Source: Branchiostoma floridae (taxonomy: Eukaryota; Chordata; Leptocardii; Amphioxiformes; Branchiostomatidae). Taken from it: DNA of 64,000 nucleotides. Position numbers and translations under genes: made by a program. This document shows positions 1-64,000 of the stretch, piece by piece. Below the pieces are notes generated by a model. It did no database searches. It was not told where the DNA came from and saw only the letters and a list, made by a program, of their open reading frames with translations. The DNA lies in assembly GCF_000003815.2 (NCBI RefSeq), contig NC_049995.1, forward strand, positions 10,218,595 through 10,282,594, read 5' to 3'. Position 1 is the first letter of the stretch. Each line of letters starts with the position of its first letter.

Positions 1-207
1 AGATATTAGCCATGATTCCATTGAGTTTTGTTTTGTGTATCTTTTAGTCATACATTGGAATCACAATAGAAAGTGTTCCAGTACAGTATGCGTGTACTGT
101 ATGACAGGGCTTTGCATTTTGCAAGCATTTAGAATGTCAAACAGTCTCAGATGCCTTCATCTTTTACACATGTCATCCATGATGCAACTTGCTGTACATG
201 CTCAGTT

Positions 208-335
208 CAGTCAAACCTGTATTAGCGGCCACCTGTTTTAGTCACTTGATCAGCATTTTCTCTGTAGTGGCCACCTGTCTATGGTGGCCACATTTGTCCA
301 GTCTTTTAAGTGGCCGCTATAGACAGGTTTGACTG
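208..335. mobile_element. 128-bp palindromic MITE
   Basis: The left end CAGTCAAACCTGTATTAGCG and the reverse complement of the right end CAGTCAAACCTGTCTATAGC form inverted repeats of about 25 bp. The inner part contains further inverted GTGGCCAC motifs. An inner fragment recurs at 34141-34190. No convincing target duplication is visible, and the superfamily is not assigned. Confidence 0.75.
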
Positions 336-374
336 TATATACCTTTAACAAGCCTATTGCTGTTCCTTATACAG

Positions 375-606
375 CCAGTGATAGTGTGCGGACACTCCTT
401 GGAGGTGAACGTGACCTCTGACCTGGACTTCTACATCAGCACGGAGCAGGTGCAGCTCATGCACCACTTGATTGACAGGAACCTGTCGGCCATGTTGGGA
501 GGGGCGGGGCAGGAGGGGCCCAAGAGCCACAGCAACAGTGACGAGTCAAGCAGAGGTGCGGGGGCCGGCCCCAGACCACCTGCATCATCAGAAGACAGTG
601 GCATCG
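375..606 (+). CDS. VPS13B: VPS13B window exon 1
   Basis: The acceptor is TTATACAG and the donor is ATCG|GTAGG. The exon enters in phase 0 and leaves in phase 1. It encodes PVIVCGHSLEVNVTSDLDFY, typical of the VPS13B rod, followed by a low-complexity Gly/Ser/Pro linker. The coding start lies upstream of the window. I see nothing in the 427-bp intron that follows. Confidence 0.9.
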
Positions 607-3600
607 GTAGGTAGTATTGAGGATACTAAGGTCAATGTTGATTTTGTGCCCCTGATGTGTGTCCTTGGTACTGCAGCAGAACTTCCAGTCTTAGTATTTT
701 AGGACCTGGACATAGTATGGTTTTGATTTTACAATGGCAGACAGCTTTCAATATAAGGAAGTGGTGTATAGGTTTTCAATTGCAGGGGTATTTTTGGAAA
801 AATCTTTCAAGAAGGATAACTGAACAAAAAAAAACAACAGATAACCATAATCGGTATTTGGTCTGCAGGTAGCTCAGATAAGTTGTCCACATCTAAATGC
901 AATTTATCAAAATCATACTTTATTACTGAGTAATTTGTACAATTCCAGTGTTTTAATTTTATTTGAATATATTATTAAAACATAATTGTAATTTGAAATC
1001 ATTTTCATGCATTTTCATTATTTTGATTTTCAGGCAGCGACAGTACCTTGATTCCCATCTCAGCCACTATAGAGAGACAGTCTGCAGAACTACACCCCAG
1101 TCTTCTCGAAAAGCAGACCAAAACTGTGGAACGTTCAACAGAGATCATGCCTATGGACATCCTCCTCACTGCAGGCAAAATTTCCTTAATGCTCTACTCC
1201 AGTTCCTTAAAGAAAGAGGACTCGCCTTCAAATCGAAATTCGCAACCAATAAGAATGGTTTCACCTTTTCTACCAATGGGCCTTTCTGCCATCTTCCCAT
1301 CATCCTTTGTGCAAGAGAGCATGGTGGGAAAGAGGGTGTTGAAGCCATTTGTGCACGCAGTGTTCTCACAGCCGTCGACAATCATCAACGTCCAATCAGC
1401 AAGCCAGAAGCTGGAAGTGTCGTGCTATGATGTCAGTCTGAAAGGAGTGCCGATGGATTTAACTATCACAGGTATGAATAGTTACCTATTCTTTCTGCGC
1501 AGTGATTGACTCATCCATATGAAGCTATGGGGTGGTGCCTGGAGTCGCGCGAAGATGTGATACATATAACATTCCCCAGACTGAGTGGGTGGGTGGGTGG
1601 GCGGGCGAAAAAGAAAAACTGCGCTCCATCGTGCCTACCTCTTTTCCCTTGTCCCACTCCTTCTATCCCATGTTCACGTCTTCGACGGATTCCAGGCTGT
1701 GCGGATGAGTCCGTCAAACTGCATGTGAATAGTCTATCCTGCCTTTATATGGGATTGGGTCTTCGCCTAATATAGGCATCGCCAATCACAGCGCAGGAAA
1801 GATAGTTACCTATTCTTTCTGCGCAGTGATTGACTCATCCATATGAAGCTATGGGGTGGTGCCTTCCGTCGCGCCTCTTCTTTTTAGTATCATTACCTGA
1901 GTTGCGTGGCATCCAAGCTTCTTGGTGCGTGTCTGGGTTCTAGGAGACCAACCGCTGACTCCACGCTAATAGGGAACGCGTGCGGTGTATACTCAAGGAC
2001 GACAGTGGACGCATAGTCAGCATACTCAACATAGTCTATTGACAACTTCTTATGGAACCGTTCCATGATGGTAAACAACCAGCACCACACAGTGCGTGAC
2101 GTAACCACTAGCGGACTCTACCACTTATATGGGTGGTGGTCCAGACCTACCATAACAATCACTATACAATATTGGCGCTACTATTCTTCCTTCTTACATA
2201 TGCATACCTCCTACTATTCCTAATCTCATCCTAACTTTCCTTCACTCCATCGTTCATAAATATCCATACCTCCTACTATCCCCAATCTCATCTTAACCTT
2301 CCTTGACTCTATCGTTCTCTCCCACTCTCATCCTTACTTCTCCCACTCTCATCCGCCAAGTTCTTCACACCATCATTCTCTATTCCTTTCTACCCCAACC
2401 TCCATTCATTATTCTTTTATTCGTGTCCTGCTTATGGGAAGTGAATCAACTACAATAAAACTAATATGCAGTCTAATACTTTTTATTTCTTGCATCGCCG
2501 GCGGTCCTCTTCTAAAAACTACTAGAAGTGTCCTCTGTCAGATGTTGCAAACTCCAAATATACTTCCAACCCCATAAATAGAATAGACACGGTACGAAAC
2601 AATGGTCTATTATCGCAGCAGATGTAACTTTCGTATAACGGCTCTCTCCAAATTCGACGTACACAAATGGCCCAGACATATTGCAAGAATAAATACCCAA
2701 TATAATCCCATTTCTCCCTATCAGAACTCGGGTATAAACAAAAAAAATGTCGACATTCGGTTTCAAATATTTGTTTCAACTGCCGTTTAGCAAACCAAGC
2801 TACGTCACATACATTGGGATAATTGTATCTAAACAAAAAATCTGTATTGAAGTGTTAGAGTCCTCCTCACTACTGTTCTAGCTTTTCACTGGTAACAACC
2901 TCTCTGGAAAATCCACTAACCCTTGAATTGATACATACTTGACGAAACCAGTTTTGGCCAATGCCGTTTTGCGCTGGGTAGCCAACCCTATATTACTAGG
3001 TCTAGGTTGGAAAGCATATGTGATAAATTAAAGACATTCTATTTTATGTGCAGCAAAACCTTCATGTCTTCTATAAATAAGCCTTAACCCTGTGTGTGCC
3101 AATAAAGGCTGACAGTTAGAAAGTAAGCAGTGACCTTTTAATACTGGCTATATTAACCTGAAACTTTTATAGCGTCATCTTTGGACTCATTACAGCTAAA
3201 CATGTCAGATCTACCTACGAAACAAAATTAGACTTCGGCCTAAATGTTTCGATAAAACGACAAAATAACTGCTGCCTTTTAACTTTCGTGCCTCGTCAAG
3301 TTATCAACAAATTACTACCCAAGATACACGAACCTGTATTTATCCATGGCACTTTATATTAAACATGCTCCTTTTCAAATTACTTATAAACCATAAGCGC
3401 TGGAACGTACTACCAAGTAAAGAAAATGGAGACAGACGAAAACAGCAAACCGATTTAATAACTAGTTGTTTCTCAACATTACAACGAAAAACATGTCACT
3501 TCCTGGACAACTTCTGACGTTGATGTGTTCTAATCAAAAACAAGCAAATACAATGGTCATCCCTACAGTGAACTCTAAGACAGTATAGATGTTCTTTTTT

Positions 3601-6600
3601 TTTTACGAAGAAAGCGTTTAACAGACGCCCTCTAACATATTCTGTTACTTTAAGGCAAAATGGAAGTTCAGGTCACAATTCGAACGTACGAGAGACTAAA
3701 AAATTCTGGGGCTGTTGTCTCTCTGTTTCTGAATTTTAAGTCTGGTTTTAAACTTCTTGATCCCTTTGCTTGGCCACCATCCCTGCCTGTACGCCGTCCT
3801 CCCATATGGTTTGCTGCATGTACTTCTCAGCTGGCTGGTGGGTCTAAGTTGCTGAACTTGAGGTGGTATTTTCAGACGTCCTCGCATCACACCCACGCGC
3901 GTTGTACTGAATGCTTCCTGTAACATATTTATCATATTGCATGTCCTTCGGGATGAAGGTATCTTTTCTCTTGAAAACCTATACCACCTAACGAATACGT
4001 CGTTGGTTACGAATGTTCTACGACAATGTTGCTCTGTGTCTTGTACTTCAAAGAAAACGTACGTGTACCAAGAATCATAGCGATACAATAGCGTGTTGAA
4101 AAACGAACGAATGATACTCGTAATTAGTTCAAACTCCTTGCAGTTATACGTATATAAGTGCCAACTTTTAATCTTGTGCTGTCCGTCCTAAAACTATCCA
4201 CGACGTACTATTCTCTACATTGCACACCGTAATCTTCACAATTGTCGGCCTCGACTTCAGTGCTTCTGTAGATATTTTCTCAATCGCGTTAAAAACTGCT
4301 TGCCGTTCTCGTTATCAACACGGGGTCCATCAACAATCTGCAATGCCACAAATCTCACCAAAGTATCGGACAGTCTCGGTATGTACCATCACGAAGTTAA
4401 CCAAAACCTGTCGTAGTCAGCCAGCCAAACTGTACTATTCTCATTTCCTACATGTGGCTGCCCTGTCGCACGACCAACTATATCAGCCCAGAGTTGTCCC
4501 TCGACTTGTCAAGTAACAAACCGAACGAAAACCAAGTCCTGTTATCAGCCTGAAGCTATCCAATAACTAATAGTACGGCTCCATAGCACACAAAAATTGT
4601 CCTTCAGTCTTAAACTCCACCTGTGGTTGTCCCACAACTTGTCGCATAACAAACAAAATAAAAAAAAACTGTCCGCCAGCCATGTTACCTACCTAGGCTT
4701 GTCTAAACAACCTATCGTGCGACCAACCACTAACACCTGGGTAACAAATTTGTAACAACGTATCGTGCGATAACAGAAAACTGTCTAACAGTCTCTTTAC
4801 TTCTCTAGTCCAAAAAACTTTCCAACAATCTTGCTGCTTACCTGGGGTTACTCAACAATCTGTCGTACAACAACACACAAGACTATCTAACAGCCTTTTT
4901 AATTCTCTGAGGTTGTCTAACAACCTGTCACACGACAACAACAAACAAAAAATGTCCAACAGTTTTGCTGCTTACCTGGGGTTGCTAAACAATCTATCGT
5001 ACGACAACCCACAAAACTGTCTAACAGCCTTTTTACTTCTCTGGGGTTGTCTAACAACCTGTCGCACGACAACAACAAACAAAAAATGTCCAACAGTCTT
5101 GTTGGCTTCCTGGAGTTGCTCAACAATCTGTCGTACGACAGCACAGCGTCACAAAACTGTCGAGCAGCCTTTTTACTTCTCTGGGGTTGTCTAACCAACC
5201 TGTCGCACGACAACAACAAACAAAACTGTCCAACAGTCTTGTTACCTACCCGGGGTTGTCCAACAACCTGTCATACGACAACAGCAAACAAAAAAAACTG
5301 TCGTACACTGTTGTTACTCTACCTGGCGTTGTCTCACTGCTTGTCGCACGACAACAAACAAAACTGTCCAACAGTCCTGTTACCTGCCTGGTGCTGTCCC
5401 ACAGCCTGTCGCACGACAACAAACCAAACTGTCCAACAGTCTTGTTACTTGCCTGGTGCTGTCCCACAGCCTGTCGTACATCAACAAACAAAACTGTCCA
5501 ACAGTCCTGTTACCTGCCTGGTGCTGTCCCACAGCCTGTCGAACGACAACAAACCAAACTGTCCAACAGTCTTGTTACTTGCCTGGTGCTGTCCCACAGC
5601 CTGTCGTACATCAACAAACAAAACTGTCCAACAGTCCTGTTACCTGCCTGGTGCTGTCCCACAGCCTGTCGCACGACAACAAACCAAACTGTCCAACAGT
5701 CTTGTTACTTGCCTGGTGCTGTCCCACAGCCTGTCGTACATCAACCAACCAAACTGTCCAACAGTCTTGTTACCTGGTTGGTGCTGTCCCACAGCCTGTC
5801 GCACGACAACAAACCAAACTGTTCAACAGCCTTGTTACCTGCCTGGTGCTGTCCCACAGCCTATCGTACATCAACGAACCAAACTGTCCAACAGTCCTGT
5901 TACTTGCCTGGTGCTGTCCCACAGCTTGTCGTACATCAACGAACCAAACTGCCCAACAGTTCTGTTACTTGCCTGGTGTTGTCCCACAACCTGTCGTACA
6001 TCAACAAACAAACTGTCCGACAGTCCTGTTACTTGCCTGGTGCCGTCCCACAGCCTGTCGTACATCAACAAACAAAACTGTCCAACAGTCTTGTTACCTG
6101 CCTGGTGCTGTCCCACAGCCTGTCGTACATCAACAAACAAAACTGTCCAACAGTCCTGTTACTTGCCTGGTGCTGTCCCACAGCCTATCGTATACATCAA
6201 CAAACCAAACTGTCCAACAGTCCTGTTACTTGCCTGGTGCCGTCCCACAGCCTGTCGTACATCAACAAATCAAACTGTCCAACAGTCTTGTTACTTGCCT
6301 GGTGTTGTCCCACAACCTGTCGTACATCAACAAACAAAACTGTCCAACAGTCATGACAACTACAAACAAAACTGTCCAACAGTCTTCGTTATTTACCTGG
6401 GGTTGTCCAACAACCTGTCGCATGACAACTACAAACAAAACTGTCCAACAGTCTTGTTACTTACCTGGGGTTGTCCAACAACCTGTCGCATGACAACAAC
6501 AACAAAACTTTCCAGCAGTCTTGTTATCTCTCTGGGGTTGTTTACAACATGTCGTACGACAACAGCAAACAAAAACTGTCCAACAGTTCAATTGTCCAAC

Positions 6601-9600
6601 AAACTATTGCATGACACCAACCAGACAAAAAACTGCAAACACTTTTTTTTTTTTACCTAGGGTTGTCCAAGAACCTGTCAAGCGAGAAACCCAACAAAAA
6701 GCAAATCGGCTCATAAACAAAAATCAAATCACCTGAAATCTCGCTACAAACTCGAGGTTGTCTGCCGACCTGACGAGCAACAAGATAACAACCTCTAGCT
6801 GAGATATAGGACACACCTTAGGAAAACTGCCGCAGTGGTTGACAGCTATCCGAGCGTCTTGAGGCCTGGTCCCTCAGCTTTTCGGGTTGCTGAATGCTGG
6901 CTGGTCCACAAAATGCAATGCCCAGAATCGCCGAACCTAACTTCAAAATTAAACAAAACAAATATACAGAAAAAAACAAAGGAAAATACGTAAAATAAGG
7001 CAATACGTTCGACTCCTTCCACAACAACAACAACAAACGTGATAGGCAGACAAAAAACTATACCAAATACTGTCTAAAGCCTTTCAAACAACGTAACTCA
7101 CCCATAGAGCTACCAGTGATAAGTTGAAGCCTCCGACTCTTTCTTGATAAAAAAGGTCGGGCTCTGCTCCGAGCGTGCGGAAACTGGAATAACGTTGCAC
7201 CGCTTCATAAAGGCTCCTATGGCGAAAAGACGGGGTAAACGGCAGCCCTAGCGGTGGCTCAGCTGTATCAACATACCTAACTCAAATGAGACAACACAAA
7301 ATTAATTATACCAAGCCTATTTTACCAAATAGAATCACTCACACCTGCGCACGCGAAATATGTGCGATGCGCAAACATATGCAAATTACGAGTCGCTAAA
7401 CGAAATGAACGACAGAATAGTTGCTGACCAACAAAACACACCATAATCATACAAAAGGGGAAAACAGGAAAATAAAATCATGAAGGAACAAGAAAGAAAA
7501 CAGCCGAGGGATCCAATAGAAAAAACAGCCAACGTAGGAAGACAAATCAAAATGGAAAATTCCACAAGACGCCAAAAATGGCGGCGAGCTCAAAACCTTG
7601 CGTACCTGCTTGGCTTGTAAATCCTACGCCCGTAGGAAACTACTCTATCTTCTCTGTTGTCGGCAATTTTCCCTACCCGTTCCCAGAAGGTCGTAGATAT
7701 CGCAGACTTGTCCTGGTGAGTCTCACTGTCAAAAACAGTGTTACTGGTGCTCTGCTATGGAACGTCCGGCTCATTCACAAGGCTGCTGCGTCAGTCATGC
7801 TGGGGTCGGCCGTGCCGGCGGTGTGACTTGCCTTCTCCGTCGACGTCCTTTCAGACAGTACTGCATATACCTGTGATGTCTAACAAACGCCCAAAATAAG
7901 CGTCTATTCTCGCAGAGAGGCATGCTTTCTTCCATAACCCATACACAATGCCCGGCACGCCAGTGTCTGCGAGAAGAACGGACCTCAGCATGACAAAGAG
8001 CGATACACGTGCAAAACGCAGACAACTCACATTCGTCCCTACGCAGCAACAACTTCTCGCAGTTTCACAAAGCAAAATAAAATACGAAATCTTCATGACA
8101 CTAAAAGGGCAATCTTCGAATTCTATACTCCCTGTAAACGCAAACGAGGTAAATACTCGGTCTCTCTTCTACACCCCGAAAACCTGCTGGCGGTCTTTCT
8201 GTGGATCTTCTGTGTTTCCGTAGCCATGGCGTCGATGAACCGGCTGTGGGGAGGAGTCCGTCAAACTGCATGTGAATAGTCTATCCTGCCTTTATATGGG
8301 ATTGGGTCTTCGCCTAATATAGGCATCGCCAATCACAGCGCAGGAAAGATAGTTATTTTACATTACATTGGTACTTCAGGGGCACTGGCAGGAAGTTAAG
8401 TCAAAGGTCCCAAAATGTGTTATCAAAGGTTATCTTATTTCCTATCCTCATTTTCCTGTTATGTGCAAATACTGTAAATGCAGAAATTTTCGCGGTGGAT
8501 TAATGTTCGCGGTTTTTGCGGCGGCCGCTTCACCGCGAATTTAAAACCACCACGAACATTTTTCAATAGCAGTAAGAGATTACAGTGCATGGTGCTACCG
8601 CGAAATTAAATCCACCGCGAAAAGTCAATTTTCCCGCTACCGCGAAATTAAATCTCCGCGAACTTAAATGCATTTACAGTATGTTGCCTCATGGATTTAA
8701 CTATCACAGGTATAGATAGTTATTTTACATTACATTTGGCACTTCAGGTGTACTGGCAGGAAGTTAGGTCAAAGGTCCCAAAATGTGTTGTCAAAGGTCA
8801 TCTTGTTTCCTATCCTCATTTTCCTGTTATGTGCAATGTTGCCTCATGGAAGCCAGTGTGAAAATGCATTTTATTACTTAATAGACAAAATCAGCAAGAA
8901 ATTCACAGCATCGATAAGAAAGGTAGGAAATCTACTGAAACTTTAAATCTATTATTATTTCTTGTTTCTTCTTTATTTTCTGTAAGATTCTGCCAAGCTG
9001 CTGCCGGAAGCGAGTGATTTCAGTGTCCCCTGGGTCCAGACTGCGATGGGTGAGCCTGACCCCAGAAGTGGGGTACCTCCTGCTGTCTACACCTTCACTG
9101 TCACGGACTTCCTTTCAGACCAAGGTATGTAGTACCCAGGGCTCTAGCCAGCGTCCGTTTTTCCGTCAATTGACGGAAATTTGCCGTGTCTGACGGAAAA
9201 ATTTTAAAAGAAAAATTTCCGTCAACCTTGACGGACAAAAATCCTTGGTGGAAGCTACAGGCGGCTTGGGGATGCCGTCCACGGCTGTAAAAGCCACATA
9301 CTGTTTGTTTTGCTATTGTTATGATTGTTGACAATGTGTGTCGGCGCTCTTTCGCATACGATAATCTCATTAAAACCGGTTTTTCAAGGTCTCAATGGCA
9401 ACATTTACTACTCTGTAGTGTCATAGGGGAAATTAATTTTTGCGGTTTTCACGAATTTTTGGAATTGGCTGCAGAAAAAAAATTCGAGCTGGCTAGAACC
9501 CTGGTAGTACCTTTATAGCTGTGTTGTTCAACTGCCCTTCAACATTTTGCACGCCAGCATTACTGACAGTCAGTTCATTAAAAAATCCTTCCAACCCCTT

Positions 9601-12600
9601 TTGGTGTACATTTGTATATTGGGGATGACCGTAAATGGCTTTCTCCTTTTCTATAGCCCTTTGGCCACACAAGCTACTGATAACGGTAGCAGCTGATGAT
9701 ACTTTCATCAACCATACATTCACACCTTACCTTAAGTTTGCACAGACATGCCCCAAAAGCTTTGTACTGAATTCAAAGATGTCCCTCTGTATTTGCTCTG
9801 GCAATGAGTTTTTCTCTATTTTGGACAGTGTTGTAGTCTTAGATAATAAAAAAAATAGTTTAGCTTTTAAGTTAGCATAAACTCTGTCTTGAGGAAGTTA
9901 CTCAAAAGCTTTGAACAGTAACATAATGAATTTGCCCTATAACAAGTAATTGCTAAAAAGTCTTTCCGATGTTTCAACATTTGATAATTTCTTTTCTTAG
10001 TATATCTATAATTTTGCATTGACAAATGCTTTTCTGTTCACAGCGAATGTGCGTCTTGATGTTGGGAGACCAATCAAGGTCAACTTCAGCATCACCAAGG
10101 TAAAACAAGCCATGGGTGTCCTGAAACTGCTGACTCCCACCAAACATCATGAAATCCAGGCCAAGCTTTCCCCAACCGTTCCTCAAAAAGACTTGAAGAA
10201 TCTTGAAACAACAACGCAAAAGACCGCAGGAGTAGCATCAAAGCCAGAAAAAGCGACTTCTGTGGCGCCAACTGAGTTGACACCTCTGTTGGCAAGGTTG
10301 CATTCTGCCAGCTTTGCCATTGGTCAGGTGGTTGTTGCTATGGAGACAGTGCCACACCCACAAAATCCCAAAGCAGTGATGTCGCTGACTGGGATAAGCA
10401 GTAAAGTGGAGATGAAACTGGCAGAGAATGGCAGTAAGTACCATAACAGTACATACAAAATAACCAAATCATTTACTGCCATACTGTACAACTACTACAT
10501 GTAAGCACAGTAATGGCACTAAGTACAGTATACCTACTGCCATACTGTACAGTAATTATGGTTACTGCAGTAAGTATTAACTACAATGCTAATACTGCCT
10601 TACTTTACTACTAAGTATAGTAATGGCAGTAAGTGCATCTTTAAGTACTACTGCCATACTGTACAGTATTGGCAGTAAGTAGTCAGTATAACTACTGTCA
10701 TACTGTACTATATATGCAGTATGTCAGTAAGTACAGGTTCAGTATGAGTTATCATTTAATTAAATGTAGTACAATGTTAAACTATTAGAATAATGATTTT
10801 ATTTCTGCAGTATTGTTTCAAACACTTTCTTAGAACACCCTGCAAAATATGTGTAACTTTCCCTTCTATTCAGAAACACAGTGAAAGCAGCTGAATTTAT
10901 AGTAAAAATTACTAAGATCATTGCCATATTCTTATCATCTGTTTAACTGTTTTTCCTCAGCCGACTTGATAGCAACTACTTGCGACACAACTATCAAAGA
11001 CTTCTTGGTGAAAACCTCCCTCCATGACAAAATGCGACCCCTGCTTGGACCTCTGACCTCTGAACTCTCCCTGGCCTGTGATTGGTCAACCCACAGTGGC
11101 AGCCAGTATGATCCTCATCTTCCCAAAGTGAATGCTGGGATACATCTGGGCATTGTGAGGGTTTTCATTGGACAGGAACATCTGAACTGTGCCTTGTTGA
11201 TGACTGAGCATATACAGGAGTTTGTAACAGAGTTCACAGGGAAAACAAAGGTAAGGCTTTTACACTCATTTGGGGCTACGTATTGATACAGAAAAAGTAT
11301 GCTTATTCATTTAATGTGTAACCATGTTTAAGAAAAATGGCCTTGCAGTTCCAGACCAAGCTGCTAGGGGGGTTGAAACCTGCACCTCTTTTTCTTTTTC
11401 TTTACTTCACAACCTATGTATGCTACCAGAAAAACCAAGTCACACTTTTTATAGCATATTGTCCAGGACAAAAAGTTTTAAAAATTGGAATAGCAGCTGC
11501 AGAACCAAAAAAAGCAGCTAAAATTTCAATAATCAACCCTGACCTTCATCTGCAAAGACCTCCCCAACAAACACATATCATAATAAATTCCTTTTTTTGC
11601 TTCTTACATTATATGTATAAAGGCCAAACACGTCAAAAACGTTGTGTGTGTGGCGGGGGGGGGGGGGGGGGTAACAATGCTGGAAAATAGTTTACCCCTC
11701 TTAGTGTCTCAACTAGATCAAATTGGCATTGTCCAGTTACACTGGTAGCCCCAAACAGTTGAATATGAATGATGACAAACAGGTATTCATAGGGAAACCA
11801 TAATATACAGTTGTACTATTTTAATTTCTTTCTGGTACAGAATTTAAAGAGGACTGAGCCAGATGTCTCACCACCCACAATGCAGTCTGACAAGCCTCCA
11901 GTTGCCATGGACACTGTTGCCATGGATACTGTCATCAGTTCAAGAGATGACCTCAGAGTTGGAACATTCCAGTACATCTCCAACAGAGGTAGGTGAAGAT
12001 TTTTGGCAACACCTCAGGGGTGGAGGCATTTCTTTTTCACAGTGTTACATGTTAGAAAAGGAATTCAAAACAATGTACCAGTCCCGTTAATGACTGATTA
12101 GTCATTGAATCTAAAAATTGAATAAAATAATCTGCAACAAATAGGAGATATGCTTTATAGTCTATATACTTGGCAAAACAGACACTGAAAAAAAACACAA
12201 AGTAACACCAGTTGTCTTAAAGTTTATAAAATATCATATATCCAAATGATTTTGAGCAATGGGAAGGTTCCATTTTGCTATAACCACCTGTCATTATTAG
12301 CCCATATTTACCACTTGCGAGTTCTCCACATATTGTGTTGGATGATATGTATTAGTCCAACATTCATTTGCTTTGCTCACTCGGTGGTTTATTTGGTTGT
12401 TACAGGAACAGACCATACCTTATAACATCCCATTCATCTAACTACGCCTCATGAAGGCCCTTAACCTTTTGATAATATGTAGATTTTATTGAATGGTGAA
12501 TGTGAAATATTCATGTGGTAATATGACAAAATTTCTATTAATTTTACATTTTTTCCAGATGGGGGTAAGAGATTGCCCAATCCTGGCCAGATAGTGTTTA

Positions 12601-15600
12601 CGAAGGAGAGAGGAGGGAAGCCCGGCACGATGGCTTGGTGTTACCACAAGCCCCGCGTGCTGACGTACATCCACGTGACCCCCGTGCCGTTCCACACCAT
12701 GGATGATCCGGACATCAGCTTCACAGAGCTGGAAGAATTTGTTGAGGTCAGTGGAAGGATTTTGTCATTGAAAGTCTGACTTAAAGGTTTTGTATTGTGT
12801 GTCTAGTCTGACACTATATATTAATATAATAGAACAATATGGAAGAATGGGGGCCAATATGCAAGAATGTGGAATCTGGTGTTTTCAGTTTAGTGTGAAT
12901 GTGGATTGGCTGAATATTTTTGAGTAGTTACAAGCACAAACATGTCATAGTCCAGGAATATGTGACTTATTACAAATTTATATTAAGATATGCCAAATAG
13001 ACCAATCTTGACTGTCCGTCACAATTAACTTCAACCAATGGGAGATTGGCAATGATTAGGTTTGATAGTTTGGCTGTATGTCAGTCAAATATTTGCTCTT
13101 TTAATTATGCATGTACATGTATTTTGCATCTCTACATTTTGATGGAGGAATTGGTCTATTTCTTGGCCCTACAAAATAGTGAGAATATGGCTCAGTGCTT
13201 TTTTTATATACTAGATAATATATATGTTCAACTTATAGAATTCTTAACTGTTAATAGATTGACCATACAGTCATGTAACTTTTGCACTACTAATGTATGT
13301 TCCTCCATGCAGGTGCCATGTTCTCTTCAGTACTGGGATGAAGTCAGGAAGGCCTTTGTCATGTTCCACAAGTTCAAACTGTCAGCCAGCAGGTCATACC
13401 ATGCCAGGTTTGCTGACATTGCCATGGCAACAGCCAATCAGGTGGTGGCAGCCCAACTGTGGCAGGTGGTGGTGCATTCTGGGACAGAAGTTCAGGGAGA
13501 ACCAGAGTAAGTGAAGCTTTATATTTGACAAAAAATATGTCTCAGTGGATGGTATTTTTTGCTGAAAATATGCAATGAACATGTTTTTTGCCATATTAAT
13601 CTTGCTTTTTTGGCTCGTTATTACTGCTTTGATTTTTGTAGCATTCTCTAATGGACTAAACTAGTAAACAGATTTCAAAGTCCCAACCAACTCTTTGAAA
13701 AGATGTTGCTACTCTCTCATTGGTCAAACTGCTAGTAGGCATCCTCTCATTGGTTGAACCACTGATTGCCATGCTGTCATTGGTTTGACTGCTACTTCTA
13801 ACTGCCAATGATTTGAAGAACTGCAACTTGTCATGCTATTATTCAATTAACTGCTTAAATTGCTATGCTATCATTGGATGAGCTGCAACTTGCCATGCTA
13901 TCATTGGATGAACTGCTAATTGCTATCCTATCATTGGATGGACTCCTAATTGCCATGCTATCATTGGTTGACCTGCTAATTGTAATAGACAGTTAACTGT
14001 CTTGCTGATTGCTGGTGTGTGGCTAAACCTTCCCATCATCCCTCCATGCAAGCTTTGTCTTTGTTTCTGGAAGTGGCGACACCTGTCCATCGGAGGAGGA
14101 AAGCGACCCCCTCCTATCGCCCATGGCGTTGGCGGCCTGCATGCGAGTGGACTCGAGTTTCGCGCCGAAGTTTGTACCGGCCGTGTCAGCGTCTTTATCG
14201 GCGAGTGCCATACAGATCAGCGTCAGTAATCATACAGAGCATCTTGGGAAAGGTAAACAAATATTTTTTTACTATTATCTTTAACCTTTTGTGGTGGTTT
14301 TGTTCTCACAAGGACCTCTCCACTAAAAATTTAAGACACTGCAACTACATTGTATGTATTTGCAGTGTAGTACTACTTTACTAAACAATTGTTTTAGCCA
14401 TGAGATTTTAAACTCTGCAAAAATCTTCTTTCACTCTTTGAGAGAAATAAAACCACTGTGAAAGTAAATGAAATTCAGTATTATAGTCAAATGTGTTTGA
14501 TGTAAAATGTATGGCTGCTACATGTACCTTCTTTTTTTTTTTTTTTTTTATATTTATTGCATTTCAAATAAACAGAAATAACAGAAGAATACATAATGAC
14601 AATAGAGATGGAGACAATAACTGAGACAAAACATAAACATAAACCACGGATCCAAAAATAGATAACAATACTACAGCGGGAAGAAAATAATACCAACCAA
14701 ATAAACTAATACAGCAGTATAAGGTAGTATCGTTTACATAAGAAAAGTAACATCAGTGTAAATTAATGGTAAACTTTAAACAAGAATAATCTCAAATAAA
14801 GTACAGACACATAAGAAACCATCAATACAACATTTCGCTTCAAATACTAGTGAAAATAATTGAATAATGCAAAACCACAAGAGTAGCAAAAGACAAAAAG
14901 AAAATAGAGGGGTTTAAGAAATGATGTGAAGTATTTCTCCCCATTTACTGTAGTGAACTGCCAATTTGTTCTTTCTGGAAGCTATTATAAATTCCAATTT
15001 GTAAGAAGTCTTAATATATGAGATAAAATGGTTTAATGATAGGTGTTTTTCTTGCTGTTTGTAAATAAAAAATTTTGCCATTAATATTAGTGTATTGTTC
15101 AGCCTAGGGGAATTTACTGTTAGATCACCCAAAATTACATTTGCTAAATCTATGTGTAATGGTTCACTCGATACTCGTTCGTGCCATTTCTTAACATCTC
15201 TCCAAAATTGGGAAACTCTTGGACATTCCCAAAATAGATGCAGTGTATCTTCTTGCTCATTTCCACAGTGTATGCAAATAGGGCTGTCCGAGAGTTTCCA
15301 AATATATAACATTTTTCTGGTAGGTAGAAATTTATGTAACATCCTAAATTGGAAAAATCTTAGTCTCGGACATATTGTAGTCTTGTATATCAGTCTAAAA
15401 ACTTGTTTCCATGGTATTATTATGTCAAGTATTTCTTCCCAATATGTTTGGATTTTAACTGGGGTTTGGACTACGTTATTTGTTAAAAGAGTTGTCATGT
15501 ATATATCTTTATTTATCTTACGTGCCCCCAACCAGGAATAGTTTGATATGAAGGGTGCATTGTTAGATTACTTAGATTAGAATAGCCTAGTTCCCCCCTC

Positions 15601-18600
15601 CCCGTACGAATGGAACAGTCGGGTCTGGAATGTGGAGGTTTAGGAATACACACGTGGAACTGAGATGTGTGTGTGAGTGTCTTTATTTTATCCCTAAGTG
15701 AGAGGGACCAGGAGTCAACTTAACAATGGTAGCAGAGGGTGCAACTCTAGACATTTAGAGTCGACGATCCGGGTCTCTGGTTTCGACGGTGCCCGATTTC
15801 TCGGACGTTTTCTGTGCATTGGCTTGGAGGGCGACCTGAGATTTCCAAGATGGCGACGTGTGAACGGCTCGATGCACAGAGAGTGGTCAAACGTGGCAGG
15901 TGTTTGGATTCGTGGAAGCCAGGAAAGCGGGGCAAGGAGAACTAGGGTGTAACCCGAAAATGGCAGTGCAGAAGGAGAGACTGAGTTCCAGAGGATTTCT
16001 GGGAGGACATGGAGGACCCTGTTCAGAAGACTTGAGTGTGGACAGTTGTGAGAGGAACTTTCCAGTTGTGAGAGGAACTTTCCAGGATCGTGTCGCCTGC
16101 AGGACCGGCCATCGTGTGCGGGTTCGGTGATTGTCGGCGGGGAGGATTCTACTCGAGGGGCTGCAGTGTTCGAGAGGACCTGGTTCCAGGCAAGAGGACT
16201 GCCCTGATCTGTATGAACTGAACTGTAAACAGTCACTACTGTGAGAGGAAAAGGACAGTGACCAGTTTGTTGTTTGTGTTAATTTCTATTATACATATGT
16301 GGCCTTCTAGCTGTATGCAGTGGGTTTTGAAATTATTTCCGGTGACCCAATTCCTTTGTTCTGTGTGTTTACTTAAGTGTGTTTTGAGAAGAGAGTGTCT
16401 CAGCACATCTGTTTCATATATTACTGTTCTGCTGGAAAGGATGGGGACCGTTCAGCTTGTATCAGGGGTGGTTGTTAGCTTGTAGCATCATCTGGTTTAG
16501 TTTACGAGTACAGTATATATGGGACGACTATGGGAGTCACCGAGAACAGTTAATGACAGAAGTGATCGCAGAAGAGAACGACAAGACGTAAGAAGTCCAC
16601 ATTGTTGATATGTGTTGTACTAGACTTGGTAAGAAGTCCACATGATTGAGATGTGTTGTACTAGACTTGGTAAGAAGTCCACATGATTGAGATGTGTTGT
16701 ACTAGACTTGGTAAGAAGTCCACATGATTGAGATGTGTTGTACTAGACTTGGTAAGAAGTCCACATGATTGAGATGTGTTGTACTAGATTTGGTAAGAAG
16801 TCCACATGATTGAGATGTGTTGTACTAGACTTGGTAAGAAGTCCACATTGTTGATATGTGTTGTACTAGACTTGGTAAGAAGTCCACATTGTTGATATGT
16901 GTTGTACTTGACTTGGTAAGAAGTCCACATTATTGAAATGTTGTTGTTGACTTGGTAAGAAGTCCACATTATTGAAATGTTGTTGTTGACTTGGTAAGAA
17001 GTCCACATGATTGAAATGTTGTTGTTGACTTGGTCAGAAGTCCACATTATTGACAAGTGTAGGTGGTAAGAAGTCCTTAAGTATTCTGATGGGTAATGGA
17101 CTGGGTGAGAAGAGTGCATGATGAAGATGGAAAAAAATATGGTTGCGTTACCATAAGGACATTTAAAGTCATACGGACAGTAAAAAAAAAGGACATAGGG
17201 GAAGTTTGATGAGTATTACACTGTTCTAAAGTTATCTATATAAGGGAAGTTTGAAGTTTGATGAGTATTACACTGTTATAGGGTTGATGAGTATTACACT
17301 GTTCTAAAGTTATCTATATAAGGGAAGTTTGACGAGTATTACACTGTTATGAAGATCTGATAAGTATTACACTGTCTAGTTTCTGTAGAACGCAGCTCAT
17401 CAGTTTATGTAACCTTTTAGTCATGCAACCTTGATAGTTTTAAATATAGCTCTGTATATTCTGTTACTGAAGTTCTTTAGACAATGGTGTAAATTTCTGG
17501 TAGATTTCAATGTTTCAACTTATGTGACGTTATCTAGAATAGAAAAGAAAAAAGGGGGAATGTTAGATTACTTAGATTAGAATAGCCTAGTTCCCCCCTC
17601 CCCGTACGAATGGAACAGTCGGGTCTGGAATGTGGAGGTTTAGGAATACACACGTGGAACTGAGATGTGTGTGTGAGTGTCTTTATTTTATCCCTAAGTG
17701 AAAGGGACCAAGAGTCAGCTTAACATGAACATTAGGTCCTATAGTAAGTGGTTTATCCTTAAGATGTCTTTTCCAGGTGCTTGGGATAGCGGAGATTATT
17801 TGATTATATTCCATCATTTGAAGAGTTTTCCCAAATTTCAGCGATAATTCCTTATATGACAAAAATTTTCCATTTGTATCTTATAAATAATATTTGACCA
17901 GTAGCTTGCTTTCTAAAGTGAATAGGCTTGCTGTCTATAGTAATATTTGAGTTGAGCCATAAAAGCTGTGATTGTATGTCCTGGTGTGTTTCAGGTGGCT
18001 TAAATTGGAAGGAAAGCCATGCTTTAAGGGCATTGATGAAGAAAGGACTAACAGACCGAGAAAACTTAGTAAAAATACAGTCTATATGATATTTAGATAA
18101 TTGCAAGAAAGGGTAAAGTTTACATACAGGATCTGGGAAATCAGTCAAGTATTTACTTAAAGGTGTTTTTGCTTGCCATAGTCTAGGTATCCACGATGCC
18201 TTACGAGTGAGATCAAAAGTGGGTAAGTGTATTAATTTCAGACCACCACAGTCATAGGTGTTATATATAACCTTGCGTTTAATCTTTTCTGGGCGCCCAT
18301 TCCAAATGAAATTGAATATCTTTTTCTCATACTCCTTAAAGAACTTGGCTCTAGGAGAAGGTAATGCCATGAATAGATATGTAAATTGTGATACTATTAG
18401 AGAGTTCACCAAGGCAATTTTACCAAAAAGTGTTAAGGAATGTCCTCTCCAGGGGAGCAAGATCTTGTCTATCTTAGCTAGTTTTGTCCAGTAATTCTGA
18501 TCTAATTTTTCGGTATAACCAGTTGTGCCTAAACCCAGCATGTACATGTACCTTCTTTGTTTGGTCAGTCTTGTGCAAATCTTTATAAGTCCCTTGTTAA

Positions 18601-21600
18601 CAAGAACGGTTGCTGTAATGCTTTCCAATATAAAACAAAATATAAATTCAAAACATTGGCATACAATGTATCGGTTGGATAATGTTTAACTTCTTATACA
18701 TTCTTGTTGTCCGTTTACAATGACAGGTCCTATTGGAAGGCTGCAGCCTTTTAAGTTTGATGACTCCATGCCAAACGATCAGGAGTTTCTGGACATCTCG
18801 ATGGAGAAACCACTTCTACACTTCAAACACTGGCATGGGGACAGAGACTGGTCATCTCTACAGGTCAGTTATATATATGACCCAACCAGTGTTCTGATGT
18901 TGCAAGATAATGGTTACTCAAGGAAGTAGATAGACTTCTAAATTAAATGCTTGAGTAACAGATATCCTGCATATCGTACTTCCAGGATGTTCACTGACAC
19001 ATTCTGTGGTAGGTTTTCATTTGTAGGTTTTAGGACTAGGCTATTTAGGCTTTATCAGATACAGTAGTCAATTATTTGTAAAAGTACAATACTACAGTAA
19101 TGACCGTGCTTTCTACCCTGTCCCAATTACATGTATTACAGGTATACAGACACTTTTTGCCTCCTGCATCCTTTTAAGGTGTGAAAGGACTTAAGGCACA
19201 CGTACATTGGACACAGCTACTACTGTAAATGCATTTAAGTTTGCGGGGATTTGATTTCGCGGTAGCGGGAAAATGGATTTTTCGCGGTGGTTTTAATTTC
19301 GCGGTTGCACCATGCACTGTAGTCTCTTACTGTTATGAAAAAATGTTTGCTGTGGTTTTAAATTCGCGGTGCAGTGGCCACCGCAAACATTTCTGCATTT
19401 ACAGTATATTTTAGGAGGAGAAATATTATTGCCGCCATTCAACTTATAATGAAAATTGAAGGTTTTGTTGCAAATTCTCGCCTATGGGGCTAATTGCAAG
19501 TGAACAAGATCAAATATATGAAGCTATTGAAAACAGTAAAATAATATAAATTCTAACATACACATGTATTCCATTGGAAAGTTAACTACCCTTTTTTCAG
19601 CACCATGGAGGGGGAACATGTCATTCTGCATCAACTACATATGATTAACACAATGTTTTCGTTGGATGTGAAACAACTACCTGGTATTCAGCACCAAGGC
19701 TATGGCTACTAGTCTATGGAGAATACTGGACGGGAAATCCGTATTGATATACCCATAGGGTAAATGACCTGCCTGATGTGTATTATGTATGCAATATATG
19801 GCATGGCGGGCTCCTATGAAAATGATGGCTGCTGTTTCTCCACTTTTGATCAATAGCTAGGGTGGGTACCGATGCAGAAAATTGAGGTCCAAGTATGGTC
19901 CATGTCCAGAAAATCAGGTCCAGGTTTTTTCTTCCCCTCTCTACCCCAAACTAGATGGAAGGGTCCATTGGTGCTGATGTGTTGGAGTACAGGAACTTGA
20001 CCATGCAGCCTTTGGTCGAACCATTCAAGCTACAGGGGGAGCTCATGTACAGAAAAGAAGCACATGTGGTAGGTTTCATTTTTGAAAGTTTACCCACCAT
20101 TCCTTATGGGTATTATAAAAGTGCTTTAGGACTTTCAATGCTTACTATCTAGCAAGATAATGACATTGAATATGAATTAGTTGAAGAGGTATTTATTCAT
20201 CACAAACAAAATAAAACACTTAAATGTCTGGTCTTGTTTGAAGTGACCAGTATATTGTTTTGATTTCAGACACATGTGGACACCAGAGTTTCGACAGACC
20301 CGATTCACCTGCGGGTAGCCCAGGGTACAGTCCACACACTGACCATGGCTCAGCGACTCTGGACACAGGTAATTATTATCATCTTCCAGTGGACTGCATT
20401 GGAATTCAGTTAAATCTAATAACTAAAGGAACTGCATAAATGAATAAAAGTGCTCAAAATACTTCTTTTCAGCCGGGTTGCTCAGACTGCAACCTGAATC
20501 AAAAGCCAGGTTGTGCCATCAACATTTCAGGTTGTCTCACATCCAAGTTATTACTTTAAATCAGCAAATTTCCATTGGCTTTTCTTCCAGTTACATGTAA
20601 CTACTTATGTTTTATCTTATGAATAGATAAAAACAAAATTTTATGCACGCTGGTGGAGGAAAAGCGGTTTTGCAACTGCAAAATTTCAGGTTGCACACTG
20701 AGCTTTTGCAAGGGGGTATGTCAAATCATCCCATCTATACCTAAGTCTAACTGTTTGACCACTGGGGAACCACAGAAGATCTTACAACCAGTTTTTTTCC
20801 ACCCTTCTCGGTTTTCTGTGTCTCTTTAAAAGTTTCACTTAGTGTTATTCTAGTCTATTGTCTGGTATTATGATTCCCCCCATATTTTTGTTGCCTACCT
20901 TATTGTGCAAACAGTGAATGCAGCCATTACTCCAATGTTTCTTTCTTTCAGAATTTCTCCCCCACAAAGACAGATGACGAACGGCTCATTCTCAACTACT
21001 TTGTGATCTGTAACGACACCCAGGAGACTATCCGGTTTGGACAGGTGGACACGGATGAGAACGTCATCCTGTGCAGCCGGCGCATGCACGGCTACAGCTG
21101 GCGCACCCACAAACAAGTGCAGGTTGGCAGGGTTCGTAGTTGTCTATAAATGTTAGGGAGAAAAGGTGCAAGTAGTGTTATATAATTATGTTTTCCTGAA
21201 GGAGAAAAAAATATTGTTTTTGCTGGTTCATTCTTTTTCTTTCTTCCTCCTAGCAGAAATGTTTTATGGAAAAGGCTAGGCTGGCTTTTACGGAAGGCTA
21301 CTCAGATAACGCCATTCACAGCCCCTTGTCTTTTCTCACTCACACACACTACTTTGCATTTGGAGCGAGTCTGTAATTTTGGCTTGGGACAATACTTACT
21401 TGGGGAAAAAAAGGATAGTTTTGGAGAAAAGGGGAAATTTTAGCAACATAAAATGCAAATGAAACATTTAATGCTTGATTATTTCCAGATGCTCCACGTG
21501 TGTTTTGAGGGGTGGGCGAACTGGCGCTGGTCCGAGCCGTTTAACATCGACACGGCCGGGTCGTTTGTGCGGACCATCCAACACCAAGGGCACGCGACCT

Positions 21601-24600
21601 CGCTGATCGTCAAGGTTCAACCAATCACACCTCTCCAGAAACAGGTAACTGATTCGGTTTGAAACTTGGGCCCAGAATATTGTACAAATCCCACCATAAC
21701 CTTGCTAGAATCTATTTTGCATTCAGCTTATTTACATCTTTATTCTAGATTTCATTATGTTTTGTAAAGAAAGTTCTGGTGTAGGCCATGGGTATGGTAT
21801 TTCCTGAGTGTGCAGCCTTCATTATTTCATAACTTGTGTTTTTCTTATTGCCTCAGTTCAGTGCAATTCACATTGTTTCTGACTTAAGGAGATGAGATGC
21901 TTTGTCAGTCCTAAAAATGTAGCTCGTTACCAAAGAGTAGTATTGTTATGTGATGGCCATTAAGTACATGACTATTGTAATTGAGCCACCCTTTTACTGT
22001 TAAACAATGGTCAACTTAAAACCAGGCTCAAGTTGAATTTGATTATTAAAAAAAAAGGAAATGATTATAGAAAAATACAGTCAATTGGAAAAAACATTTA
22101 AGTAAAACATACTAATGTATCTGCCTACAGTTTTAGAACTACACCAACCTCAGATATTAAAGAAAATCATTGCCGTTTTCCGTTGTCCATAGATTACCTT
22201 CTGCGGTCGACAAGTCTTTACCAACCACTTGTCAAAGAACCTCCTACTGGAGATTGTCCAAGTGCGGAAATCCCAGCCTGCATTGCCTCGGGACCTGACC
22301 CTTGACCTCCCCGCCAGGACCACGCTGCCGTCCTTCGTTCTAGAGGACGACATGATCAGGGGAATCCGACTCAGGGCCCAGGGAGAATTCACCGTTTGGT
22401 CAGGAGAGGTCGACGTAGGGTCAACAAAACAGAAGGAGACTTCTTATGTACAGGTGAAACCTTCTTGATATTGTAGCACTTTTATAAAACATATAGTATA
22501 AGGTCATGTTCATGTATAAGGAAATGGTTTCAAAATGTAACGTGACAGAAAAGATACTGTGCACAACACAGTCTGTATGCACACCTGTCCTTGGTGCTGA
22601 ACACACCATCTACACAAACATACAGGACACTGGTGCACAACACAACACAATCCAAACACAAACCTGTCCTTGGTGCTGAACACACCATCTACACAATCAT
22701 ACAGGACACTGGTGCACAACACAACACAATCCAAACACAAACCTGTCCTTGGTGCTGAACACACCATCTACACAAACATACAGGACACTGGTGCACAACA
22801 CAACACAATCCAAACACAAACCTGCCCTTGGTGCTGAGCACACCATCCACACAAACATACAGGACACTGGTCACCACACAATCCAAACACACACCTGTCC
22901 TTGGTGCTGAACACGCCATCCACACAAACATACAGGACACTGGCCACCACACAATCCAAACACACACATGTCCTTGGTGCTGAACACGCCATCCACAAAC
23001 ATACAGGACACTTGGTCACCACACAATCCAAACACACACATGTCCTTGGTGCTGAACACACCATCCACACAAACATACAGGACACTGGTGCACAACACAA
23101 TACTTACACACACCTGTCCTTGGTGCTGAACACGCCATCCACACAAACATACAGGACACTGGCCACCACACAATCCAAACACACACATGTCCTTGGTGCT
23201 GAACACGCCATCCACACAAACATACAGGACACTGGTCACCACACAATCCAAACACACACCTGTCCTTGGTGCTGAACACACCATCCACACAAACATACAG
23301 GACACTGGTGCACAACACAATCCAAACACACACCTGTCCTTGGTGCTGAACACGCCATCCACACAAACATACAGGGCACTGGTCACCACACAATCCAAAC
23401 ACACACCTGTCCTTGGTGCTGAACACACCATCCACACAAACATACAGGACACTGGTGCACAACACAATCTTGCACACACGCAGGCAGTGTGCACTCAAAA
23501 TATAAGGCCATGTTTGTGTATAAGGATATGGTTTCAAAACATAACTTGATAGAAAAGTATTTGGATGAAATTGTGATGTTAACCAAAAACATAACTGAAA
23601 CCATGATGAATTCTATTTTAGCTGCAAGACAACAACTCCTGTAAATGGCAGATAACACATTACATCTCAGTTACCATACTGGTCAAGAGTTATTGACAGT
23701 TGACTTTGCCATAGACTTATTATTATGGATGAATACAAAAAATGACCTGCCTGGAGTGCTGCCTATACACATAAAGTTATGTATGTACTGATTTACTACT
23801 TCACAGTGCTTAATGTGATACTTTGTCAGTCTTTGTTATATAAAAAGTCTTATTCAAAGACTTTTATACAATAATCACCTAAACCATTATCTGAAGGTAA
23901 CAATTACAGTATTGTTTTTTGCTCCCCAGATCTCTTGTGAGGATGGCAGTGTGTTACAGGTCCTGTGTACAGTCTACAACCTCCAACCTTCAACCCCACA
24001 GCACATGCCGGCATGGGCTCTGCCTGGACAGAGGGTGGTCAGTGTTGTTTGTTGTTTCATAAATTTGTCCTTTTGTTGCACTGTACTTTGAATCACAGTA
24101 GTGTCTGTACCCCCTATAGTGTCCCTATCCCTTGTAGTGTCTGTATACCCCCAGTAGTGTCCATACCCCCAGTAGTGTCCGTACCCCCAGTAGTGTCCTT
24201 ACCCCCAGTAGTGTCCTTACCCCCAGCAGTGTCCATACCCCCAGTAGTGTCTGTACCCCCAGCAGTGTCTGTACCCCCAGTACTCCCAGTACCCCCAGTA
24301 GTCTGACTGTACACCCTGTCTGTATAGAGCAGTGAACACTAATTGTCTGTATTGGCGATAATGTAAAAATTAGCAAGTTCAGGGTGTCATAATCTCATCC
24401 GTGAACATTCCAGGTCATAAGAACTCACCCCACACAGCAGCCCGCTATCTCAAGTGTTCAAAAGTCTAATCTTTAAACTTTCTGACCAGCGCAAGATATT
24501 TCAGCGATCAAAACTGCCGCCATGTTGCCTTTCCATGACATCATTTTAGGGACTGACCACTTCAAATTAGGGGTCAGCACAGGCCGAAACAATTAACCAA

Positions 24601-27600
24601 AACCTTGTTTTTTTGCTGAATCTGAACATCTGCAAGCTACACTGTCTCACCAATATGAAATGTTACTTACATTTTCCTGCTAAAAGCCGAAAATAGGCTA
24701 AAATGCTGTAGGGACTCGTTTCGGGCCTTCTGCGTCTGCGTCAATTAGGGTCATTGCCCTGTAGGGTCCCTGCTAGAATTTGTCTGAGGGCAAGTTGTCT
24801 TGTAGGATTGTCAGATGAAAAAATGAATGGATGAATAAATAGATGGATGGATGAAAGAAGGATTAAATGGAACAATAAAATTATTGGGATATTGGCCAAT
24901 GTCAAGGATGTCATTATTATGTTGTTTATTACATACACAACTCTGTTTTAATGTCCACAGATTGTGCTGAGTCCAGTGTTTGTGGTGAGGAGTTGGATCC
25001 CCGGGCCCCTGCTCATGAACCTGGAGACACGCAACCTTGGTGAGAGACACCAGTACCAGGTCGTGGGAAAGGGCAAAGGTCATGACCTCTACAACATTGA
25101 ACCTGAACTCTCACATCATGTCACCTTTCAGTTTGGGTGAGCATCGTTTCAAATACTTCAAGAAGATCATATCTCGAAGATTCTATAGATCTAGCTATTC
25201 TTAATTTTCTAGTTTGTATAATATATTTTGCTAATAAGAAAAAGGGGGATATTGTTTTTGTTGTTTTTGTCTGTGTGTCTTTGACATGACACTACACTGT
25301 CTAACAGGATGTTAGGTCAAAGGTCCAAGAAAAGGTTATCAAAGATTATCTCATTTCCTGTCTTTAATTTCCTGCCACATACATGTGCATGTCTGAGCCA
25401 ATAGGAAAATGCTTGGAGTTCAAAATTATGAATAAAGCAAGAACAAAAACACTGAATATTTTCGGAAATGAAGTCCGATGATTTCTTGTTTTTGTCGTGT
25501 AGTAAGAATGGTGAGCCGTCCAGCCCGACCATCCGTTTGAACTCTGACCTGATCAGTGAGGTGGACAGGAAACCCTCCCTGCCTACTGTGGAGAAACTAT
25601 GCACTATTCCAGAAGGGAGTGATGATGATGTGGGAGAAGGCTGGCCATTCTCTGGTTATCTTCATTCTAGAAAACAGTAAGTCCTGTACATTTTTGGAGT
25701 AACTGTTACAATGATTATACAGTCAAATCTGGTCATTCAATCGTTGGGCACAAGCAGCCATCACCAGGCATATTAGTCACATTAAAACCGTCCCATTCTT
25801 TTTTTATATAACTGCACACTGTCCTGTGTAACCAACTGCCCTATTCAAGTACATTTTTCCTCAGTTCTTTGAGTGGTTGCTGAATACAGTTTTGACCGCA
25901 GCATTTCTCATGCAACTATTGTATACACAACAACCTGTAGTACACGTATTAGGAAAAGTATTACATTTTGTACAACCTCAGCATCTGAAGAAATATTGGT
26001 TACCCCAGCCAAGTACTCTCATAATGTTGCATTGGTTGCTCCTTGCTTCGTTGCTTGGATAACACTCAGGATAACTTTAATTAGAAGTTGTGAGTTTACT
26101 TCAAATATGTCATGTTTTAAGTGTTTGTATGCCTTAATGACAATGTGTTGTAAAAAAATTGGGGAAAGATCACACTCCAGCAATTTTTCTGATGATTTGG
26201 AACAATTACTAAGGTAACTGTAATAGTTGCCTTGTCAGTGTTCAGCTTTTTCTGATAGTTACAACTGAATACTTCAACACTTTTCATTACCAGGGATACA
26301 GACAAGGACGTAGTGGTGTTTCAGCCAACCACAGAGCTGAAAGTGACCTTCGCAGAATTCTCGCCATACGTTGACACCCTCCTGCTGAACGTTTCGCCCT
26401 GGTGCCTGCTGGGAAACGACACGTCGATCGACCTGGGACTGGTGTTGGCTGATGGGGTGGCCTTGGATCTGCCTGCGGGACAGGCTATCGCTCCACCAAA
26501 ATTTAGAGTTAGTATTGGTCCGTGGTATAGACCTCTATTACATTTTGTACATAGTAGCAAAGTGTGGTTGAATCTAAAGGTTTAGGGTTTGAATCCATAG
26601 CAGGCCCCAATGCTGTGCCTTATTGGGAAAGGCACTTTCCACCTATTTCCTCACTCGACTACTGAGTCGCAGTGGTCCGCAGTTTTGCAGCAAACTTAAA
26701 ACCGCCAGGAATGTGCTTGTTCTGTTCATCTTCTTCCTTGTTTTGACCGCAAACTGTAAACCACCACAAATTCTCCATCTTTTCCCTAACATGACATTAA
26801 ATGCCCAAGGCATTTACATTAATTTTACACATACAAATTGTAGTTCAAACTATCATCTTTACATTCTCTCACATAATGTTCGGAGACCAGTGGTTACTAG
26901 ATTGAACTAGAAGCCATGAGTTTGATTCTGACTATGTCACTCATCCCCAGATATGCATTCTACTAGAAAAGGCAATCCTAATGATCTGACGTTAAGCTGC
27001 CGTCCACTGTTTATTGTGCTTAACTAAATGTAGGAGGGGATTTTCTGGGTAATGAAACTGTATAAATTTGTCTTGTCTGTCATGACCATTGGAAGAATAG
27101 CTCTTCAGTTAGCTAAACTGGATCAATATCACTTTGATTTTCCCAGGGAGAGTTCTGTATCAGTGTGCGGCTGCCATCCTCAGCTGATGCCGACACGTCC
27201 AGCCTGCCCCAGTCCCTGCCCATCCTACTGGAGACGGAGGATGTGTCACCCAGCGCCAAGTATGGGGAGAGACTCATCATGCTGCAGGAGGGCCTGGGAC
27301 TGCTCAACATTGTCATACCAGCTGCACAGGCAGGGGGCGCCACTAAGGTTGGACTGATGTAGAATCTATAATAGTTGTATTGTTCAGGAGGGGCTGGGAC
27401 TGCTCAACATTGTCATACCAGCTACACAGGCAGGGGGCGCCACTAAGGTGGGACTGATGTAGAATCTATAGTTAGTGTTGTATTGTTCAGGAGGGGCTGG
27501 GGCTGCTCAACATTGTCATACCAGCTACACAGGCAGGGGGCGCCACTAAGGTGGGACTGATGTAGAATCTATAACAGTTGTATTGTTCAGGAGGGGCTGG

Positions 27601-30600
27601 GGCTGCTCAACATCGTCATACCAGCTGCACAGGCAGGGGGCGCCACTAAGGTGGGACTGATGTAGAATCTATAATAGTTGTATTGTTCAGGAGGGGCTGG
27701 GGCTGCTCAACATTGTCATACCAGCTCCACAGGCAGGGGGCGCCACTAAGGTTGGACTGATTTGGAATATATTAGTCTGTAGAATGTACATACTAATGTA
27801 TTCAAATTTTTTATGGAAAATTGGATATCCTATTACATGTATTAAAATCAAAGAACCCACATATTATAGAACAAGTGGGTAAATTTGCCTTCCACTGCTT
27901 AAAAAGAAGAAGTCAAACCCAACAAAACTTGTATAATGTACACTTAATAAGTAGCACAACATACTCATAGAATGTAGTTCTTAGCACCTTTGTACTTTCC
28001 TTATCATTCAATTAGCCCTCAGGCATAATTTTGCAATAAATGTATTATATTATACAGGGCCTTGAAATTATTTCATAAAACAGGTCAAGATTGATGTGCG
28101 TACATGAAAAGTCAATCTCGCAATGTTTCAGCATCAAGTCATCGATCTGGAGAGAATCTTGCTTCATCTTGCTTCGTCGTATCGTCGTCGTATCCATTTT
28201 TGATTATACTGCTGCTGGGATCCCTTTCACAGGGGTAGGCAGCAGTCGGATAGTCTTCATACTGTTCTTCCATGCGGCTGGTCTTCCTCACACTATTCTC
28301 TAGAAAAAGCAATACTGAACTTGAGGTGTCTCTCTCCACAGGTGTGTTCCCTGTGTGTACAACATGGTATCCAGGTCCTGTGTGTTCAGGAGAGAGTGTT
28401 CCTCTAACCTGAGTAAACTTTCTCTCTCCACAGGTGTGTTCCCTGTGCGTGTCCTCTAGTGTACAACATGGTATCCAGGTCCTCCATCTACAGGAGAGAG
28501 TGTTCCTGACTAACCTGAGTAAACTTTCTCTCTCCACAGGTGTGTTCCCTGTGTGTGACCTCTAGTGTACAACATGGTATCCAGGTCCTGTGTGTTCAGG
28601 AGAGAGTGTTCCTCTAACCTGAGTAAACTTTCTCTCTCCACAGGTGTGTTCCCTGTGTGTGACCTCTAGTATACAACATGGTATCCAGGTCCTGTGTGTT
28701 CAGGAGAGAGTGTTCCTCTAACCTGAGTAAACTTTCTCTCTCCACAGGTGTGTTCCCTGTGTGTGACCTCTAGTATACAACATGGTATCCAGGTCCTGTG
28801 TGTTCAGGAGAGAGTGTTCCTCTAACCTGAGTAAACTTTCTCTCTCCACAGGTGTGTTCCCTGTGTGTGACCTTAATCTCCAAGCAGATCTTGCTGTGGC
28901 AAATGGGAAGGAGTTTAGCCGGCAGAGGAGTTATTGGCCACAGCGAAGATCTGCTGCAGAACGCACCGGTCAAAGGCAATTATCAGGCAATTAAACTGCG
29001 TTAGGAAGAAGGTGCGAATTGCCCCGGGCGTGCGGGGCCAGGGATCCCGTCACGGGTCGGCTGTAAGAGTTCATTGTGTTTTCTGTGACATCTGGGGATT
29101 TCTTTGCTTCTTTGGTGTCAATATACGTCAATAACTCACTACGTACTGGAGGAAAACAACAGCAAAACGCGTCAGCACGATGCGACAGGACGCAAGTGCA
29201 GTGGGGAGGGGGGCGCTGACGTCGATTTCCCCCAACGTTTCATGAAGCCACGGCGCCCGTTTGTTTGCCTGAGAATGCACCGGACGCCGTTAGAAATACT
29301 TCAATCATCGGCTTTGCTGAAAATGCACGTGCTGATTATATTTCAGCCATACATAGTATGGTGAAATATATTGTATTCGTAATGTTTCTTTCTTTCTTTC
29401 TTTCTTCTTCTTCTTCTTTCTCCTGTCAAATCTTCAAAGTGATTCATCTCCGCCGTTCCTGGACCGAATGATCTGAAATTTGGCACAGGGGTAGAATGGG
29501 CCAATACCTTGATGCTTTTTTCTCAGTTTTTTCATATCTGCCTCTAAAATGATTTTATTGAGATTTTTTGGTCAATTTTAGACCAAAACTGTATATTTTG
29601 GCCCCTGTACCCTGGTATTACAACCAAATGAGCTGAAATTTGACAGAGATGTGCCTTGATAATGCCCCCATATAAATTCGATAACACTTTTGGTGTACAG
29701 TACAACAAAATGCTTATTTTTGCGATTTTTTTACCAATTTTTGACAAAAAAATGACACTTTTGGCTCCTGTACCTTGGTATTGCAACCAAATGAGCTGAA
29801 ATTTGACAGAAATGTGCCTTGATAATGCCCCCATATAAATTCAATAACACTTTTGGTGTACAGTACAACAAAATGCTTATTTTTGCGATTTTTTGACCAA
29901 TTTTTGACCAAAAAAGGACACTTTTGGCCCCTGTACCCTGGTATTGCAACCAAATGAGCTGAAATTTGACAGAGATGTGCCTTGATAATGCCCCCATATA
30001 AATTCAATAACACTTTTGGTGTACGGTACAACAAAATGCTTATTTTTGCGATTTTTTGACCAATTTTTGACCAAAAAATGACACTTTTGGCTCCTGTACC
30101 TTGGTATTGCAACCGAATGAGCTAAAATTTGACAGAGATGTGCCTTGATAATCCCTTCATATAAATTCAATAACACTTTTGGTGTACAGTGCAACAAAAT
30201 GCTTATTTTTGCGATTTTTGGCCAATTTTTGACCAAAAAAGGACACTTTTGGCTCCTGTACCCTGGTATTACAATTAAATGACCTGAAATTTGGTATAGA
30301 TAGGCATTAGATACTTGGTAACAAGATTCAAGTAAAATTTTTGACATAAACAACTTTAAAATGATTAATTTTGGCACTTTTCTGAGGAGAAATTTGTTTT
30401 CTTTTGGCCTCCTGACGTGACCTTCCGTGACCCCGCACAGAGCCACACCTGTGCGCGTCAGCCGGAGAGTTAATTGAATCAAAGACCTAGCCAATCAGCG
30501 AAGAGGAGGCCAAAGGCTAATTAATATTCATAAGCGGGGCCTCATGATCCCGTATATAGCAGTGTTCCCGCCAGGGGGAGCGAAGCCCGCCTAAGGCTCT

Positions 30601-33600
30601 CGCATTTTAGACTATTCAGAAGGCTTTATATTGTATCAGTTCTTAGGGGCATATCTATGATAATCGCAGCAGTCACTTATAATAACTTCTCTTCAGGAGT
30701 TTAGCGTAATACTATTTCAGGTCAAACCGTCAAAGGCAACTAAAAACAAGTGACCGTAGGTAACATAGTCTGTGACGTCGGTTTGGTATTTTGTTGGTTG
30801 TTATGTTCTTTTTGCTTGTTGTTTGCTTATATTCTTTATGTATTTAATCATGGTGTTGAATAGATGGTATATGTAATTTTGCTCGTGATGTCTGTGTATG
30901 AAGCAGGTACGTACCTTGGTCAATGCTGTCCGGTGTTGATCGTTATAATCAGGATGGTGACGGCCTAGCTGTGAGATTTGATGTGGATTTTGTGTGTTCT
31001 ATTACTGTTCGCTACTCTCCCTACGGTCCTGAACATGACATAAGTTTACTGATATCCAGTTGTGATTCTTCATTAAACATCCGGTGTCAGGTGAGCGATG
31101 CTGACACCACATTTCCTGTCACCTCCAATCTCATTGATGAATCTATGAAACCGCACATCCATGTCCCCATTATAACGAAGAGAGCAAACACTACCTATTG
31201 AGCAACGCGAATTGTAAGATGTTGCGGCAACTTTCCAACGACTTTACACGTTCTAACCATAAAGGCATATGGCTACCAACCACGCAAATTATTTTTTACT
31301 ATAATATGTGATCCCAACCTCAATAATAAAGGCACAATACCGGAGCAAGGGGAAAACAGCATGGTGCAAAAAAAATCAGTTACGTACCATCAACTGCAGT
31401 GCCAGGCATAAAGTAATATTGAACAACACGCGGAATTCAGCGTCACACAAAAGACCGAAAAGTCAACTCACAGCCACACTGTAAAGGAGGTCGGACAAGA
31501 GACTGATGTATAAGTATATATGAAGACAGCATTATCATAATATAGGTACCAACCATGTTAATTTAAAGCGTAAATGGCGATTGGCCCGCAGCTATTTAGA
31601 ATTACCGTAAATAGGTGATGCTGTCATATTCAAAGTAGATCGATGTTATAATACACATCATGACCAGCTGGTCGCAGCTGTTGACAACATGAACAGCTCG
31701 TCACAGCTGGCCACAGCTGGTCACAGATGTTGACAAATTTTGAGCAACTTGTGTGAATGGTAAAATAAATATCCAACATATTTCGAGAAAGGTGAACAAC
31801 TGTCAAAGCGGCCCAGAACCGAAACACACCGCCAAAACAAACCTACGTGCATCATCGACAACCTCAGTGTACATAGCGGACCTGCCAAACCACATACGAT
31901 TCAGACAGAGAACATACAGATACAAATACGACCGCGCGTAAACGTGATAAAACGACAACGGAAATATGCAAATACAGATGGAAACGTGCGTAAAATTGAT
32001 GTACATATCACGCATCTGCTTGAACAAGCAGACTTGGACCAATACATCGTGAAACGTACAATTTCAAGGGGTGATATCTGACATTATTACATCCATAATG
32101 AAAGCAACTAGCGCGACAAAAAAACACCGTGCGTCATCGTCTAACACTGTGCAGAGAACCTGCCAAACCACAAACGTATACGACAACGGAAACTACAGAG
32201 ACAGGTGCGAACGCGCGTTTGACGACAGGAAAACATGACGCATCTGCTTGCAATATTTCATTATGGCAAGGCTCACACAAAGCGGCTCTGGACCAAAACA
32301 CCACAAGACGAACAAATTGTAGGGGTGATATTTTTATACATCCATAATAAAACCATCAGCCGCGAAAAAAAACAACGTGCATCATCGTCAACCTCAGTGC
32401 AGAGGACTTGCCAAACAACGTACGAATGCGACAATGGGAACATGCAGTTATAGGTGCGAACGCGACTTAACTTTGACGATCAGATAAAACCACGTATCTG
32501 CTTGACAATATCAATTACCGCATGACCCACATACAGGGAATCTGGACCAATACACCGGACATTTTGTAGGGGTGTTATTTTTATAACATCCATAATAAAA
32601 CCACCTGCCGCCAAAAAAAATCCACGTGCATCATCGTCAACCTCGGTACAGAGGACCTGCCAAACCACATAGAATTCAGACAATGGGAACATATAGATAC
32701 AGCTGCGAACGCGCGAAAACCAGACAAAACTAAAAGTCTGTCGACCAGAGGTTCTGGTCACAGACTAACAAACTTTAACGTTACTGAGTTCAACAGTACT
32801 TATAACTTGTTATCCGAAGTTGAAACGCTAGCGATGGTATTTTCGCTGCGCTGTTAGCTCCGTGCGACTGTTGTTGACGGTCTTATAACGGTATATTTTG
32901 CACCCCTGTACCCTGGTATGAGTAACATTTGGTATAGATAGGCATAAGATAGTTGGTAAAATGATCGAAGTAAAATTTTTGGCATAAAGTACTGTAAAAG
33001 GCTTAATTACAGCACTTTTTTTAGGCGAAATTGGTTTTCTTTCGTTCTCCATGCCATGACCTTTCGGACGTTTACCCCACAGAGCCGACATCTGCACCTG
33101 CGTCTAGCCTGCAGGAAGAGTTCATTCAATTAATGGTTCAGCCAATCAGCGAAGAGGAAAGCGAAGGCTAATTAATATTCATAAGCGGGACCACACAATA
33201 CGTTAACTTGAAGACTCAGACCGTACAGACTTCTCGCCAGGATTTTTTCAAAGCGTCGGACAGGGGTCCGGGGGCCGCCGAATGTCCCAGGCGGGGTCCA
33301 GGGGCAGGGCCACTGTGGGGGGGACCCAGGTGGGCGAAGCCCCCCCGGAAGCTCTTGCATTTTAGACTATTGAGAAGGCTTCTTTTATTAGTTTTTTTAG
33401 GGCCATATCTACGATAATCGTAGCAGTCACTTACTTCTCTTCAGCAGTTTGACTTTAAAATATTTCGGGTCAAAGCTTCAAAGACAACTAAAACCTCATA
33501 AACAACAAACTTTACTTAGCTCAACAGTATACAAAAATATTGTACGGGTTGCCATCCTTAGTTGAAGCGCTTATTTATAGCGCTAGTATCTTCGCTGCGC

Positions 33601-36600
33601 CGTTAGCCGCCGTGCGACTTTTGTTGACGGTCTGATATCCCTACGTCGCCGCCTCGCTGATATTCCCACGGACATGTTTCAAGAAAAATACCCAGCAAAA
33701 AACGCTGTTCTGCGTCAAATTCTATTCTATAAAACATGTGGGACTCAGTGTTACAGTCTAAATATTTTGTAGAAGCACCGCTGTAGGAAAGAAGGTCCAA
33801 GCAATGTAAAACATCACGTAGCATGAAGTTCGCTGTCAACTGGCACACAGCACATGACTGTTTGAAACTCTAAGTCTAATCAACAGCCGTGTTTGATTGA
33901 TAGCCGGCGGTCCCTTGATGAAGTCGGCGAAAGGTACGTTAGTTAGAAAATCTGCGTTTAGTTTTGATACGTAATTATAAGTTAGACAGTGGCGAGAATG
34001 ATTATTTTCTCATCAATATTTCTCTTCAGAATTACTTGAACTTAATTGTACATCTAAACAATTGGCTTACCTGTGCAATGTTTATATGATTAATGATCAG
34101 TGTACTGAAATCATGTGTAACGTATGGCTCCTAGTCAATAGATCAGCATTTTCTCTATAGTGACCACCTGTCTATAGTGGCCACATTTCCTAGTGCTGTT
34201 GTTGTTTGACATAAACTTTGAACATTTAAATTGTAAGTAACTTTAAACTGCCAGAGTTTCAGCCCAATAAAACACTCTCAGCGCCAGGGTATGAACAGAC
34301 TGACCAGACAGACGAAAATAAATCCTCGAACAAGGTTCAATCGTATCTTCCGGGTCTGGCAGGAAGTTGTTAAACTAAAATAAGAATAGGCTCGATGGCT
34401 GATTGCATACAAAGTAAAACAGTTTAACAGTTTTACAGCTTGAAGAAAACAAACGCTCCTACAGTACCTGCACCTGCTTGATTATTATTAAATCGTATGC
34501 CCTACTTGAATAAAAAAGTTCACTGCAATAATAAATGTACCCACATCACAAGGAGCTTATACTTTTTTAAACTTACACCTAGTTATCGTACTGAAAATTG
34601 TTAATGACATTACATGAAGTCATTCAACAATTTTCAGTCATGATGAAAATTTTCTGAATGGAAGGTGTGATTATTGTCATTTTCTGAAAAATAGAAGCAA
34701 GCTCTGTTTTTACCTGGAATCAATTCACAATACCAGTCCACTTTGGGGGATAATGTACTGTTAAGAGGATGTTCCATTTTTGCGCAGGGGTGATTTGGAA
34801 CAGTCCAATGTTGCGTGGGAAGGGGTATGGCTGAAATATGCTGTATTTGCTCTTAAGCAAATGTCGGCCTTTCTAGTTATGTGGATACCTTTCCAAAATT
34901 TCAAGTTATGTCTACGTTTTTACACGCAAATGTCTGTCCGTCAAATGTGACGATCGTGGGTCTTTGAACCAAATCCAAGCGTATATGATCGGTAAAGATT
35001 TGAAGTTGCAGACATGAAAAAATGATACAGGAAGTGTTTAGCGCAGCTTTTATTGCAAAATATATACAAGTAACAACTAGATAATAACTTGTTATTTGTG
35101 TACAACTGATAATTTCATATGTCGATACGTTGTCTTGGTGCGCTGTGATGCAGTCTGCTCCAGCGGTTTCGGGGGGAAGCCCCCGCTGTGAACTGGCGCG
35201 GCTCGCCGCGTTTGTCCCAGATACTGGCTCGGAAGGGTTGTAAAACGATAGTCCTGGCCAAATTTAGCCAATTTGCACGTTGGAGGTAAGTGGATACTAG
35301 GAGGAGCAGAAACACGTTTCTGAAAAGATTGCTCCTCCCGCTGCCTTTGACCGGTGCGTTCTGCAGCAGATCTTCGCTGTGGCCAATAACTCCTCTGCCG
35401 GCTAAACTCCTTCCCATTTGCCACAGCAAGATCTGCTTGGAGATTATGTGACCTCTAGTATACAACATGGTATCCAGGTCCTGTGTGTTCAGGAGAGAGT
35501 GTTCCTCTAACCTGAGTAAACTTTCTCTCCCCACAGGTGTGTTCCCTGTGTGTGACCTCTAGTGTACAACATGGCATCCAGGTCCTTCGTCTACAGGAGA
35601 GAGTGTTCCTGACTAACCTGAGTAAACTTTCTCTCCCCACAGGTGTGTTCCCTGTGTGTGACCTCTAGTGTACAACATGGCATCCAGGTCCTTCGTCTAC
35701 AGGAGAGAGTGTTCCTGACTAACCTGAGCTCACATCAGCTCAGGGTACAGGCTGTCACCACTGATACAGATGGCAGAAAGGTTAGTAGTACTGTCAGTAG
35801 AATTTCAATCACTGTTACCCAGGGTTTAGCAAGTTTTGTGAAATTCACTTGTCCTATCAGGCAAGTACAGTCATGAAAAATTTACTTGCCCAAACTGACT
35901 TTCCACTTGCCCGAAATTTTAGTAACATTTTTTGGTATGCATTTTCATGTTATTGGTTCTTCTTTTCTGTGTTGGCTAATTGCTTGATGGGAGTATATCA
36001 AAATCTCATGGAAAAATCTCTTTTGCCTGATCGGACAAGTGGGGTAAAACATTCACTTGCCCGATCAGCACTTTCACTTGCCGAGGACAATCGAACTAGT
36101 GGACTTGTCCGACCAATTGTTACCTCAAAAGTACATTGTATCCCAACTTAGAATACTTGAACGACACACAACATGTCATAGACTTTTTGAGGTAGAGTTG
36201 CTGAAGAAAAAGTGTTAAGGTTACCAGGTGCTTGAGACATTTTGTTCCATTTAATTCTTATTCTTATTCTTATTCTTAGACTATGCTACCTACTATTTCT
36301 TGTACATGTATGTGTCAAATTTGAGCAATTATATTATTCTTACAGGATTCAAAATGTTCAGTACAAAAATGGACTTAAATCGCAAATATGTTTCTTTTCC
36401 TCTAATTACATCAATAAAATAAAACGTTATACAATGTAAGAATCACTTAATCCAATAGATACATTTGTACAAACTACGCTGACTATGACTATGCTACATT
36501 AGACAAAAAAGTATAATTTTAAATACCCTGGCAAGTTTACAAATTGAATACATGGTATAATTACACAAAAATGTCATGTATAATGTTTTTCTATCATCCA

Positions 36601-39600
36601 TTTCATATAGGGAGGTTTTCAAGATCAGGATCTCCAAAGCATTGAGGTTGCCATGGCAACATCATCCAAGAACAAGGACACCATGACGCCCATAGCATTG
36701 TGGGATGTCATTGGAGCTGACCAATCAGAAAGCAGTAAGGATGCCAGATGGTTTGACAGAGGGGTGCAGTACATGAGGTTCTCCCTGGCCAATCAGGAGT
36801 GTGCTTCCACACCCGAAGGTAAGTTTGGCGGTTGATGATAGTAATACAGCTATTCGGATTGGTCAATTGATTAATGCTAGACCTTGAAATATTTAATATT
36901 TTTATTTTGTATTTAGTGTTGTAATGTTACATGTATATGCAACTTGTTCTTCTTTGAATTTTTCAAATTAAACTCATTAACAAAAGTATTACATTTTGTG
37001 CATGACTGTAAGTATAAAGCATGAACTTGGCCGACATCACAAAAAAGTGCTCACTATATAGTAACATTTGCCCCCAGAAAATGCATGTATTTTTGTTTGT
37101 CCCTTCTTACGTTCATTCATTGCTAGATTATATTTGATTTTGAAAGGTGCATTATTTTTAGCCAGTAAGTTTGAATAATATTCCTCATTTTGGATACTGA
37201 CATTGAGTCCTAATAATAAAATAGCTTTATCTCAAATTAAGAAAGGATGTTTTACCTCAAAGTTTACCTTTTTGATTTGCAGTACTGAGTCTACTGACAG
37301 ACAAAAATTAGAGTAATAATTTAAACTAAATCCATTGACCCCTTGTGATACCTTGTAGGAAATCCCAAACAAGAGACTTGGAGCCCTGCATACAGACTGG
37401 GTTCTTTCCTGAGATACTCCATCTCAGTCCCTGATTGGTCGCCTGACGGGACGTGCGGTTCCATTGCCATGGTAACGACAGTGAATGAGTCACAGGGCCA
37501 GCTGTACGTGGTGGTGGATGTGGACCCCTGTCCCAGGTTCATCCTCCACAATAACTGTCACTGGATGCTGCACTTTGGGGAGGAAGCAACAGAGGAACAG
37601 AAACTAGGTGACTAATGTTCTTCATTCTGTTCTGCAAAATATACGCTGCAACTATACTGATGGTAGATCTTCATCTGATGCATCTATGAAAACAAAATAT
37701 GTCACATTGATCTTATTGATTCTAAAGAAGAATTGTTAGTTTTTATTGACCAAAGTGTTGGGGTAAGCAAAAAAACCCTACTGACTGTAACTTCAGTTTG
37801 TGGTGTTTTAATCTTAAAGGAAGAAAATGTAGTGTTAGTGATGGCCTTTTAATATGTCAATACCTTTTTTTTTCAAATTGTTGCAGTCATTATGAAAATT
37901 TCAAACATAAAACCACCACAAAACTTTAAAGAGTTACACATCATCATTACAGTAATTCTTCCAAAATGCTCATAAGTTGCTAGTGACTTTTAAAACTTTG
38001 GTAAAATCTGTGTCTGTTTATGTCTATTAGATGGCATTCCAGTGAAGGAGGAGCTACAACTATCAGGAGTTCCCACAATTCCTCCAAACAGCAGCACTTG
38101 CTACTACCCAGAGTCCCTTGCTGCATCATTCCCAGAGTTCACTGAGGCATCAAACCTCAGCAGCCATGTTCACATCCGTCTGGCGGGGGAGTATTACGGA
38201 GCTGAGTGGAGTGAGGACGAGGGGTTTCTATTCGAGGGTCTCCTCTGGACGCAGGCCATCGATATCTGTGAGGAAAAGGAGCACCAGGTTGGGCTCCCAG
38301 GATTCGGGGAGGTGCGGGTGCGAATCAGCTGCATGGGAACGTGCAGACATGTTTACATCGACCCGGTTAAGAGAGACGAAGTGGGTAGCGACCTGGAGTT
38401 TGTGGAATTCGATGACGTGTCAGAAGAGGTAAAAGACGGAAAGAACGACAAAACGCCATCCAAACACACGGTTTCTCTGAGCGCCAAGCAACGACATTCC
38501 TCAGAAATAAACAAAGCCACTCCCTCAAACGAGCTTGCCTTGCAGTGTGGCGTATTCATTTCAGAAGCATGTTTGTTTCTTGTTGACGAGGTTTCAAACC
38601 CCTCTATAGCCACAGAGCTGTTGCGGATAACAGTCGACAAGTGCCACATCGCGTATCACCCCGTACGTACAGATATGGAAATATCAGAGGAGCTGCTTCA
38701 ACTGTGTGCTTGGAGAGTACAAGTTGACAATCAGATCTTCCACAGGGGCAACTATGACTTTGCGGTTTTGCTCTGTCCTGAACACAAAGAAGAAGAAGGG
38801 CTACAACCCAGGAAAATGTGGTCTATCGAAAAGACGGCTGACTTCTGGGCCTACCACAGTATGGTCGTAGCGAAAGTTGGTTTGAACAGAACGTTGTCTG
38901 ACAGCAAAATTGCGATAGCGTCCGTGAAGCTTACACAACGACCAATGACGGTTTACATTGAGGACACCTTCATCTATGACATCCTCAACCTGATTGGTTC
39001 ATTTTCCATTCCTGCTGCATCAGACGACACAAATCGACCAATGAGGACACACGTACTACCCCGAGAAGTGAAGGAAGCGGCGGCTTCTCTGATTGGTCCA
39101 GTGAGCATACCAGAATTGACGATAGAAGAGATGACGATGCTTGTGAGCGTGCATGCCTCGATGAAAGTGTTCATTTCCTCCGACCACACCCGTTTGACGT
39201 TCAAAAACTTCTCCCGCACTCCTGTCTTCACTGTGTCCAGGAATCTGGTTCAGGACCTGGCCTTACACTATGGCTCTGGGGCTCTTTTTAGAGCAGGTAG
39301 GTAATTTTTATGCGTCATGTACCAATTTCATAATATTCGTGCGTTTTTGCATAGTGATTCGTGTGTATCACATAATATTCGTACGAATTTCATAGGGTTC
39401 GTGCAAATGCTTAGGCACCCCTGTGTACATGGAGATTGCTTGCAGTCAGCCAGTAGATCCCAACATTTTACTACATGATGTTTTTAATCCATGGAAACGT
39501 CGATGAACTACATTTAGGTAGGAAGTGAGTGCGTGAGCAGGTAGGTTCTTTCATACAATGATAAAACCTGCTATGTGTGAGTGACCATAGATACTTGAAG

Positions 39601-42600
39601 AAACTCAAAATTACCAGCTTCTTGCACAGTTTTTATTCCTAGTGGCAATTTTCTGTTTTGTCATTTAGATTTGGATCCAGTAATTTGCATTAAGCCTAAT
39701 ATTGTGTAGCTACAGTTTTTTGGTGAAGTATTGGGTGCCATAACATTTGTAGCACAACAGGTTTACAACAGCAAATTTAGAACATTCCTAGGAATGCCTT
39801 TCGACACAAAATTCTTATTGTCAACAGTTGTCTCTCTAACAACCTTACTGAAAACTCTTAAACAATCACGCAGCCAATGTGACAATGCCATAAAACGTTT
39901 GGGAACAATTGTATCCGTGGAAACACATCTGTGCTGACCAATCAAATACAGTTAAACAGAACTTCCTAAACGTTATCTTCCAGGTTGGGTGCTTGGTTCC
40001 CTGGATATCCTGGGCAGCCCTGCCAGTCTGCTGGGAAGTATCAGCAGCGGGATATCTGACTTCTTCCGCCTGCCGTACGAGGGCCTGACCAGGGGACCTG
40101 GTGCTTTTGTGTCGGGTGTGACCAAGGGTGCGTCCTCATTGGTCAGACATGTGTCGGCAGGTATGTATTTTTAAACATACAATAACTTCAGGTGGGTTTT
40201 CTAAAGAGTGGAACAAGGGACTGTGCCCCAACACCATAACCATGTGACTAGTTGACTCAGTAGACTAGTAGACTCATCCTCCTAACGCCCGGTCCCCAAC
40301 GGCATTAGCCTATGGGGCCCTGCTATCTCATGCCCTATCAGTGGTTATTATGATTGTCACCCCAAACAAGCTGTCAACCAATCAGAGAATAGGCCTTTCT
40401 TGGGCTTTTTGTTGTCGCAAGCTGTCTCGCAAAGGCCGCTGGGAAGCTATCAGCCAATCATGTTACGTATTACATGGCTCCATCCTCCTACGCCCGATCC
40501 CCAACGGCTGACTGCCCATATAAGGGCAAGCTCATTAATATTTATAAGTAGGGCGGTTCCTAACTAATCTGAGTGCACAAAGTAGCAGAGGTAAACACAG
40601 GAAGTTTTGACACGACTGTGGTCCCTGTGCGTAGGAGAATGAGTAGACTAAAACTCCACACATTTGAAGTAAAAAAATTCACCCAATAACCTTGTTTAGT
40701 TTCTCTGCTTCCATGCAATATGCTACCCGTATGATTATTTTGGACAAAAAGCCCTACTTAGAGAGGATTTGGCATTTTTGAAGTCAGCCAAAGACTAGGG
40801 TATATTTTAGACTAACTCTATATAAACACACATACAAATACACAGCACACACCTTTCCTTGGTGCTGAACACACCTTCTGCAGAAACATACAGGATACTG
40901 GTGCACAACACAGTCTGCACACACCTGTCCTTGGTGCTGAACACACCATCTACACAAACATACAGGATACTGGTGCACAACACAGTCTGTACACATACCT
41001 GTCCTTGGTGCTGAACACACCATCTACACAAACATACAGGATACTGGTGCACACCACAGTCTGCACACACCTGTCCTTGGTGCTGAACACACCATCTACA
41101 CAAACATACAGGATACTGGTGCACAACACAGTCTGTACACATACCTGTCCTTGGTGCTGAACACACCATCTACACAAACATACAGGATACTGGTGCACAC
41201 CACAGTCTGCACACACCTGTCCTTGGTGCTGAACACACCATCTACACAAGCATACAGGACACTGGTGCTCAACACAGTCTGTATACACAACTGTCCTTGG
41301 TGCTGAACACACCATCTACACAAACATACAGGACACTGTTGCACAACACAGTCTGTATAAACACCTGTCCTTGGTGCTGAACACACCATCTACACAAGCA
41401 TACAGGACACTGGTGCACAACACAGTCTGTACACACACCTGTCCTTGGTGCTGAACACACCATCTACACAAACATACAGGACACTGGTGCTCAACACAGT
41501 CTGTATAAACACCTGTCCTTGGTGCTGAACACACCATCTACACAAACATACAGGACACTGGTGCACAACACAGTCTGTACACACACCTGTCCTTGGTGCT
41601 GAACACACCATCTACACAAACATACAGGACACTGGTGCTCAACACAGTCTGTATACACACCTGTCCTTGGTGCTGAACACACCATCTACACAAACATACA
41701 GGACACTGGTGCACAACACAGTCTGTACACATGCCCGACCTAGTTGCTGAACACACCATCTACACAAACATACAGGACACTGGTGCACAACACAGTCTGT
41801 ACAGACATCTGTCCTTGGTGCTGAACACACCATCTACACAAACATACAGGACACTGGTGCACAACACAGTCTGTACACATGCCCGACCTAGTTGCTGAAC
41901 ACACCATCTACACAAACATACAGGACACTGGTGCACAACACAGTCTGTACACACACCTGTCCTTGGTGCTGAACACACCATCTACACAAACATACAGGAC
42001 ACTGCTGCACAACACAGTCTGTATAAACACCTGTCCTTGGTGCTGAACACACCATCTACACAAACATACAGGACACTGGTGCACAACACAGTCTGTACAC
42101 ACAACTGTCCTTGGTGCTGAACACACCATCTACACAAACATACAGGACACTGGTGCACAACACAGTCTGTACACACAACTGTCCTTGGTGCTGAACACAC
42201 CATCTACACAAACATACAGGACACTGGTGCTCAACACAGTCTGTATACACAACTGTCCTTGGTGCTGAACACACCATCTACACAAACATACAGGACACTG
42301 TTGCACAACACAGTCTGTATACACATCTGTCCTTGGTGCTGAACACACCATCTACACAAACATACAGGACACTGGTGCACAACACAGTCTGTACACACAA
42401 CTGTCCTTGGTGCTGAACACACCATCTACACAAACATACAGGACACTAGTGCTCAACACAGTCTGTATACACAACTGTCCTTGGTGCTGAACACACCATC
42501 TACACAAACATACAGGACACTGGTGCACAACACAGTCTGTACACACACCTGTCCTTGGTGCTGAACACACCATCTACACAAACATACAGGACACTGGTGC

Positions 42601-45600
42601 TCAACACAGTCTGTATACACAACTGTCCTTGGTGCTGAACACACCATCTACACAAACATACAGGACACTGTTGCACAACACAGTCTGTATACACATCTGT
42701 CCTTGGTGCTGAACACACCATCTACACAAACATACAGGCCACTGGTGCACAACACAGTCTGTACACACAACTGTCCTTGGTGCTGAACACACCATCTACA
42801 CAAACATACAGGACACTGGTGCTCAACACAGTCTGTATACACAACTGTCCTTGGTGCTGAACACACCATCTACACAAACATACAGGACACTGGTGCACAA
42901 CACAGTCTGTACACACACCTGTCCTTGGTGCTGAACACACCATCTACACAAACATACAGGACACTGTTGCACAACACAGTCTGTATACACACCTGTCCTT
43001 GGTGCTGAACACACCATCTACACAATAATACTGGTCACAGTCCATACCAAAGGAGTTAAATAGCCTTTTTAAGATTGTAAAAATGATGTTAATAACAATG
43101 ATGGCAATGCCTTACCCCATGTAGGTACATTGACGTCCATCGTGAACCTGGCCAATAGCATCTCCCGTAACATGGACCGGTTGTCGCTGGACCAGGACCA
43201 CGCCCACCGTAACCAGGAGTGGCGGCGCCGGCTGCCCGCGGGAGTCACCACTGGGCTGGTACAGGGGCTGTCTGGGCTGGGCCTCAGTCTGCTGGGTAAG
43301 GGAAATACTAGCTTTTTTTAAAACTCCAGGGCACGAAGTACTCGGTGCATGTGCACCCAGGTGCACCCAAAATTGGAGATGATCATCCAATTATTTTCTG
43401 TGGGTGCACAGGGTGCACCCAAATATTCTTTTTACATTTATGTATGTAAAGATATCAAACTTTCATATTCTCGACATCTACATTTTGTAAGTGTTAGAAA
43501 GATAATAAAAAATGTCCGTCATGGTACTTGTTTAAGAATTTGATAGCTTGTAACTAAGTTTTATTATTAGGTTATTAGTTAAATTTAAGTGGTGCAACGA
43601 AAATTTTTTTGGTGCACCCAATATTTTAAGCTGGGTGCACCAGTGCACCTAATCCCAAAAATGAATTTCGAGCCCTGAACTCATTTTATCCAGAGTAATC
43701 TTTTGGCAACACAAATTGGCTTTAATTGGCTACAAACTTGATAATAGAGTCAACAGTTTTGGGACAATATTTGAAAGAATTTTGAATAAAAAACATCTAA
43801 TAAGCCACAATGAATTATAACTTTTGAAAATGGAAATTTAAATCTATTTAAATTCCTATGAACTCAAGAAACATTTTGAAAGTGACTTTACAAATATCTC
43901 TTTATTTGTAATAATTTTCAAACATCTATGTGACTATTTCACTTTTAGAAATATTAACAGATATTTGTAAACATTGTAATGGTAGAATTAGTTTACAGCC
44001 AACATAAAATTAAGCCCCTATAACCTTCCTTGGTATATTTTTAGATTTCCTTGACATAATATGAACATTGACACAAGTGGAATAAACACATTACAATTTT
44101 TGTACATTTAAGAAAAATGCTCCTTTAGTGGTAGTTGGTGTTATAAACGATCCTAATTTTTTAGATAAAAAAACTGTGACTATTCTATCCATCCCAGGTG
44201 CAATAGCTGGTGTTGTGGACCAACCAATCCAGAGTATCCAGTACGCCATGGACAGTTCGGAGAAGACGGTGACCCAGCGAGCCACGGGGGTCATCTCTGG
44301 GGTCGGGAAGGGCCTGGTGGGCGTGGTGGCCAAACCCATCGGAGGGGCGGCCGAGTTTGTGGCTCAGACAGGGCAAGGTAGATGTAATTTGTAGCTATCA
44401 GTTCGGACTACATTGTACATTTTGTATCATTTAAACTTGCTGAAAATAATCAAAATATGGTAAACATTGAGCAAAATGTGTATTGTCTAGAAATGATTGG
44501 GAAAGAGGCAGGTAGAATGTTGGTAGTGTTATTGTTTATTTTCTAAAGTCAGTAGCAGTCATTCAGGACACTTGGAAGCTGTTAACTGCAAATTAACCAC
44601 TGTATGGGACTATTATGTTGAGCTTTATAGTCTATCTTAGTATTGCTATTATTATTACATTTCTATTTGTAGCTATTCTTCACTACAACAGAGTGAAATA
44701 GAATTCGATTTCTACAATGATCAACATGATGATTGTAGGCACTAATGAAAGTAGAAAAAAAAGGTTTACCTTTTATGCTCAGCCAAGAAAAAAGCATGTT
44801 TGAATAGTTTTTGACACTGTTTGCTGTTGTTTCTTTAGGTATTCTCCAGGGTGCCGGCCTGACCCACCTGCCCCGCCCCAGGTGTAACCCCACCATCCGG
44901 GAGGCGTGTGACGCTGAGAACGGACAGGTCAAGTACACATGGTAAGACTGTATACTCTTCAAGTTGGACCACACAACATGCAAACATAATGCAAGCATTT
45001 GTTTGGACATTCCCAATCGGGTCATTTTTTGCATATTTTCCTACTTTACCATAGATATGTAACACGCACGCTGTCAGCACTTAAGTAATATACTTTTTTT
45101 TTCTCTTTCCATTTGTCCTCTTGGTACTTTGTACATACATTGTACATGTAATAATAAACTAAACAAACCAAAACTATTTATTTGTTTCAATGTTCATAAT
45201 AGACCATAACCCAGCTTCCGTCAGAATATAGAAATACATACAGGAAAGTGGAAATATTTGACATGACTCTTTCATCGGTCAAACCAATGATTGTCATTTT
45301 CCCTCTCACTTGTTTAACTACTAATTGTGATTGACAGTCTATTGCTCTGAAGATATGTCGATGAAGATTAGACATCCAAGTAATAAGATATAATGCCAAA
45401 AAGCAGTTACTTCAAAAAGCAACTGGACATGATTTTGGAAACGGTTAGATGTTTTAGATAGTATCGTCACTGACAAAAGATAGTGGATACGTCTGACAGT
45501 TCCCAAAGTCATATCTAGTTGCTTGAGTAACTGCTTTTTGGCATATTGCTCTAAAGATTTAAAAATTGTAGTCACTGCCATTATCTGGTACAGAAGTTAT

Positions 45601-47653
45601 GTTCCCAAGTGTTTGAATTAGTGAGTTATCTTGACATCATACAGCCAATTTCCTTTGAATTCCAGGAAAATGTTGCAGGCATTGTCTCTTCCTGACATCT
45701 GTGTGCACCTGCCAGGCTCCATGGTGACACCTGCGGGACAGCTGCACCCGGTTGTCCTGCTCCTGACTCCACTGGTGAGGAATGTCTCTTCTCTTGTGGA
45801 TTATCTATAGAATATATTATAACCTGTCTTATTTCTGTCACAGACTGGCAAGGAGTATTATTACAGGGTTGGACAAGTTTTCTAAAATTGACTTGTCCTA
45901 TCGGGCAAGTACTTAAAAAATTTACTTGCCCAAACCAACTTTTCACTTGCCCGAAATCTAAATGACATTTTTCTATGTATATTCATGGCCTTCAATGGAA
46001 TTTTTGTTATTGGCTCTATTTTCTATGTTAACCAATGCTTGATGTCATGACTTTGAAAAGTATCAAGTACATCAAAATCTCACTCAATGGAGAAAAGCTA
46101 ACTTGTCCGATCGGGCAAGTGGGGAAGGACATGCACTTGCCCAATTGGCATTTTCACTTGCCCGGGACTATAGGGCTAGTGGACTTGTTTATCCCTGTTA
46201 TTATATCATCAGGAGAGTTTTTAATGATTTTTATTTGCACGAGTAGTGGGCTAAGGATCTAGGAGTGCAGAGATTTTCTTAAGATAATTGGTGATATCTG
46301 TCTGCAAGCTTTCTGTCAAAGTATGGGGCAATGTTTGTCATACTGCCTAGTGAAGAATTGATTGGTCAAATGCATCAGGCAAACATCAAGTCAAATACAT
46401 GGATGGGTAAAGTTTTAGAATGTTAGGAGAAGTAAGGTATTCCCACATCCATTTTTAGGCTGTTGGGACAGTGGGTTGTTATCCACTGTGTCTAAGGCAC
46501 AGTATTGGTAGGTGGAGCCCGTACTTTTCTTTCCACTGCCTTTTACCTTGAAGTTCCTAACCAAAGCCAGCTACCCATTTTTACACCTTGGTGGAAGGGG
46601 AATGTCATACCTTTTTCATTTGCATAAGATAGCTAGCATGACAGGATGCAACCCAGGACATCTGGGTTCTGGCCAAGCACCCTGCATTTGCACCACATAA
46701 CCTTCTGTATTTAATTTAGTACATGTTAAAAAGATAAGATGAAAATAGTAAGACGTCATCCTGTTTGCTTCCTGTTCCAGGTGTTGTTTGTTGTGAGTGT
46801 TGCTGATGACACCCAACAGCAGGCCTTCTCCATCCTGGACATAGAGGTCAAAAGGTCGTCACATGACCCGGGGTCAATCAAGGTCAAGGTCAGCCCACAG
46901 AAGGCCCCAACAGCTAGAGAGGTCAGTCTTAGCAAAATTGTGTTTTAAATAGTTATAATGTATAATTCTTTATCATCACAAAGCTTATAATTTACTGTTA
47001 TAATTTTACAGTTAATTTTAGAGATAATTTTGGAGTACTTGCTAGAGAGGGAAAAAAGCTTTTAAAAGCTTTTAAAATTGAATGATTTACAGTAAATTTG
47101 GCAGTAGTATGATAGTCCATTATATATGTTACATGATGATACTGTGTATTAAGATGTCTTAGCCAAAAAATTTCTTTGTTTTATGAAATAATTTCTAGCT
47201 TGTAAAATAGTGGAACACAGAAAAATTCGGCGAAGTATTAGGAACAATGCAAGCTTTAAGTTGGACCCACATGTATCTCACATGTAAACAAACGTATGTC
47301 AGAAGCACAACTTTTCTTGGGGTTCAACTCTCCAAACTGCGATTGCTTCAGCGAAAGATTTGATCCCACTTACTTCCCTTTCCTAAGTATTTAAACATTT
47401 TCTTACTTGTATATTTCCACAGAAGGAAGAACAAAAGGAGAGGGTGTCAGAGTTCATTGACATGACTCTGGGCCTCCCTAACACCAGCCCTAGCAACGCT
47501 GAGTCAGACACGCCTAGCGACCTGTCAGCCGTGCCCAGCCCTGAGTTTCCGGCAACCTGCTACAAGTTTGAACTGAGAGAACAGTACAGGGATCTGTTTG
47601 TGTCCATGTTTCAACAGGCCAAGAAGAAGGCTCAAGGAAAGGGCTTTTACTAA
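375..47653 (+). CDS. VPS13B: VPS13B, C-terminal part, 31 exons (whole-gene entry)
   Basis: VPS13 proteins are rod-like bridge lipid-transfer proteins that move lipids between apposed membranes. VPS13B acts at the Golgi, and human loss causes Cohen syndrome (established knowledge). The 31 exons have GT-AG borders and compatible phases and sum to 7002 nt, giving 2333 residues plus TAA. Window residues 1-820 belong to the middle of the rod. Residues about 860-1540 hold the VPS13 adaptor-binding (VAB/SHR-BD) repeats, for example FVICNDTQET and NWRWSEPF. Residues 1964-2140 form the ATG2_C/VPS13_C-like helical region (SLDILGSPASL, FFRLPYEGLTRGPGAFVSGV, NMDRLSLD, GVISGVGKG). Residues 2140-2333 form the PH-like C-terminus ending KGFY. 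The order and these motifs match human VPS13B as I recall it; no alignment was run. The N-terminal chorein part is outside the window. No exon is interrupted, so the gene looks functional despite heavy repeat load in its introns. Confidence 0.95.
1034..1471 (+). CDS. VPS13B: VPS13B window exon 2
   Basis: The acceptor is GATTTTCAG and the donor is CACAG|GTATGA. The exon has 146 codons and ends in phase 1 with GVPMDLTITG. The last 19 nt and the donor were later duplicated at 8691-8713, and a TIR element sits only 13 nt into the following 7.5-kb intron. Confidence 0.92.
1485..1800. mobile_element. 316-bp non-autonomous TIR element, first of a tandem pair
   Basis: The left end (TCTTTCTGCGCAGTGATTG) and the reverse complement of the right end (TCTTTCCTGCGCTGTGATTG) are imperfect TIRs. 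Flanks are AATAGTTA (1477-1484) and GATAGTTA (1801-1808), an 8-bp target duplication with one change. Both ends (about 60 bp left, about 100 bp right) match the ends of the 6.5-kb element at 1809-8347, so this looks like an internal-deletion derivative. It contains a GGGT-repeat G-quadruplex motif at 1587-1605. Confidence 0.75.
2190..2410 (+). repeat. Pyrimidine-rich degenerate minisatellite
   Basis: CATACCTCCTACTAT, CCCAATCTCATC and TCCCACTCTCATC recur, making a C/T-rich strand of about 220 bp inside the 6.5-kb element. Confidence 0.6.
4640..6660 (+). repeat. 65-bp satellite array
   Basis: The regular core (about 5340-6360) has a 65-bp period, for example at 5404, 5469, 5534 and 5599. The unit runs through CAACAAACAAAACTGTCCAA, GCCTGGTGCTGTCCCACAGC and CTGTCGTACATC. 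Outer units are more degenerate and alternate between CTGTCGCACGACAAC and CTGTCGTACATCAAC. The unit has no stop in any forward frame, so long reading frames (up to 537 codons) arise that are not evidence of a gene. Confidence 0.9.
8376..8470 (+). repeat. Dispersed GGTCAAAGGTCC repeat, with relatives at 8740-8835 and 25305-25395
   Basis: GGCAGGAAGTTAAGTCAAAG, followed by TTATCAAAGGTTATCT, TTTCCTATCCTC and TTTTCCTG, recurs in unit 2 of the tandem duplication. In diverged form it also recurs at 25305-25395 in the intron after exon 17. The distant copy indicates an old interspersed repeat of unknown type. Confidence 0.6.
8471..8680. mobile_element. Palindromic MITE, ACTGTAAATGC family, copy A
   Basis: Ends are ACTGTAAATGCAGAAATTTT and GAACTTAAATGCATTTACAGT, with inverted TTCGCGGTGG / CCACCGCGAA motifs inside. 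The paralogous empty site at 8831-8845 reads GTGCAATGTTGCC, so the target was AT or a neighbouring base pair. Confidence 0.85.
8987..9124 (+). CDS. VPS13B: VPS13B window exon 3
   Basis: The exon enters in phase 1 after TTCTGTAAG and leaves in phase 1 at CAAG|GTATGT. It encodes DSAKLLPEASDFSVPWVQTA and ends VTDFLSDQ. A hAT-like MITE begins 12 nt after this donor. The rest of the intron (9512-10043) shows nothing recognisable. Confidence 0.9.
9137..9503. mobile_element. hAT-like MITE with exact 8-bp target duplication
   Basis: The ends CAGGGCTCTAGCCAGC and CTGGCTAGAACCCTG are TIRs. GTAGTACC is present on both sides (9129-9136 and 9504-9511). CAGGG termini and an 8-bp duplication fit the hAT superfamily. 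Inside are short GACGGAAA / TTTCCGTC inverted motifs. There is no transposase. It begins 12 nt after the exon-3 donor. Confidence 0.88.
10044..10433 (+). CDS. VPS13B: VPS13B window exon 4
   Basis: The exon has 130 codons and follows TGTTCACAG. It starts ANVRLDVGRPIKVNFSITKV and ends before GTAAGT in phase 1. A polar Thr/Lys/Pro-rich insert (residues about 45-85 of the exon) looks like a disordered loop between rod strands. Confidence 0.9.
10470..10735 (+). repeat. Degenerate CTGCCATACTGTACAGTA repeats
   Basis: ACTGCCATACTGTAC and GGCAGTAAGT recur irregularly over about 265 bp in the intron after exon 4. ACTGTACAGT is self-complementary, so the strand can fold on itself. Confidence 0.6.
10961..11250 (+). 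CDS. VPS13B: VPS13B window exon 5
   Basis: The acceptor is TTTTCCTCAG and the donor is AAAG|GTAAGG. The exon enters in phase 1 and leaves in phase 0. It encodes TDLIATTCDTTIKDFLVKTS through VTEFTGKTK. The following intron (11251-11840) has a pure poly-G run near 11652-11671 and nothing else I recognise. Confidence 0.9.
11652..11671 (+). repeat. Poly-G tract
   Basis: A run of about 19 G residues follows GTGTGTGTGGC. It is prone to slippage and quadruplex formation, and its length may be a sequencing approximation. Confidence 0.7.
11841..11988 (+). CDS. VPS13B: VPS13B window exon 6
   Basis: The acceptor is CTGGTACAG and the donor is CAGAG|GTAGGT. The exon enters in phase 0 and leaves in phase 1. 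It encodes NLKRTEPDVSPPTMQSD and RDDLRVGTFQYISNR. A short internal duplication (VAMDT twice) lies in the linker. I see nothing in the following 570-bp intron. Confidence 0.88.
12559..12746 (+). CDS. VPS13B: VPS13B window exon 7
   Basis: The acceptor is TTTTTCCAG and the donor is TTGAG|GTCAGT. The exon enters in phase 1 and leaves in phase 0. It encodes PGTMAWCYHKPRVLTYIHVT and PVPFHTMDDPD, a well-conserved VPS13B block. The following 566-bp intron shows nothing. Confidence 0.92.
13313..13506 (+). CDS. VPS13B: VPS13B window exon 8
   Basis: The acceptor is TCCATGCAG and the donor is CCAGA|GTAAGT. The exon enters in phase 0 and leaves in phase 2. It encodes VPCSLQYWDEVRKAFVMFHK and ANQVVAAQLWQVVV, a conserved amphipathic stretch. 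The following intron carries an ATTGG-rich degenerate tandem repeat. Confidence 0.92.
13710..13990 (+). repeat. ATTGG-rich degenerate minisatellite
   Basis: GCTATCATTGGATGAACTGC and variants repeat about seven times with a spacing of roughly 38-44 bp. Each unit carries an inverted CCAAT box (ATTGG). It lies in the intron between exons 8 and 9. Confidence 0.65.
14053..14252 (+). CDS. VPS13B: VPS13B window exon 9
   Basis: The acceptor CATGCAAG is unusual but is the only one that keeps the frame (GA+C then TTT GTC). The donor is GAAAG|GTAAAC, phase 1. The exon encodes SPMALAACMRVDSSFAPKF and SASAIQISVSNHTEHLGK. The true frame differs from the longer open frames overlapping it. Confidence 0.85.
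14914..15560 (-). pseudogene. LINE ORF2 remnant, C-terminal zf-RVT region (second half)
   Basis: It resumes directly after the LTR element with APFISNYSWLGARKINKD. It contains the zinc-binding C-terminal motif ICIHCGNEQEDTLHLFWECP of LINE reverse transcriptases (Cys-Cys-His-Cys spacing). It ends at TAA before the 3' UTR. It cannot be functional because of the insertion and the 5' truncation. Confidence 0.87.
15561..15725 (+). repeat. 5' LTR
   Basis: This 165-bp LTR, TGTTAGATTACTTAGATTAG...CAACTTAACA, contains TCTTTATTTTATCCC near its end. It is followed by one base and then the primer-binding site. Confidence 0.9.
15727..15738 (+). promoter_or_regulatory. Primer-binding site for initiator Met-tRNA
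   Basis: TGGTAGCAGAGG is complementary to the conserved CCTCTGCTACCA 3' end of metazoan initiator tRNA-Met (established knowledge). Twelve of twelve bases match. Confidence 0.88.
16590..17075 (+). repeat. 41-bp tandem repeats inside the LTR element
   Basis: GGTAAGAAGTCCACATGATT and GAGATGTGTTGTACTAGACT make a 41-bp unit (for example 16631 to 16672). There are about 11-12 copies, the last few shortened. A second short repeat (GTTTGATGAGTATTACACTG) follows at 17205-17371. Confidence 0.88.
17541..17560 (+). other. Polypurine tract
   Basis: The 20-nt purine run AGAAAAGAAAAAAGGGGGAA abuts the 3' LTR, as expected for second-strand priming. Confidence 0.85.
17561..17725 (+). repeat. 3' LTR
   Basis: It is identical to the 5' LTR except for three transitions near the end (AAAGGGACCAAGAGTCAGCT against AGAGGGACCAGGAGTCAACT). 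Confidence 0.9.
17726..18542 (-). pseudogene. LINE ORF2 remnant, RT C-terminal region (first half)
   Basis: It reads LDQNYWTKLAKIDKILLPW, HSLTLFGKIALVNSLIV, FNFIWNGRPEKIKRKVIYN and GGLKLIHLPTFDLTRKASW, typical of the post-RT region of L1/Tx1-type proteins. The frame breaks near 17855 after YKWKIFVI by an apparent one-base change in a T run; the next frame then continues FLSYKELSLKFGKTLQ up to the LTR insertion. Confidence 0.85.
18727..18863 (+). CDS. VPS13B: VPS13B window exon 10
   Basis: The acceptor is CAATGACAG and the donor is CTACAG|GTCAGT. The exon enters in phase 1 and leaves in phase 0. It encodes GPIGRLQPFKFDDSMPND and HFKHWHGDRDWSSLQ. The preceding 4.5-kb intron is filled by a LINE with a nested LTR element. 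The following intron holds one palindromic MITE. Confidence 0.9.
19222..19405. mobile_element. Palindromic MITE, ACTGTAAATGC family, copy B
   Basis: It starts ACTGTAAATGCATTTAAG and ends TTCTGCATTTACAGT, with inner TTCGCGGT repeats on both arms. It lies in the intron after exon 10. Confidence 0.85.
19855..19927 (+). mobile_element. Fragment of the GGTACC-ended repeat family
   Basis: GGGTGGGTACCGATGCAGAA and GGTCCAGAAAATCAGGTCCAGG-like text match the reverse complement of the right half of the copy near 49700-49795. Only one end is present. Confidence 0.5.
19955..20068 (+). CDS. VPS13B: VPS13B window exon 11
   Basis: The acceptor is CAAACTAG and the donor is CATGTG|GTAGGT. The exon has 38 codons and is phase 0 at both ends. 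It encodes MEGSIGADVLEYRNLTMQPL and EPFKLQGELMYRKE. Confidence 0.88.
20270..20368 (+). CDS. VPS13B: VPS13B window exon 12
   Basis: The acceptor is TGATTTCAG and the donor is ACACAG|GTAATT. The exon has 33 codons and is phase 0 at both ends. It encodes DPIHLRVAQGTVHTLTMAQR just ahead of the VAB domain. The following 583-bp intron shows nothing. Confidence 0.88.
20952..21122 (+). CDS. VPS13B: VPS13B window exon 13 (start of VAB domain)
   Basis: The acceptor is CTTTCTTTCAG and the donor is GTGCAG|GTTGGC. The exon has 57 codons in phase 0. FVICNDTQETIRFGQVDTDE and SWRTHK are hallmark VPS13 adaptor-binding sequences. The following 366-bp intron shows nothing. Confidence 0.93.
21489..21644 (+). 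CDS. VPS13B: VPS13B window exon 14 (VAB domain)
   Basis: The acceptor is TATTTCCAG and the donor is AACAG|GTAACT. The exon has 52 codons in phase 0. It encodes CFEGWANWRWSEPFNIDTAG and the following strand, the core of the SHR-BD/VAB fold. The following 548-bp intron shows nothing. Confidence 0.94.
22193..22453 (+). CDS. VPS13B: VPS13B window exon 15 (VAB domain)
   Basis: The acceptor is TTGTCCATAG and the donor is TACAG|GTGAAA. The exon has 87 codons in phase 0. It encodes ITFCGRQVFTNHLSKNLLLE and ends before an intron that carries the first RE1-like satellite array. Confidence 0.92.
22497..23566 (+). repeat. Satellite array 1 with RE1-like motifs, flanked by a 63-bp direct repeat
   Basis: About 12 units of 72-78 bp (22565-23475) contain TGTCCTTGGTGCTGAACAC and CATACAGGACACTGGT. 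The array is bracketed by related copies of about 63 bp: ATGTATAAGGAAATGGTTTC at 22497-22559 and GTGTATAAGGATATGGTTTC at 23501-23566. Reverse-strand reading frames through it (MVCSAPRT...) shift with the period and are not genes. Confidence 0.92.
23930..24037 (+). CDS. VPS13B: VPS13B window exon 16 (VAB domain)
   Basis: The acceptor is GCTCCCCAG. The donor is GGGTG|GTCAGT, chosen over GAGG|GTGG because it gives phase 0 and the conserved junction QRV|IVLSPVF. The exon has 36 codons. An 18-bp minisatellite starts about 65 nt into the following intron. Confidence 0.86.
24105..24303 (+). repeat. 18-bp minisatellite CCCCCAGTAGTGTCCATA
   Basis: About ten units of CCCCCAGTAGTGTCC with a variable last triplet lie in the intron after exon 16. 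The open frame it creates is not in frame with exon 16. Confidence 0.85.
24812..24862 (+). repeat. GGAT/GAAT microsatellite
   Basis: Degenerate GATGGATGAATAAATAGATGGATGG repeats lie in intron 16. The remaining stretch 24304-24811 shows nothing I can name. Confidence 0.6.
24961..25136 (+). CDS. VPS13B: VPS13B window exon 17 (VAB domain)
   Basis: The acceptor is TGTCCACAG and the donor is TTTGG|GTGAGC. The exon enters in phase 0 and leaves in phase 2. It encodes IVLSPVFVVRSWIPGPLLMN and YNIEPELSHHVTFQ, matching the VPS13B VAB repeat. Confidence 0.92.
25503..25676 (+). CDS. VPS13B: VPS13B window exon 18
   Basis: The acceptor is GTCGTGTAG and the donor is AAACA|GTAAGT. The exon is phase 2 at both ends. 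It encodes an acidic, less conserved linker (IPEGSDDDVGEGWPFSGYLH) that lies where human VPS13B has its IWPYN segment. The following 617-bp intron shows nothing. Confidence 0.88.
26294..26507 (+). CDS. VPS13B: VPS13B window exon 19 (VAB domain)
   Basis: The acceptor is CATTACCAG and the donor is TTTAGA|GTTAGT. The exon enters in phase 2 and leaves in phase 0. It encodes SPYVDTLLLNVSPWCLLGND and LPAGQAIAPPKF, matching the human VPS13B order. Confidence 0.92.
26577..26960 (+). repeat. Possible decayed SINE-like sequence
   Basis: GGGTTTGAATCC resembles a Pol III B box, and TTATTGGGAAAGGCACTTTCC resembles a motif common to many invertebrate SINEs. A second GTTTGATTC-like stretch follows near 26920. 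The ends are not defined. This is a weak inference. Confidence 0.35.
27147..27347 (+). CDS. VPS13B: VPS13B window exon 20 (parent of tandem exon copies)
   Basis: The acceptor is GATTTTCCCAG and the donor is ACTAAG|GTTGGA. The exon has 67 codons in phase 0. Its last 60 nt (LGLLNIVIPAAQAGGATK region, from 27288) recur four more times downstream, each behind its own AG and followed by its own GT. Confidence 0.9.
27388..27750 (+). repeat. Four tandem copies of the end of exon 20 with splice sites
   Basis: Exon-like copies lie at 27388-27447, 27491-27550, 27591-27650 and 27691-27750. Each is 60 nt (20 codons, phase 0) and open. Each is preceded by TGTATTGTTCAG and followed by GTGGGACT or GTTGGACT. 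The period is 100-103 bp. Copies differ mainly at one codon (Ala, Thr or Pro after IVIP). The 40-43 nt between copies contain stops and are short for an intron, so at most one copy would be expected per transcript. They may be cassette-exon candidates or inert duplications. Confidence 0.9.
28342..28873 (+). repeat. Six tandem partial copies of exon 21 with acceptors
   Basis: Copies start after CCACAG at 28342, 28434, 28540, 28644, 28748 and 28852, with a period near 104 bp. They reproduce the acceptor and about 85 nt of exon 21 (VCSLCVTSSVQHGIQV). Several end in an in-frame TAA (CTC TAA); the copy at 28434 is open through LTNLS. Each is followed by GAGTAAAC, a weak potential donor. The sixth copy is split by the 6.6-kb element and resumes at 35447. 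Confidence 0.9.
29385..29425 (+). repeat. TTTC/TTC microsatellite
   Basis: TTTCTTTCTTTCTTTCTTTC followed by TTCTTCTTC. Confidence 0.85.
29575..30262 (+). repeat. 163-bp tandem repeat, about four units
   Basis: TGTACCCTGGTATTRCAACC recurs at 29611, 29774, 29937 and 30100, then 30262, a period of 162-163 bp. Each unit includes GAGCTGAAATTTGACAGAGA and CACTTTTGGTGTACAGTACA. Minus-strand frames through it (up to 205 codons) are by-products. Confidence 0.9.
30240..30740 (+). repeat. Internal duplication, copy 1 (copy 2 at 32882-33490)
   Basis: Shared blocks occur in the same order in both copies: GGTATAGATAGGCAT, AAGTAAAATTTTTG, CACAGAGCC, CCAATCAGCGAAGAGGA, GGCTAATTAATATTCATAAG, GCATTTTAGACTATT and GATAATCG.AGCAGTCACTTA. 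The second copy has an extra G/C-rich insert near 33260-33350. Confidence 0.8.
31830..32720 (+). repeat. Degenerate tandem units of about 210-250 bp
   Basis: GTGCATCATCGTCAACCTCA, GAGGACCTGCCAAACCACAT and CGAACGCG recur near 31850, 32130, 32380 and 32630, each followed by CATCCATAATAAAACCA. There is no coding signal. Confidence 0.75.
32882..33490 (+). repeat. Internal duplication, copy 2
   Basis: This is the counterpart of 30240-30740. A further pair, TCGCTGCGCYGTTAGC...GTGCGACTNTTGTTGACGGT, occurs at 32846-32884 and 33592-33632. Confidence 0.78.
34141..34190 (+). mobile_element. Fragment related to the MITE at 208-335
   Basis: The 50 bp GATCAGCATTTTCTCTATAG... closely follows 249-298 with a few substitutions. 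Neither terminal repeat is present. It lies inside the 6.6-kb TIR element. Confidence 0.6.
35447..35642 (+). repeat. Remaining exon-21 partial copies next to the real exon
   Basis: This holds the right half of the split copy and one complete open partial copy starting at 35537, which reads in frame through LTNLS before GAGTAAAC. The sequence at 35537-35620 is nearly identical to the start of the real exon at 35643. Confidence 0.88.
35643..35780 (+). CDS. VPS13B: VPS13B window exon 21
   Basis: The acceptor is CTCCCCACAG and the donor is AGAAAG|GTTAGT. The exon has 46 codons in phase 0. This copy is taken as the real exon because it alone continues beyond LTNLS into SSHQLRVQAVTTDTDGRK and has a good donor. 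A hAT-like MITE starts 39 nt into the next intron. Confidence 0.9.
35820..36117. mobile_element. hAT-like repeat copy 1 (CAGGGTTTAGCAAG)
   Basis: It starts CAGGGTTTAGCAAGTTTTGT. TGTTACC flanks it (35813-35819 and 36118-36124). The inside carries repeated ACTTGCCCGA / TCGGGCAAGT inverted motifs and matches the copy at 45864-46197. Confidence 0.78.
36256..36285 (+). repeat. TTATTC microsatellite
   Basis: About five TTATTC units lie in the intron after exon 21. The remainder up to 36610 shows nothing. Confidence 0.8.
36611..36818 (+). CDS. VPS13B: VPS13B window exon 22
   Basis: The acceptor is TTCATATAG and the donor is CGAAG|GTAAGT. The exon enters in phase 0 and leaves in phase 1. It encodes GGFQDQDLQSIEVAMATSS and GVQYMRFSLANQECAS. 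The following 540-bp intron shows nothing. Confidence 0.86.
37359..37607 (+). CDS. VPS13B: VPS13B window exon 23 (end of VAB domain)
   Basis: The acceptor is CCTTGTAG and the donor is CTAG|GTGACT. The exon is phase 1 at both ends. It encodes YRLGSFLRYSISVPDWSPDG and DVDPCPRFILHNNCHWMLHF, corresponding to the human stretch around PSPRVIIHNRCP. The following 423-bp intron shows nothing. Confidence 0.9.
38031..39296 (+). CDS. VPS13B: VPS13B window exon 24 (large exon)
   Basis: At 1266 nt this is by far the largest exon and is open throughout, in phase 1 at both ends (acceptor GTCTATTAG, donor GAGCAG|GTAGGT). It runs from the end of the VAB region through the handle into the VPS13_C region: PARELLRL-like TELLRITVDKCHIAYHP, PMTVYIEDTFIYDI, LVSVHASMKVFISSDHT and HYGSGALFRAG. 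Codon use is GC-richer than the flanking introns. The next intron has three short CATAATATTCGT motifs near 39330-39405 and nothing else. Confidence 0.95.
39984..40160 (+). CDS. VPS13B: VPS13B window exon 25 (VPS13_C / ATG2_C-like)
   Basis: The acceptor is TCTTCCAG and the donor is GGCAG|GTATGT. The exon is phase 1 at both ends. It encodes GSLDILGSPASLLGSISSG and FFRLPYEGLTRGPGAFVSGV, the most conserved VPS13/ATG2 C-terminal signature, thought to bind membrane. Confidence 0.96.
40230..40640 (+). repeat. Promoter-like dispersed repeat in intron 25
   Basis: ACGCCCGGTCCCCAACGGC (about 40285) recurs as ACGCCCGATCCCCAACGGC (about 40492). CCAATCA boxes occur near 40379 and 40455. CTCATTAATATTTATAAGTA (about 40532) resembles CTAATTAATATTCATAAGCG inside the 6.6-kb element. 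This suggests a repeat with a Pol II promoter-like module, but the ends are not defined. Confidence 0.5.
40849..43027 (+). repeat. Satellite array 2: 30 units of 74 bp, each with an RE1-like motif
   Basis: Units are almost exactly 74 bp and very homogeneous: CTGTCCTTGGTGCTGAACAC, ACCATCTACACAAACATACA and GGACACTGGTGCACAACACA, then GTCTGTAYACACA. The complement of the first block is TTCAGCACCAAGGACAG, close to the RE1/NRSE consensus. Two units carry a degenerate version (CCGACCTAGTTGCTGAA) and the first carries CTTTCC. The 74-bp period makes stop-poor frames on the minus strand, which are not genes. Confidence 0.95.
43125..43295 (+). CDS. VPS13B: VPS13B window exon 26 (VPS13_C)
   Basis: The acceptor is CCCATGTAG and the donor is CTGG|GTAAGG. 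The exon is phase 1 at both ends. It encodes TLTSIVNLANSISRNMDRLS and QGLSGLGLSLL. It lies just past the large RE1-like satellite. Confidence 0.95.
43329..43678. mobile_element. hAT-like repeat with GGTGCACCCA inverted motifs
   Basis: It starts CAGGGCACGAAGTAC and ends GAATTTCGAGCCCTG, with AACTC on both sides. Inside, GTGCACCC and GGGTGCAC recur on both arms. The remaining intron to 44197 shows nothing. Confidence 0.65.
44198..44377 (+). CDS. VPS13B: VPS13B window exon 27 (VPS13_C)
   Basis: The acceptor is CATCCCAG and the donor is CAAG|GTAGAT. The exon is phase 1 at both ends. It encodes GAIAGVVDQPIQSIQ and GVISGVGKGLVGVVAKPIGG, matching human VPS13B closely. The following 461-bp intron shows nothing. 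Confidence 0.95.
44839..44941 (+). CDS. VPS13B: VPS13B window exon 28
   Basis: The acceptor is TTTCTTTAG and the donor is ACATG|GTAAGA. The exon enters in phase 1 and leaves in phase 2. It encodes GILQGAGLTHLPRPRCNPTI and ends in VKYTW. I see nothing in the following 724-bp intron. Confidence 0.92.
45666..45774 (+). CDS. VPS13B: VPS13B window exon 29 (PH-like C-terminus)
   Basis: The acceptor is GAATTCCAG and the donor is CCACTG|GTGAGG. The exon enters in phase 2 and leaves in phase 0. It encodes KMLQALSLPDICVHLPGS and LLLTPL. Confidence 0.9.
45864..46197. mobile_element. hAT-like repeat copy 2 (CAGGGTTGGACAAG)
   Basis: The ends CAGGGTTGGACAAG and CTTGTTTATCCCTG are imperfect TIRs, with TTATTA on both sides. 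The inside is homologous to 35820-36117 (CACTTGCCCGAAAT, GGACTTGT). Confidence 0.78.
46440..46705 (-). repeat. Possible SINE-like repeat
   Basis: On the reverse strand GCAGGGTGCTTGGCCAGAAC and CCCAGATGTCCTGGGTTGCA look like a tRNA-derived or SINE-like 5' region. The boundaries are unclear. Confidence 0.35.
46781..46921 (+). CDS. VPS13B: VPS13B window exon 30 (PH-like C-terminus)
   Basis: The acceptor is CCTGTTCCAG and the donor is AGAGAG|GTCAGT. The exon has 47 codons in phase 0. VLFVVSVADDTQQQAF is nearly identical to the human counterpart. The following 501-bp intron shows nothing. Confidence 0.95.
47423..47653 (+). CDS. VPS13B: VPS13B window exon 31, stop codon
   Basis: The acceptor is TTTCCACAG. 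It encodes 76 residues and then TAA. It ends YRDLFVSMFQQAKKKAQGKG-FY, corresponding to the human end ALRKGFP. A Ser/Pro-rich linker precedes the last helix. Confidence 0.93.
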   Translation, partial: KEEQKERVSEFIDMTLGLPNTSPSNAESDTPSDLSAVPSPEFPATCYKFELREQYRDLFVSMFQQAKKKAQGKGFY

Positions 47654-48862
47654 ATCCAATTTCTCATTCAAATGAAGCTTCATATCTGACGTTAACTGGC
47701 CTTATACAAAGATTTTTAACGCTTGTTCTGTACAAAAAATTGAGTTCTTACCAATAAGCTTCCAATCAGTACTGTGACCATTCTCAAATTGACATGGCTC
47801 AAAGCCAAAGTCACAAGACCTGAACCAAAGTGTGACATCCAAAATGGGCCAGAGGTAGCTGGTATCAGCCCCCGTCTCGGTTGAGAGAATCTGAAGGTCC
47901 TCATGTTTTGTGAAAGTGTGACAATATTTTATTTTGAAGGTAAAACATTTTAGAAACATCAACTTGGGTGTGGGAAAAGAATATTAACTAGCCATGTACC
48001 TACGCCATGTCTTCCTACTGTATCTAATGTATTCTAAATTCCTGTATGATGCAAGTGAATGCAAAGTAGATACTGAATGTATATTACTGAATGTAACATA
48101 TTGAATGCATATAGAGGTACTTGAATGCTGCATTTTATGTCTTCTTACTTCGGAATCTGTATTGTATATTGATATGTCACTAGAAGGTGGCCAGTTTGTC
48201 CCAATATGAAAATATGTGAACAGAGCCAATCACAATGACAATATATATTATTCCAACTTCGATTCTTTGTTACTGAATTATCGTTTCTGTAACAAATACT
48301 ACAAATTTGCATTGTATGCAAAAGCACCTTTGCATTGTTATTTTTTCTTGTTGCAAGGTTGAGTACAAACATTGCAATGAATACATTTAGGAATGTGCTT
48401 CGGAATATTTTACCATGTCCTGTTATTTAATCCCTACATATTATGAAACATTGACTATCAAATGCTGTACAAAGACTTATAAAGTTTAAACATCTCTAAT
48501 AAGTCTTGTACTATTTTCAGAGATGTAAATTTATGGTATTTATAACTCAGTAAGTCTTGCAATTATTATTAAGTTTCAAAAGTGAAACATTTGTCAAGGA
48601 AATATCTAGGGGATATATTTGAAGATGTATAGAAAGTCTACATATACATGGAGTGTATGCTCATTGAGACTTCCATTGAGAATTAAGTCAGCATGCTGTT
48701 ATAGCTGAATAGTCTTATATTGTATATCATATGATATGCTTCATAAAGTTATTTATCATATTAAGTGCAAACGCGAGACCAAAGTGCCTTACATTGTATT
48801 GTATCCTGCTGTTTGATTGGTGAAATGCTGCCAGTAGTAATAAAGAGATTTCTGGATAGAAA
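47654..48862 (+). other. VPS13B: VPS13B 3' UTR
   Basis: This is AT-rich non-coding sequence after the stop codon. It ends at a plausible cleavage zone about 18 nt after AATAAA (48839-48844), followed by GT-rich TGTGTGTTCTGTTTG. No other coding potential is seen. Confidence 0.75.
48839..48844 (+). promoter_or_regulatory. VPS13B polyadenylation signal AATAAA
   Basis: A canonical hexamer lies about 1.19 kb after the stop codon with a GT-rich element some 25 nt downstream. It is the best polyadenylation site visible in this 3' region. Confidence 0.7.
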
Positions 48863-49124
48863 GAGTCACTGTGTGTTCTGTTTGGATGAAATCTAATTAT
48901 TAAGTGTGTCCCATTTTGGAGGAAAAGTCCCAGCGTATCGTTTTTTGTAGAGTAACAACCGAAAGGCTGGTACTAGTTATAGCAAGATCGTGGACAACAT
49001 TAAACATGTGCCTGGTTGATAATGAGAAAAGAATGAAAGTCTATGTAAGGTAGATAAAGTACGTATTTTATATACATGTACTAGCAACAAAGAGTAACTG
49101 GAACAGTGGTTCACAGTTAGAAAT

Positions 49125-49333
49125 ACTGTAAATGTATTTAAGTTCGTGGGGATTTAATTTCGCGGTAGCGGGAAAAGGACTTTTCGCGGTGGATTTAAGT
49201 TCGCGGTAACACCATAGACTGCCATCTAATATCATAATAGAAAAATGTTCGCGGTGGTTTTAAATTCGCGGTGAAGTGGTCACCGCGAAAAATGCAAACA
49301 TTAATCCACCGCGAACATTTCTGCATTTACAGT
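49125..49333. mobile_element. Palindromic MITE, ACTGTAAATGC family, copy C
   Basis: It starts ACTGTAAATGTATTTAAG and ends TTTCTGCATTTACAGT, with long GCGGT-rich inverted arms. It lies just downstream of the VPS13B polyadenylation site. Confidence 0.85.
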
Positions 49334-49421
49334 AGTTTATATGAGACCATCTCTTATCAAAACGCAATGTTGCTTCACTCAAATTGTTGCTAGCAATGTA
49401 GTAAAAAAAGCTACATTGTCT

Positions 49422-49804
49422 ACAGGTTGGGATGGGCACAGGCAAGAAACAGTTTTTTCTTCTTCTTGGACAGATCCAACATAAAAACAGACCTGAAGAA
49501 AACCTGAGTAGACCGGATTTTGGAGCGATTACAAAACGAGCACATTATATCAACAGGTGTCAACACGAGAGTTTATAGTAAAAAAAAACGAAGGCACTTT
49601 TACAAACTTACATACTGAAGCAGTCAGCATTGTTATATGTCGGTTACTTCACCAAGCAGGTTCCCTTGCAGCGAAATTGACCATTGTTTTAAGTATCACC
49701 CATTCAGTTTTCACAGACAATCAGGTCCGGACCTGGGCCTGATCCTTTGGACCTGAACCGGAGTTGTTCCTGAATTTTCTGTACCAATACCCACCACTAC
49801 CTGC
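49422..49804. mobile_element. GGTACC-family repeat, copy 1
   Basis: The left end GGTTGGGATGGGCACAGGC and the reverse complement of the right end GCAGGTAGTGGTGGGTATTG are weak TIRs. GGTCCGGACCTGGGCC and GAATTTTCTGTACCAATACC relate it to 56091-56497 and 19855-19927. Confidence 0.5.
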
Positions 49805-50930
49805 AAGTATACTAGCAACTACTAGCAATCATCCGAACCTTTTTATATCAAGTCGATTGGTAATGTAGATCTGAATGAACCATTTGCATTATCATATAGC
49901 CAGACGACGTCGACCAATCAGAATTCCTCATTTCAAATCGGTCATGTCGCTGTGCATAATAGAAGTGTCACGTTGCGTGATTTTATTTGATGGTTATGGC
50001 AAATGACCAGGCCTTATGACACCACATACACCTCGAGATTAACCATTAACACTAACCCTTAATTATTGTCGAATAGAATTAAAAAGAGATCAACAAAACG
50101 TGGAATGACTTTAACCTCCCAAAATTTCAGCCAAGAAGGCTGTTCCCTTAGTGCTATATCATAATTCAGCGTTATGTAATCCACACACATTGCATTATTA
50201 TAGAGTTGGATTCACGAATAGACAAACTACTGTGGCGTTACCTTACTCTTCTTGTTTTAATGAATAGAATTGAAATTTCTATGCGGTTTCCCTTCAGAAT
50301 GAGGCAATTTAAAGAACATGTAAGCTCCATCAATTATGCTGCCTTGGAACAATACTAAGTACTATTTACCTACATTTATATCACAATTATGACCTAATAT
50401 CTCATTGCTTCGTTTGCAAAATATCTTAAATATTGACATTTTTAGCTTTAAATGGTCATATTTTCCAAAGAAATGTCAAATAAGCCTAAACTCATCAAAC
50501 CCCCTTGCGAGCCTTTCACCATTTCCCCATTCCCAAAAACACCGAAATTTGGCAATTTCACGGTCGTTCTGTTGTATTTATATTTCTAGGGGCGGCCGAG
50601 AGCGGTACTGCAGATAAGGCTCTCATAGGGTCGATAGACCCTATTTATGAAAATGCGAAAATAAACAAAACATTGGGCTTAAAGCCAGTGACTGCTTCTC
50701 TAGAATAATCTAGACACCATAATATACATTTTGAATAATCCTTAAAACGATTCAAAACGCGAGTTGATATGGAAAGGTCTGAACTCTTGTGCCGTGCGAG
50801 GACTCAATATAACATCATGGCCATCCATAGAAGCGCCACCTATATTCAAGTATTCATGACATTTTGTGTCAAATCTATATATAAGGACGTCATCTTCTTA
50901 CTTTTGGCAATGTTGCGCTTTTCTTTTACT

Positions 50931-53655
50931 CATCATCATTGGCCTCCGTCCGTCTAAAGAGACGATGGGTTTTGATCATGGTCGACATCTTCTTTGGTGG
51001 CTGAACAAGCCGATCCTGGAATGACAGTCTCTGCCGCATCCTGCACATATGAAGGTGTTTGTGATGGTAGAGGCTGTCTTCTGACGACGCTGGTCTCTGA
51101 GTTGGGATCTGGTAGCGTCAGCTTCCTTCACCCCTGCTTTTACAGTCTGTCTCCATGCTGATCGGTCAGTTGCTACTTCTTCCCAAGAGTCTATGTCAAT
51201 GTTGGCCGACTTAAGATCCCTCTTGCACACATCTCTGTATCTCAGGTGTGGGCGACCAGTTGGACGTGAACCGCACTCAAGCTGGCCATACAGAAGATCC
51301 TTCGGAATACGCCCTTTCCCCATACGGCGAACATGTCCCAGCCATCTCAGGCGGCGTTCACTGATCATTGCAAATAAAGTCCTGGAGTTGGACCTCTCAA
51401 GAACATCAGTGTTTGTGACCTTGTCCTGCCATTTGATTCCCAGAATCCGGCGAAGGCACCGCATGTGAAATGCATTGAGCTTTGCTTCTTGTTTGGTATA
51501 TGTCGTCCATGTTTCACTGCCATAGAGGAGGGTGCTTAGCACACAGGCCTGGTACACCTTCAGCTTGGTGTTTGTTGTCAGGTTTTTGTTTTCCCAAACT
51601 GTTTTGTTGAGTTTGCTCATAACGGAAGCTGCTTTTCCAACCCTTGTGTTTATTTCAGCATCCAGAGACAAGTTTTTGGTGACAGTGGATCCCAGGTACG
51701 TGAACCGATCAGTCACAGCAAGCAAGGAGCCGTTGATCGATATTGCCGGAGGGATTGACTCATCTTGGGCCATCACCTCAGTCTTCTTTATGCTAATTGT
51801 TAAGGCAAACTCTTTGCAGGCATTTGAGAACCTGTTCATCAGACGCTGCAGCTGGAGTCCATCTGGTGTATGACTCGCATGAGCTGCATCATCGGCAAAT
51901 AGCATCTCCCTAAGGAGCACGCGAGTCACCTTTGTTTTGGCGCGTAAGCGGGCCAGGTTGTACAGTTTGCCATCGTGGCGGGTGTGGATGTAGACCCCGT
52001 CATCGGAGGACTGAAAGGCATACATCAGGAGCAGTGAGGAGAAGATCCCGAATAGTGTCGGGGCAAGTACACAGCCCTGTTTAACTCCACTGAGGATCGG
52101 GAAAGGCTTGGAGGTGCTACCCTCAAAACTGGCGGTGCTTTTCATGTTGCTGTGGAAGGACTTGATTATGCTGAGTAGCTTTGGTGGGCAACCTATCTTC
52201 TCAAGCAGCCTGAACAGTCCACTGCGGCTTACAAGGTCGAAAGCCTTTGTGAGGTCGACAAAGGCAAGGAACAGGGGTTTCCGCTGCTCCCGACACTTTT
52301 CCTGGAGCTGTCTCACCGAGAAAACCATGTCAATAGTGGAGCGCCCCGCTCTGAACCCGCATTGTGCCTCTGGGTACACGCGGTCGGCTAGTACCTGTAG
52401 TCTGGCCAGGGCCACACGAGCAAATACCTTCCCCACTATGCTAAGGAGCGAAATCCCACGATAGTTGTTGCAATCGGATCTATCCCCTTTGTTTTTGTAC
52501 AAAGTCACAATATTGGCATCCCGCATACTCTGCGGCACTTCACCCTCATTCCAGCATGAGCAGAGGAGTTCATAGAGGTGTGGGAGAAGTGCTGATTTTC
52601 CTTCCTTAACTACCTCTGGTGGAATTGCATCAATTCCTGGTGCTTTTCCGCAAGAGAGGGTGTCGATTGCCTTCTCTAACTCTGTCGTAGTAGGCATTTG
52701 ATCCAGTTCTTCGAGGACTGACATTGGTGGAATGCTGTTAATGGCCTCCTCAGATACTGTGTTCTCTGTGGAATAGAGCTCGGTATAGTGTTCAACCCAC
52801 CGATCCATCTGTCCCTGACGGTCAGTAATGGCGTCACCAGTTTTTGATTTTAAGGGGGCTGTTTTCTTCCTGGTCGGACCAGTAGCCTGCTTAATGCCTT
52901 CATACATTGCCCTGGCATTACCAGTCAATGATGCATGTTCTATAGAGGAGGAGAGCTGTAGCCAAAAGTCGTTTGCGCATTTTCTTGCTAGTTTTTGGCT
53001 ACTAGCTTTTGCGTTCTTCAGCAAGAGTAAGTTCTGCGGGGTGGGGTCCCTCTTCCATTTAACCAATGCTTCTTTTTGGCCTGGGTTGCTGGCTCCATAA
53101 CCAAAATTGGCTTCATACCAGTCAACATTTCTCTTCTCCTTTCTCCCAAATGCAGTGATAGCAGACTTGTGTATAGCAGCACTGAGGTGTTGCCATTGTG
53201 TTTCAGCTGACACACCATCACTGGCCAGCCTCAGGCCATTGATAAGGGAGTGGAACTTGTTTTTACTCTCAGTATCTTTAGTACGGGCAGTGTTGATCCT
53301 TGGGAGGCTCCTAGGCCTCGCATGGTGCAGCAGTTTTCTTCCTTCCAATGCTATTTTGCTAATAAGAAGGGAATGATCTGTGTCGCAGTCGGCGCTGTGG
53401 AAGCTCCGTGTATTGTGCACCTTTTGGAGGCTTTTCCTTCTGGCAATGACAAGGTCAAGCTGGTGCCATTGATGTGATCTGGGGTGCATCCAGGAGACTT
53501 TATGTTTTTCTTTGTTTTGGAAGTAGGTGTTAGTTATACATAAGTTCTTTGCACAGCATAGTTCCAAGAGTCTCTGACCGTTTTCATTTATTTTGCCGAC
53601 TCCGAAGTGGCCAATGCATGCCGGCCAGACATCGTGTTCAGCACCAACTCTGGCA
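50931..53655 (-). mobile_element. 5'-truncated non-LTR retrotransposon with intact RT frame
   Basis: CTTTTCTTTTACT flanks both sides (50918-50930 and 53656-53668), an exact 13-bp target duplication. On the minus strand the element begins inside the endonuclease domain and runs without a break through RT to a stop. It has only about 45 bp of 3' UTR ending AATGATGATG. A very short 3' UTR with an ATG-type tail points to an RTE- or CR1-like clade rather than L1; the clade is not settled. Confidence 0.93.
50976..53654 (-). CDS. Endonuclease-reverse transcriptase of LINE, N-terminally truncated
   Basis: About 890 codons are open with no start of their own, since the frame enters from the truncated 5' end (SARVGAEHDVWPACIGHFG). 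The end of the AP-type endonuclease is present (LDLVIAR, DTDHSLL, the last containing the catalytic Asp-His). The RT follows: RDANIVTLYKNKGD, NNYRGISLLSI, QCGFRAGRSTIDMVF, AFVDLTKAFD, GVKQGCVLAPTLF and the active-site box MLFADD. The C-terminus has LLYGSETWT, RRLRWLGHVRRM and a CAGCGRDCHSRIG...HQRRC zinc knuckle. RT residues look intact, but the endonuclease is missing its front, so it cannot transpose alone. Confidence 0.92.
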   Translation of the reverse strand, partial: ARVGAEHDVWPACIGHFGVGKINENGQRLLELCCAKNLCITNTYFQNKEKHKVSWMHPRSHQWHQLDLVIARRKSLQKVHNTRSFHSADCDTDHSLLISKIALEGRKLLHHARPRSLPRINTARTKDTESKNKFHSLINGLRLASDGVSAETQWQHLSAAIHKSAITAFGRKEKRNVDWYEANFGYGASNPGQKEALVKWKRDPTPQNLLLLKNAKASSQKLARKCANDFWLQLSSSIEHASLTGNARAMYEGIKQATGPTRKKTAPLKSKTGDAITDRQGQMDRWVEHYTELYSTENTVSEEAINSIPPMSVLEELDQMPTTTELEKAIDTLSCGKAPGIDAIPPEVVKEGKSALLPHLYELLCSCWNEGEVPQSMRDANIVTLYKNKGDRSDCNNYRGISLLSIVGKVFARVALARLQVLADRVYPEAQCGFRAGRSTIDMVFSVRQLQEKCREQRKPLFLAFVDLTKAFDLVSRSGLFRLLEKIGCPPKLLSIIKSFHSNMKSTASFEGSTSKPFPILSGVKQGCVLAPTLFGIFSSLLLMYAFQSSDDGVYIHTRHDGKLYNLARLRAKTKVTRVLLREMLFADDAAHASHTPDGLQLQRLMNRFSNACKEFALTISIKKTEVMAQDESIPPAISINGSLLAVTDRFTYLGSTVTKNLSLDAEINTRVGKAASVMSKLNKTVWENKNLTTNTKLKVYQACVLSTLLYGSETWTTYTKQEAKLNAFHMRCLRRILGIKWQDKVTNTDVLERSNSRTLFAMISERRLRWLGHVRRMGKGRIPKDLLYGQLECGSRPTGRPHLRYRDVCKRDLKSANIDIDSWEEVATDRSAWRQTVKAGVKEADATRSQLRDQRRQKTASTITNTFICAGCGRDCHSRIGLFSHQRRCRP

Positions 53656-53668
53656 CTTTTCTTTTACT

Positions 53669-54639
53669 ATTAATACGCATATATAATAAGAATTTAGACA
53701 CCAAAAAAACAACAATCATTTAAAGGCCAGACCTGATCAATATGCATAGGCTCGTTACTACATTTAGAATTAGGTATCAACTTAAAACATTTCATACGAT
53801 GTCAGATCAGTTCCGATAAAAGCTATATTTGTATTAGCAAGGCCATACTAGTATTTCTACATGTATGCCTCTGTACGTGTACTGTCAATGCCTTTAGTAG
53901 TTGCTAAAGTAATAGATCTCGTATGAGGTATAATAAATTTGATAGACGAAATGCTGGTTGTAGTATTAAAGAGATTTTTAGGCAACAAAGTGACTGTGTA
54001 CGTGTGTACTGTTCTAATAAAAATAGTATAATGATATTTCTAAGCCCCTATGGACTATTTTATATAACCTATAACTAGTATATAACCGACCAAAGAAGTA
54101 CACATTTGCAACCATGATTTGGCAAAACAGAAACTATGGTACTTTATCCATATGATTATGTTTCTGAAATAAGCATAGCTCTATCGACTTCAAAAAGAGA
54201 AGTACGTAGATATTGCTTTCCGAAGGTAACACTTGATCATCAAGGTCTCGTTTTTGCGTTTTCGTCCTGCGCAGTTTCCAACAGACCTGTACCCCTCTCT
54301 ACACTATAAATGAAACTTCACAATTTCAATTCTAGTGAAAAACATCCTTTGTTTATGAATTTCCATCTATTCATTTGAAGATCCTCTGACATTGAAATGA
54401 ATACCATATTTGGTGGTGAACACAAGCGATGCTGGACCAATCACAGCGCCTGTGACATGGCTATTCAAATCTAACATCTAACTCTACCCTTCCACGTAAG
54501 CAAACATTACAGCTATCCCCTCCAGACTAATGCATATCATTAGCATATCATTACCAGAATATCATATTTGTATGACGCACTTACCTACACAGTCGTAGCA
54601 CCCAACACGGACACCTTGGTGGAAGAGTGAGAGAGAGAG
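53669..54639. other. Intergenic sequence and likely promoter of the small gene
   Basis: It is AT-rich. At 53935-54010 there is a stretch resembling the VPS13B polyadenylation region (GAAATGCTG, TAAAGAGATTT, GTGACTGTGT). A CCAAT box (GACCAATCACAGCG) is at about 54436. No TATA box is clear. The transcription start probably lies within about 100 nt of the ATG. Confidence 0.5.
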
Positions 54640-54740
54640 ATGTCCCGACCCTTACGTTCCCTACCCCCCGGGTGGACTACCCGTGTCCTGGGGATAGCCA
54701 TGCTGCTGTTCCTTCCTGCGATCACCGTCCCGGGTGAAAG
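54640..54740 (+). CDS. Small secreted-protein gene exon 1 (signal peptide)
   Basis: It runs from ATG after GAGAGAGAG to donor GAAAG|GTATTT, leaving in phase 2. It encodes the signal peptide. Read-through of the donor meets a stop after 16 codons. Intron 1 is 2.9 kb and contains MITE copy D, a GGTACC-family repeat and a GC-rich inverted repeat. Confidence 0.75.
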
Positions 54741-57700
54741 GTATTTTTTCCGCAGGATATCTTTTGAAAAAAATCACGTCTGATATGTTGTTTTAAATTT
54801 GTGATCGTTTCCGTAGCTGAAAAAGGTGGCACAATGGCGCAAAAATGGTCTAAGCCTACTTTTAACGGCAACCTAAGCAATATTAGCCCGAGTCAGGGTT
54901 GTAGAACTGCAACTATCAGAAGTCAATTTTTGGGCACTTTTCTACGTAATAAGGTAAAGCAACTCTATCCTTACCAACAACATCCAATAAACAAAAGTCT
55001 ACCATTCGGTGGCGCGGTGATTTTTGTGGATTACAATATTCTAGCGCAGTTTGTTTCTGTGACGTTTTTAACCACTTAAAGTATGAAATAATAATGTAAG
55101 TGTGGGATAAAAAATGTGAAAATATAGCACAGTAGATATCAATTCCATACAGATTGCCTCGTCTAGAATATTTCAACTTTTGACTCTCTAATATTGCTAA
55201 GGTTGCCTTTAATTCTACAACACAATACTAAAGAGAAACCGGATAGGTGAATTTTGTCTTGGGTAGCTGTATATAGAACTCTTTAAATGTTTTCGATGTC
55301 CTTTCAGTACCTCAAGGATGCTGTATATCTATTGCCGATATGAGCTATAATAATTTTTATTCAATACTAAGCAGCAAGAGACCAAAAAAATGGGTTTTTA
55401 GAATGTGATTCCATTCATTTGTCGTTGGGATATAAACTGTTTTTAAAAGATTTCTTTGCTGCAGCTATTTCTGAAAGCTCACACCTAAAAAAGAGAAAAA
55501 GAGAAACAAAAAAACAATCATACCTTCTGCTGAATATTCATAATAGCTGTATTACTGATTGCAAACCCCGACTGAAACCACTTCACCAGAAAAAGATTTG
55601 AGTTGTCTGCAAGAGCATATTGTTTTGAGTGGAGGTTGGCTTTTTCTACGTTTCCAAAATGATATACGTGACATTTCCAAAACTGTGTAAGTGACATTTC
55701 CGAAACCGTATTCGTGATATTTCAAAAACTGTGTGCGTAGTCTCATAAACACGAGGGTTCCATATCTGTTATATTAAGGAGCTTTTATCAAGTCATATAT
55801 TTTCTTTTTTTTTACATTTCTCTAAATGCAGAAATGTTTGCGGTGGTTTTATGTTAGGGGTTTTTGCGAGGCTGCTTCACCGCGAACTTAAAACCACCGC
55901 AAACACTCCATTTTCCTGCTACATAAAATGCATTTACAGTATCAGAATATCGCATTCATCGGTGGTAACTTTTAGACTTAGACTTTGTGGACATATGTTG
56001 ATGCTTATTTCAATCAAAGGTTTTTCACACTAACGGCTTGCACATTAGATTAACGACGTTGCAATTGTTTGTGGTAGTTTGACTACAAGTAGCGATGGGT
56101 ACCGGTACAACGTAACGGTACAAAACCGTTTTTCTTCTTGCACCGGTCTGCGATCTGAAAATCAGTGGACGGATCTTAGTAGCAATGAACAGATTATGCC
56201 AGCAGGCGTTCACACGTTTTGGTGCTTATATTACCAGTTAAATGAACTATCAAGAGAGGCGAAGTAGAGTAGGGTTTACACTCATGTCTAAAAAGTTTTT
56301 ACAATCAAACTTAGCGTTGTTTACTTGAAGATAGGATTTTAAACCCACAGTGGGTGTCATATACTTTGTCATATAGATTCCTTTGTAGCAAAAAGGAACA
56401 TTTTTTTCGTCCATCTACAACGAGACCAGTACCAGGCCCTCTGGACCTTATCCGGACCTGTAACTGAATTTTATGTACCGGTACCAAATCCTAACTGCTA
56501 GTAGTTAAATTCTGTAATAGGTCTTTGGTTTGAATGTAAGCAACCTAAGCCTCAGAATTATCCTGAAAATGACCTAAAATACATCTGCATGCTAGTTAGT
56601 TTGTCATGTTGTTTGTTTTTGCATCATCCGGTGGATTTTGAGCTAAATAAGTCTGTTGCCAAGGCAACGACGTAAAGAATAAACATGTTGGATTATCAGC
56701 ACGTGGCAGCTTGTAACACGCATGCGCAGTCTGGTAGGATCCAAAATGGCGGCCAGGGTATTTGAGGGAGTCACAGACAATCATTCCTAGAAAATATTTA
56801 TTCATGTTGCTCTGAAAATGTACGCATCATCAAAATGAGAGCATGTTGTGGTGAAAAGAAAACACGCTTGTTCACCGCCACCTATATTGGTTTATGTTGT
56901 CCTTTATCCGCGGGGAAAACCTATATCTGTATCTGTATCTATATCAGTAGCCGGTATAACCGCCCTTCGGCGTAACACACCAGCTGATTTATATCCGCTG
57001 TTTTATTTCAAAACTTGGTATTTAAGGATAAAACGTTGACGTACAGATGGCTGTTTCAACTAATGCACTACAACTAACTTTTTTTCAATTTTCATAAACT
57101 CAGATTTTCTAAATATCCAGTTATTGAAAACAACGGATATAGGTTACCTAACGGATAAAGGTGAACTGGCTTCATAGCCTTGTTCATAAATGACGAAGGT
57201 TCATTTCATATGTCAGAAATTATAATTGTACATACGCTGTTTCTGAAAACGGCAATAGTCAGAAACTGGCGGGATACAGTCAGAACAGACATACGACCAG
57301 AAAATAGCACGTGATACACCCCAAGCCAAACCCGTACGTAGCACGTCACCGGAACGTACTGCGCCTGCGCAAACCCATATCGGTTTGGGGCTTGGTTTGG
57401 TCAACGTTGCATTAAAATCCCGCTTGTTGCACAGTATATGTTAGAGACATGGTTTCGCGTAAAACGTACACGGAGTTTTACCCTTATATACGCACGTACT
57501 TTCTTAAATGCGGCCCTTTGGTAAACCGGGGGTTTAGCATGACTATACTTTTCGCGCAGGCGCAGTACGTTCCGGTGACGTGCTCCCGTACGTCTGCTAT
57601 AAGGATGCTATGATTGAAATGTTTTGAGATTTCTTGACACACGTATAAAATTATGCAAATGATTTGCAGTACCAACACCACCGCTACTGGCGCTCCGGAC

Positions 57701-60219
57701 GTCCTGCCTAGCATCAGAATCATCTCCGGAAACAAGGTAGGCTTTTCCTAATAAGGTAGGCTGTTCCTAATAAGGTAGGCTTTTCCTAATAAGGTAGGCT
57801 TTTCCTAATAAGGTGGGCTTTTCCTGATAAGGTATGCTTTTCCTAATAAGGTAGGCTTTTCCTAATACGGAAGGCGATTCCTAATAAGGAGACTCGCGTC
57901 TCCAACTACAGATGCGCGCGGAGGGTAGTAATACGTCAAAAGTGAAGGCTCCTAACTTGTAACAGTTGTTTGTGAAGAACCTGCGAAAAAAAAAAATACG
58001 CACACGGACACCTTTCATATAATTGATTAAACATGTCCTACGTGAAGAAAATTGTCAGTTGGTAAGATGTTTCGACATGTCCTTGGTGCTGAACAAGTTT
58101 CACAAGGGCACATATTTACACACATTTCAACACTGCTTTATTTTGCAGAATGGCAGACAAAAATGCCTTAAACGGGTGAAGACGAAAATCAGCTGCACTT
58201 AGAAAGTGACGATTCAGCTGCAATGCGCATGAGATTCGCTAGAAGCGCGTTTGCACGGCCATGAGTAAGCGTGATTTGAAGGGAAGTGAAAGAAGGCGGT
58301 TCAGCACTAAGGACGTGTATGAGAAACATCGAGAGGATACTGACCACTTTCTAGCGCCCTCAAGCGATAGAAATACCAAATGCAGCCGCTAAGGATTGGT
58401 CATAATGCATTACACCGCACTTTAAAGTCATAGTTTTACGTATTACGTAATATCCAAACAATTAAAAAAAACGGTAAAAAATAACACAACAGTGCCGAAG
58501 TGAACGAACCCCACAGTGCCGCACCGGTGCCCCAAGTGCAGTGAGACCTTTAGGTATTATGTATAGTTGATATGGCAACTAGATAATAGCACGGCCGCCT
58601 AACTCCCAAATATTTATGCCCTGTATAGGTTGAAGTGAAGGTACCGGACGGTAAGAACATCACCTTCCAACCGGGCGAGCCCACCGGCACCATCTTCTTC
58701 GGAGAAATCTGTAATTTGGAAGAAGTCAAGAAGGTACTCACCACTCACTAGCACCTCCTAGCGATCAAAATACCCATTACATCAGCTGTGGACAAGTAGC
58801 GTCCCTCTATTGCACAGCATTTAGTATTGGGAACCGAAGGGACAGCGTTATAAATGTTCGTTCAAAGACAATTTATTATTTTCCTGTTTTTCTTCTGACA
58901 AGTGTTTATGTAGAAAATGACAGTTGTTAGCCATTTGTTTGAATGAGTGCCTTTTTATTGTAAAAGTGAGCTGGCTTCGTAAATTTTGCCTCAATGTCGT
59001 TTTCCATACTAAAATTCCATCATCATTCACACAGAATGAAATTGAACTTGTAACGTTATCCATTTAGAATGCGTTGTAATGTTTGTTCATTTGTTTACTG
59101 TTTGTAGGAGACTGACGAGGTGGCCCGGAAGGTACGAGAGATACATGACCTGTCCGGACCGCAGTCTGAAACCCAGGCCATGGTGAGAACAGTTAAACTA
59201 GCGGTCACTAAGGCCATGTTTTTTTTTTTTTTTTTTTTTTTAACCTTTGTATATTCATGAAAGCTCAAATCGGCCTGCAGACCGCTTTTGATTGAGGTCA
59301 TGAGAGAAGAGGCAAGGGTCAAACAACGTATATAGCAGAGATATAGTTTACATCATTAAAAGTCCGAATGAGTCTTATAGGTCTATATACACATAATTTT
59401 ACGTATTACATGGTTCAAAATCCCTAATAGCGAGAGACATGATTCAAGTCTATTCATCCATATAATCATGTTGATTTGATTAACGTTAACTGGATGACAT
59501 CCTCTGGGGATCCAAAAACTCATGGGAGCAAAAAATTGTCAAAACAGAAGTTGAACAAATGCCTGAACACACAGAATATAGTACATGTATACCAAACAAT
59601 AGATTCTTCATTTTTGTTCTTTTACATCTTCTTTGACCTTGGAATATTCAATGACATTAGTTACGTTATATGTTTTCCTATATTTGTTTTTTGCAATCCA
59701 CAGCATATATTTGCTTATTTTGAAGCTGATATGTACAATCTACAGTATGGTTGAAAACTTTTTATTCTTTTTTAAACTGATGAAAATTGATGCACGTATA
59801 GATGTCATCCATACAATCAAATCAACATGGCCTAACAGACTCTCACATAGGAAAAACTGGAGTTCGACGACATCATACCTTCGCTAACTGATGTTAACCT
59901 TAATGCCTGCTGTATTACGGCTCTTCAATTTCATACTTCATATCAGTTGATCGTATTATCGAGCCAAATAATTAACATTAGTTGTTGAGAGTATGAAAGT
60001 GATTCATATCATAATGTGACTTATGTATGGATACTGATATCATGACTGATAGACAGATCTATATGACATTTGTTTATTTTAGAGTATGATGTCTTTGTTC
60101 TGGCCAAGTTTGAAATCTAGATATTTTACCGACATTAAAAGGATTTATTTTTTTTCTTTCAGCTGACTAAGATGGAGAACGACGTGAAAGAGTTGGGCCT
60201 TTTTAAGTCGCAAGACTGA
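54640..60219 (+). CDS. Predicted secreted protein, 134 residues, five exons (whole-gene entry)
   Basis: I do not recognise the family. The exons join in phase to 134 codons plus TGA. Residues 1-32 look like a signal peptide: a basic start MSRPLRSLPPGW, hydrophobic core VLGIAMLLFLPAITV and a PGE cleavage context. The mature part has two N-glycosylation sequons (NTT, NIT), a beta-rich middle (VEVKVPDGKNITFQPGE, TIFFGEICNL) with one cysteine, and a charged helical end (ETDEVARKVREIHDL, LTKMENDVKELGLFKSQD). The start codon is the first ATG after a GA repeat and gives the signal peptide directly. It lies on the same strand as VPS13B, 5.8 kb downstream. Confidence 0.75.
55821..55940. mobile_element. 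Palindromic MITE, ACTGTAAATGC family, copy D (decayed left end)
   Basis: TCTAAATGCAGAAATGTTTG on the left and AAAATGCATTTACAGT on the right belong to the same family. The element is shortened to 120 bp. It lies in intron 1 of the small secreted-protein gene. Confidence 0.75.
56091..56497. mobile_element. GGTACC-family repeat, copy 2
   Basis: AGCGATGGGTACCGGTAC on the left and GTACCGGTACCAAATCCTAA on the right are imperfect TIRs. It lies in intron 1 of the small secreted-protein gene. Confidence 0.55.
57337..57592. repeat. GC-rich inverted repeat pair
   Basis: GTAGCACGTCACCGGAACGT and CTGCGCCTGCGC at 57332-57371 recur inverted at 57554-57592, differing at about three of 40 positions. The arms are about 180 bp apart. 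They contain GCGCCTGCGC (NRF1-like) and CACGTCA (CRE-like) motifs. This may be a MITE or a promoter-like element. Confidence 0.7.
57670..57736 (+). CDS. Small secreted-protein gene exon 2
   Basis: The acceptor is GATTTGCAG. It completes the Ser codon (AG+T) and then reads TNTTATGAPDVLPSIRIISG-NK. The donor AACAAG|GTAGGC is the first unit of a 19-bp tandem repeat that contains six further copies of the donor. Confidence 0.78.
57737..57890 (+). repeat. 19-bp minisatellite built from the exon-2 splice donor
   Basis: AAG|GTAGGCTTTTCCTAAT repeats with GT dinucleotides at 57737, 57756, 57775, 57794, 57813, 57832 and 57851, then decays. Reading past the first donor gives GTA GGC TTT TCC TAA, so use of any downstream donor adds an in-frame stop. 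Confidence 0.92.
58066..58332. repeat. Inverted pair of RE1-like motifs
   Basis: CATGTCCTTGGTGCTGAAC (58076-58094) faces GTTCAGCACTAAGGACGTG (58299-58317), both joined to GATGTTTC-type flanks. The left arm equals the core of the VPS13B satellites. It lies in intron 2 of the small gene and may be the TIRs of a short element. Confidence 0.75.
58629..58733 (+). CDS. Small secreted-protein gene exon 3
   Basis: The acceptor is CTGTATAG and the donor is AAGAAG|GTACTC. The exon has 35 codons in phase 0. It encodes VEVKVPDGKNITFQPGEPTG, then TIFFGEICNLEEVKK. Confidence 0.8.
59108..59182 (+). CDS. Small secreted-protein gene exon 4
   Basis: The acceptor is GTTTGTAG and the donor is GCCATG|GTGAGA. 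The exon has 25 codons in phase 0. It encodes a charged helical stretch, ETDEVARKVREIHDLSGPQS. The following intron has a T tract near 59220 and nothing else. Confidence 0.8.
60163..60219 (+). CDS. Small secreted-protein gene exon 5 and stop
   Basis: The acceptor TTTTTTCTTTCAG is strong. It encodes LTKMENDVKELGLFKSQD and then TGA. The 3' UTR probably runs to ATTAAA (60899) or AATAAA (61104) and, if so, contains a MITE and a tandem hairpin repeat. Confidence 0.8.
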   Translation: MTKMENDVKELGLFKSQD

Positions 60220-60294
60220 GGGCCGACTCCACTCAGCACGTGGAACACAAGTTCTGCTGTACCCCATTCTCCTACACAAAACCTATCCAGACTA

Positions 60295-60522
60295 GGGTTC
60301 GCTTAAAAAGCTGGGCTGTGCACCAGGACAGGGTGCCTGGGCTGTCTACCTGGCCAAATTGGGGTCCCTGCCAGGGTTGGAGATTAGCAATTAATATGCC
60401 TGTCAATCAGCTATTTTGTCTTTGCGGGGCTATGAGTGGGGGATCTGAGTAGCCTGACGTGATAGCCAGGCCAGGTAGACAGCCCAGGTAGCCAGGCCTG
60501 GTGCACAGCCCAGCTCGTTAAG
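60295..60522. mobile_element. Palindromic MITE with 9-bp target duplication
   Basis: GGGTTCGCTTAAAAAGCTGG on the left and CCCAGCTCGTTAAGCAAACCC on the right form TIRs, extended inward by CTGGGCTGTGCACC and GGCTGTCTACCTGGCC. TCCAGACTA flanks both sides. A 9-bp duplication is usual for Mutator-like elements. It lies about 75 bp after the stop codon of the small gene. Confidence 0.85.
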
Positions 60523-60609
60523 CAAACCCTCCAGACTACACTATATAGTCAATATACCTTGGGGAGGAGGTTCTACACAACCAGGCAGAGGTTTCCACTT
60601 CTGATTCCA

Positions 60610-60759
60610 TTTCAGCCAATCAGAGAATCGGTTTCACCACAAGAATTTTTCAAACTGCTCTCTGATTGGCTGACAACTGGTAAGTATTTCAGCCAATCAG
60701 AGAATCAGTTTCACCAAAAGAATTTTTCAAGCTGTTCTCTGATTGGCTGACAACTGGTA
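60610..60759 (+). repeat. Tandem pair of 77-bp hairpin units
   Basis: Each unit (60610 and 60687) starts TTTCAGCCAATCAGAGAATC and ends TCTCTGATTGGCTGACAACT, so its arms TCAGCCAATCAGAGA and TCTCTGATTGGCTGA pair. The two units differ at about five positions. Confidence 0.88.
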
Positions 60760-61103
60760 TTAGCATCCTCAGAAGTGTAAACCTCAGCCCAGTTAAGCAA
60801 AGCCTCTCCAAGCTATAATATAACATGTGCATTGAAGCGAAGTTTCTGTGCGGGAGAATGCTGTACCCTTTTTAAGTATGATTTTGAACAAACAGAGTAT
60901 TAAAGCTCTGTCGTAGTGTGCGTCAGTCGGTTAGTGGAAGGGAGCTGACGAGAAACAAATATTTCTCCAAAGAAATTTTAGCGATGAAATCCATGTACAT
61001 GGAATAACATGGCTAAACTCTGCCTCAGTGAAAGTTCTAAAGGTGTAACAACCTAAAGAAGTTAGTCTTGTAATGGCAGTATGGAGTGGAGAAAATTGTA
61101 CTG

Positions 61104-61109
61104 AATAAA
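61104..61109 (+). promoter_or_regulatory. Candidate polyadenylation signal AATAAA for the small gene
   Basis: CTGAATAAATTG lies 885 nt after the stop codon. An earlier ATTAAA at 60899-60904 is an alternative. Confidence 0.45.
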
Positions 61110-61409
61110 TTGTTTTGAAAAGCCATGAGTTTCAATGACTAGTGTCTTGTGTCTTGGTGGGGAGGGGGGCATGTTCTGGTGGGGAGGGGGGCATGATGAG
61201 TACATTGAGGCCAGTATAACTCTACAGGTAAAATTTTGATAGAAAGCTGCTGTGTTGAGCAAGTTTCTGTATACTCCATGCTAACCAACAAAATGGCATG
61301 CCAGCACAATGCAAAATCATGACAGAATCATAAAGATCTTTGTATAAACACAACAAAAGTCAAACTGTTTTACCTGACAATGGTTCTGAGGTCTGCTGTA
61401 TCTTCCACA

Positions 61410-61582
61410 TCTCCAAGCAGATCCTATGGTGCCATAAGATAGTATCAAAGCTAGCCATGCAAAAAGTATAGCTGGCCAAAGGGTCAAACGGGCCTGTTTG
61501 ACTCCCTTTGGCCGGCTTAATACTCTATCTTTGGCCAGCTTTGATGCTATCTTATGGCAACGTAAGATCTGCTTGGAGATTA
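61410..61582. mobile_element. Palindromic MITE with ends like the 6.6-kb element
   Basis: ATCTCCAAGCAGATCC at the left and GATCTGCTTGGAGATTA at the right share the first 16-17 bp with the 6.6-kb element's TIRs. The arms continue with CCATAAGATAGTATCAAAGC and its inverted counterpart. No clear target duplication is seen. Confidence 0.78.
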
Positions 61583-61941
61583 TTTGTAGGTGGGATGAGT
61601 AACAACTATTCAGAACACAATGATTAATAAAAACCATCTGAGACAATCTCAACGAGACCACAGAATACCCAGAACAAAAAATACACAAACTCTACATTCT
61701 GCTGCAGCATCCAGTATAGCCACCAGGGGGCCCAGACTTGGACCTGAACTTTGTTCTTCCAAGAAGTACACAAGTACCAACTATCATCACAATCCTTGCA
61801 GGCGTTCTTTAGTTAAACTGATCACGAATGTCCCGAAAAACACAGACATACTGTCTCAACCACACACATAACATCCTCCATTACTCGTTGATCATGAGGT
61901 AAAAACAATACATCCAAAAATTATTTCATCAGGTTGGTAGG

Positions 61942-62290
61942 TCATTGGATAGTAGAGCGTTCTTTTACACAACCAGTTGAAATTACCTGCTGATGTTTTA
62001 ATGCCTGTCAGGCATCTTCCTCAGAGCTTCTAACTTAAGTTCTGCTTAAGGATAAGCAGTTAAGATAAGGAAGTCAACTCCAGTAATTTTATGAACTGTG
62101 ATGAGGGGGGTACAAACTCAGACACGTTTGGGATTGTGTTCTTGCTGCAAAAGCGCCACCTACATCTGTTACATAAAGCAGCGAGAAGCAGAACTCCAGT
62201 TAGAAGCTCTGAGGAAGATGTCTGACAGACATCAAAACGTCAGTACTAATATTGACTGGTTGTGTAAAAGAAAACTCTATTATCCAAAAA
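61942..62290. mobile_element. Palindromic MITE about 350 bp
   Basis: TTCTTTTACACAACCAGT, AAGATGCCTGACAG-type and CTCAGAGCTTCTAACTTAAG blocks on the left recur inverted on the right as GTTAGAAGCTCTGAGGAAGA and CTGGTTGTGTAAAAGAA. The arms are about 85-110 bp. Confidence 0.8.
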
Positions 62291-62299
62291 CAACTTATA

Positions 62300-63635
62300 C
62301 AATTGTATCCTTTCAGAACAGAATCTTCTGGTCACAGAAAACAATGCGACAACCATGTAGACTTTTCCAGCATTATATCTTTAATCTCATACCAAACTGC
62401 TCTTAGTCTTAGAGGTAATACAGTTATGTATCTCTCTCTCTATCGAATGTTTTCTGTACAATTGGATCATCTAACAAAATAAACATCTATCTCTGCATCT
62501 CTCTTGTGGTATTGTCCTCAGAGTTTGACAGAAACTTTTGAAATCATTGGTAACTTTTGTCCTTTGTCAGACCCAACAAATAGTTTTGCTTCATTTTTTG
62601 GATTGGAATATCTGAATTCATACATAAGGTAAAGATGTATCAAATTCTTGTTATGACCCTTTTGTAATGGTATTGCTACCCACAAAAAATGGGCAATTTT
62701 TGGCAACACTCTAAGGGTGGGAGCCAAATAATAATCAGAATTATGTAGACATTGTGAAATGGTTGCCTGATGTAATAAAGAAGTGGCTGATGCAGAATGA
62801 CAAAGTTTTGAATCAGTAACTGTTATAATTTCCTTACCTCTGTGATGAACTTTGGATACTTTTCTGAGCTAAACTTTTGCACATATGTAGTATGCTTACT
62901 TCAGCATCTTAGTAAAGATCAGATACAAATTAATAAAAATGTATTGATAGGGTCTGACAGGACAAAACAATGGATGCAAAGAAATACACTATAATGTATT
63001 TATATGACCACCAAATCAGACTGGACAAAATGCTATAACCAGATTATCTATGACCAAAATGAAAAAAAAAAAATTTGTTCAATGTTTTGTGTCAGAGCAT
63101 GGCTTAAAGTAATAATTATATTCAATCTGTTGGAATTGGACAAGAAAAGCTCCTCTGATTTGGTTACTTGTTCACAGTCAGTTCTTAAATGGTCTACCAA
63201 AAATTAATTACTGTAAGGGGTTATGAGAAATCTTAGAGTTTAAATGTAGCTGCTATTGAGCAATATCCTGATCATTTCTATGAAATGTTAAGTATTAAGA
63301 AGAAAATGTAATGATACATTCAGTCAGCGCTTCTTCACTGGAGTATGGTGAAAGCAATATGGAAACATAAACTCCACAGACTGTATCAAATCAGTTCAGG
63401 GATCCTATAACATATAAATCTAGCATTGAGGAAAAAAATTACACACAGAGCACATCCTCCTCATAGTATGCAACAGTTCATGGAAAATAATTCTCAAAAT
63501 AACTGAAAAATTTGCCATTTCATGGCCTAATAAAATACTTTTCTTTTAGACCCTGAACTAAGTCAATACAGCCTGTACAATGATAAACCCTTTTTGGTCC
63601 AATCAGTGAAAACATTTTGCCTTTCTAATTTATAT
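62300..63635. other. Sequence without recognised genes
   Basis: It is AT-rich with only short frames. It probably includes the 3' UTR and last intron or flank of the minus-strand gene at the right edge. I see no repeat with defined ends. Confidence 0.5.
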
Positions 63636-64000
63636 TCAAAGTCTATTCTCTTCCTCTTTGTCCTTTAATTTGGACTCGCTTTCTTCAACCTTTCTTTCAT
63701 TGCCATCTAGTGATTCGGTTGTCTGTTTATAAGTCTGTGTATCTGCATTAATTGGAGTTTCTAACTTATGAGATAACAAACTAGAGTTTGTTTTGGATGT
63801 ACCTCCTCTTGTAGACTCTACCGCAGTTCTGGGTTTCCTCTTTTCTGACAGTTTTTTGGGAGTGGTATTTGTCTGTTGTTGAACCTTTGCAGAGTCCTTT
63901 TTTCTAGTTTTTGGTGACGTATGTTTCACGGTCACTTGTTCTCTCAGTTTTCGTTTGCGTCTTGTCTCGACTCCCTGTTTGCCACCTTGCCCTCTAGTGC
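63636..64000 (-). CDS. C-terminal exon of an unidentified basic protein (partial)
   Basis: On the minus strand a frame is open from the window edge to a TAA at 63636, about 120 codons. It is strongly basic at first (TRRKRKLREQVTVKHTSPKT, KKLSEKRKPR, several nuclear-localisation-like clusters) and ends in an acidic/basic tail (KVEESESKLKDKEEENRL). It is Ser/Thr/Lys rich and probably disordered. No acceptor site is seen before the edge, so the exon continues outside. I do not recognise the family. Composition and frame length support coding only moderately. Confidence 0.5.
   Translation of the reverse strand, partial: TRGQGGKQGVETRRKRKLREQVTVKHTSPKTRKKDSAKVQQQTNTTPKKLSEKRKPRTAVESTRGGTSKTNSSLLSHKLETPINADTQTYKQTTESLDGNERKVEESESKLKDKEEENRL

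What the first reader, a model, noticed from the sequence alone, without database searches (positions are those of the whole stretch)
40849..43027. A 74-bp satellite in a VPS13B intron carries an RE1 (REST/NRSF-type) motif in nearly every unit
About 27 of 30 units contain CTGTCCTTGGTGCTGAA. Its complement TTCAGCACCAAGGACAG differs from the well-known RE1 core (TTCAGCACC-NN-GGACAG) only in the two central positions, where the consensus is loose. Thirty near-perfect, evenly spaced copies in 2.2 kb would be an unusually dense binding platform or sink for a REST-like zinc-finger protein, possibly silencing or shaping chromatin in the gene. The motif match and spacing are seen; the binding is inference.
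Basis: partly seen in the sequence, partly recalled or inferred. Interest (0 to 1): 0.9.

Follow-up and report, generated by a model that had tools for sequence, protein, structure and literature searches.

The report
Satellite built around REST-type binding sites
A repeat array inside a gene of what is probably an amphioxus carries, in almost every unit, the DNA word that the vertebrate nerve-gene silencer REST recognises, and that word is found thousands of times in the same genome, both alone and inside several otherwise different repeats.

Summary
The array (40846-43025) has 29.5 copies of 74 bp: 27 units carry an exact RE1 core, TTCAGCACC-NN-GGACAG (minus strand), one has a single mismatch, two have lost it. 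A second array (22580-23469) has 8 more.

It is one case of a genome-wide pattern. The exact core occurs 7,427 times in 513 Mb; the reversed word once. I read all 100 listed copies (8.3 Mb of one contig). With the window they form 46 clusters; 30 show no colinear flank similarity to another, as expected of a short recognised word rather than one copied element. Other copies lie in head-to-tail arrays, several with unrelated spacers. The 74-mer is an old dimer with one RE1 decayed.

Against: RE1 is not the best-conserved block of this array (rank 26 of 74); no REST gene was recognised, though paralogues swamped the searches; the word is much stricter than vertebrate RE1; the REST-type 7-9 bp gap is only weakly enriched (13 of 27 loci, p=0.008).

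Most likely: RE1 sites for a REST-type zinc-finger repressor, tandemly multiplied. Whether this array does anything is untested.

The parts
40846..43025 (-). 74-bp minisatellite, 29.5 copies; 27 exact RE1 cores on the minus strand, 1 with one mismatch, 2 units without
22580..23469 (-). sister array of the same unit (73/74 bp, 11.9 copies), 8 exact RE1 cores
   Evidence: units alike, spacer z=12.9
58077..58093 (-). lone RE1-like site, 1 mismatch
19596..19612 (+). lone RE1-like site, 2 mismatches
43125..43295 (+). probable exon downstream of the array (AG before, GT after; open frame TLTSIVNLANSISRNMDRLSLD...); VPS13B by recall only
   Evidence: sequence; Pfam and PDB searches empty
37994..39304 (+). 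436-codon open frame upstream of the array, probable exon of the same gene
   Evidence: Pfam and PDB searches empty

Best explanation
The 17-bp block of each unit is a genuine RE1-type recognition site of a REST-like zinc-finger repressor of this genome, and the array arose by tandem duplication of a short RE1-centred segment (about 43 bp, then a 74-bp dimer in which one of the two RE1s decayed). SHOWN: the word, its genome-wide excess, its presence in mutually unrelated flanks, its presence in several arrays with unrelated spacers, the dimer origin. INFERRED: that the recogniser is REST or has REST's specificity, and that it can load many molecules head-to-tail on this array as a repressor platform or sink. 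I hold that last step to be less likely than not (about 0.25).
For: 7,427 exact cores, reversed control 1. Unit 25.2 bits on a human-site matrix, 0 of 2000 shuffles reach it. 30 of 46 clusters without colinear flank similarity. In 36 non-array sites, bases are biased at positions 10, 11 and 18 (chi2 above 16.3) and less so at 19 and 21, i.e. within a 21-bp footprint. Spacers of L009, L051 and L065 are unrelated to the window family. RE1 columns are better conserved than the rest in L009 (162/165 v 257/285), L053 (148/152 v 254/293), L065 (94/94 v 575/637), L015 (669/700 v 1187/1305). 74-mer = 35+39 bp dimer, z=5.8. Half-site gap: gap 2 has 7,427; among other gaps 3-14 the peak is at 8, as for vertebrate REST (PMC8096226, passages).
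Against: No REST orthologue recognised. The word is too strict for an ordinary RE1: 7,427 of 8,818 consensus matches are the exact form, against 2 of the 13 human sites used. Gaps 3-6, which REST does not use, are not empty (10 of 27 loci; 7-9 hold 13; p=0.008). In this array RE1 ranks 26 of 74; sister array, L051, L069 and L011 not significant; L057 reversed in one period (335/393 v 216/236, p=0.024), and one L051 row reversed (38/47 v 108/115, p=0.018, on a consensus in which RE1 was matched at only 8 of 15). Units of an array are not independent, so these p-values are too small. Of 33 places found by flank similarity alone in five older clusters, only 4 hold an RE1 with 2 or fewer mismatches (many are short within-unit matches). 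RE1 loci lie in TRF arrays in 8 of 43 regions (19%), not far from the array coverage of background, 7.0%, or the window, 14.6%. Position 18-21 preference is G,G,N,C rather than CGCC.
Confidence: 0.6

Rival explanations
1. Passive satellite: RE1 is a real site elsewhere in the genome, but this array is an ordinary minisatellite that began with a segment holding one. A REST-type protein may bind it, without effect on the host gene.
For: RE1 only slightly better conserved here (p=0.013, rank 26 of 74) and not in the sister array; two units have lost it; half of each dimer has a decayed RE1; the window has other arrays without RE1, 14.6% tandem coverage.
Against: Several unrelated arrays hold RE1, rough P=7e-4, and four of them keep it better than the spacer.
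Confidence: 0.5
2. RE1 as a nucleus: a site with a tightly bound zinc-finger protein promotes tandem duplication (fork block or break repair), so minisatellites form again and again at RE1.
For: At least four spacer-unrelated kinds of array against 0.39 expected from 30 lone sites (P=7e-4); 25 of 25 adjacent near-site pairs within 1 kb are head-to-tail (11 loci, 9 pairs from L023); 12 one-mismatch and 5 two-mismatch extra sites in 135 kb around 17 non-array regions, permuted motifs 0.01 and 0.10 (9 of the 17 are in L023).
Against: By locus, 8 of 43 regions in arrays is not far above tandem coverage; both background arrays with RE1 are the window's own (2 of 37); selection for multiplied sites would look the same; no other word was tested in the same way.
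Confidence: 0.2
3. Another zinc-finger protein, unrelated to REST by descent, converged on the same word in this lineage with its large zinc-finger repertoire.
For: No REST recognised while polydactyl zinc-finger genes abound; the word is stricter than vertebrate RE1.
Against: Coincidence of 15 fixed bases, the 2-bp free gap and a peak at gap 8 would be remarkable.
Confidence: 0.15
4. The word is the core of a self-spreading minisatellite or mobile element and has nothing to do with REST.
For: A related spacer occurs at several loci (L015, L053, L069, both window arrays); exact form dominates; a lone-looking site often has same-strand neighbours.
Against: 30 clusters without colinear flank similarity, unrelated spacers, free middle bases, no extended shared flank beyond about position 21.
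Confidence: 0.1

Closest known systems
RE1 / NRSE, binding site of vertebrate REST/NRSF
   Same: Same two half-sites with a 2-bp free gap; scores above 13 human sites on their own matrix.
   Different: Exact form makes up 84% of consensus matches; tail G,G,N,C instead of CGCC; thousands in tandem arrays; recogniser not identified.
RE1 copies spread by mobile elements in mammals (LINE2 and others)
   Same: Repeats multiply REST sites; PMC4499139 (passages) reports this and cites earlier work.
   Different: Here by tandem arrays with several unrelated spacers, in a genome that is probably not a vertebrate's.
Amphioxus minisatellites ('mirages') in Adh3 and globin genes
   Same: Gene-borne tandem repeats of a similar size range in amphioxus (PMC3087553, passages).
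   Different: Mirages repeat an exon-intron boundary; this array lies inside an intron and its shared part is RE1.
Human minisatellites with a PRDM9-type core (recalled, no call)
   Same: Minisatellites that share a zinc-finger recognition word.
   Different: Other protein and word; not compared here.

Membership tests
RE1 / NRSE site | TTCAGCACC and GGACAG half-sites, same orientation, 2-bp gap | tested here: met
   27 of 30 units exact; 7,427 genome copies at gap 2
RE1 / NRSE site | High score on a matrix of real vertebrate sites | tested here: met
   25.2 bits; human sites 16.7-24.6; 0 of 2000 shuffles. Matrix from only 13 sites
RE1 / NRSE site | 21-bp footprint with CGCC-like tail | tested here: inconclusive
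   36 non-array sites: pos 18 G 18/36, 19 G 15/36, 21 C 15/36; only 18 passes chi2 16.3
RE1 / NRSE site | Second mode with 7-9 bp gap, none at 3-6 | tested here: inconclusive
   Loci at gaps 3-14: 4,3,1,2,4,7,2,1,2,1,0,0; 13 of 27 at 7-9, p=0.008; 3-6 not empty. Stricter overlap rule: gap 8 six, gap 7 one, gap 9 none
RE1 / NRSE site | Degenerate: most real sites depart from the consensus | tested here: not met
   84% exact here; 2 of 13 human sites exact
RE1 / NRSE site | A REST protein in the same genome | tested here: inconclusive
   only 150 of 4,024 to 8,007 candidates scored in the zinc-finger searches
RE1 / NRSE site | Bound by REST in cells | not testable with these tools
   needs CUT&RUN or in vitro binding
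Minisatellite | Head-to-tail units of 10-100 bp, over a few kb | tested here: met
Amphioxus 'mirage' repeat | Unit spans an exon-intron boundary | tested here: not met
   Array ends at 43025, exon begins about 43125
One dispersed minisatellite family | All RE1 arrays share spacer sequence | tested here: not met
   L015, L053, L069 and window related; L009, L051, L065 not (L065 v sister array z=2.0, p=0.026)

The most novel reading that the evidence does not exclude
An invertebrate chordate runs a full RE1 system with about two thousand independent lone sites (extrapolated from 8.3 Mb), and RE1 itself is a hotspot of tandem amplification, so that REST-bound minisatellites arise repeatedly and serve as head-to-tail repressor platforms. 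The REST/RE1 code would then predate vertebrates and shape satellite evolution.
Probability: 0.25. Interest if true: 0.9.

Novelty: new variant of a known kind. Interest (0 to 1): 0.74.

Why it matters
REST with RE1 is often described as a vertebrate device (recalled). Thousands of perfect RE1 words in a 513-Mb genome that is probably an amphioxus's would make its pre-vertebrate origin directly testable. The capture of RE1 by unrelated minisatellites gives a natural test of whether a bound zinc-finger site promotes tandem duplication or is selected once multiplied. In ten literature searches of one open-access library, none of the papers listed was, by title and abstract start, about RE1 sites or RE1 minisatellites in amphioxus; only listings and passages of some were seen.

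Tried and rejected
Finding REST. Human REST fragments mostly hit expanded polydactyl zinc-finger genes. Pfam's REST finger family is not specific enough here (124 matches). Helix comparison over loci fetched by then gave at most 7 matches of 28 key residues, usually in a few fingers. The C-terminal finger gave one weak match (C4:20253606, E=1.7e-4); the fingers upstream do not look like REST's, judged by eye. The N-terminal piece matched nothing (no positive control).

RNA origin: no tRNA and no Rfam match in the window. Coding array: 74 and 43 are not multiples of three. Gene context of lone sites: ten large open frames gave one reverse transcriptase and no other Pfam match, so no test of neural genes. 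The share of the GGATGGTG-flanked family did not complete. I first took the gap 7-9 signal as stronger (p=0.002 against gaps 11-14); after the gap 3-6 search it fell to p=0.008, which I use.

Rows dropped: pairs overlapping a canonical RE1 (2 or fewer mismatches in the other half): 84 of 100 (one search list), 86 of 100 (gaps 7-10), 8 of 14 (gaps 11-14). For gaps 3-6 (26 places) clusters were counted once by hand and the overlap rule was not applied. Only 100 of 131 gap 7-10 matches were listed, so the comparison is limited to C1 to C12:18.8 Mb. One search left out 9 array regions and used 13 distinct human sites.
Full report
What is there. The array at 40846-43025 is real: period 74, 29.5 copies, 94% matches. 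On the minus strand 27 units carry the exact core TTCAGCACC-NN-GGACAG, one has a single mismatch, and two carry the same changed block. A sister array of the same unit lies at 22580-23469 (8 exact cores); lone sites lie at 58077 (1 mismatch) and 19596 (2 mismatches). The array sits between a 436-codon open frame (37994-39304) and a probable exon at 43125-43295, so probably in an intron. The VPS13B name rests on recall; Pfam and PDB searches were empty.

Is the word RE1? A matrix from the 13 distinct human sites visible in a passage of PMC1794552 gives the unit 25.2 bits, above all 13 human sites (16.7-24.6) and above all 2000 shuffled units (best 15.7).

The genome. The window lies in a 513-Mb genome of 431 contigs; by size this fits Branchiostoma floridae (recalled, not tested). 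The exact core occurs 3,462 + 3,965 = 7,427 times, the reversed word once. The classical degenerate consensus (recalled) occurs 8,818 times, control 25, so 84% of consensus matches are the exact form. Only 2 of the 13 human sites are. This strictness is unlike vertebrate RE1 and unexplained; efficient selection in a very large population, a stricter protein, or recent spread could each cause it (inference).

Sampling. I read all 100 places listed, which fill C1:0.42-8.73 Mb, in 43 regions (scripts 17, 50). With the two window arrays they form 46 clusters. With the 17-mer masked, 30 have no colinear flank similarity to another (150 bp each side, E up to 0.01); 14, both window arrays among them, join one loose group, partly through simple sequence; two form a pair. 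Thirty in 8.3 Mb is about 3.6 per Mb, some 1,850 genome-wide if that stretch is typical, which was not tested. In 36 non-array sites the bases are biased at positions 10 (A 29), 11 (A 22) and 18 (G 18), less at 19 (G 15) and 21 (C 15); outside, the largest value is at -11 (A 20, chi2 15.7), below the threshold of 16.3. This is how a binding site of about 21 bp behaves.

Arrays. In 8 of the 43 regions the core lies in TRF arrays, with basic periods such as 24, 40, 43 and 51. That is 19%, against tandem coverage of 7.0% in the C1 background and 14.6% in the window, so by locus the excess is small. With RE1 removed, spacers of L015, L053, L069 and the window arrays are related; L009, L051 and L065 are related neither to these nor to each other, apart from a marginal L065 pair. 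The 74-mer splits best into 35 + 39 bp that resemble each other (z=5.8) and aligns to two copies of the 43-mers (z 9.0-9.7); its second half holds a decayed RE1. In 179 kb of background there are 37 arrays whose units sum to 2,299 bp; from 30 lone sites 0.39 RE1 arrays would be expected, and at least four unrelated kinds were seen (P=7e-4). This test is rough, and the two background arrays with RE1 (2 of 37) are the window's own.

Conservation inside arrays. RE1 columns beat the rest in L009 (162/165 v 257/285, period 40), L053 (148/152 v 254/293), L065 (94/94 v 575/637, period 107) and L015 (669/700 v 1187/1305, though rank 17 of 43). Here the difference is small (443/450 v 1668/1736, p=0.013, rank 26 of 74). 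It is not significant in the sister array, L011 and L069, nor in most rows of L051. It is reversed in one row of L057 (p=0.024) and one of L051 (p=0.018, RE1 poorly placed in that consensus). TRF gave overlapping periods; further rows of L009 and L065 were less clear or not significant. Units are not independent, and arrays were chosen for holding an exact core, which favours RE1. In the old array L026 (flanks about 67-79% alike) six units have 1, 5, 5, 1, 1 and 0 RE1 mismatches; but over the older clusters probed, only 4 of 33 places found by flank alone hold RE1 with 2 or fewer mismatches, many of them short matches inside a unit.

Neighbours. In 17 regions without dense arrays (135 kb) there are 19 exact, 12 one-mismatch and 5 two-mismatch sites; 200 permuted motifs average 0.00, 0.01 and 0.10. 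Nine of the 17 inexact ones are in L023. Adjacent near-sites within 1 kb share orientation in 25 of 25 pairs at 11 loci, nine pairs from L023. Flanks of neighbours are related in some loci (L016, L025, L048) and not in others (L010, L014). That fits tandem duplication and decay of spacers, so some 'lone' sites may be relics of arrays.

Spacing. Vertebrate REST accepts a gap of 2 or 7-9 bp, not 3-6 (PMC8096226, passages), with silencing at 8-9 (PMC9903721, passages). Here, in C1 to C12:18.8 Mb, loci at gaps 3 to 14 number 4, 3, 1, 2, 4, 7, 2, 1, 2, 1, 0, 0. The peak is at 8, and 13 of 27 lie at 7-9 (p=0.008); 10 of 27 lie at 3-6. Right direction, weak.

The protein. I could not find REST. Zinc-finger queries were flooded by paralogues and only 150 of 4,024 to 8,007 candidates were scored. 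Helices of the loci then fetched do not match; the C-terminal finger gave one weak hit and the N-terminus none. This is the main gap, and weak evidence against a close orthologue.

Reading. The data show a short rigid word kept in many unrelated places and found in several unrelated tandem arrays. The simplest cause is a sequence-specific protein with REST's specificity. For this array, platform, sink and bystander remain open: the small conservation difference and lost units lean to bystander, the recurrence of RE1 arrays the other way.

Known and new. RE1 and its spread by repeats are known in mammals (PMC4499139, passages); gene-borne minisatellites are known in amphioxus (PMC3087553, passages). 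None of the papers listed in ten searches was about RE1 in amphioxus or RE1-cored minisatellites. I file it as a new variant of a known kind: RE1 sites by sequence, with a tested difference (strictness) and an unidentified recogniser.

Noticed in passing
window 28355-28873 and 35447-35728: Two arrays of about 104-106 bp with similar units that contain what looks like a splice acceptor and exon start (TCTC..CCACAG GTGTGTTCCCTGTGTG), like the 'mirages' described in amphioxus genes.
   Followed up: no
window 50976-53663 (-): 895-codon open frame with a reverse transcriptase domain (RVT_1, E=3.7e-29): a LINE-like element in the same window.
   Followed up: partly
window 4814-6587: Large 65-68 bp array with CTGTCC and GGTGCTG-like words but no full RE1.
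   Followed up: no
G000:C1:1537035-1537102: Four RE1-like words (TTCAGAACCAC[AG]GACAG) directly abutting with a period of 17: a repeat made of nothing but the site.
   Followed up: no
L023 1989-4261: Ten same-strand RE1-like sites 150-400 bp apart, most reading GGAAAG, GGCAAG or GGGAAG in the right half, with partly similar flanks.
   Followed up: partly
G000:C1:2911276, 2914435, 2917621, 2999856, 3023985: Five sites of the variant TTCAGCACC[AG]AGGAGAG within about 113 kb, perhaps a small dispersed family.
   Followed up: no
L035/L036 (G000:C4:20245700-20253704 and beyond): Multi-exon zinc-finger gene with a lone C-terminal finger (DGDYVCIYCDRSFTDKNMWTQHISRHK) like that of REST (E=1.7e-4), but other fingers unlike REST.
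   Followed up: partly
G000 contigs C158, C10, C323, C16: Many polydactyl C2H2 zinc-finger open frames clustered on a few contigs.
   Followed up: no
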